NCBI GenBank assembly: GCA_022829145.1
Contig: CM040746.1
Location: 9,008,684 to 9,072,683, forward strand
DNA length: 64,000 nt
From: Albula goreensis
Lineage: Eukaryota; Chordata; Actinopteri; Albuliformes; Albulidae
Reading direction: 5' to 3'
The notes beneath the pieces were generated by a model. The model searched no databases. It was not told where the DNA came from and was given only the letters and a program-made list of their open reading frames with translations. The translations under genes were made by a program, and so were the position numbers. Shown here in pieces: positions 1 to 64,000 of the stretch; positions within the stretch are counted from its first letter, which is position 1; each line of letters begins with the position of its first letter.

Positions 1-189
1 AGTCACATGTTAGGCCATTTCTGGCCCAGTCTCTGAGGTGCACTCACAGTGAGAGGAGCTGATAAAGTAGTTCAACTCAATGGACAACATCAATGTCATT
101 GTTCATGAAATTCCTCAGAGTAGAAATAACGATCTGAAATCAGTTTTGCCTTTTTGCAGACATTGAATAATGTTGCGACATCAACAGAG

Positions 190-260
190 GAAACCTGATC
201 CTAGATCAGTGCCCTTGCTCTGACACGCATTTTGAGTGCTGGCCAAGAATTTTTTCCCAG
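190..260. repeat. Interspersed repeat copy with CTGATCCTAGATCAG-type palindrome
   Basis: The core CCTGATCCTAGATCAGTGCC is shared, with small changes, by segments near 1239 and 45650. Similar sequence surrounds the core at two of the three sites, including words like 'tattcataa' or 'tatgaatgcaggcc'. This is what old copies of one mobile element would look like. The element class cannot be named from here. Confidence 0.5.
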
Positions 261-1204
261 CGTAAAAGAACAAAGGCAGACAAAAACACCTTTGACCGCT
301 ACTAATCAGTGTGTTTCTCTGAACACTGAGTTCTAAAGTGGTGTAAACTATATTTAAGCCAAATATTTCTGGATATGACTCCCGGTCATGCTAGTGGGAT
401 ATCAGCTCAGGTTCCTCCTGAATGGGAAAAAATGAAAACATTTCCATTTTGGCTGATATTCTGGGGCCGTATCTTGTGTGTTGACAAATGGAAAGACGGT
501 ATAGTATATAAGGGTGTAAGTCCCAGAGGGCTACAGTGTCTGCTGGTTTCTGGAGCATGTCAGCACTTAGGCAATTGCTTAAAATCTTTAGGTTTGATTA
601 AAAGGTCCACAAATCTTGTATTCTTTGGATGCTTATTGAAAGCAAACCACAAAAGAAACAGTGCACAATGTGGTTTGGAGATTGAGGTCCCTGGTTTAAG
701 GCTTGTCTGTGTTACAGGTATTTGTCTGTGATGTTTCTGAGTTCAGCACAAGCATAAGCTTTGTCTTTGAGAGTTGAGCTGGTCAGCCGTTTTTTTTTTT
801 TTTTTTTGCCTTGGTACATTTTTCACAACGTTCCAATGACTTGGCCCTCTGTCTTTGAGGTGTCGAGGTGCATTCTGGAATGGCAGTGGAATAAGGGGGT
901 CCTGAATTCCACAGCCCTGGACAGGGGCAAGGGGGCGGGAGGTGTGAGAAGACCTGGGGGAGATCAAGGACAGAGGCCTAAGATTGATCCTGCTGGAGTG
1001 GGCGGGTTGGGGTGGGGAGACAGGGGGGAGAGGCGCCATACACCCCCCACCACCACCTCCATGCACCACCCCCCACCCCCACCACCCCCCAACCAACATT
1101 CCTGGAATCCTGATGGCCAGAGGCTACAATCACACCCACTGTTCTCCCTCACTTACCTGCTTCAGGTGAGCTCTCTGAAAAAACCAACATCTGAGAACAA
1201 ACTG

Positions 1205-1320
1205 GAGCCCGTATTCATAAATAGAGACCAGGAGTGCTGATCCAAGATCAGCTCTCCCATCTTCATTACCAGCTCTATCATTTATCAGCTAAAGGCTAAA
1301 CTGATCCTTGGTCAACACTC
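1205..1320. repeat. Interspersed repeat copy with CTGATCCAAGATCAG-type palindrome
   Basis: This copy reads through a 'cccgtattcataaa' motif, then the near-palindrome CTGATCCAAGATCAG at about 1239, then a second 'ctgatccttggtca' at about 1299. It is related to the copies at 190-260 and 45600-45700. Confidence 0.5.
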
Positions 1321-1839
1321 TTACCAAAAAAATGCTTTTTGTCCCTGTATTATAAATTCTAGCAATGGCGCTGTTGCCATAACTGTATGATTACACAAAA
1401 AATATGATCTCTGTATGTCATTAGGTTTTTATTGTAAACACACAGGAATTATACTTTGGAATGCATGAACTTGGGTCAATCCCTAAAGCCTGAGATTGTC
1501 AAGATTATGTTAAAAAATTCAATGTTGTAACTGAATTATTTAAAGATTCCATAGCCTTCAGCGGGACGCAGCACTCCCGCCTCACCCTTTGCAGTTGCAG
1601 TTGGCAGGTGGTTTTATTATGCCTCCGGCAGTTTCGGGAGTAATCGTATTTTGTGCCTCAAAGTTGCCATTTCACAATCTCCTCTACAATAACAATACAA
1701 AAAGAAAAAAAGAGAGAAATACACACATGCACTTATTTAGTTTGCATTCGCCCGCTGTAAGTTCCTCACCACCCGGCTGACATTGTTAAATCTTGGTTTG
1801 ATATTTAAAAAAAAAAAAAAAAAAAAAGCTACGACGTTC

Positions 1840-2243
1840 AATGTTCTGCACCGCTGTCAGTGACCACAGACGACTGAGTCGGGGCGCTAGGACCGCGAGG
1901 GAGCGCGCAATAACATTTCGCTTTGAAAACAGAATCAGTTGTTTGCAGGAGTACAAGACTGCCTTCGCCTCTCTCACGGGACGGGCTGACTGACACCAGC
2001 ACAGAAACGCGCCGGGACTTCACGACTTTATCTCAGTATTAGCTCGACCTTGCCCGACTCGGTTCGGATACGTGATTTAGTGAAGTGACTGGCTGTTAGT
2101 GGCCCCTGGGAGACGAATATACCTGTCATATACTGTACAGAGATGAGATGGGAGTTAGACGGAGAGACGAACTACCCGGCGTTTTTGGAGAAGAAAACGT
2201 AATCGAGATTTAGCTGGACGGTCCTTGTGTTTTTCATTCAGAG
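1840..2243 (+). other. Probable non-coding first exon and promoter area of the PRSS23-like gene
   Basis: The segment is GC- and CpG-richer than its flanks. It ends in a good donor site (CAGAG|GTAAAT, exon end at 2243). The next plausible acceptor in the same direction that opens a real coding exon is at 6280, just before the protease start codon. This gives a two-exon gene with a 5' UTR exon and about 4 kb of intron. The transcription start is not visible, and the left boundary is only the start of the CpG-richer stretch. Confidence 0.45.
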
Positions 2244-4498
2244 GTAAATCAGTTTTTTACAATGTCTTTCCTTTTAAAATTGTCAGCTAATGCATCGATG
2301 ACTGGATTTCTTTGTCAACAATAATTACGCATTAGCAATTCTGACACAAGTTCAATATCACCATAGTCAGCGTATGACTATCTTACTTCATGTCGTTAAC
2401 AACAGAAACTGAATATCTAAAAAGGTGTGTTTTGTTAATGAGTGACAGATTATGACGTATTTAATCGGTATGACCCTGTAGCACTTTCTCGAAGAACGGA
2501 AGAAGTAAATTAACTTTTCAAACCACGGTCGTAGTCAGTATACGTGATGTGCGCCATGGTCCTTGACCTCCAGCTCGAAAGCGAGGACCAAGTAAACACA
2601 GTTTGTTGTTTTAGGGGACTTGATATGACAGTAGAGCAGTCATTGAGGGGTTAGTAGAGACAAAAGACCAAGCGGGGGTTCACAGGACAAAGGCGACGTC
2701 TGGGAAACAGGTTGTTCTCATGGAATTCCTTTAAATTTCTTGGAAAAAATTGTCAGAGTTGCGCGTTGGAGAAGTGCACGAGGAATAACCAAGGTGGCTT
2801 TGTATGAACTGTGAGTCACGCTGCTCGTGAGCCTTGCAATTTAGAGCAGATTTAGGCACGCAAGTGTTGCGGGCAGCGTGTCTGTGTGTTATGGCGATGG
2901 GGGTTGAAAGGCCAGGCAGGTTGTTAGGAGAAAGGAACAGAGGAAGAAATTGGTGAAATGCTGGAATGCGGTCTGTATTTGCAAGGTCTATAGAGAGACC
3001 GGACTACTCTCAGAGCTCGCAGGCTGGAAACCCGCTCAGTCTCACCGCATTGTGCTTTGGTCTTAGTCTCTATAAATACGTTTAAGCTAGTATTAGGTTT
3101 TGATTCCCACATCAACACTTTCAGTTAATTTTATTGAGCACCAAATTCTGTCCACCAACAGATAAAATGCATTAACTTCAATGTCGCAATTTAGAAAATG
3201 TAACAGTTTCTTTTCATTGATTATTGGCTGTATTTCCAACACAGATACTTGTATGTGGTACCTGGGGACTCTAACCGTTTTTGTCTCTTCACTTTTCGAC
3301 CTGCTTGTCATAATTGCAAAGCCAGATCTTGCAGGAAGACCTCCATAAATGAGGACAGGTCAGTCAACCATGTGACTCATTTTCAAGGTCACACCATGCA
3401 CCTAGTGAATGCTCTTTATTGGGTTCTTGAGAAAGACAAGAACACAGGTAACAGTTTTTGGTTCACAGAACATTCCTTAAACCATCACAATAAGTGTTCC
3501 CAGCATGGGAATGTGTCCAGTTCACAAGCTGTCTATGAAACTAACTTTATTTGCCTATAAAAATGTTTTTGTCAAAATGTTGACATTTAGAGAACTTGTT
3601 GGGCGCAGCAATAAGATGTTTGCATAATGACCTTGTCAAAATGCGTTCTAACAACCATAAAGCAACCTAACCAGCATCTACCCCAATGTTGTGGAAAATA
3701 TTTTGTATTAACTGGGCTTGTGGGCATCCTGCGCCCCCGTCCCCCCCGTCCCCCTGTCCCCCACCCAGGTCCTTCACTGTAGGTATATAAGATAGGAAAG
3801 GGAGGGGGATGTTGCTTCTTTACCAGCTTCGTCGTTAATGCACTCAGAATGACAAAACTGATGCAGATAACCAACATAACCTGTATATGAAATTATCCAG
3901 TCACTCCTGTTTGAAATACTAGATTGTGAAAATCCATATTTTAAGTGTGAAGGTCATTGGCCTTTTAAGATTCAGGCATTGAGATTTATTATAAGAGCAT
4001 CTTTCAATTTTAAGCTTAACTGCATATGACAATCCTAATGTAATCAACCATGAAAAATCAGAAGAACAATGAAATCAGGATTGACATTTCAGTTGTAAAT
4101 AAAATGATATGAATTTTCCCTTTCCACTTACTGTGATCTTGGATTAGTTCAGAGAAATAAAATGGGCTGGGAGCTAGGGACAGGTTTGGGAGCAAGTTCC
4201 TAGAATCCCATCCATGTAAACAGCCCTTGAGTTAATAAATGTCAGACTATTTGACAGTCTTTAAAAAGTGAAGAGAACTTCACATACTTTTTAAAAACTT
4301 TGCTGGAAAGTTCTTGAACTGAAATGCAGTAACACAGTCACATACTCTGTGTGAAAACACGAAATGACTGGGGTGTTTTTCCTTTTGTTCTTATTTAAAT
4401 TTAGCTCACTTTGATATAAATAACCAAAACGCTCTTCACAAGCTGTACCCAAAATGAGTATGTCACCCAGATACATGTGAACTGACACAAGCGTGCAT

Positions 4499-4502
<4 letters not shown>

Positions 4503-4589
<87 letters not shown>
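4503..4589. repeat. (CA)n microsatellite, about 43 units
   Basis: Uninterrupted alternating A and C over about 87 bases. Such a long pure tract is likely to vary in length between individuals. Confidence 0.97.
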
Positions 4590-4591
<2 letters not shown>

Positions 4592-5704
4592 TGCACAAGC
4601 ACACAAAGCATATGTCTGCGAGCTTTGTCCTTCCATGTTCCCCTCCCTCTTCACAAAGACATACAGTGATACAATTTGGTTCTGGGTGGACCAATGGAGA
4701 CGTTGTAACCTTTGTCTCTGTAGACATAAGCTTCTTTATCTCCTCGCCCCAACTTGTCGGTTTTTGCTTTTTCAGACACCTGCCCTATCTTTCTCCAGGG
4801 GAGCCTGGGGGTCCGTATTCTTCAAGCCGATCATGTTTCCTTCAGTCCGTCCCAGCTGGCTACACACACAAAGCCACACACACCAGTGCAGGGAGACGCA
4901 CAGAGAGGCAGTTAATTTTCGAATGTGGTGGGAGCCCCACCTTGCCTCAAGGCGTTAACAAAAAAGACAAGTGGAGACGCCTTCCTTTTTGGCCAAACTA
5001 ACACACACAGACACCTAAGGTCCCACTAACAAGCACACACACACACACACACACACAGACACCTGAGGTCCCACTAACAAGCACACACACGTATGCACTC
5101 CAAAGCCACCACCTCACTCGACCATTCTGGCCCTGCAAATCCCTTCCATTTACCAGAATTCCCACAAATGTGCGATTCACGCAAGCTTTTCCTTCTGAAT
5201 TGGACTCGTCCCATCCCCATGAGTACGACTGCCCTTTTCCCCTACTAAAACTCGGTCCATAATCCTTGTAAGCATCCGTAAGGCCTGCTGAAATCCTGAT
5301 TTGTGAGGGAGCAGGAAGGGAGGTAACCAAGAAGGGCACAATAGCTGCTTTGTTATGGAAGGGAGGGCACTGAAAAAGAGAGAATTGGGACCCGCGAGGC
5401 AACGAGAGATGGTGTCTGATGATTTCACAGACCCACGATCGGGTGGAGCCCAGCAGAAGGGGGCTCGAAAATCCACCTGCCACATATCAGTGCATGTGCA
5501 GATGCTGGGGGAGCTGAAGGCAGCCGGTACTTGTGAATGACGGCCTGTGAAGGAAAGAGTGCATGGGCGGGCAGAAACGGCCCACAGTTGTTTTCGATTA
5601 ATAATAATCTGCTTTTAAGACCGTCATCAATCAAAGTGTGTTTCTGCGGATAAGCTTGGCTGCCTTGCCTGATCGTTATAATTTGAGTGGATTCATCTGC
5701 GAGT

Positions 5705-6030
5705 CTCTGTGTGTGTGTTTGTGCACTTGTGTCTGCACATGTATGTGCGCGTGTGTGAATGTGTGTGTGTGTGTGTGTGTGTGTCTGTGTCTGTACGTGG
5801 GTGCATGCATGCATGTTCACGTGTGCAAATGTGTAAATGTGCATGTGTGTGTTGTGTGTCTCTAATGTATGTGAATGTGTGTCCGCACATGTGTGTGCAT
5901 GTGAATATGTGCCTGTTTATTTGGGCATGTGTGCATGTACGTGTGTCTATGTGTATGCATGGATGTTTGTCTCACTCTGTATGTGGGCGTATGCGTGGAT
6001 GTGCACATATGTATGTATCTGTGTGTTTTG
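5705..6030. repeat. TG-rich imperfect microsatellite block
   Basis: A pure GTGT run lies at 5761-5784. It is flanked on both sides by degenerate TG with interspersed CATG and CACG steps, over about 325 bases. On paper it encodes Cys/Val-rich peptides in every frame, none of which should be taken as genes. Confidence 0.9.
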
Positions 6031-6298
6031 TCTGCCCCCACGTGGACAAAGAAAGCTTATTCATCAGAACAGAAACAAGCTAACCACGCTTTTCTTTTTC
6101 TCCAGGTCACTATTATTGTGCATTTGAAGTTATTATGAAATCATAAATATTCTGAGACAGCATTTCTGACAAAAGCTCTCCATTTACCACAATTATTATT
6201 TCACAGTTTTTGTCATTCCTCAAGGATTTTATAATGTGACAACATGCATTACTAAATCATTATTCTGTCTCTGATTTCAGGTTGCTGTGATTCCAGCC

Positions 6299-7510
6299 AT
6301 GCCAACACTTTTGAGAGCTTTGGCCACCTTCGTCCCCTCTCCCTCCTCCTCTCTCCTACTCTTCCTTCTTCTTCTCCCCCTGTCCCTATCATTTCGGGGA
6401 CGGCCACACCAGCAGCACCAGAGTCACCTGCCCTCTCTGGTGCCCCACATGCCCCGCCCTCTCTCCCGTTCCCGATTCAGTGCCCAGGCTCAGCTGGACC
6501 TCACCACCCACTGCAATTCCAGTTGCTACCACCGGGGGGAGCAAGAGCCCAGACGGGACCTGCTTGCTGACCGGCTGGCCTTTGAGACTCTGTACTCGGA
6601 TGGCTCACGGACGCTGACCACAGTGGACTTGGAGGATGAAGAAGAAAGCGAGGGTGGTTATTCAATTGAGGCGATCATGACTGCAAGGCCTCGTCCGGCC
6701 AGGAGGGGGCGATCAGTTCCCAAAAAAAGGCGCAAGCGGCAGATCTATGGTGCCGATGGTCGGTTCAATATCCGTGGCGACAACTTCCTGCTGGACTACC
6801 CCTTCTCTACAGCGGTCCGGATCTCCACAGGCTGCACGGGGGTCCTGGTGTCGCCCCGCCATGTCCTGACTGCTGCCCACTGTGTGCATGATGGGAAGGA
6901 TTACGTCAAAGGCGCTCGCAAGCTGAGGGTGGGCTTCCTCACCCCCCCACCATCCTCTGCTAATGCCACCAAGCCGGCCCCTGCTTCAAGCCTTCTTCCC
7001 CTCAAAAAGCCCCTTGTCCGCTGGGTACGTGTCAAGAGGACCAGGGTCCCCAAAGGGTGGATCCAGGGCCCTCAAGATGTCAGCATGGATTTCGACTACG
7101 CCCTCCTGGAGCTCCGTTGGCCACACCGGCGGCCCTTCATGCGCCTCTCGGTGGCGCCATCCGCTGAGGACCTGGCTGGGAAGCGGATCCACTTCTCTGG
7201 GTTCGACAGCGACCGTCCCGGTGAGCTGGTGTACCGGTTCTGCCCGGTGGAGGACGAGTCCAATGACCTGATCTACCAGCACTGCGACGCGCGGCCGGGG
7301 GCCAGCGGGTCGGGGGTGTACGGCCGGGTTTGGGATGACCAGCTGGAACGCTGGGAGAGGAAGGTCATCGGCGTCTTTTCGGGACACCAGTGGCTGGAGA
7401 TCGACGGAGAAAACCACGACTTCAACGTGGCTGTCAGGTTAACCCCACTAAAGTTTGCCCAGATATGCTACTGGGTGCATGGGAGTCGAGTGGACTGCAG
7501 CAAAGACTGA
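6299..7510 (+). CDS. prss23-like: PRSS23-like secreted serine protease
   Basis: A 403-residue trypsin-fold protein of the PRSS23/PRSS35 subfamily, encoded in one exon. The start ATG at 6299 follows an acceptor at 6280. An in-frame GTG 12 nt upstream is not needed. The N-terminus is a leucine-rich signal peptide (about residues 10-33). A CxxxC pair (CNSSC) and a basic processing site (KKRRKRQIYG) come before the protease domain. The catalytic triad looks complete: His194 in LTAAHC, Asp266 in DYALLEL, Ser336 in GASGSG. PRSS35 lacks the serine, so this fits PRSS23 better. The domain runs to the end with typical blocks (RVKRTRVPKGWI, HFSGFDSDRPGELVYRF, FSGHQW). Human PRSS23 is a secreted protein of similar size whose substrates are poorly known. 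Paralogue assignment among fish copies is uncertain. Confidence 0.93.
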   Translation: MPTLLRALATFVPSPSSSLLLFLLLLPLSLSFRGRPHQQHQSHLPSLVPHMPRPLSRSRFSAQAQLDLTTHCNSSCYHRGEQEPRRDLLADRLAFETLYSDGSRTLTTVDLEDEEESEGGYSIEAIMTARPRPARRGRSVPKKRRKRQIYGADGRFNIRGDNFLLDYPFSTAVRISTGCTGVLVSPRHVLTAAHCVHDGKDYVKGARKLRVGFLTPPPSSANATKPAPASSLLPLKKPLVRWVRVKRTRVPKGWIQGPQDVSMDFDYALLELRWPHRRPFMRLSVAPSAEDLAGKRIHFSGFDSDRPGELVYRFCPVEDESNDLIYQHCDARPGASGSGVYGRVWDDQLERWERKVIGVFSGHQWLEIDGENHDFNVAVRLTPLKFAQICYWVHGSRVDCSKD

Positions 7511-7727
7511 GAGCTGACCCTGGGGCTGCGGGGGGTGGTGAGGTGGGGCACAGACTGTATATTTGGAAGGAAGATGCGGTGGATTTGGGGCTTAACAATG
7601 TGGAAACTCCTGTGAGAACAACATGAGTTTCAACAAATGTAATTCCATGTGGTGGAGTCGGGGACTCAATAGAACTACATTTAAAGAAGAGTGGGGTGGT
7701 TTTTACCATGTAAAGCCCCCTGAAGCA

Positions 7728-7733
7728 ATAAAT
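7728..7733 (+). promoter_or_regulatory. Candidate polyadenylation signal for the PRSS23-like gene
   Basis: AATAAA 218 nt after the stop codon, the first canonical signal downstream on this strand. Later A-rich sites exist, so longer 3' ends are possible. Confidence 0.45.
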
Positions 7734-10700
7734 ACAACAGGCATCAGGAGCTTGAGAGAAACAAAAATGGTGGAGTGTTTGGGGCAGGGGCAATAGATCT
7801 GTATTTAAGGCAGATAGGGGTGTTTTTTTCCAGCTTTTCCATAGCCTCCCTGAGTGCAATAGGATCTTAACAGAATTAAAATCTGGCTGAGTGGGGGAGG
7901 GTGGGTAGGGTGGGTTGGTAGGATGGAACTATAGTTTGAGATGGAAAAGGGGAACAGTTCCTGCCATGCAGAAATGGGAGTTTACATTCAAACCCCCCCC
8001 TCCTTGAATGCGATGGAAATGTGAGAGAAATACATTTCTCTGCCATTAAGGAAGATGGGGGAAAAACAGAAAAAAAGAATGTAAATCAGATCAAAAGCAG
8101 GAATGCTCGACCTTTGTACAGACTTGGGATTTTTTATTCTTGGCCAACCCCAATGTCTTCGCTCTGCTTTTGCTGTGTGGTACAGAGGCCTCACCTTGTG
8201 TCTGAATGTGCTTCTATGTTGTATACTTGCCTGTCTTCTAACACCCTACTGGCTGAAAAGGGTAGTGTAGCTTTGCCTTCGTTTCAGACTGGTCATTGGA
8301 CTGCATAACTACAGCAGCTTTCAAATGCACTTCTACGTTGGCCATGCATTCTACACCAAGTCTGCATCTCTGTCACATTACACCACTCTCTGTGGAGGGG
8401 AAACAGTACAGTTGAATTTGTGTGTATGTACATATGGGAGTGTGTGTACGTGTCTGAGTGAGTGGATGTTTTTCTTCTTCCTTTATTGAGGTCAACACAT
8501 TTGTGTCTCGCGACTAACTCTCTGGGATATATCAACAGTCTGAATCGTCTTTATAAGACAAAAGCATAGAGCAGTGGCCTGTGAGATGTCCTACTGTTCA
8601 TGTCACATCGTTTCTCTTCATAACCACTACTTTTTAAAAAAAAAAAAAAAAAGAACTCATCGCTAGCTCAGCTGCTGGAGGGTAGCAGGGGTGTACAGCT
8701 GAGCTGCTCTGCATTTCAACGTCTTCTAAAAAGAACCAGCGTGCTTCCTGCAACACAGTGAATGTTAATGTGTGGGTGTGGAACTGAAATGTCAAAGAAA
8801 AGTGCAGACTGGAGAGTGTTATATGGACATATTGAAGGCCCACTCCAGCTAAACGTACTGCCTGATTTAACTCAAGGAAATAAATGTAAAAAGGAAGCTG
8901 AGAGTGGCGGCATAGGAGTTTATGGACTTAAATTGAAAAGTAGCACCCCATAATTTTCTCAGTAAATTCATGAACAGGATGGCTACGTCATATCTTTAAT
9001 ATATGCAATAACAAATGTCATGGGACTTTGGAAATAATTTGAGTAAGGAGTCAGGACATGTGCTTTGTGTGGCCAAAATACCCATCCTTTCACCCATTTT
9101 CAGACTTGGATCAAAGATGCAACACTACAGGATATGATGAAGCTGAAAAACATCAGGATGGGTCAAGTGGACCTTAAATGAAAATGCTCGTTTTAATTGA
9201 CAGAAGGATGAAATCAGTTATGCATCAAATTTGTTCGGGATTGGGATCTGCTTTTGGGATCAGGGTGTTCCATCAGAACCACTGGAATTCTAGGACATTT
9301 GCCGCAGTTCTCCTATGTCCACTTGATGATTTGTATCCCAGGGCTTAACACTACATGGACTATTCTGTCTTTCACTCTTAGCACCAGAACATTACAGTCT
9401 TGCAAAAAAGTAGTAGGGAAAAGTAAAATAAAGTATAGTCACAGGAGTTTTCCTTCTGTTATTATACATGATTTTGTGGAAAATCAGACGTTGGCCATTT
9501 GGGGAGAAGAGCAGTGGCGTGGTTGGATAGGTTGATTGGTGCATATCTATGTTGTTGGCAATATATTTTTATTTTTTTGAAAATGCTTCTATCTATTTTA
9601 ATAAACTAAAAAGATTGTCTATCCCAACTGTTTACTCATTTTTCTTGTTGTTTTTTTTATTATCCAACAATGAATAAATTATTACTCTTCTGTTTACATA
9701 TATATAAACTATTATCTAATCTATCCAGTATAGCACCACACATGGATGTGATTGCAAACTATGAATTAGTAAAACATTCTGATACACCCACACATCCAAA
9801 GATGTTGAGGCTTGGAGAACAGATTTTTAAAATTGTATTAAATGTCACCATATGAGCTACTGGATTCATATAAATATATCAGTTTTCTTTTCAAAGAAGT
9901 TGCGGTTTTCAAAATTCTGGGATGGGAGTCAATTCCAGAGCAGACTGACTTCTGAGAACGAATGGAATGGAATGTCCTGCAAAAATCAACCCGAAAAGCC
10001 TTTCCTGTCATCTACAATCCAAATAAAATCGAAATAAAGCCAACTCCGCTTATTACATTGACAGTACGATATGCATTCTATATAATGAGGCGTTATTGTT
10101 TGCTCAGTTTTCCCAAGATGATATTAACAAATTAAATTTGAAACAAAGCTGTTCAAAGAAACGCCACAGACATTTCACAGCACAACTATTCATTTTGTGT
10201 GTGGAGAACGTGGAGATGCTTGACATCCATTCCTAATGATCCGTATACAGTAAACTACCACATTATATCTAGTAAAACAACTTAAGGTATTGTTTCTTGT
10301 ACAGGAGCAATTCTCTGCTCCAGCTCAATTAGCTTGACTTGATAACCATGAAAAATAAACTAGGAGTATATCTTGGACTGGCTCCACAATTCAAGCCACA
10401 CACCCAAACGATGTCAGTAGCACTTGACCTTAGATACAAAAATACGTCTTTGTTATTTTTCCATATTAAAATAAAACTTTTGAGAACAAACAACGTGTGT
10501 TTTTTCTTCAGATTCGTTCTAAGACAACGGTGACAAAGCTACCAGACAAAAGAAGGCAAAAATATTACACATGATGTCAATTAGCAATCATGACATAATT
10601 TTTTACATAATCAGAGCCACCTGCAAGTGACCCATCGCTCCAGTTCTTGACAATAGATATCTCAACAATAGAAACCTGACATTACAAGCGTGTTCCCATC

Positions 10701-12266
10701 ACAAGCAGAACACAGCAAAAAATATAGATATAGCAGATATCAAAACATTAAAATACATGGGAACAGGGATTTGTTATAAATATATGTCACACTTGGAAAT
10801 CACTGTTGTGAATTATACAATTGCATGTCCTAAGACTAATTAGTGATAATGCTTCACATGTGATAGCAATAATGAAGCACAAAGGTGTAGCACCACAATT
10901 GAACCGTATGATATGTGTTACAGCTGGTAAACTTCTTTGACTTGTCTATACTGTTTGCTGGGCGTTCCTTTGTACATTGATATGTCTGCTCTTTTCTGGT
11001 AGGAGCCAGCGCCATCTCCTGTATCAGCTATTATGTACGGTCTTTATTAGTTGAATAAGTTATAGTTTTCGTGTTATCTATTGTTCTCCTACTAAAGTGG
11101 ATGTGGCCATTTGGATAATCTGGTAGGTAATGGGTAGGTTCTTTTGATTTGTTTGGCTTGCTCATTGCTACATGTATTATCTTTTTCTTCCCTATGTGTA
11201 ATTGTGTTGTGGCAAGGGATGGCTTGAGGGCTTGATTGTTTCAACTGTGGTGCTACAGTCTTGTGTACCCAAACTCAGTCTGAAACCATAACATACTGAA
11301 TATTCTGAGAGGTGCATTTTATAAGAAGTGACAATTAAAAATGAAATGTATGTCTAAAACAGAAATGCGATTAAGCCAGTGATCATTCTGCATTATAAGT
11401 GATAAACAAATAGACTGTTGCCAGGATGGAATTAATAGTGCTTGTTCATCTGATTTGGTTGATGTGTGTTGTGAGTAAAAAATGAACAAATGCTCCTCTT
11501 GTGGATTTTGAAAGTCATTGCAGCTACTTCCCTGTTTGCCAATGGTGGAATTCAGGTCACATAACCTACACTCAGCTCTGACTGGTATTTATGAGCTTGT
11601 CAACTGGGAGGTTAGTAGTTACCAGGATTTGAGCCCACTGTAAATGTATTAAGTTTGTGCAAATATAACAGGCTAATGCTGTATTTCTAGTAGGGTGAAT
11701 GGGGATGGGTGCGTGGGTGCTATGAAAACAGCAAAGGTATAGATGAAGGTGGAAGAACTGAAGGCAGATCCCTCTCACAATGTGAAACTGCACAAGGCTT
11801 TGAATCGCGTTTTTTGATATGTGAGTTGGATGTCGAAGTAACAATCCTCCTAATGTAAGCTTCAGTTGCCATGACAGCATGTATCATAATAATATTCCCA
11901 TTTAAGCAGCCAAACATATGGGGGCAGTATGAGACTGTAGTTAAACCTGCATACACTGTAGCTTTTCTCTATGGGTCTGTGTGAAATCCAACACTGAGAA
12001 GTAAGGCACATCCAAAGCATTTGCAGTGCAGTATATTAACAGACATGGTGCATACAGACTACTTTGGACTAAGATGTTCTCAAAATGAGCAAATTCAGTT
12101 CCACTTGCTGAAATCATTCAGCAGTAAAGCTGTGGGAACCTAAATCTGACTGGGAAAGAATTAGACACATCCGCTTCAGGGCAACAAATATTTAATCACA
12201 ATTTACATACACAAGATAATTAATGCATATAATTTAAGTATAATCATTAAAAGGCCAGAGAATGAT
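7734..12266. other. Intergenic sequence between two convergent genes
   Basis: AT-rich sequence between the 3' ends of the protease gene (+) and the TANGO1-like gene (-). A short A tract lies near 8635-8652. No supported gene was found. One coding-like relic on the - strand (10918-11250) is listed separately. Confidence 0.55.
10918..11250 (-). pseudogene. Coding-like relic with one frame break
   Basis: On the - strand a frame of about 74 codons without a stop (11250 to the TAA at 11033-11031) includes PDYPNGHIHFSRRT. Right where it stops, a second frame opens at about 11040 and runs 40 codons to TAA at 10920-10918, including ADTGDGAGSYQKR and ending KEVYQL. Joined, they would read as one plausible protein tail, which suggests a decayed exon or retrocopy with a one-base shift. 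I do not recognise the family. The flanks are A-rich, so chance remains possible. No upstream methionine or clean splice acceptor was found. Confidence 0.3.
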
Positions 12267-12272
12267 TTTATT
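12267..12272 (-). promoter_or_regulatory. Candidate polyadenylation signal for the TANGO1-like gene
   Basis: The + strand TTTATT reads AATAAA on the - strand. It lies about 275 nt past the stop codon at 12546-12548. Confidence 0.5.
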
Positions 12273-12545
12273 GATTATGTATTTAATAGCACAATAAAAA
12301 CTACAGAAAAGAACTCCAGCAAGTAGGTCGAATGATGCAGCTTTCATGCCCTCTCTGTCATAACTGGAAACTATGTACAGCTCTTCTTTTAATTGTTTCC
12401 ATTGTTCATTACTTCCTACAGGTAATTAAGGTAACTGATCTCATTTTTCTAGACAGTGAATAACCATTTGTAATCACATCTTGATAAGACACACCCCGGT
12501 TTACATTAAGGGATAAAGATCCAACAGTTTTTGTGTGTAATGCCA

Positions 12546-15500
12546 TTACATTCTCTTTAAGAAGTTAAGGATCCCCGTGCCTTTGCGTTTGATGGAAGAC
12601 GCAGAGAAGCTGCGCTGACTGTGACTGGGGGGGGAATCCTCCATATCCATGAAGCTCCATTTTTGTGGGATAGTGGAGCCAGTTGGGCCAGTGGAACTGG
12701 ATTCTGTGGCCTCCACATCTGCAGAGACAGTACGCTAGTTCAAAATCTGCTGCTCTGTGAAATTATACTTCACAAACCCAGGTAGCTTTATCTGGCTATC
12801 TTCACAGCCACTTCATAAACTTATTTTGGCATGTCCTCTTGGCTTTATTGCAATGTAAAGAGAACAGAGCACATGGTAGAGGCTGCAGTGCAGAGTGCAT
12901 TGTTGGTTACCGTGGTAGGATGAGCCTTACCTGGCCCAAAAGGACGCATCTCCTGTTCAGAGGTGCCAGGCACTGGTTCAGAGACGGCTCGCTGGAACCT
13001 AGCTAATTTAGCTTTGACCTCATCCAACCTGCATACACGTGGAAAAAACAGAATTCAGACTCTGTCCCTGCTACAAACATCAAGTGCCATAGAATCAGAA
13101 CCAGTGATTTAGAGGTGTTCGATACTGTTACATGGTCCAAGCAAAAAAAGAGCGACCACCCAAGTGCAGATAAATCAGCCATTCGAACAGAGAGTATTGT
13201 AAATAAATATACATAAATCAACAATATATAAAAATAACAAACTTACTTATTTTGGAGGTTTGCTGACATTTTCCTCTCAGCAGCCAATGCTTTTTCTGAG
13301 AACTTTGCTTTCATCTAGAGGCACAGAAGATGTTAACATTCAAACCTGAATAAACAGCTCAAATCAGCTCTCAAATCAACTGATCACCCCCTTACCGAAT
13401 TCTCATTTTCTTCCTTCTCTTCAGCTTCAATCTGGACAGAAACAGATGACAGCGGGCACAAGATCTAATTACCAACATTTCTCAGAAATGACAGTGATTA
13501 AAACAGACGATGTAGAAATGCTGTACAATCACCAATGATTCAATGATTTGAGTAGATGTTACCCACAGTGGTTCACCAACATCAATTATAACATATTCTG
13601 GTATTTGTTTAGAACCAATAAACTATATATAGCTACTCACTAAATGATCAATTGCTCACACCTGTTTAAAAACGTTTGGGAACAGACAGTGTATGAAGGC
13701 CTGTTTCATTTGCTGAAATGGACAAATGGAGCCATGAGCTCTGTCCAAAGATGGCTTTGCGTATGAGTCAGCTGAACAGCCCTGCTTACCTGAGCCAGGT
13801 AGGCGCCCTGCAGTTTCTCACGGTCCTCCTCCATCTCCCTGATCCTCAGGCTGTGTGCCTGCAGCACATGTAGGATTTCTGCGTCCTTTTCCGCCAGCAC
13901 TGCTTCCATCTGCATCACCTTCCTGCAACACAGCGAGCCCAGCAAGGGGATTCCACCACTTAGCCCTGAACCCTCAGCCTCATTCACCTACAAGGTTAAA
14001 CACTAGAACCAGTACAGTATGACCCCCTACCCAAGGAACATGGTCTCATTTGGAGCTTACCCAGATATCAGAGCTGAAAGAGTACAACATAACGTGTCAT
14101 ACACTGAAGCTGAGGCCTTAGTGCACCTTTGTTGACATTTGATTTCAAGTTGGTGATGTTTGCAAATTTTAAATGACAACATTACAAAGATGTGACACAC
14201 ATCTCCTCTTGTGCAAACCTGGCCTTCCCTGGACATTGTGTATTGCTCATTACTTACTGTTGGAGAGCCTGCTCTTGTTGTTGGGAAACCTCGATAATTT
14301 TTTGAAGATCTACTTGGAGGGCTGGAAAAAAAAGATGTCACAATTTACATTGGGAAATTGAGATTAATTATTTATGTTATTTAAAAGGTGTCTGTTTGAG
14401 CAGTGTACCTTCCAGTTCTTGTGTCTTTTTCTTCTCTTCCCTCAGTTTTTTCAGGTACAGATTTCGTTCCTGTTCAACTACATAAACATGCTGGTCCTGA
14501 AACAAAAAACACATGATTGAATCCAAACTTTTTAACTTCATTGACTGTAAATGCACAACCTGTATCTTCAGCTAAGATGTGTATCTGAGGTATTTTACAG
14601 ATATTCAGTGTCATAATAAAGTGGTAAGGTCTGACTCAATTCAGTCATGCAAAGCAACAATTTTGTTGCCATGGAGCTCTAAAACCTAAAACCTTATTAG
14701 TCACTTGTTCACATACCAATTCATGCGAAGATTTGTTAGGCAGGTTTGTTTGTGCCACTGGACGACCTATAAGAGAGGGACAAGTCAGTGATAATAAGAG
14801 GACTCAGACTGAATGAACTGGATGCTGAACTGAGATCTGTGTGCATCAGTGTCTAATAAAGCAAGAGAAAACAGGGCAAGGCTTTTCATCATGTGACTGT
14901 ACCAGAAAGGGTTAAAGCTTCAAAGGGTGGAGACTCACTTTTCTTCACAGGGGTCGTCACCCAGTAGGAACAGCCAGGGGTGGGCTCGGACTGTAGTCTC
15001 TGGAGAGCAGCCAGCTCAGCCTTGACCTCATCCAGCCTGTGAAATGGTGAAAATCACATCTTTCAGACCACAGAAACAGCAGCCCTTTCTTTAAGGCAAT
15101 TTTATCCACCCCAACAATTTTATCCAACCCCACCCAATAATTATCATCTAATAGTCACTAAAGAGCCACTTAACATTTAGTCCTGGGTCACTGCTCACGC
15201 TTGTGTTTGCCTGTAACCCTTCTAATACATTTTGGACTGTAAACAAACTCACTGCTTGTGGAGATTTGCCACCTCTGTTTTATGTGCTGTCAGTGCATGA
15301 TCAGCTTTTGTCTGGATGGAAAAGAAGGAAAGGGAAAAGCAAATAAACCATCTGTCTTGGACAACGATGTTGACTCACAAAACTACTTATGTCCTTCTTA
15401 CCAAATTCTCCTGTAACGTCTTCTGAAGGGAATCGATCTTTGGAAAAACAGATGAAAATTAAATGTGTATCCAACAAACAAAGTCAGAGAAGAATTAAAG

Positions 15501-18500
15501 GCACTCAACCACATTATCTAGTGAACAACTATGTTGTCAATGAGATACTTTACTGTGCACTATGCAAAACAGTTTGACTAAAAAAAAAAATCAAATCCTT
15601 CTGGACAGATCCCTCTAACATGGCTGTTGAATACACAACTTCCAGCCATATTCTAAGAACTGCATGAGACTGTAGTCATGGTGGGGTGTGCAGCATTAGC
15701 ACTGGAGGCATTTGTTCACCTCGGCCTTGTAGGACAGCTCGGTTTTCTTATGCTGCTCCTCAATGGTTTGAACATTTTGTCTGTGAGACCTGAATGCTTC
15801 CTTCAGTTTAATGTCTTTATCACAATGTTCAGAATCCAACTGAGCTGACATGCTACAAGAGACAAAATGGCGGCTTCTGGTTACCAAGGCACTAACTGTC
15901 AGATCCTAATTCCTGTAACGTTGAAACCTCAGCTCTGTCAATTAGTGGGACAACATGCACTTCTTAACAGCTTGAATTACAACTTGAATTCAAAGCATTC
16001 TAATCTGGATGCTGATGTAGTACACTGCTTGGACGTTCTACAGTAAAATATGTATTTTATAACTTTTATTTTTCTTTGTGTGTTGTACCTGTTCTCTGTA
16101 TGCAAACTAAAGATGAATATGGGAAAATGCATCAATATAAAGGTATGACACTTAATTTCTGCACACATGCTAAATGTCATGTGATGCACACTACCCATAA
16201 TTCATAGCATGTTGCTTGCTACTTACTTCTGCAGATCCTGCTCTTTCTGATGGCATTTGTCATTCATCTTTTGCAGTTCAGTTTGGAGGGTTGCAGTGAG
16301 CTGTTCCAGCTGGGACTTTTCATTTTTTACAGCATCTCTGTCCTGCTCCAGTGTTTGGTTTTTTGCTAAAGCACAAATGAACAAAACTCAGACACAGGAA
16401 GTTGAAATGAATCATTTGGTTTTTAAAAATGGCTCTCTGGGCAGCATACCTGCCAGCTCCCAGGTCTTTCTCTCCTCTGCCCTCAGTTTCTCCAGGCATA
16501 CATTTAGCTCTTCAGCTGATTTTACGAGCTTTTCCTGCTACACAAAACACATCAGTGAATCCAGAGTTTAACTTCTCTGACTGTGAACGCATTGCCTGCA
16601 CATTCTGTTTGGAGTAGCTGAGATAACATACCCATTCATTGGAGGAACTATCAGGCAATGTTTGTGTCACTGGACGACCTATAAGAGAGGGACAAGTCAG
16701 TGATAATAAGAGGACTCAGACTGAATGAACTGGATGCTGAACTGAGATCTGTGTGCATCAGTGTCTAATAAAGCAAGAGAAAACAGGGCAAGGCTTTTCA
16801 TCATGTGACTGTACCAAAAGGGTTAAAGCTTCAAAGGGTGGAGACTCACTTTTCTTCACAGGGGTCGTCACCCAGTAGGAACAGCCAGGGGTGGGCTCGG
16901 ACTGTAGTCTCTGGAGAGCAGCCAGCTCAGCCTTGACCTCATCCAGCCTGTGAAATGGTGAAAATCACATCTTTCAGACCAGAGAAACAGCGGCCATTTT
17001 CTTTAAGCAAATTTTAACCACCCCAACCCTGGAATCCAAGGCTATCACAATCTCAGATGCTAACCTTTATTCAGCTACGTGTTGAACCTTAAATAATTAT
17101 TATCTAATAGTCACTAAAGAGCCATTTAACATTTAGTCCTGGGTCACTGCTCACGCTTGTGTGTGCCTGTAACCCTTCTAATACATTTTGGACTGTAAAC
17201 AAACTCACTGCTTGTGGAGATTTGCCACCTCTGTTTTATGTGCTGTCAGTGCATGATCAGCTTTTGTCTGGATGGAAAAGAAGGAAAGGGAAAAGCAAAT
17301 AAACCATCTGTCTTGGACAATGATGTTGACTCAAAAACTACTTATGTCCTTCTTACCAAATTCTCCTGTAATGTCTTCTGAAGGGAATCGATCTTTGGAA
17401 AAACAGATGAAAATTAAATGTGTATCCAACAAACAAAGTCAGAGAAAAATTAAAGGCACTGAACCACATTATCTAGTGAACAACAGGTAAGTATTCATTT
17501 GTGTAAATGTTATGTTGTCAATGAGATACTTTACTGTGCACTATGCAAAACAGTTTGACTAAAAAAATCAAATCCTTCTGGACAGATCCCTCTAACATGG
17601 CTGTTGAATACACAACTTCCAGCCATATTCTAAGAACTGCATGAGACTGTAGTCATGGTGGGGTGTGCAGCATTAGCACTGGAGACATTTGTTCACCTCG
17701 GCCTTGTAGGACAGCTCGGTTTTCTTATGCTGCTCCTCAATGGTTTGAACATGTTGTCTGTGAGACCTGAATGCTTCCTTCAGTTTAATGTCTTTATCAC
17801 AACGTTCAGAATCCAACTGAGCTGACATGCTACAAGAGACAAAATGGCGGCTTCTGGTTACCAAGGCACTAACTGTCAGATCCTAATTCCTGTAACTTTG
17901 AAACCTCAGCTCTGTCAATTAGTGGGACAACATGCACTTCTTAACAGCTTGAATTACAACTTGAATTCAAAGCATTCTAATCTGGATGCTGATGTAGTAC
18001 ACTGCTTGGACGTTCTACAGTAAAATATGTATTTTATAACTTTTATTTTTCTTTGTGTGTTGTACCTGTTCTCTGTATGCAAACTAAAGATGAATATGGG
18101 AAAATGCATCAATATAAAGGTATGACACTTAATTTCTGCACACATGCTAAATGTCATGTGATGCACACTACCCATAATTCATAGCATGTTGCTTGCTACT
18201 TACTTCTGCAGATCCTGCTCTTTCTGATGGCATTTGTCATTCATTTTTTGCAGTTCAGTTTGGAGGGTTGCAGTGAGCTGTTCCAGCTGGGACTTTTCAT
18301 TTTTTACAGCATCTCTGTCCTGCTCCAGTGTTTGGTTTTTTGCTAAAGCACAAATGAACAAAACTCAGACACAGGAAGTTGAAATGAATCATTTGGTTTT
18401 AAAAATGGCTCTCTGGGCAGCATACCTGCCAGCTCCCAGGTCTTTCTCTCCTCTGCCCTCAGTTTCTCCAGGCATACATTTAGCTCTTCAGCTGATTTTA

Positions 18501-21500
18501 CGAGCTTTTCCTGCTACACAAAACACATCAGTGAATCCAGAGTTTAACTTCTCTGACTGTGAACGCATTGCCTGCACATTCTGTTTGGAGTAGCTGAGAT
18601 AACATACCCATTCATTGGAGGAACTATCAGGCAATGTTTGTGTCACTGGACGACCTATAAGAGAGGGACAAGTCAGTGATAATAAGAGGACTCAGACTGA
18701 ATGAACTGGATGCTGAACTGAGATCTGTGTGCATCAGTGTCTAATAAAGCAAGAGAAAACAGGGCAAGGCTTTTCATCATGTGACTGTACCAGAAAGGGT
18801 TAAAGCTTCAAAGGGTGGAGACTCACTTTTCTTCACAGGGGTCGTCACCCAGTAGGAACAGCCAGGGGTGGGCTCGGACTGTAGTCTCTGGAGAGCAGCC
18901 AGCTCAGCCTTGACCTCATCCAGCCTGTGAAATGGTGAAAATCACATCTTTCAGACCACAGAAACAGCAGTCATTTTCTTTAAGCAAATTTTAACCACCC
19001 CAACCCTGGAATCCAAGGCTATCACTATCTCAGATGCTATCCTTTATTCAGCTACGTGTTGAACCTTAAATAATTATCATCTAATAGTCACATAAAGTGC
19101 CATTTAATATTGAGTCCTGGGTCACTGCTCACTCTTGTGTGGGTCTGTAACCCTTCTAATATATTTTGAATTGTAAAGTAACTCACTGTTTGTGGAGATT
19201 TGCCACTTCTGTTAACAATTATCATCAAGTAGTCACAAAAGAGCCATTTAATAATAACACACTGCTATGTTCCACACTTGGGCCTTTGAGTAACCCAAAG
19301 AAATTATGGGTAGCAAAGTAACTCACTGTTTGCAGAGATCTGCCGTTTCTTTTTTGTGTGCTGTCAGTGCACAATCAGAGGCACAAGCTTTCATCTGAAG
19401 GGAGAGGAAGAGGGATTAACCACCTGTCTTGGGCAAAGGCATTGGTGAACAAAAATGCTCGATTATGTTGCCCTTACCAAATTCTCATGCCATTTCTTCT
19501 GAAGAGATTTTATCTTTGGAGAGAGAGCAGTGACAGTTAGAGCCATACATACACATCTACTAACTCCACTGTACTGTACAAATTTGACTCTTGTGGAAGG
19601 TTGTGCAATTTGGAGACAGTTCTTCACCTCAGCCTTGTAGGACATCTCAGTTTTCTGATGGTCACTCTCAATCTTTTGGACATTTTGTTTGTTAGACCTG
19701 ACCAGCTCCTTCATCTTCAACTCGCTGTCGCGACGCTCAGACTCCATCTGAACCACCTTCCTGCAACAGAGAGTATGGAGGCCCCAGGTAACCAATGAAA
19801 AATCATTCTCACATCCATAATATTGAGATGTCCTCTCTGTCAGTTATCTCAGCCAACGTGGTATGCTGTCTGGTACATCCACAGTAAGTATAGACTACCC
19901 CTACCATCATCTCCACCATGTGCTTATTGTCATTTGTTAGATACATATGGATAAGATCCAGTTCCTGCACCCATGTCCTCAATGCCATGTGTACACAGAT
20001 CCCATCTTTCCCTGGCCATTGGCCCGTATACTTGGCTGGTTGTCACTTACTGCTGGAGGGCCTGCTCTTTGAGGTGGCACAGCTCATTCATGTTCTGCAG
20101 TTTGCCCTGCAGGGCTGCAGCCTGATGTTCCAGCTGGGACTTCTCATCCTTCACAGCATCTCTGTCCTGCTGTAGGGCTCGGATTTTCTCTGGAGTGCAA
20201 ATGGTCACAATTCAGATACAGGAAGTGGAAATGAATCATTTGGGTACTAAAATACTCTCTTAGCAGCATACCTATCAGCTCCTGTGTCTTCTTCTCCTCT
20301 GCCAGAAGTTTCTCCAGGAACAATTTCTCCTGTGACCCCTGTTCAGCTGGGGGAGAGCTGACCTCTGACCTGTAAAATGGTGAAATCACATAAAATCATG
20401 ACCAACGGAGCAGCATTTTCCGTGAGTAATAAGCGCGCGCTCCGAAGTCATGATCTGAGTCCACTGAGCACGCTATCACCATTTCAGATCATGCTATTGA
20501 CCTTTTAATTGACTACTTAATTTAAGTTGCTTTTTACAGTTAATTTAAAAATTAAGCCCAGGGCCATTGCTGGGTCTATGACCCATTTAAGTAGTCTGTT
20601 TGTGAATAAACGTACTTATTCTGAGGAGTTCTGATTTCTTTTTTGTTTGCCATCAGTGGGCGTCCAGTGGGGACAGCTTTTACCTGGAGGGGAAGGAATA
20701 AGAATTAGCATTCTGTCCTGGGGAATGACATCGACTCACAAAACTACCTGTTTTCATCCTTACCAAAGGTTTCTTCTTTTTCAGAGCATCAATCTGTGGA
20801 GAGACAGGTCATATTCAGTACCACATATTACATCACAATCAACAGAAAAATTCAAACCGGAGTTCTAACCACTTACTACGCAGGCTTCCGGGGACAGTCA
20901 TATAGAAAATGCATCACACTGTACTTGTGTGATTCTTGAGAACAGGTAGGTGCAGTATTTGGTATTTGTGTTGTAGGTAGTTTGCTAACCTCAGAAATGA
21001 AAGAGAGAGCCATCTTCTCACGCTGCGTCTCAATCGCTTGGATCTTCTGTCTGTGACACCTGAGCACCTCCTTCACTTTGAAATCTTTTTCACGACGCTC
21101 AGAGTCCACCTGAGCAGACTTCCTACAACAGAGACCATGGAGGCTTTGGGCTACCAATGCACCAATCTTTCTCACACTTCACCATCAGTACAATTTACAA
21201 GGTTTCAGATGACAATATGGTGTGCTGCCTGGCTTGTCTAAAGTTGTATTTCATCCCTGTTTTCTCAGAGTGTACATTGCCTGCTCCTCACATGTCCACT
21301 ACAGATGTACATGGAACACTCTAGATCCGACAGAAGTCCTGAATTAGCCTTAAGACAATGAAATATGTATGCAAAGCCATGTTTTCTCTGCAGTGTTGTT
21401 TGCTACTTACTGTTGGATAACCTGGTCTTTCTTCTCACACAGCTCACTCAGATTGCTCAGTTTTCGTTGTAAAGTTGAGATCTGAACTTGCAACTTGAGC

Positions 21501-24500
21501 TTTTCATTTTTCTGACCATCACGGTCCTCTTCCAGTGTTTTGATTTTTTCTGAAGCACAAATAAGAGTCACATCTTGGACACATGGAACTGAGGTGGATC
21601 ATGATGGTGCGATGAGAGGTTATCTTTGAGAAACGTACCCTCCAGCTGCTGGCTCTTGAGCGCCGATGTCCTACGTGTTTCTTCATGCTTGCTTTGCTCC
21701 TCTTTGATGACCTTAGCAATCTTCACATGACAGAAACACATCAGAGAACATCACCGCCTGCATGACTGTATCTACAACTGTACCTGATACATTTTAAACT
21801 CATGTGTCAAAATAAAAAAAAGATTATTTGTTTAAACATAATCAAATAACTGTATCTGCAATGATGCAAACAATCAAATAACTTCATCAAGATTTAAAAA
21901 AAGATACAACACTTGTCATTTTCACGGTGGTAACTTACTAACTCATCCACATTACTACCAGATGTCTTGGAGGCACCACCTGGAAGGAAGGAACCATCAA
22001 ACAAGGGTGGAAAACGATGCATCACAGGAGTCTAAAATCACCACCAGCCAAGGAAGATACACATGCTGGCTCATGTGTATTTACTTATATAATGATTTGG
22101 TAACTAAAATGCAGATTAAGTGTCAAAGGCAAGGGTTTGAAACCATTAATGAAAAAAAACACCCGTCAATCATTAAAAGGGATACCTAGCTCATGAGTCT
22201 TGTTTGAATAAACAAGTCTCATAATACCAATAAGCACAATATGGACTGCTGTCCAGGATTAGTGCATTTTTGGTGCGTTGTGACCGAAAGGAAGAGTAAG
22301 TCTCAGAGAGCAGGAACTCACGGCCAGAGCAGGTTGAGCAAGTTGAAAACAGTGGGTCCTGGAATCCAGCCAGATTTGCGCTGACCTTGGATAGCCTTAA
22401 AAAAAAAAAAATTTATTTTACAGTTTAGATTATATTCTATTATACAGTATGTTCAAATGATTTTTATTCAACCTGTATTTAACCAGAACAAAAGTCCTTG
22501 GGAAAAAACTAATTCTGTGGAGATCTGGCAAATGAATCAGCTTTAAATCCTGGAGTTAACCACATGACACAAAACATAGTTCAATAGTGCACTATATAAT
22601 TCACACTCTCTGATAAACGTTTGGAAAACAATTACACTCTTCATGAATAGTGTTCTGTACCAGGGTCCTTTTTCCAGCTAAATGGTAACTATGTTTGAGT
22701 CTCCAGCTACTAATACGCTGTTACAATTTCTGTACAACTGTTTGCCATGTAAAGGGTTAGCACACCCAAAAAAATTTAAATTATCTGATTCTGTAGCTAT
22801 TTTTAATCTAACAAGGGCGAACAATTGGAATGGATGGATGTACAGCAGTCAAAGCGAGTGCAATGTGAACGTTAACATCACTTAAACGTTTTGGTGTAGC
22901 CACCCTTCATCATTCCTGTGCCATTACACTGCTCAGTGCACATAAATGACCTATCTCAGTGGGTTTTTGTGGCAGGGTAGCTCACCTTTTAGACAGGCTG
23001 GCCGTCTCTTTCTTCTCTAGCGCGAGGGCACGTTGTGAAGAACAGGCTACAATCTAGCAGCAAAAGAGCATTAAATATTCTGTGTCACTCTCTCTCAAAG
23101 ACACTGCGCTGCACTGCTGTATTTGTAATGAACTCTTTATTACCCAATTGTCCTGTGCTTTCTTCTTCTGTTGAGTAATCTGTGGTGAGACATAAGTGAC
23201 AGTGGAGGAAAATGTGAAAATGCTGAAAATAATTTAGACAGTACAGCTAAACATGACAGCAGTATACACTAAATTAATAAATGATACATATGGATGAAGT
23301 ATGGCACAGACTGTTCTACCTGTCACTGTGTCAATCTGATATAATCACTTCCAATTTTGAACTCAACATGAAGTGTTTGCTCAGGTAAGGACTGGCACAC
23401 CTGATTTTTAAGGGCAGCCTGAGCTTTCTCATTCTTCTCATTTATGTCCTGGATCTTTTGTTTGAAGCGCCTTATTTCTCCCTTGGGCCCTGCACCTTTG
23501 ATCTCCTTTACACTCTGGTCCACCTGCTCCTCAGCCAGTTTCCTGTAGCACAAAGAGCATCCAGACTTCAGATAGGGAGTCCTGTTTCTACATCTCAGGT
23601 AGGTTTGCTGTACCAGACACAGCCCATGGCAGATGCACTGTGTCCTGAACAACAAAGCTACTGATTTGATCAACAACTTTGAAACACAATGTACTTTGGC
23701 ATGGAAATCTGTACTCACAGAGAAAAGCAGCATGCCAATATAACTGTTATGTATGACGCATATGTTTTCTTGATTAGCAAAGACAGTCTATATACACAGA
23801 TTGTCATAAGAGCAATAAGAAGTTCAAAAACAACAAGATCCAAAACACAAGTTCTTTTCCCATTTGCAGGGAGGCATGTGAAAATATGTCTCGCTAGGGG
23901 ACATTTTTACTCCACACTCACTGCTGTAGTGCACTGTCTTTCTGCTGACAGAGAAGGTTCAGCATCTGGACTTCCTCCTTGAGTGTCTTGTTCAGATTTT
24001 CTAGGTGGCTTTTCTCACTTTCCAGGGAAGATTGGTCATATTCCATCTTCTTAATCCTCTCTGTGGGAAAAAACAGTCACAAATCGCAAATGGACCAGGG
24101 GTCCCTTCAACAAAGAATGCTCTGTCATTTACTGATTTTGAGAAGCTTTGATGGGAAAATCCAAATGCACTTCCACATTTTGATATAAAACACAAATAGG
24201 TTAAGGATGGACTGCAATAGCCTATAATATCATCACATCCATTGTAGTTTAAACTAATCTTCCCTGTTCCGGTTATGTAAGAGAAGACAAGATGGATATA
24301 CTAAGGGCACTGACTGGGACTGTAATAATTATCAGTTATGAGAAATGTTCAATGTACCCTCCAACTCCTTGCAATTTTTCTCCTCCACCTGCAGTTTCTC
24401 CTCATAAGATTTTCCATCTCCTTCCAGAGCACTTTTTCCCTGTGTTAAAACATACATGGCCATTCACTCTCACAGCCTGCATTTACAGCTACACACCATG

Positions 24501-27500
24501 GAGGGAAAAGTCAAAATTGTGTCTTAATTGTTTTAATGGCCATTTTACTGATGTATTAACTTACCCAATTCTTGCCATCTGGAAGAGAGACAATAAAAAA
24601 ATGAATGTGTCAGTTAAACATCAGTCAACATATTGGCAAAAAGGAACAATAAAAAAATCTCCATTCCTAAAAATGTAGTACCTTGAACTACTGACACCTT
24701 ACTGAATAGGCTCAGAGTAGACATTTTGTAGTGTAGGGGCTAAATCAGAGCATACTCATTTCTTTTGTCTTTTCATTTTCATTGTTGTGAACCTCTAACC
24801 TTTGGAGGAACTGTCTCCTGTTTAAATAATTTCCATTGTTCATAGAAACACTGTGAAACTTCACCAACCAGACCACAACCATTTTGGGCACCATGATACT
24901 GTGACAGTGAGGGATCGGTTTTAACGGGCAGGAGCTTACCTTTTGCAGGAGGGGGCACAAAGACAGGCTGCTGAATTTCTGTCAGTTGTGTGGTGACCTC
25001 AATCACCCTGCCAGCGGATAAACAAACACTTTTCAGACAAACGCCAGTTTCACCCGACCAGAAAACATTATCATCCCAAGTGATCTGAAACATTATCAAG
25101 TCTCAAGCCTTCAGAATGAAGACGGGGTTTTTCATTGACAAACTCAGGCCATTGGAACGTTCTCACTTTTGCCGTAGGTCGGCGGTCTCTTTTCTCTCAG
25201 CTGCCAAGGCATGCTCAGCCACGAGAGTGTTTGTCTGGAGGCCAGAGGAAGAGATGACAAACTGTCCAAACAGCCATTTCCCAAAAAACATCCATGAAAA
25301 AAATCTATGCTCTTTCTTACCCGATTCTCCTCTGCCTGCCTTTTGTGATATTCCATCTATGGAGCAGAAGGGAAAGTGACAGTCAGTACAAAACCCTTAC
25401 ATGTGCAACACTTGCAACAGGACGCGTAAAACTCCAGGGTTAATTCTCTGACCTGCATCTTGAGGAGGTCTTCCGCTTTCTTGTGGTCCTGCTCCATCTC
25501 CAGGATCTTCTTTTTGTGAGACTTGAGCAGCTCCTTCACTTTTGACTCCCCCTCACCACACGGCAGAGACTCTGCAGTCCTGCAATACAGGGGCACAATT
25601 CTTGATTTATAATTATTTAAAGCAGATATATTTTGTCTGTCCTTTGTATGACTTGAGGTGTCACAAATTAGTGTTAAAATGTGTTCTATAGCACACTGTG
25701 TTAGCTGTCTGGATTTAATATTTTATATACCGTCAGTGCTGCAGCAGCCAAAAATCAGTTGAAGGATTCATTAAAGCTGGATGCTAAGTCCATAGTAAGT
25801 GTAAAAATATTGTTTTTCAACATGACAGCCCTAAAACTTACTGCTGTGGTGCGTTCTGCATTTTCTGATGCGCGCCCTTTTTGTCCAGCTCCTGCTGCAA
25901 GACTCTAGCCTCCAGCTCCAGCTCCATTTGAGCCTTTTCTGTCTTCAAGACAGCTAGGTCCTGTTCAATGGTTTTGATTTTTTCTAAGGCAAACAAACAG
26001 TTGAGATACAGGATGGATGCAGATACATGAAGATGTCACATAACACTAATGACTCACATCAAAAATATGTAACCTCTAATTTTACTTGTGTGTTGTCGCT
26101 TCACAAGATCACAGAGAAGTCATGCCAGTTCACCGAAGGCTCATTCTCTACTTCATGGCCAATTTCTCAAGCTATGTGTTGAATGCACTGCAATTATTAG
26201 ACAAGAAATACTGTGCTGCACACCTTCCATTTGCTGGACCTTGGACCTTTCGGCTCGGAGCTTCTTGAGAAGCTCACGTCGCTCCTCTTTATGGGTGAAA
26301 TTAAAGGTCTTAACCTGTCAGAATACACGTCAGTTATTACTGAAGCCCCAACTATTCACATCATAACTGCCATATGCCTCATTTCTGCCCTGACACATCC
26401 CTATTTGTCCTTTTCTGTAACAGTTCCCCGCCAACGGTTGACTTTAATCTTGCTAATAGTCAGGGGAGATAAAACTGGTGAAGCTCCTGTTGAATAGTTA
26501 TTTCCCCTGGCATGTTTCAGTAGTTTTGACTCTGCAATGTGTCTTAAGAAGGTTTTATTTGGATAATGTCGACATGCGTATGATAGGTTAGCTTCATCAA
26601 ATCAGTTTTGCCTTCCGTGCAATTCAGAGCAGTTGACACTTCACAGGCTTTTATTTTTTGGCATGTTTATAATAAGACTTACAATCTTTCGCCAAAAACA
26701 GATCAAAAACAGGATGTTGATGAACACCACTATCACCAAAGCCTTCCAAGACAGTCCATAGCTGCCATAGTCTGGATGCCATTTTCCTGGGTCGCTGGCA
26801 AGGAGCTGAAACAAAATTAATCCAAATTCAATCAGGGCAAAACCTGTCCATTGTGCACTGACAGAGCTTTTTACTGTGTCCTCATGTACATTGAACATAC
26901 AGTAAAAATGTATTTTTAAATTAACACAGATAAAAAAGAATCCACATTTGCTTAGTGGAGCTAACCCTCCCAGTTTCTGATGGCAGATAATGCCATATTT
27001 TAGGCCATCACGACAAAGGTCATTTATTGTGATGGCTTCAGCAGTATGAATGTAATGTGTCTTGAATTGTAAAGACAGTAGACTATAATTGATCCAACTG
27101 TATATGATTAACATATATATGATTGACACAAAAAAAATCATCATCTCATACAGAGCAAAACACACTTAAAACCGTTTCCATAACCCTCAAGAAATGAAAT
27201 CTCTATTCTAAAAACAGCTGACTCACCAATGTAGCATAATAATGCCAAAGCTCCTGCAGCCGATGGAGAAAGTCCCTGACATCCAGGTGCCTGAACAAGC
27301 ATTTGCCCTGTGGGTCTAAACACAGAGTTTCACATTTGAAGTGTAATTACAGTGATGACTAAAATGAAGGTGGAGCTACATTCAGCTGTCAGTTATCTAT
27401 TTTAACCGAACAAACTTATTTTAACCAATCAAAAAATGATTTACTGTCAACAGCCATTGCAGTAATTGGTCATATTCGTTTAGCGATAGATACTGGACGG

Positions 27501-28149
27501 TAACATTAGCTCTGCCCATCCACATTCAATGAAACGTCACTTCTCCAGCAGCAGGCCACCAACATCTGTGAGATAACTTTCTATCTACCCCCCTGTTCCA
27601 CTCTTGCTATTTGCTTGGTGAAAGTTGTGAAGTTCAGAGTAAGGAGCCGATCTCCATTTTTATTATCTTTTTTTCCGACAGAACAAGTGTCATCACCATA
27701 AGACTGCTTTACAGGTGTAGGCTGCTATTCAAACTTACCTCCTTACACAGGACATTTAAAAAGGACTTTTATCTAGCTTAAACTGAGTCAGGAAAGCAAT
27801 AGATGTTATAGCTTGTTGTTATCTGTCCCCTGTTTCGATATCATTCAAAAGTACTTTTGTCACCCATATCAGTGATCGGGCATTTGGCATTTTTATTTAC
27901 TCGGGGAGCTCGAATAACCTGATTTACATCTTTTTTTTTCTTTTGGCTAATCTGACCAAAATTACTTGGTAACTGATACTTTTATGTTCGCAAAGGTAGC
28001 TGGCTGTTTAACTTGACGGTCAGATTTCCCATCGGGAATGGATCTGGTCGATGTTGCTTACCAGAACATTGGTTGTTCGCGATGATGGGTAGCGCGCCTA
28101 AAAGAAATAACAAAAGAAAAATAAACAATTTCCTATAAAATGTCGCCAT
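12546..28149 (-). CDS. TANGO1/cTAGE5-like membrane coiled-coil protein with repeated exon cassettes
   Basis: By hand I spliced 50 coding exons (ATG 28149-28147, TAA 12548-12546) into one frame of about 1453 residues. Every junction has AG/GT borders and compatible phase. Order: signal peptide (1-24), short lumenal part with two cysteines, membrane helix (about 81-97) after WHPDYGSYGLSWK, then a long coiled coil made of about seven repeat modules, then a short basic tail ending GILNFLKRM. The membrane segment and the coiled-coil unit (Leu-Asn-x-Leu-x-Gln-Gln-Lys-Glu, then ENW, then AxAAExxxxANLRxK) match the MIA3/TANGO1 and MIA2/cTAGE5 family, which organises ER exit sites for bulky cargo. The family's SH3 (MIA) and proline-rich Sec23-binding regions are absent. 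Function in ER export is inferred from family only. Exact exon use needs transcript data. Confidence 0.82.
12931..14321 (-). repeat. Coding module 7, shortened (exons 45-49)
   Basis: Exons: 14258-14321, 13790-13922, 13396-13431, 13247-13314 and 12931-13028. The first is 64 nt instead of 139: its 5' half is missing, but it still ends QEQALQ and keeps phase. The rest follow the usual 133/36/68/98 pattern. The final coding exon (12546-12718) encodes a Ser-rich, basic tail unlike the proline-rich tail of TANGO1. Confidence 0.77.
14409..16365 (-). repeat. Coding module 6 of the TANGO1-like gene (exons 38-44)
   Basis: Exons: 16227-16365, 15720-15852, 15402-15437, 15253-15311, 14939-15036, 14717-14766 and 14409-14496. 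The first five encode almost the same peptides as module 5 (R to H and H to N changes in the 133-nt exon). The last two diverge, which places the right end of the recent duplication near 14767. Confidence 0.8.
14767..18654 (-). repeat. Recent tandem duplication of a seven-exon cassette
   Basis: Two adjacent units, about 14767-16678 and 16679-18654, agree almost base for base through exons and introns. The intronic frames at 15977-16198 and 17954-18175 translate identically at an offset of 1977. Unit lengths are about 1912 and 1976. The first lacks a roughly 60-base piece seen at 17035-17095 and again at 19010-19070. Similarity continues in a third, partial copy up to about 19080. Intron identity means recent origin or ongoing gene conversion. 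Confidence 0.92.
16450..18342 (-). repeat. Coding module 5 of the TANGO1-like gene (exons 31-37)
   Basis: Exons: 18204-18342, 17697-17829, 17357-17392, 17209-17267, 16850-16947, 16632-16678 and 16450-16537. The 59-nt fourth exon is 9 nt shorter than in other modules, a change shared only with module 6. Landmarks are LQKMNDKCHQKEQDLQ, LQENL and TEVANLHK. Confidence 0.8.
18426..20189 (-). repeat. Coding module 4 of the TANGO1-like gene (exons 24-30)
   Basis: Exons: 20051-20189, 19628-19760, 19478-19513, 19327-19394, 18827-18924, 18608-18654 and 18426-18513. Peptide landmarks are LQNMNELCHLKEQALQ, KKWHENL and LDEVKAELAALQ. From 18924 downward the unit is nearly identical to modules 5 and 6. Confidence 0.78.
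19187..19208 (-). pseudogene. Remnant of a duplicated 68-nt exon
   Basis: On the - strand the 22 bases AAGTGGCAAATCTCCACAAACA match the 3' end of the 59-nt exons at 17209 and 15253, and a perfect donor (GTGAGT) follows. The 5' part of the exon is gone, but an AACAG lies directly upstream. Inclusion would shift the frame, so it is best read as a dead exon left by the cassette duplications. Confidence 0.6.
20272..21549 (-). repeat. Coding module 3 of the TANGO1-like gene (exons 19-23)
   Basis: Exons: 21411-21549, 20990-21122, 20764-20793, 20616-20683 and 20272-20369. The third is 30 instead of 36 nt and ends KKKKPL, so the usual ENW/ENL is lost. The fourth has lost most of the conserved residues. 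The module has only one 98-nt exon where others have a linker exon, a microexon and an 88-nt exon. It is the most worn unit, yet still in frame. Confidence 0.72.
21639..24060 (-). repeat. Coding module 2 of the TANGO1-like gene (exons 12-18)
   Basis: Exons: 23922-24060, 23401-23542, 23144-23179, 22986-23053, 22322-22395, 21939-21979 and 21639-21720. The first exon (EEVQMLNLLCQQKDSALQ) and the third (QKKKAQDNW) are the clearest matches to the TANGO1 coiled coil. The sixth encodes a Ser/Gly-rich linker. Confidence 0.75.
22435..22505. repeat. Possible interspersed repeat fragment
   Basis: The text 'ttcaacctgtatttaaccag' followed by 'aagtccttggg' resembles 53930-53980 ('tttgaccttttacttaaccag'). 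It is probably one end of a dispersed element inside an intron. Confidence 0.3.
24358..25983 (-). repeat. Coding module 1 of the TANGO1-like gene (exons 5-11)
   Basis: Exons: 25842-25983, 25453-25579, 25321-25356, 25167-25234, 24940-25007, 24565-24578 and 24358-24439. The fourth (AEHALAAERKETADLRQK) is very close to the TANGO1 ANLRHK block, so this is among the least diverged units. The sixth is a 14-nt microexon (DGKNW) that keeps the phase but is the weakest call of the set. Confidence 0.75.
26224..28149 (-). other. N-terminal exons 1-4 of the TANGO1-like gene
   Basis: Exon 1 is 28062-28149 (signal peptide, 29 codons plus 1 nt), exon 2 is 27227-27315 (lumenal, contains KCLFRHLDVRDFLHRLQEL), exon 3 is 26683-26805 (membrane helix) and exon 4 is 26224-26314 (basic, charged start of the coiled coil, residues 101-130). 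All donors are GT. The helix is followed by W-R-K, as expected for a cytosolic continuation. The lumenal part is only about 55 residues, so the protein resembles the short, SH3-less forms of the family. Confidence 0.8.
27369..27560. repeat. Dispersed repeat, copy 1 of a pair (other at 60353-60550)
   Basis: Shares with 60353-60550 the ordered blocks GTGGAGCTACA, AGCTGTCAGT, TTAACCAATCA, GCCAATGCAGT-like, 'attggt' and a GCTC(T/C)(G/T)CCCA block. It lies in intron 1 of the TANGO1-like gene. Neither copy encodes a protein. Confidence 0.55.
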
Positions 28150-29975
28150 TAACTAAGTGTTGTATTCTGATAAATCCATGTTGACCGATTCGACTCCAAT
28201 ACTACTCTCCTGTAGATACAATGAGATTCTGAGAAATATACACACATTCCATTATGAGGTGCCATTCGTTCTCCTATTATGTCACTATTGCTGCTATGTT
28301 ATTGTGCATGGTTCCATTCCATTTCTCAAGTTTCAATCAGCCACTGCATTATCAACAATGACTCCAGCAGTCAGAGCAGTCGAGATCTGTACAGCATTGA
28401 CCAACTTTATGCTCAAGCCCTCCCTGGTTGGCGTTGAAAGCCTCGAGCGAAGGCAGCTTTTCCATGTGCCGGAAAAATATCCCAGTCCGCTTCCTCTTAT
28501 CATATGGATGTCATATCTACCTCTAATATGTACATCCATTTTTTGTTGATGTAAACAAGGAAAAACTGTGTTAGGTGACAGTTATGAGCTGGAAAAAGCC
28601 ATCAAATAAATTGAAAATTCAAACAAGCACAGGAGCTCTGGGTGCACAAACAGGTGTGATTCTTCTAACGGCACGGTACCCGAGACACTAGGCTACCCAT
28701 CGTGCAGATTATCAACACCCAAATATAATTTTATTCACTCGACATATTTTCTAGATTACTCGGCTTGACACACTAATGGTCTAAGACTACTTATTCTTCG
28801 CGTCCACATCCCAGTAGATGGGTAATGGCCTCACTGGTCTTAAGCACATAACTATACAAAAGCAAATTTTCTGTAAATGTTGGTCAAACCTAATTTTATA
28901 GACCCCGTACTGATAGATTTTCACCTACAGTTAGTTTGATGATACTTATAAAATATTGTTTCCGAAATCCATTTCATTACTACGACGACGTGAAGACGTG
29001 TTGTAGCAAGGTTAAAAGCGACTGTTCCAAAGGCACTCCGCTCATTGTCTGAGTGGTTTTTCAAGTGAACTCATTCAGTAAAATAATGCCCAAAGTAATT
29101 CTGCACAATTTGGAATTCCGGATTGTTTAAACCTGGGCAACGCTGTACAGATCTCGTCAGCTCTGATTACTGGAGTCAATGATGTAATGCAGTGGCGGAT
29201 TGATACTTGAGAAATGGAATGGAACTGAACCATGCATAATGACATAGCAGGCAAGAAGGGATACAGCTTAAATATATTGACACCACAGGTGGCCAATGCT
29301 TTTAATCCAATTATGATGAAATTAGATCCAACGTCTTATCTTAGTTGTAAAAAATCTACCAAGCACAAAATATTGGTCTTTTCATGACATAGACTTCCAC
29401 ATTTTTTAATTGCATGATAAATAAAAGGTATACATACAGAACAGAACAAGGGGTACATGCAGTAATACGTTGACATACAGGTTGTACATAACATAAATCA
29501 TACCAATTTAAAATGATTACATATGTTTATAGTTTTGACGGCTTTTTTATAATTTGAGGACTGAACCGTAGAGATGTACAATTCCAGTATAAAAACCGCA
29601 AAAAGGGGTTTCCCATGGTAATATTAATACCTGTGAATATTAAATTTAGCTAATAGGACAATAAGATTAATTAAATAAAACTCTTTTACCCTGTTTTGTT
29701 TTTACTACATTCAAGAAATCCAAGCAGTACATCTCCCCAACACAGAGAAACAATTGAGTAGATATTGTCTATCACAAATCTAGAAAAGTCTTGCCAGTTT
29801 TCTGGAGTAGGGGCAATGCCAAATCAGGTGAAAAACAGTTTCTGATGAACATTTACACATAAGCTAGGTCAGGTACATGTGCTTTACTCAGCGACGACTG
29901 GGCGGTGTAATGAAAAGCACGTTCCCTGTGCGTGACGCTAAACTTCGTGCGTGAAGAAGGAGGGGTAATCTTTCC
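28150..29975. other. Intergenic sequence between two divergent genes
   Basis: It separates the start codon of the TANGO1-like gene (28149, - strand) from that of VBP1 (29979, + strand). The right end (about 29885-29975) has several CpG and TGACG/GTGACGC steps, as in a housekeeping promoter. The middle carries an inverted repeat pair (28300-28410 and 29130-29260). No gene was found in it. Confidence 0.55.
28300..29260. repeat. Inverted repeat pair, arms of about 110-130 bases
   Basis: The segment at about 28305-28410 (+) and the reverse complement of about 29135-29245 share long blocks: CCATTCCATTTCTCAAGT, CGCCACTGCATTA-like, 'tgactccag', 'gagatctgtacagc'. The arms lie about 750 bases apart. 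They could be two copies of one short element in opposite directions, or the ends of a foldback element. The spacer holds no transposase-like frame. Confidence 0.6.
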
Positions 29976-29988
29976 AAGATGGCGACGA
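29976..29988 (+). promoter_or_regulatory. YY1-like site overlapping the VBP1 start codon
   Basis: CAAGATGGCGACG matches the known YY1 consensus (AAGATGGCG) at a place common in housekeeping genes, straddling the start codon. Binding is not shown by the sequence. Confidence 0.5.
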
Positions 29989-32900
29989 CCACGGAGAGTA
30001 GCGATGCCGGGGTGGCGAGCAAGAAAAAACATCTCGGAATCCCCGAAGCGGTCTTTGTGGTGAGCAAATCGGCGGTTGACTGTAAAATCTCAAACAACTT
30101 GCTGAAAACTAGCGGCATTCTGCATTCAAATTGTCGCAGAACAAGTCAATGTGCCCGGCTTTGTCATGCGAGCCAGGTAGCCGTTACCAGTTAACGTGCT
30201 AACGTTAGCCAGCTAGCTAGTTCTCCTTTTAAGGCAGTTTGTCGAAGGCAGCTAACGATAGCTAGCTAACAACGGTTTACCTTGACAACTACCTAACAGG
30301 AAAGCTAAATGCTACTGTTAGTACAGTGAAGTTGAGCCGCATAATTTGCGCTAAAGAGTCTCACTTACAAGACCATGCGTTAGCTAGCCTAACGTGACTG
30401 TCTTGGTAGCTAGCGAGCAACTGAATACGGCACGGGTATTGTTCTAACTATAAAACGTTCTAACGCTAATTTAATAGTTAGTTTAATTATGTAATGGTCC
30501 TTAGTTAACTGGACAAAAATCTTCATACGTAACTTCATTGTTAAAGTTACTTTGCTTCCCTGCTTAATGTGTGAATTTATTCAGTTAGCTCACTAGCTGT
30601 AAAGGCTGTCCGTACACTGCCTCGAAGATCCCACCTCTAAGTCAGCATAGTTTTAGAGATATTTGCCTCTCGTTGCAGTATTTCGAATTGAACCTTCATA
30701 TTGCCATTTCTGACAGTCTCACAACAGGTTATGGACAAGTAACGTTAGAAGATACCAACTGCTTAACATTTTCAAGCGGGAGCACTTGGTTAGAAATAAT
30801 CCCTTTTCAGTGTGTCCTTTCCACAGCAGGTTGATGTTCCCCACAGGATGGTACATTGAATCAAGTTCAGTGCATACCTTACAGTATCAATGCTTCACAG
30901 TCACCTCCATAAATGGAAGGGGGTTCAGAAGATATCTCGCACAGGCTTAGCCCAAGTGCCTAAATCAGTCAGTTGGGCTAAGTCACAAGTGATTGGTAGC
31001 TCATTAACGCAGGTTACTGAACCTATCTGTTGATCTGACTGCCTGTACACTTGCTTTCCGTGTTTCCTATGTAGGAGGATGTGGACTCGTTCATGAAGCA
31101 GCCGGGCAATGACACAGCCGACGTAGTGCTCCGGAGACTGGATGAGCAGTATCAGAAGTACAAATACATGGAGCTCAACCTGGCCCAGAAAAAACTGAGG
31201 TAGAGTTGCGTCCACTAACTGAACATGAGAAGGACTGTTTAATATTTGCACATGAAGTATATGTGTGCAAGTGTGTCATGTCAGTAGAAAGCATTATCTC
31301 TCACACTGCAAACTTAGAATAAGTCAAACAAAATATTGCATCTGTCACGCAGCAAGTAATGGTAAAATGTGACCTATTGTCAGCTTTCAATGTGCATTGT
31401 TTCTTTTGACAGGGTTATAATTATGACATCAGAACTATGCAGGAGTAATTTCTCATGCTGATGTGGTGTAACTCTGTGTAGTTTGCAGGGATATGCTGTT
31501 CTGATTTCCTAAGGGACAGTTACTACTTCTGATGAATCATGAATCTCAGACAATGGTTGCATGACATGATTAACTGCCACAGCCAACCAAATCAGTCCTC
31601 AAAATTCTGCAGGCACAAACCAAATTTCAGAAAGCATAGGCCAGAATAGTTGGATATCCTGGCACCCTACAAGAGTCCGAGTATCTAAAGTGCAGATCAG
31701 GGGCCAGATTTAGCAAAGCACTTGCCACATGTTAAAATTTTTGCCCATGCAATTTCAGTAACATATTTGTGGTTGGAGAACACTAACAACCTAAACCAAT
31801 CACATGCTCTCTTAGTATTTTAACATCAGGCCCTGGGTGGGTTGACATACTCAAGTGAGAACATCCATTTCCTATGACATTGCCTATGGTTTGTCATTGG
31901 TTTTATTAATTTTTCTGAAACCCATGGCAACACAACTGCTTGTGCAGTGTGTGTTGTGAACTGCTTGTGGCAGCTGTAGTTTATGACAGTTCAGACTGAG
32001 TGGAATGTATGTTATGTACAACAGGAATGGATGAGGAGGACTATCTGTTGTCTGGCTTGCCACCATCTGTCTCACTCAGCATACTCAAGTAGCCCACTAA
32101 TATGTGTTCCAACAGTTAAGCTGTGTTTCTTCATGTACTCATTAATGACTGCAGAAGATTTCCTGTGTCCACACACAAAACATTTCACAATGGTCAATCT
32201 TACAAGAAAACCATGATTGGTGTACTCATGCAGTTGGCTTAATTGAGCAACAATAACTAGGAGAACAGAACCCTGCATATGCATTTGCGTTCCAGTCATG
32301 GAGGTGCCCCACACCTGATGTACAGCAAGTTTTATTTATTCCCATTGACCCATCTCCTGACCCTCAACACCCTGCTTATGACCCCACAGTTCCAGAGCCC
32401 ACAGGGAATATAGGTGTACCTTCCCAGCACTTTGTGCATAAGCAGTTCATCCTTTAGCGTAGTATGTATGCAGCATTGTAGGTATAAGTACTGGTAACTG
32501 AGGAGGGATTACAGCCCTGGGCTGGGTGCCATGGCCATCATTCCCTAGTGAACAGCCCGATCCAGACCAGCTCAGCAAAAACAGTGTTCTTCCAACATCT
32601 TAAATTACATAATACAGGCATACAACTTAGCTGTGCTAAGGCTAATTAAGGTGTGATTATAGCAACGTCCCAAATGTAATTGCATTGTTTGTAGTGTATA
32701 ATTGTGAACATTGCAATATTGTTTATATATATATGTATATTTTTTTATTATTATTTATTTATTAGTTTTTTCATACATTGCACTTCCCATACACTGTTGG
32801 TGGGCGTACAGGACACTGCAGGATGGTGATAATGTACCATCATTCCTGGTTTTTCAGGTTAAAAAGCCAGATTCCACAGATCAAGCAGACGTTAGAAATT

Positions 32901-35189
32901 TTAAGACACATGCAGAAGAAAAAGGTAAGGACAGGACTCTCATCCGCCAACCCTTACATCCCACACATGCCTTCCCCTGTTTAACTTGAGTAATAAAAGT
33001 TATTAAAGATCATTTTTTGCATAATATTAATCATATCATATATGTTTGTCATGTATAATAATAGTAATTGTAACAGCAATAATGTAATTCTAAAATACTA
33101 ACTGTGCCGTTAATTTTTTCTTTTTTTTGTAATACTAGTGATAATGGGAATCATGATGATACTATTGCTAACATTGCCTTTTGCTAATAAAAGTGCATTT
33201 GTATGAAGTGCTTTTCATATTCCCTAAGCAGGATGGGTAGCTTTAAAGGTTCCTCGTACTGTATTGTTTAAAGATTCCTTTTCACAAAGCTGCACAAACT
33301 GCATGTTGTATCTCATTCTGTCTCCTCTGTTTCCCAGGACACAACAGACCCCATGGAGACGCGCTTCCTTCTGGCCGACAGCGTGTACTTGAAGGCCTCC
33401 GTTCCCCCCACAGATAAAGTGTGCCTGTGGCTGGGTGTAAGTCTTAGTTTTTCTGAAACTGTACCTTATTTCTCAATACTGCAAACATAGAATACAAAAC
33501 AATCAGCTTTCTGCAAAACTGAAATATCATTAAGAATTTTACACTGTTCAAAACCTTGTTTTCTTCTTTTAAAATGAATCACACATACAGACTAGCAAAA
33601 GAATAGACCTTACTCCACTGTGTTGTAATGCAAAGCTTACAATTGCTGATTGTAAAATGCCACGAAGCATACATGCGTACTGAAGTAAAAACACAAACCC
33701 AGTGAAACTGTTTTTGTATATATAATTTTACTATTTTTTACAGGCCTGCAAGCAGAAGGCATTGTAAAACAATAGTAGTAATTAATGTATACTTATGCAT
33801 TTGTAACATGACTCCAGATTTATCAAGTACTCATTAAAAAGAGGTTGCTATCAAGACAAAGGAAGAAGCAGCCAAAATAAATGTATGTGTGTATGCACAG
33901 GCCAACATATAAGCAATGAATACGATGAGTCTAACCTGCTTAACCCCTATTCTTCTACAGCACAGTTGTCAGTTGTTGTCTTGAGCATATTGACCTCTGG
34001 CCATAGTACTGTTTTGTGTTTAAATTGTTTAAATAAAAAAAACGTATTTCCCAGGCGAACGTAATGCTTGAGTATGACATCGACGAAGCACAGTCCTTGC
34101 TGGAGAAGAACCTGGCCACTGCTTCCCGAAACCTTGAATCCCTGGAAGAAGATCTGAACTTCCTGAGAGACCAGTTTACCACCACTGAAGTCAGTATCCT
34201 TCTGCCCAAGCGGTAGCCATGAATCAGTCAGAGCACTGTCTGGGAATCAATGATGGAAAGGCATCACATAGACCTTACTGGCCTGTTGTCAGTAGATCCC
34301 TACGGTAATTTGATCTCTCGAGCCATTAACTGTGGAGGCAGCAGTCTAGGTCGGGGAAACTGGGCTTGTAACTAAAGGGTTTCAGGCCAGGTACATAGTG
34401 TGGTAGCCTTGAGCAAGGTATTTCACTTTGGATGCTAAACAAAGGTCTGTTTAAAAAAAAAAAAATTGTTGGAATCCAGGTAATTTCAGCTATAAGTCTT
34501 TGAGTAAACTGATCTTTCATAAGCAGACATGATTTTTCAAACTGCCATCTCCCTCCCAAGACTGACTGAAATGATATCCATTCTTTATCCCCCAACCCAA
34601 TTAACACAGCAGAATTGTGGGGTCACACCTGTTCTTTAGACATGCTTTTGCTACCTGAGGATGCTTTAGGTTCCTGACTGGAGGGCTGACTAGAAATACG
34701 AAAAATTTCATCCTCTCCTCAAGTCCTAGTGTCAGCAGGTGCTTGATTAAGTCTCATTATTGGTGTAGAGCACAAGTCTAGGGATTGCAGTCTGATTGCA
34801 GCCCTTTCATTTAAAAAAAAGTTGTGAAGAGATCAAAAGAATTCAGTATGCGTGCAAGTAATCCGCACTAATTAAGATGGGGCTTTTTTTCATTTGGTTC
34901 CAGCAACTTTTGAAGGTAATGGTTTTTTTAAAAAATTATTTTATATATATTTTTTTTATTACTTTATTGGGTTGCACTGGTAGGGTGTAGAAAAAAATGA
35001 ATTCAGTGTCAAAAATGAACGGGTCCTCACTTGCAGAGAATAAATAATTTAAGTATAATGAAAAATACTAGTAAACCTCCTAAAAACTTCCCTAACTCAG
35101 GTTCCTCTTCAGACATGGCACGTGTCTACAACTGGGACGTCAAGAGAAGGAGCAAAGACAATCTCTCCAAAACGGCCAACAAGTCTTAA
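29979..35189 (+). CDS. vbp1: VBP1, prefoldin subunit 3
   Basis: Six exons: 29979-30059, 31075-31199, 32858-32924, 33338-33436, 34055-34193 and 35113-35189. They join to 195 residues plus stop with GT-AG borders throughout. The fifth donor is A|GTATCC, which restores the family's EVNMARVYNWDVKRR. Human VBP1 has nearly the same length. The protein is an alpha-type subunit of prefoldin, the cytosolic hexamer that hands unfolded actin and tubulin to the CCT chaperonin; it also binds VHL. It shows the two coiled-coil helices (about 40-85 and 135-175) flanking the hairpin region with DKVCLWLGANVMLEY. The N-terminus (MATTTESSD) is acidic and low in complexity. It lies divergent to the TANGO1-like gene and convergent with RAB39B, a human neighbour too. 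Confidence 0.97.
30181..30425. repeat. GCTAGC/TAACG-rich segment in VBP1 intron 1
   Basis: Words such as 'gctaacgttagcc', 'agctagctag' and 'gatagctagctaac' recur over about 240 bases, many of them palindromic. Such patterns are common in fish introns and promoters. No function can be assigned. Confidence 0.6.
34312..34450 (+). mobile_element. tRNA-derived SINE copy in VBP1 intron 5
   Basis: The order 'ggcagcagtctagg...aactgggcttgtaac..aaagggtttcaggcc...gtggtagccttgagcaaggtattt' matches the tRNA-like head and body of V-SINE-type fish elements (box B-like GGTTTCAGGCC, then the typical CCTTGAGCAAGGTA). It is followed by an A tract near 34450. The copy is worn. A second copy lies at 53672-53830. 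Confidence 0.65.
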
Positions 35190-36899
35190 AAGCGCTGACC
35201 CCAACCATAACTCTCACTCCTCATGCCCCTGCCCCCCACCTGCCCCCCCAAAAAAACAACAGAAAACACCACTCACTGCATACTTTACCGCCTGGTCCCT
35301 CCATTGTCATTTGATTTGTTATATATATATTTTTTAAAAACGTATTTTTCAGACCACAAAATTAACGTGTCTGTTTCTTTTTTTTGTATTGTTTATATTA
35401 TTGGTTTTTTGATTGCAGATTACTCTTAAGAAACGGTATCTTCTTCTAACCTGATGCTTAGGTTTTTTTTTTTTTTTTTTAAGTCGGTTTATTTATGTGC
35501 TGCAGCCTGAACCTTTAACCCTTGACCCTTGCAGGTGCTTGGCACAGTGAGGTTGAAAACATGAAGGTTTGGACAGTGATGTAATAGGATACAGAAGTGC
35601 ATTTCTTACTGGCCTGTAAAACACCAAACGAATACAACTGAAGAGCAGAGGACATGCAGCGAGCCTTCATGAAAGCCCAGAACAGACATAAACAGCAATA
35701 TGATGTAAAGTTTTTTGTTGTAAAACTTTTTATGTTGGGCTTGGACACCATGTTGTTGCGTGTCGTCCGGTCTTTGGCTCCATTTGTTCGATGGTGTGCG
35801 TCCCGGTGGGAAAAAGGTTCCTCATCCTGTCATTCCTCCACCCTCCAAACCTTCATGTTTTCAACCCAGTGGCACAGCAGGAATCTGTGGAACAGGGAGT
35901 GTCTGTGTCCGTGTCTCTGTGAGGCTTGGCCGATGGTTTTCGGCAGTGCTGGCGACCCAGTGGCTTTTACACACACAGCACCTCCCAAGGCTGCATTAGT
36001 TCCAGCAGGGCGGCGCTCAACACTTTTCGAAGGGGCCAGTCAGTGGCCCTTGACTTGTCACCATGACAACCAATGAACCAACCAACCCACCCCACCTCCC
36101 TACCCCACCCTGGCCCAATGCCTCAGCTAACCCGTCCTCTGATGCATGTTCTTCCTCTCTTTCTCTCTCCTGCCCCCTCTCTGTCTTGTGGTATTTATTT
36201 GTCACATGTGTATAAATACTGGAAAAGGATGAAAAATGAAAACTGGGGATAAGGCAAAAAATTAAAAACAGACAAATGTGATTTAAAACACAGTGGTCTA
36301 TTTATTTTGCTTCTGTGTATGTGAATGTGCATGTGTACATACATGCTTGCGTGTTTGAATGTGTATGTATAGTTCTCTGTAAACATTACAACATAACGTG
36401 TCCATGACAATTTCAGTAAGGTTGAAATCCAAGGCAAACAATGGGGTGGCCAACCCTTGTCCTGGAGACCTGGAGTTTTGCTGTTTTTTTTTCCATAACA
36501 TAAGCAACTGATCTTAACCCACAAAACAAGAGGTGAGGTATAGCCTTTTCTGTTTTGCCCCCTAGTGGTTGGGACGTCAAGTTGGGAGACAGAAATATAA
36601 AGTATTTTTGCCTTCCTCCATGACTTAAAAATTGAGATGTGCAGTGCTAAACCGTCAAAATATTAGACGTTTTGAAGATTGTTTTATATTTGTGTATTTT
36701 CTATACACTATATGCACATGCTTTGATATAAAATAGTTTTGTCTCAAATTTCAGCATGGCACAAGACTGTTATAAGCCCTCAACCATGTGTGTGCATTAA
36801 ATAGTTTTTGAGATATTGATAGGTAGGACTACTAAAAACTTGATGGAAATTGCTCTCTAGGTGGCCTAAGTAGAAAGGGTTAACAACCGATTTAGTTGA

Positions 36900-37360
36900 T
36901 CAGTTAACCTCTGAGTAACAAGTCCAGCAGACCCTGTGGCTCTACAGTGCCAGTGTTAGCCACTTGGTTTGACTTTCATTGAAGTTGCACATCTGCTGGT
37001 GAGATCAGACCCATGATGCATAATTTTCAGTTCATTGCTGGACTACTAGTTCTAGCATGTCGATGTAGACCCTACAGCAAGGGTGGACATTCCCCATTTT
37101 GAAAGGCCAGTGTGTTTTATGGTTCTTGTCTCCAGTTAGCCTGATAGTTGTCTACCAGTGATGCTTCACACATAGAATCGATCAGAGTGAACTGGGTTAA
37201 TCGAGGAGCAGCCCTCAGTTACTATTGGTGAGCTGATCAAATAATATGGTGGGATAATAATCGGGACAATGCTTTAAGTTAACTGAATAAGAGCGGAAGG
37301 TGACATAAAATCCAGAAATCGATGCAATTGTCTTTGTCTACTCCAGCCCTTTTCGACTGT
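36900..37360. repeat. Interspersed repeat copy
   Basis: It ends in 'aaaatccagaaatcgatgca' plus 'ctactccagccc' and includes 'gttaatcgaggagcagccctc'. The end matches 40975-41010 ('aaatccagaaacagatacagcc'). Earlier parts ('tccagcagaccctgtggctctacag') are the reverse of a motif near 525-560. This looks like a high-copy fish repeat family, class unknown. Confidence 0.45.
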
Positions 37361-39502
37361 TGCGATATTTTAGGATGCAGAATTGTTGGACCCCATTCCT
37401 GAAAGCCTGTAGTGTGCAATTTTTGCTACATTTCACCACAACAGTTATTAATGTGAGACACTCATTGGCTAAAAGGTCTGCATTTCATGTCCAAGGCCCA
37501 AATTGACCTCAAAAACTTGCAGATGCTTTAGCCTCCTTGCAGTTGGATGCCCTGCACTGCAGTTTATTCAGTAGAGTTTGGAAAATGAGATTGTGTTCAA
37601 CCACAACACAGCAACATGCTGTTTATGAAGCCTCCCTGTAATCAGTACTTAAAGTTGGGTTTGCCAACCCTATTCCTGTAGGAAATGCTTGTGTTTCCTT
37701 TCTGTCTGTCACCTTCTTTGAGCTGACGGGGGTCACGGCTTAAAGGTAGCAGGTATCATGTGACTCATGAGAGAAAAGGAAAGCCCTGTGTTTGGTCTCG
37801 AGAGCACATGGATTCCTGAGAAGCCATCTTGACTCCTCAGACTGCCAAAACCTGCCTTTGAAGATTTTCCATTTTGTAACTGTCGCTTGTTGTTTTGGAT
37901 CCAATTCCTACCATTAAAAAAACACTTGAATGGGAGACTGTATCCCACAGAAGCGCTTGCACACTTCACCTACAGGAGGAACCTTTGGGACTGGCCAAAC
38001 TGAAGGCCCAGGGAAGATCCTTCTCCCTGAGACCAGTGGTAAGCCTCTGCCTCCTCTCCATTTAGTGTCAGCTCTTCTTTCTTTAATCTGTGTGTTACCC
38101 ACACTCACACCTTTGTGTTAGGCAAGAGAATTGGTTAGAGATTGTAGCCATCTTAACTATTCACTCCTTGCAACACCAAGCCAGCACTATCACATGTGTG
38201 TACTGGGTTTATTTATTCACATGCACTCCTGAAAGTCTTCAACTTCTAAATAGCACCATCTATATAATTGCATTTATTCCTGGTTACTTTTAGATAGTTA
38301 AAACCATTGGTTTATAAATGTGCCAGTTTAAGTACCCCTAGAAGTCATTGTAACCAGATTTATAATTGTTCTTGAAAACAAACTTGATCTGGTGATTCTT
38401 GTGTTGCATGAGTGTGGGGAGAATATGGAGCAATAGCAAATGCTAATACGAACCTAAAGCTTGATCTTATGAGGCGTGGGTACCTTCAGCATTTCGAGTG
38501 CATTGAGTATATCCTTTAGCCAAGCCTCATCTCTTTTTCAAACTGTAAACTTATACAGAGTTTAACTCAGAGCTGTTTAAACAAATGCCTAAGAACACAG
38601 ATAAAAGGATAACCCAAAACCAAACAATACTTTGGTCATTTTGGTCTGGAAATTGAGATCTGCTGCATTAGACAATTGTATTTTCCAGCCTATTTACATC
38701 TTCAGTAGTCAATTTTATTTGAATACTTGGAGTTTATGTTTTAATAACCACCAGGTCAGGTCAGACAGGCTGTTGGAAATTTGCAATTCAAACCACCATT
38801 TCCCCCCCCTCCTCTGTGAGAAAATACAGCCTGACCTGCACACTTGCAATCTTGTATAGACCCAAGTATTTCAGGTAGGTTTTTCATAGTAGTGATGATG
38901 CTGTCCCATTCATATTTTTGTCTCCTTTAATCCTGATATTTTGAATAGGTCCCTTACTTGTTGGCACAATACACTGTGCCTTTAAATTTAGGGACTAAAA
39001 TAGCATGTGGCGACACCCACTATACTTGGGGAGAAAGAAAAGTCATAAATATCAGAATATAATAAATACTCACAGCACACAGGTTTTTAGTTTTAACATG
39101 AGAAAGAAAAAAGTTTACAAGTCACATTTCATTATCTTTAGTACAATTCAGTTCTTTCGCTAGACAAGAGAGATCCATACCCAATTCAAAACGGCTACAT
39201 GACATTGTACAGCTTTGAGTTTGAAAATTCACATTTCAGCACCTACAGGTTGAAGAGAAACTGGCAGAGAGAAACAAAGAGCAAGAGAAGTAAGAGAAGC
39301 GAATGTTTCAAATGTTCTTGTTTTAGTGTTTGTCTTTAACACTTCTTATACTGCTGTAGAAAGTAAGAGATGTTAAGCCAGTGCTGTACAATGGAGCAGA
39401 TTTTTTTGTTAGTCGAGCTCGGTGAGGCTAGTTTTGGGAGCAAAGACACAAAATCCTTTTTTTTGTTCAGATGCTTCTGCATTGGTCAGTTTTTACATGA
39501 CA

Positions 39503-39770
39503 TCATCTCAGAGGAGCGGGGCATCGAGGTCCATCACTGCCTCGTGTGTACAAGGTGGTCCATAGAGCTAACATGTAATCTTCTGGGATGTGGATGATAG
39601 GTCGGCCTGGCCCTTTGACTCCAGTGTTGAAGAGTAGGTTGAGACACCATAAAAGTGATTGGCAGCAGGTCGTTAGCATGTCTCTGACAGATGGCACCAG
39701 GTGCTTCTCTTCCCTGGTGTGAGTGCATGGGCCTGACTAAGCCTAACCACTCAAGGAAAGAAATGATCAC
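39503..39770 (-). pseudogene. Possible relic of an integrase-core type transposon gene
   Basis: The - strand frame has GVKGPGRPIIHIPEDYML followed by a short run to a stop at 39503. A 'G-x-P-G-R-P-x-[FI]-x-I-[PS]' start before a helix-turn-helix is typical of a multicopy fish transposon family whose proteins go on to an integrase-like core. Only the first part is seen and the rest is missing. This is a resemblance from memory, not an alignment. Confidence 0.3.
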
Positions 39771-40689
39771 GCTAATCTTTTAACCCACTTCTCCCGCCCA
39801 CCAAAACCCATGCATAACTTCACCTTCCTGAAACTGACACTTGGAAGCATGAATCCACCCTGAGACCAGATGCAACCACCAGCTGTTAAACCTGGTGCCC
39901 ACAATCTGCTGTTTCTGACAGTACATTAGCAGGTTATCCCTGGGGTAAAAAAAGGGCTCTATGAGCTAAAATATAAAATGTAGAAGTTCACTGTTCCTCT
40001 GTACAGCACATTCGCGCAAGTCATGCTAAAGGCATATGCCACTGCAGGTTAGCATGAAAGCTAATTGAAATGACATGGTACCACAAAGTGAATGAATTCA
40101 CACTAACAGTAGTTCTCTGCACAGCTAGCAATATTTAGATATGTACAGCTGGCCGGTGCATGTTTCATTCCAGTGGCAGAAAATCTCCTGTTTTGCTAGC
40201 TCTGGGCCCCAGATTCTCCAAGCCCAGGGGTGTGCAGCTCCATGCCTGAGGGGCCGATGTGTATGCAGATTTATATTGTAACAGTTACCCTCACTTGATT
40301 AGCTCTATGTAGCAACTGCATTTCAGCAGTAGATTAAACCACAGTAAAACATTTTATGTACATGTTTCATGACATGAGAATGGTTTTCCGTTGTCATTCA
40401 TTAGCTTATCAGCTCATCTGACCAAAACTGTCAGATCACATAACGGCTTATTAAATAATAAAAAGCAAAGGTTGGAGTGAAACCCACAAATGGACAAAGT
40501 CCTCTATGCCCACCCTGTTCAGGGTGGTCTGAGCTGAACTGGGCTGGTCACAGCTCAAGCTGGTATGAGTCTCTGAAAGGCCATGTGACAGGAGGGAGCT
40601 GGCAAGATGTCACAGAGGAAGGAGACATGGAGAGAGGGAGGTGATACTGGAGATGCGTTATGGGTCATGGCAGGGGCCTGAGCCTGTTA

Positions 40690-41010
40690 TTGAGTGGACC
40701 ATGGGTGGGAAAACTCGCTCCTGGAGGATGAGTCTGTGTTCAGATATTCATTTCTACCAGTTACCAATGGCTAAATTAGCCTCTTAGCTGCATAAACCAA
40801 TTGTGGATTTGCTAATAGATAAGGTCAAGGTAAAATGCTTAATATGCAGACATGAGAGCAGTCTTTGGCTCTCAGTTATGAGCTTATCAAGACATTTAGT
40901 TGAACAAGAAATTTACCCAAAAACATGTCACAGCACATAAATGATTAGGTTAGATAATTAAGATCAGAAGCTGGAATTAAATCCAGAAACAGATACAGCC
41001 ATCCTTGCCT
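40690..41010. repeat. Interspersed repeat copy, same family as 36900-37360
   Basis: It begins 'aaaactcgctcctggagga' and ends 'attaaatccagaaacagatacagcc'. The middle ('gagcttatcaagacattt...ataattaagatcagaag') is matched at 62985-63045 ('gaggttatcaagaaat...cataattaagactagaag'). A related segment lies at 40195-40345. Confidence 0.5.
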
Positions 41011-43328
41011 ACTTGCAAATGAAGGTGTTCTCTGGTGAGGCATTCCATGATAGACAAAATAGAGGAAGGGAATCTGGTAAAACTAGTGATGCAAGAATAA
41101 AATATGACACCATGTTCCTTCTGTTCAATCAGGATCTTATGAATTTTGGGTCCTACATAGATGTGGAGATTGTAGCTCAGCCACTGATATTAACATTGAA
41201 ACATAAGGCTGGATAGAACTTACTAGAACAAAAGAGACTGCAGGACCCAAATCTCACCTGTAGTTCTGGGCCTTTCCAGGGCATCTAGAGCTGTGGTGTA
41301 AAACTCAGAGCCACAGATGCCTGCATGTATGTAAGGCTTTCAACATTCTAACTAATTAATCCTGCCTTTGCTGAAATTCAATTCCAGTTGCTCGTTCAGT
41401 CATAAGCATGTGACTCGTATGTTAAAGCACAGAAAATAAGCAATGGTTATTTTGACAGGATTATAGGCTCATTTCACTCTGTATGCATTGTGTGCAAACT
41501 AGCAGGACTACTTCTGTGAATCATGTATCTAATAATCTAATCAGGAGCAGATGCTGGAGGTAAGACCTGCACCCACTCAGTCCTCCATGGTAATTAGTTT
41601 TAGAACACTGCTCTAGAGGAGTGCCTGACAACTGACTCATGAGCACCCAAAATGTGGCTCAGTTGTCACCACTGAATAACTAAAATAAAAAAAAAATAAT
41701 GTTATGTTGTCATGAAGCCAAAGCTTCATTAAAGTTGGAAGGTAGAGAGAGGGCTAAATTTTAAAAGGAAGGAATCGAGAAAAGCAGAGGAATTTAAAAT
41801 CCTGAAATCAAAGTTGGGATGAGTATTTTAGAATACACTATGGCGTTCCAGTGGTAAGACTAAAAGAACGCTATTTAATAGTGCTTTTTCCTTTTGTTCA
41901 GTTATGTTATTGACTGAATAACTGACATGTTTAAGGGGTTCTTGTACACTGCAGTCTACACTGACTCGCGCTTCAGACCTAATGGCCTGAGATTGGTCAG
42001 TTCTCCTGTCACTCAGCACCCTTAACGAATCACATTTAAGAGAGCTTTGTACTACTCTCCAAATAACTTATGTGCTTTGAAGCACTTTTCTGTGACAATT
42101 TTGATCTCCCAAACAAAGAATTAGAGGAACACATGATGTACATATCCAAGATTGTGTTTGTTAAAAGTAATTCACTAATTTAAACTATACAATATGCTTT
42201 AGATGTGAGTTTTTTTTTTTGACAAGCTATTCAAATGATTTGTAACAACACGGTAACTTATTTGATATTTCATATTCATGCACCAATCAATCCAATATAA
42301 ATTATTAATTTCTAATTCAATGAGGTCTGGTTGTATGTTTCCACTTGAAAATAATATGTATGAATGCTGTGTTTGTGTGTTGTTCTCTCTGCCTTGGGTA
42401 GGTGGGAAAATAGGTATTTATAGTGTGCAACAGCAATACCCCTTAAAATATGCCCCATGGGATTCTGGGAGTTGTAGTCTTTCACAGTGCATTCTTCCAT
42501 CTCTCTGTACCTCAGACACCCATGATTCTCCATGATGAGTCCCATGGAACACCAAGTAATCGGGGCAGTATTTTTTACTGTACCCAGATTATGGGGCCCT
42601 CTTCCTCGATCAGTCCAGTTCAGTCAGATCCCCAAAAGAGCCCTGGAAGTGCCAGCTGTCCCCGCAACTCCAGTCTGCTTCAGAGGGAGAAAGGGGAAGA
42701 TCCTGGTGGAATGGGGGTGTATGAAATCAGTGCTGGCGCACCCTCTCTGACTAGGGGGCTGACCAGGGGGTGGGTTCAAGTTTAGTCCAAAAATGTCCCC
42801 CTTCCTTACTGGAATCAGTTCACATTGTTCAGGTCTACATTACATACTGCTGTCCCAGTGCAGACCATGTTTCATAAGGGTGAAAGGATAGGGAGACGAG
42901 CAGAGGACATTTTGGGTGCATGGAGCAGAGGACTGGGATGGGAGGAGGTTAAAATTGCAACTGGTCTTTGAAAGAAAAAAGAATTGACTGTGGGGAGGGA
43001 GAGCAGAGGGGGAGTGATGTAAGTGGCAGACTATTTGGGTGTAGGGGTTGGTGATGTGTTGGGGTAACAGCCTCATATAGCACTGAATGTCAGACTGCAT
43101 CATTGCCCCTGGAGAGTCAGAGAGAGTGATCCGTTCCCTTAGCTTGGGCTTTAGCTAAATGTTTCTCTTGCTGTTCAGAATGAGCACGCAAGGGCCGTAG
43201 CTCAAAACCAAAACTCGCAATGCTTTTACTCCTGTCAGACCAACAGGGCATTTAGGGGCGGGGTGGAGAATTGGGGGTGCAATCAGAGGGGTGAGGTGGG
43301 GCTGGATTTGGTGGGGGGAGGTGTCAGA

Positions 43329-49560
<6,232 letters not shown>

Positions 49561-52500
49561 TCCTCGGCACTATGAACGGTTACCAATCTGAGCACACTAG
49601 CCTTTCTACCGAACAATATCAAATAGGCGATAAAAATGTCATACAGTGAAGCTAATAAATTAGGCTACATGACAGCCCACATGTTTGAAGCGATCAGAAA
49701 CCAAAACAACTCTTTTTGATACTGTAGACTATAAATTAATTATACCCAAGCACTCTCTCTCGTTATTTTAGTAGCCTATGCTACATATGCCCTGTACAAA
49801 TACATTTGCATTATACATTAAATATCCCATGTCATATATATGATCGGTTAAATTCGCACAAAAATACAATCAAAAAAATTATCTTGTCTTGATTTTGCAC
49901 TCGGCATAACTATATCACATGGATTCATCCTGGACCAAGAAACAGGGAAGTGATTTCTCGCATGGCTCATTAAATAAACATTATCATTATTTTTTCAATA
50001 ACTTCCGAATCATGTTCAGGCCTAGGTTGTTTACCAGATTACCAGAGTAGTGTTTTGCGCTCACTCCAGCAACCGTCGTCTCCCATGGTATAGTGACAAC
50101 TACCGCCCCTCTCTTTCGCCAGCGAGAATAATACACCAGGCTCCGCTATGCAAACACGGCCGTATTCAGCTCCCAAATGAATACTTTGGCTCTATTGTCT
50201 CATACCGGACGTAACTGGGTAGCTAAAGGCAGGCGGGCGCTGTTACTGTACATAAACACGATGCGTTTGACGACCTTAAATAAAGGCAACATTTTCGTTT
50301 CTTTCTGAAAAAAGACAGGCTCGATAACGCCAAGGTCAATTGGCCTCCATTTTGCACATATCTGAAGAAGCCTGATCATCTCTCACAGGCTGTTGTTTAC
50401 CTGTAGACAATTAAAAAAAATCTGTTTTCCATTCCTGTGCAGTTCTGACAACACCCGAAAAAGCACTAGCCTACTGACCTATTCAAGGCGATAAGGAACC
50501 TAAAACAATCCAACGCTAAATCGTTTCGATTTTTGTAATTGCACAGTCATTCTACCCACATTTTCACGAAATACCAAGTATTCGTGTCATTAGAGAACGA
50601 TCTGTCAGAAACATTTTAATAAAAACAACGAACACATAAAAAATGATATATATGCTTACGGTGTTTGGTTGTGCTTCTCAGAGGTTGGGTGAAGCGGTCT
50701 CCATAGTGAAGATATAGTCTTTTCGCTCGAAAATTCACGCCAGAATAATGACACTAGGCAAAGCATAAGCTTGCTCAAATACCGTTTTTTCCAGGAGAAG
50801 AAATCCTACAATTATCCAAGATCATTTGGCTAAGAGATAAACAAGGAGGAACAAATCACAACGCCTTCCTGGTGAATTCCGGTTTATTTAAATTGAATAT
50901 GACCTGCTCTATCCGTTGTAATTTTGTGATTCGATGTCGATATGAGATATTCTACAGCGATGGATTTCTAGTGTTAACATTTAACGTTTTTTCTTCGACC
51001 TTTTAAGTTCATGTTTTAAGGATGGAGAAATGTTTAAAAATTGCTGATGAAATGGCATCAGCATCATCAGCATCATATAGCCTGACTCATCCCGCATCAG
51101 TACCACCGCTGTAAAGGCCCTAATAGAGGCGCCCCACGCACTCCTTCCTTATGACAACACCACCACATGCTTGGTGATATCTACCATAATGATTGTTGTA
51201 GATAAGCCATTTAATTCAGAACGGCAATGCGGTCCTCCGAATTCAAGAACAACTAAAACAACACAAATATATTCTCTATAGGTTTCTAAAGTATCGCATT
51301 TTGATGCTTTAAAATGATGATGTTGAAAAGAACTTGGAAGACTGGTAGACACACAGTGGATTGTTAAAATATTATGCAACAAAACAAAGTATTTGTGTGC
51401 TACACAATATTTCATAAGTATGTCAGGTTTTTCATATTCATAGCAGTTTACAATGGAATACAAATGACGTGAAATAAAAATTCTGGAAGTTTTAAAAATG
51501 TAATCAGGAAAAGCTTCATGGAGGGAGAAGAAAACATAATTACATAATTAGAAAGATTCACGTTGCCTGACAGTTGTATCTCAATGGGGGTTGTGCCTTA
51601 TCCCATAATAACATACTAGAACACTGTGATTTACTGTCATTTTACTCTCATCTGACATCTTGTATGCACTTATATAGAAAGGTGTGATGATTGGAACTGA
51701 GTCTATTCAGGAAAATCTTGACTGTGGAGGAAAAAAAAAAACTCAAGCTATTTATAGATATGGGGGTGAATTCCCTTTCTAATACCATGCCACACTGTTG
51801 TTTTTTCACTGCATTGTTTTTTATCAGAAGAAAACTTCAAATTGATCAGTAGTGTGCGGCAAAATACTGAAAGGTGTTTAAATCTGATTTCTGAATCTGG
51901 TTTAAAAATGAAAATATTTTAAAATCCTAAACACTGATTTGATTTAGTCTACTTAGTCTACTTGGCTCACCTTGATGCTTTTAACTGTAGTTCACATAAT
52001 GTAGTTTTAAAATAAAGACTCACCTTTATCCACCTCTGAAATGAAACACAGTCGTGAAAGTGGGACTGTTTCAGCTGTGAACGTCAATTTTCTGATATCC
52101 TACTAAAATGGTTTCCCACATGCCAGAATAGCTAGGCTAACTCATCTGTCACAGAGACATCTTGACATATGAAGTAACCATGAAATATATCCAGAGGAAT
52201 CCAATGACAATACATATGTATTTCTGAAATCTAAATTTGAATTTAGTATTTGTCAGGGTGTGGTGCACATTAATGAAGCAATAACGATCTTCAATAGATG
52301 GCCCACATAGTTTTTGAATATCAAAAACATACCAAGATACCCCTTGTTATTGTGTGTTGTCAGCCAATGTTTGTCTTTTTAGAAAGTTAGTAGTGTTAAA
52401 ATGATGACCAAGGCAAAATCTATTGCAAAGATCTTTAAATGGTTCACTTTGGATATTACATTTGGGTTGAAGATCCATTGTGTCTGAAGTGTGGTAGATA

Positions 52501-52907
52501 TACAACGAGCAGAAAATTACTCATTCAGCTAACATAGAAATCATTGTACATACCTGGATAAGCACAAGAGATCACACTCAATTGGCTATTGACTGTCTAT
52601 CTAACTGGCAAAGAGTGCTGGCAGCTTTGACATTTTGTTTTGACTTGATTGGATTGAAAAGCTGTCAGGCATTTTGGATCTTTCACAAATGAATGTCAAA
52701 TCAAAGCATTTAGTTGGTGTTAAAATAACAAGATACTTTAATTCCAATGTAGACACACATGGGTTTGCTATGAGGCATTTATTAGCAGATTGGTCTTTTC
52801 ATTTCAAGGATTTTTCTAGTACAAGCAGTGTTGTGGACAGTGGTGTTTGTTTTGGCTGTGAAACATGATGATCTTTAGTAGATGGAATAGACCAGTTTGT
52901 CTTGGGT

Positions 52908-52930
52908 TATTTATTTATTTATTTATTTAA
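52908..52930. repeat. (TTTA)n short tandem repeat
   Basis: Five to six units of TTTA/ATTT without interruption. Confidence 0.9.
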
Positions 52931-53671
52931 ATGCAGCCCTATGGGTGAATATATGCTCTGTATGTTTGTTATTTTCATTTTAGAACAGATTTGAGCAGAT
53001 TTTGTGTTAGATAAAAATTGCAGCCATTTTGAATTATATTTTTTACATTTTTTCTATTCACAGTCATGATCAGGGCTGTCAGCCATCTGTAAACTTCAGA
53101 CAGTCTCACAATTCTAACACTGTCCACAAATCCATCAAAAGTCTTAACATCCAATAATAATCTGGCAGAGGTAAAATGAGTATGAAATGTTTAATTGCAC
53201 TCTCAAGATGGTTGTGTCAATAAAAATGAAAAGGCAAGATTGGCAATATGTGTCCCTGCCAACTGCATCCTCTATATAAAGCAATAAATGAAATAAACAA
53301 CATCATTATTCTCAGGGGCCGATTGGTTCAAGTGTAAAAGGAAGATGATTTTTTTTTTGCAGCCATATTCATACTTAACAGGGAATCAACATATTTTTTT
53401 TAATAACAGAGGGACTCATCCCCCTCAGTTATCCCCACTGCTTAACCTTCTGTCTCTCTCTGAGTTGCGGTACTTCAAACAACATTACTATCATAATTGT
53501 ATCAATTCATTATTCACACTTATCGATAGTGACCTGCTGGTTCATTATGGCCCAGTACATAAAACTGTGCATCATAACACTGACATGGCTATTGCAGTGA
53601 AAAGTGATCCTTCTGTGGAGTAAGAGAGCACAGGATTTTTTGCTTGGGATAGGAACATAAAAAGGATAGGG

Positions 53672-53830
53672 CTGAATTCAATTGGGTAGCAGTACACTGT
53701 AAAGGTTAGGGAACTGGCCTTATAAGTAAGAGGCTGCAAGTTCAATTCAATAGCTATAGGTATTGCTGCTGTATCCTAAACATTTAGCAATGTAAATGGA
53801 TAAGTTGTATAAATTGCTCTCAATAATAGT
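53672..53830 (+). mobile_element. tRNA-derived SINE copy
   Basis: The order 'gggtagcagtacactgtaaaggttaggg', 'aactggccttataagtaagaggctgcaagttcaattcaat', 'attgctgctgtatcctaa', 'aatgtaaatggataagttgtataaattgctct' follows the V-SINE-like layout. The box B equivalent is GCAAGTTCAATTC. The 3' body with 'aaatggata..tgtataaa' is typical. It is too degenerate to be an active tRNA gene. Confidence 0.7.
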
Positions 53831-53924
53831 GTATGATGAAGTGTCTAAGCAGTAAGGCAAAATTTGCAAGAGGAATTTCACATAGATAAGGTTATGAATA
53901 AAAAATAATATGATGTTGCATTAT

Positions 53925-54300
53925 TCTAATTTGACCTTTTACTTAACCAGGCAGACCAAGACCTCAATATTCTAAGTAGGAATGATGTCCTGGAGAATAT
54001 AAATCAGTTGAGATTGTGCAGCCAATCAGAATCCAGATGTTCAGAGACAATTTTTACCAGGACATTTTTAGGGAATTTGACCAGGACAATGAGATAAACA
54101 CCCATGTTGTTTACTGTCTCTTCCAAAAGGTAGTGCCACCCTCAGTTCAGTGCTCTCCATCACCAGTAATGGGCAACTGGATTATTATTTGGTTCAGAGG
54201 GAAGATCGCCCTCTACTGCTCACACCTCTTCCGGCAGCAATTTTTCCCCCCACAGTCTCTGGGGCAGCTTGCAGCATTCATCATTAATGCATAGCAGTTC
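53925..54300. repeat. Dispersed repeat with 'ttaaccaggcagacc' head and 'cgccctctactg' body
   Basis: The start 'ttgaccttttacttaaccaggcagaccaagacctcaatattctaag' and the later 'atcgccctctactgctca...ccccacagtctctggggcag' recall a non-autonomous fish element seen in many copies. The 92-codon frame inside it is not a gene. Related head sequence occurs at 22440-22500. Confidence 0.45.
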
Positions 54301-55060
54301 CAGAAAATTGGGGTTTTATTCAGTAAAATACATTAGCACAAGGGCAACTGAATTTGCATGCATTGTGTTTGCTAGCTGATAATGGGAGGTGATACTGGGA
54401 ATGAGGGTTAAAACAACATAGCTTTAAAGACAATGGCCTGGACACAATCAAATACATTTTTATGAATTTTCTTGTCTTGAATAAAACAGAGTATACTCAA
54501 GTACAGTAATATGAAATCTGCTTTGAATGAAATTCCCTTAAAGAGACTATTTGTAATTTTTTTGGTCCCAGTCACTGTTTTGTGGAGAATGTCAACTCTT
54601 AGAACACTGAGATCGCAGTTATACTAAAAGGCTGTGACAGTGTGACAATGTTTACCATGCAAGTAATTATTGTAAACATGTGGCAAAGACTTACTTATTT
54701 GTAAATATAAAAAGGCAAATATTTTCACTGGTTTCCAGAAGGTTGACAAATCTTGTGGTCACGCCATGTATGCAAACGGAGGAGTGAAAATGTTAACAAG
54801 GACTATTTTAAACCTCCAATGAATTAAGGATTATGACCATTATTTTAAAAACCTCTATTAACAAGAAAGCAGACATTTTCTAAATTTGTAAGTGTCTGTT
54901 CCAATACAATTGCTGTGCAAATATTGAAATACGAAAATAATCTCTGCTCAAATAATTATCCAATATACTTTCTGAGGTGGTTTTTCAAATATTCCAATGA
55001 CTTATAAATGTTCTTTTATTTTTGAGAGGTAGCTACTTTGATTTATATGCTGAATAACTT

Positions 55061-55061
<1 letters not shown>

Positions 55062-55127
<66 letters not shown>
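55062..55127. repeat. (AAT)n microsatellite, about 22 units
   Basis: Uninterrupted AAT/TAA repeats over about 66 bases. Confidence 0.97.
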
Positions 55128-55128
<1 letters not shown>

Positions 55129-57989
55129 TTGCCACGCAAAATATTTCAAACTGTTTTCATCCCAGGTCTGGCATGGAAGCCATTAAATCTCCTGTAGGGC
55201 TCCTTTGCACTGGGGTGTAAGTGCCGTGTAGGGGCAGAATTGTGTGGAATGTAAAATGATTTATGTATGTGCATCTGTGTGTATATAGGTGTGTAAGTCT
55301 GTGTTCTTTCTAAAGAGCTTTTTTTTTTTTTTTTTTACTGCAGACTTAGACCAAGTGCTGGAAGAAGAAATAACTGGGTGTCTGTGTATGTCTCATATGT
55401 TTCTTTCCCTACTGATTCTTATTTGCTAAAAATATTGCCCTCTGCTTGTGATTCGGCCATTTATTATTTAAGACTGTGTGTATGTCTTGAGTTTCGTGTG
55501 GAGGACTTTGCAATTTGCGCAGTTAATTACCAACTACCACCCACTAGCAACGCTTTCAAGTCGTTGCGTTTTCCTAATGTTGTATAATTTCAGTCTTTAC
55601 AGCTCCTTCGGTCTAAAAATACACTGCTAAATTCATCAAAGAAAAAGAAAATGGGTGGCGTGGCAACTGCATTGCCTTTGACGAAGCAGAGCCAACGATG
55701 AATCTTTAACCTGCATCATCGTCGCAATGTTAGTCACTGAAAGATAAATGGACCGCTCCACAGCTTTTAATTATTTATTTAGAACACATTTTCTGATGAT
55801 ATTTATCTATTTTGACCATATTTATTCATATATGTCGTCAAAATAGTAAGTAAGCAAGTAAATAAATAAATAAATGAATGATTGCCATTTGGGAAGGCCT
55901 TACTGTATTTGTTACCCAAACCCATTGCTTAGACCTCATTTTCCAATCGATCTGGTGCCATCAGACAGGCAACTCTCAGATTTTTATCCATGTTATGGGC
56001 ACTTCTACTTCAGACCAATTTGCTACAATTTGTTGAAATTCAGAAGAAGGTGCAACAACATCAGCTCAGTGACTGGCAAGGCTGCAAGTCAGCATGAAGC
56101 TGCAACAATGAGGGAGAGGGGAAGGGTGGTTCAAGGCGGCAGCCTCATCCTAACCTGATAGGCCAGCCTCATAACTTACAATAGGGTGTACCAATAAAGT
56201 GATACTTAGACATACCTTTCGAGACACTAGACACTAGAAGTCTGGACAAACCACCACTTGAATGGATACTCCAAAATTTGGGCGAATACACCATTTTGTG
56301 TAAAGTAGAGCAACTCACCATTGTAAAGTCTGTTTGTGCCTTACAGACAGAGCTACAGAACACTCGCCTCAGACCACATTTACTGTTAGAACACTGGCTG
56401 TGAATCAAGTTCAGGGAAAGCTACCAACCTCCAATAAAAAGTGAGGGGTTACTCTTTCCTCCCACAAGACCAGCTAGACATGTAGTTTTATGCTTTTGCT
56501 GGTGCTTAGGAACTCACATCTCTATCTGTTGCTCTTGTGGATCTGAGTGCAGTCGTTTGGGAGGTGTCTCTGCAATGAATGAGCAGACATTAAAACATTG
56601 CCAGTGGGATTCTCTGCACTTGGTGAGTAGATAAAGGTGTTTAATCACCAGAATTTCAGAAATTATAATTTCCTTCCCCAATCATTTAGCTGAGCTGCCC
56701 AGATATTTCCCTGGAGCTCTGTGCAACCTGCACAGCTGATATGCATGCAGATAAACCATTCCCAAATTGGCCAGAGGGTGTCACTGTTGCACAGGGAGGT
56801 ATGACATATCTTGCTGATGGAATAGCTATTATATCAAACCTCAGGCTATTCTGTAACTGTCACTTACAAGTGGAATTCAGGAGTTGAGTCACTGAAGACA
56901 AAAGGGTTTGCTGGATGTTACAAATGTTGTTTTTGTGAAAGCAATACTGTGTTTTTACACTATTGTTTTAAAGGCTCATGCGGGATGAACTGCAGTAGCT
57001 GCTTGAGAGTGGTGAGCTGAACTTAACCATCTTAATCCCTGTTTTTCCCTGGGCTGGCTGAGCCAATTGTTGCCTTGACAGTGTGAGACCTCAAGTGATA
57101 GTTGGCAATTGTGCAGCTGGTTTGAACACCCTGTCACAGGGCTCTTGTTTGTTTTCCAAACGAATGTCTTACTTTGAGCCACCTAGAGGCCCCCTGCTTT
57201 TCCATTGCATACAGTCAATAATTTTAATCAATATCGCCTTGGTTCAGTTTCACACTAAAATTGTTTATAGTTGCAACTGTAAAATCAAAGGTGATGTTGA
57301 TGAAGAATGGATATATCACCATATCAATGGGTCTACTGTTGATCCATAAGGTAAAGGCAAAAGATATGCTGAATAACTCTTTAAGTGGATGAGAGAGTGA
57401 GGTGTGTTGGTGAGTTCAAAAGTGCATTGGGCAATGCTAAATCATAGTTTGCAAAATTATTTTTACATGAATAAGCCAATTTGTCATTTATTTGAAAACA
57501 CGATTTTAAAAAATGATGAGTTTCATTGTGGCATGTAGGTGTCAAGCTGTATAATTTCTTGTTTTATCAGTTCCTGCGTGGAGATTAGCTAGCAGTCATA
57601 CTGTATGCAAAATTGCGCAAATAGCATTAGTCCATACAAAACTTTCATAAAAATATTTCAGTCTTTCTATCCCTCAAAAAATAAAAACACTTTCAACATT
57701 TATTTAGTTTATTTTAACGTTTGTAACATTTTCAACTAATTTACCATTCCTGGTACATAATGTTTATACATAATATATTACTCCTCTCTTTCCTTTGTGT
57801 GTGTAAGCTGTTTCCAGAATGTTTGCCGTGAGGGGTAATGTTGGTGCGCAATCCATCCGCTCTATTTATCATACAACCTGTGCGCGCGCAACGAAAAACT
57901 TATTATTGAATGACTGCTAACTAGCACACACTTACACAAAAAATACCTGAGCACAGGCAACAATTCGCCAAGAAGACGGAATACTATAA

Positions 57990-58488
57990 AGCAACTGTGA
58001 GCGAAATAAAGATTGTTTCCCATTTTAATTTTACTGTTCTCGTGCGTCTCCGCAGAAGAGGCTAGGATCACGTCGCGATCACACAGTTTCTTTGGATGAA
58101 GGAGAGAGCTTTGCAGCACAAAATGTTGAGAAGGCTGGTCGGTTTGACCAAACCGCGAAATAAAACGAGTTATTTTTCTCTCACAAATGTACTGTGAAGC
58201 TCGACTGGAGTCTCTGCACGGTGCCGCGCGCCTTACACTGTGTTTGCGGTTTAAACATGTCTCAGCCGCGGATTTTCGTTTTTCATATGAGTGAAAAATC
58301 CAAATAGATTTTGTCGCAACTACATCCACCTCGGACTCAATTGAGATATTGGGCAAGTGGTTTTGATAAACAAGTTAATTCTGCCATCCACTTTTTTATT
58401 CCAGTTCTTTGAAAACAATGGTCTGCATTCAAGGGAAGAGAAAACATGGGACTGATGGAATCCTGTTAAAGAAAAATGTACTGCTTTA
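57990..58488 (+). other. Probable 5' non-coding exon of the 88-residue membrane protein gene
   Basis: A CpG-rich segment ('cgtctccgcag', 'cacgtcgcgatcac', 'ccgcgcgcc') ends in a donor, TTTA|GTAAGT, at 58488. The next acceptor (CCCTCAG, exon from 58790) opens the first coding exon 20 nt later. A TATA-like 'tactataaag' lies near 57982. A 164-codon frame on the opposite strand is taken as a chance product. Confidence 0.45.
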
Positions 58489-58809
58489 GTAAGTATTCAG
58501 TGTTGTTATTCGCAATATTTCACATTACATGCGGATCTTCCACTTACATACTTATAAGCCCATGTATTTGTATCATGTGCTTATTATAAAACACGCATAT
58601 GGACAGGAAACCAGAACAACTGCGTGCTAAATGGAACAGAAATTATATTTGCTAATTTGAACAGATGCTCAAACCTACCCTTGCGATTCATTGGGCCACC
58701 ACTAAGGGGCGCCTGATTGTTTGAGATAGTGTGCCTAGTTCCTGACATTTATCCAAATGCTAATTTTTGAATTTATGTGTTTCCCTCAGGGCCGGAGCTC
58801 TCTCCCAAG

Positions 58810-59443
58810 ATGCTTTTGGCAGCTACATTCTGTCTGCTCTTTTGTCTGCCAATAATCTCAGGTAAAACACAACCCAGATATACAAGTAGCGCAAAAGCAG
58901 TCAAACTAACATTTTCAGATAGGCCTCTTTCTAAATAAGTTATCTTGACACATTACCGTGTGGATTTAAGTGCCATGAATGGTCTTAGAAATGCTTGTCA
59001 GTGTTTTTCAGTCAACATCGACTTAGGTTCTCATCTATTCCATTTTTTTCAGTAATGCAATTAGGCCTCCGACCTAGATAGGGTAGGGGAAAAAATTGGA
59101 AAAATACGCTCGCACTTGACAGTAAGCACAGCATTGACTGAATTCAAAAAAAAAAAAAGTGAAAATATGTTGCATCTCGTTGGCGCTGACAGTTTGTGTG
59201 TTTTATTATGACTATCTTCTCATTCCAGCGCAAATCGTTGGAGATCCCCCGATCATTGACGGAAGCAAAGTCCCTCTACGGCTTGACGCGACCGTCCAGC
59301 CGTACCTCAGCCTGGTGTTGTTAGCACTGACGGCGGGCCTCTCTGGCAGCGTGTACCTTTGCGTGCTCCGATACATCTGCGAAGGATGCTGCAAGCCCGT
59401 GGTCGTGGGGCCGCAGACTGAAAACCTCAGCGAGGAGGTGTAG
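58810..59443 (+). CDS. Small single-pass membrane protein, 88 residues
   Basis: Two coding exons, 58810-58861 and 59229-59443, join in phase (G|CG) to 88 residues plus stop. Residues 1-17 (MLLAATFCLLFCLPIIS) look like a signal peptide. There follows a short outer part (18-42) with a PPIIDGSKVPLRLD stretch. The membrane helix is about 43-64. The tail has a Cys cluster (C68, C71, C72) suited to palmitoylation and an acidic end (ENLSEEV) that could be a PDZ ligand. Splicing is supported by matching phases and by a polyadenylation signal 218 nt downstream. I do not recognise the family. It may be a small integral membrane protein of the SMIM kind or a signalling subunit. A start inside the intron (59159) is an alternative that I consider unlikely. 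Confidence 0.65.
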
Positions 59444-59660
59444 CAGGATCGGCCGGTGAGCCTGTGGCTAGTCTCAATACAACAACACTTAACAGTTGCA
59501 CCCAAGGGAAAGTGACGGCCTCAGATAACAGCATAAGGAGAAGAATTTTACTATTTAACCCCCTTACTACTTGAGACTTACATCAGCCGCTGTGACCTTG
59601 ACATTTTTTTTTATCGTTTGGTGTTGTATATCTTTCTTATTTATTTGTTTGGAAGAAGTA

Positions 59661-59666
59661 AATAAA
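59661..59666 (+). promoter_or_regulatory. Candidate polyadenylation signal
   Basis: AATAAA (within AAATAAAAAATA) 218 nt after the stop of the 88-residue gene. Confidence 0.5.
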
Positions 59667-60352
59667 AAATACATATGTAGCCTAGAATACAGTAGGATGT
59701 TTGATTATGTGTGTGTAGCCAGAGCTAATTTCCAACTCCACTCCCTTGATTGATTGTATGCGTCTATAAAGAAGAACATTTCGTATAGTTGGAAGCATAA
59801 AATCCATAAAATCAAAAGATGACTACACATGGCTGATGAAAACCGCAATATTCACCAGAGAAACAATTTATGGGTGCATAGATATGGAATATTCTTGCTG
59901 ATATTGGTTGCATTATTCTATTACTTGTAGTTTACATTACACCACTTGCCTGCATTTTTTGTACTGGACTGAGAAAATTCAAGGGTATTAATTTTATGTG
60001 TTTGTATTTTCTGACATTTTGTAATGTGGGTGCTGGTGATTGCTTACATATAACAAATAAATAACTCATTATCAGAGTGATGGCCTAAATAACAACAGTG
60101 ATTATAATAACACAAGAAAAAATATCCATGCTATTGAATGTAATAATGATCTTGATTGAAAACCATAAACTGTCAAAATAATAACAGCTATTAATTAATC
60201 ATTATCTTGATAATGTAACATACAAAGCAGTCAGACTGGAGACCTAGTTAAAGAAAGTCTGTTTTGTGTTTGAATTAAATGCAGTTATGTTATATATTTA
60301 GATGAGTACGATTTGTGATTGTTGAAATGAGGCTTCATGAACACTGTGTTAG

Positions 60353-60550
60353 TGTGGAGCTACACTAAGCTGTCAGTCATTGACCTATGTTAACCAATCA
60401 GAAATGTTTTTCTCTCCACAGCCAATGCAGTCATTGGTTTGAATCATGGAGTCACTGATACTATATGGTAGCTCCTCCCAGTTGTGGTTCAGTATAACAT
60501 CTCTCCCTGGCGCTAGGTGGTTGGCCTTTGCTTTGCTGGTGGCTGAGCTG
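60353..60550. repeat. Dispersed repeat, copy 2 of a pair (other at 27369-27560)
   Basis: Starts GTGGAGCTACACTAAGCTGT and goes on with 'ttaaccaatcagaaatg' and 'gccaatgcagtcattggt'. These are the same blocks, in the same order, as at 27369-27560. Confidence 0.55.
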
Positions 60551-62814
60551 AGTTTCCCTTCTTTTTGTAAAGCAAAGCCCTTTAATTAAATTCTTATTGT
60601 AAAAAATTAGCTACATATAAATATAATCCATTCATCTGTATTTAATAGTCAAAAAAGAACTACAGTCATAAGAATCTGGAATTATCTTTTACATTTTACT
60701 TAGGTGTATCTGTTTAGCTTTGAAATAGGTTTAAGGACAGTGCTCATTCTTTACAGATATTTATTGAATGAAGAAAGCCACTGATGTCCTTTGTAGTCAA
60801 GCTCGTATGTCAGAGAGTGTTTTGATGAAATAAATCATTGAATTATATTTGTTCTATTGACTAGGCACCTACTTTATTTGAAATTAATAAACATTTTTTT
60901 CAAGTGTTTATTAATATTCCAGGGAGACACTACTTTTTCAGATTTTTGTGTATTTTTCTTGAGTCTTCTGTTTCTTGTTGTTTCTCATGTATTAAATTCT
61001 TACAGAGACTTGAGAAGAAGCAGCTCATAGCATAGAATGAGGCATAGAAATATATAATATGCCATATCTTGTTTTAGAAATGATGTGGTTTCCAGCCACG
61101 TAATTGCTAACAATGAAGTGAGTTCAGATTCTGTTGCTATGGTCGATTGGTCAGTTGCCATGGAGATCATTTTGATATTCCACCACTAGATGGGGCTGTC
61201 TTCTCGCTAAAATTGTGTGCTCTGACTGTCAATGACCATGGTTTCAGGGGTAGAGCATATCAGTTGAAATGATAACGTTTTTTGAGCCAAAGGAATGTCT
61301 CAGAAAATATATGTCGTTACAAATACCTTTAGCTATTCATAAATGCAATATGGTAATAAATACTAGGTAGGCACTTTCAGCCAGGAATATTCAACTGTTT
61401 GTTTCACACATTTGTTCCAGACACAAATACAATTAAATGATACCCTCCATGTTTTCAAAATTGTGGTTTAAGGATACTTGTTTTTGTGACTTAAGGCTTA
61501 AATACAGGAACTTTATGAATAAAAATGAATGCATTCAGCAAGAAATTCTGTTTATTCTGTCAAGTTCAAATAATTCTGTAATATTGTGAAAAAATGTAAG
61601 ATTGAGTTTATTTTCCTTATGATTCATATAAAATGCAAATGGTGAAGTGCAAAAAGACTCTGTATGGGCCCTTTCTGCACATTTTCTGAGTCATTTTGTA
61701 AACGTATGTGTGTGTGTCTGTCTGCGCATGCGTTCTCATATGTGAACCAGATGTTAACGTTGTGGTTTGCTGTTCTTAATTTTCTGTTTTAAACAGAGTG
61801 TTTTTTCGTTCTGTCTTTGCCACCACTTCTTAAAAGTACAGTTCTCTCCCCCACCCCCCGAAGAAAAAGTGTCTTACTCTTGCCACTGTCTTTCCGTAAT
61901 GCCGTAACGGCCAAACAGTGTGCAGTTCTTAAGGAAACCATCAATCTTACAAGCTGGCAAGAGCAACCAAGGCGGGTGTTTGAACTGACTTGATAAATGT
62001 AAAAGGCGCTTTTGATTGCAATATATATTGTATTTCAGTCTCATATTTTCAAAAAACTATTCATTAATTTTGGCAATGATCAATTCCACGCTAAGGGTAA
62101 AGGATGTTTATGGTCATATTTATAAGTTCAAACTCATGGTGCAATGACACGGTTTGCATTATTTTGATCGATTGGCGCATAAAGTTTTTGAAAACCAACA
62201 TTTGGGTGACATCTGTGAGAGTAAAAAGTTAATTTCATTCCACCATGCATGAGGTGCATTTCACTTGTGTGAAATTGATGTCACGTTGGTTTGAGATAAA
62301 CGCAGCAGTAATTACTCAAGATCAGGGTGACAATATTTCTCCAGGCTTACTACGGGGAATCATTAATGCCGAATGAAGCAAGCGCTATGTGTAAAATATT
62401 TTATGTTTTTAACATCTATAGTGGCAGAAATCTTACAAAGCTCTTATAAATGGAATACCACAGTCATGAAATTCTCTGCATTTGGATGCAGGGACATGGG
62501 AAAAACCTCATCATTTTACACATTTCCGAAAATCTGGGACATTTGACCCTTTTTTCCCAGAAAATCCGGATGCCTGAAAAAGCAGCTGAAAATTCAGGGC
62601 TGCCCTGGAAAAACAGGACATCTGGTCCCCTTACTCCATGTAGAATGCTCTTTTTTGACTGTACTGCCAAAAGTTTGGACCAGTAAATCATAATGCCTAA
62701 TGTCACTAATCTTGCTGTCTTGTCTGAGACTGAAAATTCCCACCGTGATCCCAGTGTGCTTTGTCAAGTATAATGTGAGATTGAAATATGTTCTAATGTA
62801 GACTGAACTGCAGT

Positions 62815-63060
62815 GCTTTGGCCAGGGTTGGACAACTCCACTACCAGGGGGCTAGAGAGTATTGCAGTTTTTTTCAACCAAATTACTCATCCACAATTAG
62901 CTGTATACCAGTGCTGGTTCATATGTAGATTAGGCCACTGTAACATGTTTCATGTAAGGACAGAGGATCATCATCAATTGCCATTTATGAGGTTATCAAG
63001 AAATATTGATAAGACGGGTCAAATAAATGATCATAATTAAGACTAGAAGTAAAATGGCAG
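62815..63060. repeat. Interspersed repeat copy, same family as 40690-41010
   Basis: Begins 'ttggccagggttggacaactcc' and ends 'gatcataattaagactagaag'. The last third matches 40880-40975. The first third resembles the 'gggttccaactccagtcctgg' heads of many fish repeats. Confidence 0.5.
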
Positions 63061-64000
63061 AAAAAGACACAAGCCTCCTTGTTCACTCCTGCTTTACCTT
63101 GCACATGCTGATTTTTGCTCAGATGCTCATTGTAGGCCTTGAAATATCAAGAGCCGTTATAATTTCTTTCAATTTGTCGCTTTTCATGTCCAATGAGGAA
63201 TGGCTTTCCCTTTCAAAGCACATTGTGTCAGAAACAGATAGTCATGTTACGAAGAATTCATTTTCTGTATTCATTTAAAGACTTTTAATCAGTCAGATCA
63301 GTTATCAGGCAAGTAATGCTTTCATTTCTTGTAACATGCAGTGGCACCTAAATAACATTTTGAACTAATTATCTGCTAGACCTACAGCTGAAATTCCTGA
63401 ATGGTGAAAGTGTGGACAACTGATCATTGACATTAAACCATTTGTGGAAAATTAAGAGTTCAAATACAAAGTAAATGGTAGCAATGAGCCAAAACCTGCA
63501 TCATGTTAAAATCTGTTTCTCCTCAAAATTAAGGAACTAGAACAGATGTTTCCAACCACCTTAATTAAGAGATTATTTGGAACGAAAACCAGAATAAATA
63601 GGGGTTTATGCCAGAACCAGCAGTTGAGAACTGCTGCTCTGATCCAGCTGCTTTAAATGTTTCCATTTAAAGCAGATTACGTCCCGGTTTCCATTTTTCT
63701 GTTGAACATGCAAGCTTGTTGGCCACACATGAAAACACACACAGCAACAGTAGATCTTGACAAAGCGAGAAGCCGGATGGACGATTGCACATCGCATCGC
63801 GCAAACATGTGGCGTGTTAGGCAATTGAACTTGCACCAGTAATGTTGTTTTGACACTTGTTTCTACAGCTTCCTTGACAGATCCTCACTAACTGTAAGAG
63901 ATGGGTGTGCGTGACGCTTTCTCTCAGCCTTTATCAAGAGCTGGAGAGGAGGGCTGTATCTGTTTCTGTCTTTCATGCCAACTTCTGCTCTTGATTATTT

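Follow-up and report, generated by a model that had tools for sequence, protein, structure and literature searches.

A TANGO1-family gene with seven CC2 units in a row in Albula goreensis and its relatives in elopomorph fishes

For medaka, the section of PMC12702677 on the family names MIA2 and MIA3 as its two genes, both built with a single CCD1, a single CCD2 and a proline-rich domain; human family lists (PMC7829582) also include MIA, OTOR and several CTAGE copies. A preliminary description of a 64,000-nucleotide stretch of Albula goreensis DNA (hereafter the window) had claimed a TANGO1-family gene with about seven coiled-coil units in a row and an open frame of about 1453 residues; no description of a poly-CC2 TANGO1-family gene was found in the literature. 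Is this gene real, is its repeated block the TANGO1 CC2, and what might several copies of that block do?

Gene model and exon chain

The gene lies on the minus strand, with its ATG at 28149 and its stop codon ending at 12546. Exons were modelled from splice sites and phases, with the earlier length of 1,453 known beforehand but no exon list, and the resulting 50 predicted exons yielded the same 1,453 aa from 4,362 coding bases free of stop or frameshift. All 49 introns were GT..AG, and the frame was kept across every exon junction. Seven units were recovered both in this model and with a CC2 profile, and the seven-unit TANGO1-family gene is confirmed as a real observation. The features, all on the minus strand, are as follows.

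28062..28149, minus: exon SP, residues 1-29, with the start codon and a signal peptide by prediction
27227..27315, minus: exon L2, residues 30-59, a short stretch predicted to be lumenal, phase 1 to 0
26683..26805, minus: exon TM, residues 60-100, the transmembrane exon of TANGO1 type, YGLSW..FWRK
24565..26314, minus: unit 1, exons a 26314-26224, b 25983-25842, c 25579-25453, d 25356-25321, e 25234-25167, f 25007-24940, g 24578-24565
21939..24439, minus: unit 2, exons a 24439-24358, b 24060-23922, c 23542-23401, d 23179-23144, e 23053-22986, f 22395-22322, g 21979-21939
20616..21720, minus: unit 3, exons a 21720-21639, b 21549-21411, c 21122-20990, d 20793-20764, e 20683-20616, without f and g
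18608..20369, minus: unit 4, exons a 20369-20272, b 20189-20051, c 19760-19628, d 19513-19478, e 19394-19327, f 18924-18827, g 18654-18608
16632..18513, minus: unit 5, exons a 18513-18426, b 18342-18204, c 17829-17697, d 17392-17357, e 17267-17209, f 16947-16850, g 16678-16632
14717..16537, minus: unit 6, exons a 16537-16450, b 16365-16227, c 15852-15720, d 15437-15402, e 15311-15253, f 15036-14939, g 14766-14717
12931..14496, minus: unit 7, exons a 14496-14409, b 14321-14258, c 13922-13790, d 13431-13396, e 13314-13247, f 13028-12931, without g
12546..12718, minus: last exon, Ser-rich tail ending in KRKGTGILNFLKRM and the stop, without a proline-rich domain
12267..12272, minus: AATAAA, candidate poly(A) signal by its motif alone, about 275 nt beyond the stop (11501-12545 scanned)

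The signal peptide is predicted from hydrophobicity alone, the 19-residue windows from residues 1-10 being hydrophobic. The earlier statement that each unit has its own exon set held for the seven units as such, but unit 3 lacks f and g, and unit 7 lacks g and retains only 64 nt of exon b, 75 nt below the length in most other units. The repeated block comprises CC2 plus the exon that opens the proline-rich domain, the latter now serving as a linker between units; as in TANGO1, the exon after CC2 contains a PTPG motif. Since most of the exons match one by one in other species, a chance chain of open frames is excluded. The short exon b of unit 7 and the incomplete unit 3 would suit a decaying or unexpressed TANGO1-family copy inflated by tandem duplication; this is very improbable, however, given the uninterrupted frame and intact splice sites, collinear relatives in three orders, and dN/dS below 1 in every measurable unit pair (0.25-0.59 in 19 of 21, the other two being saturated).

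Identity of the repeat and domains beside it

A profile search against MIA2/MIA3, suggested in the preliminary description, upheld the family link in both directions. The profile built from the seven units matched one place each, CC2, in 19/19 TANGO1/MIA2-type proteins. A single Erpetoichthys gene contributes seven of these as isoforms, and several more are isoforms from Peromyscus, so the 19 do not count as independent. Seventeen of them are named TANGO1 or MIA2, while the name of P0011 is cut off and P0017 is unnamed. In reverse, a CC2 profile made from 7 of the 19 found all seven units (18.5, 96.3, 23.7, 68.0, 27.8, 24.4 and 22.6 bits for units 1 to 7), against a top score of 13.9 bits among 50 heptad-block-shuffled decoys, and it found no match in the reversed window protein and none in CC1. 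An origin of the array by chance was ruled out by these decoy scores and by the relatives in other species. On sequence grounds, the repeated block is confirmed as TANGO1-family CC2.

The units were 31-41% identical to CC2 of Erpetoichthys TANGO1 and 22-31% identical to CC2 of Peromyscus MIA2, and unit 2 was the most TANGO1-like of the seven. The ENW signature named earlier keeps its W in unit 2 (QDNW), but the W is gone from units 1, 3, 4, 5, 6 and 7, which read EENR, KKPL, HENL, QENL, QENL and NENS, respectively. Units 1, 3, 5, 6 and 7 reach only 18.5-27.8 bits and hence may be mere spacers.

Beside the array, the membrane segment was recognizable: GLxW, then a hydrophobic stretch ending in W, precedes the units, and exon TM matched Erpetoichthys TANGO1 1169-1225 (tblastn E 1.8e-4). 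The absence of SH3 and proline-rich regions reported earlier was borne out. SH3 gave no BLASTP match at E <=10 in the window protein (control 1e-50). Where the family's Sec23/Sec16-binding tail has several PPP motifs, a single PPP occurs in the window protein (residue 273), versus 5-12 positions in four MIA2/MIA3 proteins counted whole, and Pro content is 2.8% overall and low in the tail (9.0% in the last 89 residues versus 24.6% in the 342 residues after Erpetoichthys TANGO1 CC2). An SH3-like tblastn match on the opposite strand at 4704-4775, the best in the window (E 0.023), was taken as chance. With Erpetoichthys CC1, the region for tethering and self-association or for Sec12, as BLASTP query, the best E in the window protein was 0.31, against 6e-32 for the Salvelinus control. 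The preliminary description had not noted that CC1 is undetected. Pfam matched no family in the window protein, with only Antiterm and DUF2695 below threshold; a Protein Data Bank search with residues 1-282 returned nothing convincing (best E 0.083), and no Rfam families were found in the window.

Relatives and history of the array

The array is not a one-species oddity, being present in three elopomorph orders. Poly-CC2 relatives were confined to these orders among the matches listed; two of the protein searches scored only the approximately 8,000 candidates that shared the most words with the query, so little can be read into the lack of other fish in them. The closest relative was the Albula glossodonta hypothetical protein JZ751_003651 (P0001), in which most exons of units 1-4 and 7 were matched singly. 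Unlike the window protein, it is annotated with five units, no membrane part and another C-terminus; the annotation has no counterpart of exons 2d-2g and hence may be incomplete. Megalops atlanticus MATL_G00202270 (P0002) and MATL_G00260990 (P0003) also carry a poly-CC2 array, of eight units in the former and seven in the latter, the first one cut (pieces joined). As in the window protein, the start of P0002 looks hydrophobic by eye and its membrane segment matches, but it shows a possible SH3 remnant (E 0.035), which the window protein lacks. In the partial Aldrovandia affinis protein AAFF_G00097460 (P0023), 43% identical over 563 aligned positions, the membrane exon (residues 2-54 versus exon TM, E 4.4e-8) is followed directly by units 1-3; it differs in having just three units, though it is listed as partial on a 19 kb contig. 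Pfam gave no match for P0001 and P0002. Sub-threshold matches of P0023 to NPIP (E 2.7e-5, 24.5 bits, cut-off 27.5) and of P0003 to Filament (E 0.0051, 16.9 bits, cut-off 40) were set aside as coiled-coil likeness under the curated cut-offs.

A deletion of 7-11 residues in exon c was found in 30/30 elopomorph units and 0/5 MIA2/MIA3 CC2, and in an unrooted tree those five formed a clade apart from all 30 (support 100). The tree included 5 of the 19 TANGO1/MIA2-type proteins, left out fragments below 40 bits or 90 profile positions, and took unit 7 without exon a. Beaver P0011, which by its length we take to be MIA3, grouped there with rodent MIA2 (support 94). By their cross-genome clades (support 92 and 100, respectively), units 1 and 2 are older than the split of these elopomorph lineages, and Megalops units 4-8 formed a separate, lineage-own expansion (support 100). 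The window gene is likely a third locus beside MIA2 and MIA3, elopomorph-only as far as seen.

Judged by its sequence divergence, the last block of the array was duplicated recently. Exons a-e of units 5 and 6 are identical at 451/455 positions, and exons 4f-5f and 5f-6f at 694/698, with no indel in 698 exon bases versus 10 in 1,302 aligned intron bases (Fisher p 0.018). Such near-identity, together with the five-unit A. glossodonta annotation in which no unit groups with window units 5 or 6, could also indicate an assembly artefact and a true count of six or fewer. We consider this quite improbable, as 17 substitutions and 10 indels separate the introns of the two copies (12 and 5 of these in one intron), more than expected of a simple assembly echo, the window contains no N, and the A. 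glossodonta model is itself possibly incomplete.

Possible role at ER exit sites

TANGO1 is a gene of collagen export. A passage of PMC5851698 describes CC2 as the contact through which TANGO1 and cTAGE5 bind each other, and reports misshapen rings for TANGO1 without CC2. The preliminary description had proposed a very long rod "without the usual cargo- or Sec23-binding ends"; that wording overlooks that what has been multiplied is the very domain by which TANGO1 and cTAGE5 bind, which makes docking a better guess than pure spacing. The rod survived in part. Predicted coil is extensive (905 residues in 14 segments versus 37-328 residues in 20 shuffles), but it breaks at all five f/g linkers and within units as well, which suggests a jointed shape. 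A low-confidence structure model of P0023 (pLDDT 70.5, pTM 0.21, four sequences) supports helices with breaks only.

Our tentative reading, to which we give a probability of roughly 0.45, is an ER-anchored, jointed poly-CC2 arm that would dock on TANGO1/cTAGE5 at ER exit sites. The TANGO1-type segment would anchor the predicted protein in the ER membrane with the arm extending into the cytosol, where the best-conserved units (2, then 4) may pair with CC2 of TANGO1 or cTAGE5 and the more diverged units may add weaker contacts and reach. Several receptors could thereby be linked around one exit site, and the TANGO1 ring widened or steadied for bulky cargo. Lacking a lumenal cargo domain and the CC1 tether, and with one PPP, the protein would capture no cargo and by itself recruit little COPII. 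Since the duplicated blocks preserve the reading frame, copy number would be free to change and would tune valency and length. The W of ENW, retained in one of seven units, and the low identity to TANGO1/MIA2 CC2 speak against docking.

A passive spacer or tether, that is, an ER-anchored and mostly homotypic coiled-coil rod that sets the distance from ER to ERGIC/Golgi and in which the CC2 origin is irrelevant to binding, is unlikely. In its favour, five of the seven units are now far removed from the CC2 consensus, predicted coil far exceeds that of shuffles, and unit copy number varies among lineages. A pure spacer would not need a unit 2 that stays near CC2, as it does in the window (96.3 bits), in Aldrovandia (91.5), in Megalops (76.0) and, in an incomplete model, in A. 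glossodonta (71.2). Megalops units 3 (69.7) and 7 (65.6) nearly equal its unit 2, so that any special role of unit 2 would not hold generally. Nor was a second membrane-binding end seen in the window protein: its basic C-terminal tail resembles that of Megalops weakly, and a conserved tail is not claimed (equalled by 77/2,000 shuffles, and by 738/2,000 for the second copy). Retention of the binding block with the other domains missing would also fit a decoy or brake, which would occupy TANGO1/cTAGE5 through its CC2 units and, having no CC1, SH3 or proline-rich ends, hold back the assembly of rings. This is rather improbable; seven units are unnecessary for a decoy, and the Megalops expansion and the recent block duplication in the window point to length or valency as something useful, or at any rate tolerated.

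More speculatively, and we doubt it, this third elopomorph TANGO1-family gene might act as a molecular ruler, CC2 copy number setting both the number of receptors strung together and the width to which an ER exit carrier opens, in the service of the massive gelatinous matrix of leptocephalus larvae. Eels have such larvae, and the link is weakened by the finding of no eel protein among the 183 candidates of one uncapped protein search (lengths approximately 493-1,568 only). As far as seen, this candidate gene occurs only in fishes whose larval matrix is unusual.

A natural many-CC2 protein with few other TANGO1 parts would be a ready test of CC2 valency and arm length at ER exit sites, a subject that PMC5851698 addressed with deletions. 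TANGO1 (MIA3) shares with the window protein the membrane exon, the CC2 block and the PTPG exon after it, but has a single CC2 together with an SH3/MOTH domain, a long lumenal part, CC1 and a proline-rich tail. cTAGE5/TALI (MIA2) likewise has the CC2 block, and the cTAGE5 form has a similarly short lumenal part of 38 residues (PMC5851698); unlike the window protein, it combines a single, less similar CC2 with CC1 and a proline-rich domain.

Gene structure and surroundings

The TANGO1-like gene is predicted to have 50 exons on the minus strand, with its ATG at 28149 and its stop ending at 12546; acceptor-donor pairs were scored, and borders were then set by hand. Introns are uniformly GT...AG (49/49), the frame is kept across every junction, and the 4,362 coding bases yield 1,453 residues with no internal stops. 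Three exons come first (signal-peptide-like, short lumenal, and membrane), followed by seven rounds of one exon series; this bears out the open frame of about 1453 residues, with about seven units on their own exon sets, proposed in the preliminary description.

Exon series of the window gene units (a to g, minus strand)
Exon a: 82-98 nt
Exon b: 139-142 nt; 64 nt in unit 7
Exon c: 127-142 nt
Exon d: 30 or 36 nt
Exon e: 68 or 59 nt
Exon f: 68-98 nt; not in unit 3
Exon g: 14-50 nt; not in units 3 and 7

The g/a unit borders are in phase 0, and the e/a border of unit 3/4 is in phase 2. The most recently duplicated segment, f-g-a-b-c-d-e, has phase 2 at both ends, so its gain or loss keeps the frame. 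Exon b of unit 7 (14258-14321) measures 64 nt in the window compared with a full-length version in the Albula glossodonta protein; 75 nt appear to have been lost here, leaving the frame unshifted. The intron preceding this exon spans 87 nt.

Neighboring genes in the window
6275-7507, plus strand: trypsin-like open frame, a single ORF of 411 aa (Pfam Trypsin_2, E 6.5e-9), which we take to be prss23-like
31075-35171, plus strand: vbp1 exons, matched with a human query
49072-49371 and 43329-43685, minus strand: Ras-family exons, presumably rab39b

The window also carries a perfect 30-base tandem repeat of 2.1 copies (48362-48423), a long AC run (4503-4589), and a TAA run (55062-55127).

Identity of the repeated unit

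The seven a-e units were combined into a profile, which was run against the window protein and 22 retrieved proteins. In 19/19 TANGO1/MIA2-type proteins it gave a single match region below E 1e-3, as in Erpetoichthys TANGO1 (1483-1642, E 1e-34) and rodent MIA2 (E 6.5e-15 to 9.6e-16). This region sits between CC1 and the proline-rich region, where CC2 is located. The reverse profile, built from seven MIA2/MIA3 CC2 segments, matched 7/7 window units (18.5, 96.3, 23.7, 68.0, 27.8, 24.4, and 22.6 bits for units 1-7; maximum of 50 heptad-block-shuffled decoys, 13.9 bits), and found no match in the reversed window protein or in Erpetoichthys CC1. With this profile check run, the TANGO1-family link claimed earlier stands on reciprocal matches. 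Exon f resembles the TANGO1 stretch after CC2 (LAALQR..PTPG in the window versus LAALQRPGLIKPTPG in Erpetoichthys). Judged by sequence, these likenesses identify the multiplied block as CC2 together with the opening piece of the proline-rich region, that piece now being the inter-unit linker.

The gene has a TANGO1-type membrane exon (tblastn E 1.8e-4 with Erpetoichthys and 4.4e-8 with Aldrovandia). Erpetoichthys CC1 reached a best E of only 0.31 against the window protein (Salvelinus TANGO1 control, 6e-32). The SH3 domain had no match in the window protein (control, 1e-50). Proline makes up 2.8% of that protein, whose one PPP motif is at residue 273. These results support the reported absence of SH3 and proline-rich regions; four MIA2/MIA3 proteins counted whole hold 5 to 12 PPP positions, overlaps included. 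In Megalops P0002, residues 24-62 show a weak likeness to the TANGO1 SH3/MOTH domain (E 0.035), possibly a weak remnant; if real, it would point to a cargo domain lost in steps.

The window protein's one PPP motif, VFVPPPAK, is encoded at 25007-24940, in the linker after unit 1. It is kept in A. glossodonta, Aldrovandia has none, and Megalops has one PPP close to the C-terminus in its place. The gelsolin domain of Sec23 is a binding partner of PPP motifs (PMC7594496, excerpt), and the linker motif may be a single Sec23 contact.

Relatives and history of the array

The first protein search returned, among 7,991 scored candidates, at least 19 proteins: one from A. glossodonta, two from Megalops atlanticus, and 16 others bearing TANGO1 or MIA2 names or a PF07653 domain. 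Searching with the longer Megalops protein gave, among 7,975 scored candidates, at least the two Megalops proteins and three salmonid TANGO1, and residues 350-456 of an 896-residue query, with all 183 candidates scored, gave Megalops, Aldrovandia affinis, and A. glossodonta. Thus, among the matches listed, poly-CC2 proteins, with tandem CC2 units in one chain, are all elopomorph (Albuliformes, Elopiformes, and Notacanthiformes).

CC2 units in related proteins
A. glossodonta P0001 (JZ751_003651): five units
Megalops P0002 (MATL_G00202270): eight units (nine pieces, two forming one unit)
Megalops P0003 (MATL_G00260990): seven units (eight pieces; first unit cut)
Aldrovandia P0023 (AAFF_G00097460): three units (partial entry)

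The membrane exon directly precedes unit 1 in Aldrovandia as well. P0002 and P0003 are 88% identical across 77% of P0002 and lie on separate large M. atlanticus contigs, marking them as a later gene duplication in tarpon. Among the papers available, none turned up on TANGO1 with cTAGE5 in teleosts or on TANGO1 in Elopomorpha, and the titles and abstract openings listed on TANGO1/cTAGE5 and on MIA2/MIA3/TANGO1 gene duplication contained no description of a multi-CC2 protein.

Alignment of 35 units showed that part of exon c is missing from 30/30 elopomorph units (7 residues in the unit-2 type, 10-11 in others) but complete in 5/5 MIA2/MIA3 CC2, which points to one founder unit with this deletion, multiplied afterwards. 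The unrooted maximum likelihood tree (JTT+G4, 35 segments) united unit 1 of all four species (support 92) and likewise unit 2 (support 100), with the unit 3 neighborhood weakly grouped (46-87). Megalops units 4-8 formed a separate clade (support 100), and hence the array expanded independently in Megalops. Window units 5 and 6 are sisters (support 100) with no A. glossodonta partner and share 451/455 positions across exons a-e. Exons 4f-5f and 5f-6f are identical at 694/698 positions with no indels; the introns between them differ by 17 substitutions and 10 indels over 1,302 aligned bases, one intron alone holding 12 and 5 of these, respectively. dN/dS was 0.25-0.59 for 19/21 window unit pairs, the other two being unmeasurable through saturation; these values are rough because dS is mostly high, and that of units 5 and 6 is based on four differences.

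A proposed docking arm

A COILS-type score exceeded 0.5 for 905 residues in 14 segments of the window protein, compared with 37-328 residues in 20 shuffled sequences. Fully extended at 0.15 nm per residue, the coiled coil would total ~135 nm. All f/g linkers (5/5) fall in predicted gaps, eight further gaps lie inside units, mostly near exon c, and unit 3 has no predicted coil past exon b. The low-confidence structure model of Aldrovandia P0023 places helices at 21-108, 117-203, 214-301, 303-383, and 402-547; the helices break between units 1 and 2, between units 2 and 3, and once within unit 1.

A tie between the window gene and secretion of a hyaluronan-rich larval matrix is possible, but hyaluronan is not known to be a COPII cargo, and the protein search with 183 scored candidates found no eel relative. 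Hyaluronan-rich larvae are described for elopomorphs (PMC11165803, excerpt), covering conger, eels, and elopiforms in abstract openings.

With the membrane anchor kept, CC2 multiplied, and other TANGO1 parts absent, a docking arm is the best-fitting reading of the window protein. The arm would sit in the ER membrane by its anchor and pair through its best-conserved units with TANGO1/cTAGE5, the remaining units perhaps pairing weakly, and could join several receptors. Unit 2 is the top CC2-profile match in the window (96.3 bits), Aldrovandia (91.5), A. glossodonta (71.2), and Megalops P0002 (76.0), followed closely by window unit 4 (68.0) and Megalops units 3 (69.7) and 7 (65.6); in P0003, where unit 2 is cut, a different unit ranks first (71.2 bits). 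Such uneven scores speak for a small number of strong docking units plus reach rather than for seven docks of equal strength. We infer the topology, pairing, receptor linking, and ring effect of this arm; in the known system, as excerpted from PMC5851698, the CC2 domains are the mutual binding site of TANGO1 and cTAGE5, TANGO1 without CC2 is unable to bind cTAGE5 and its rings are misshapen, and self-association and ERGIC tethering are functions of CC1.
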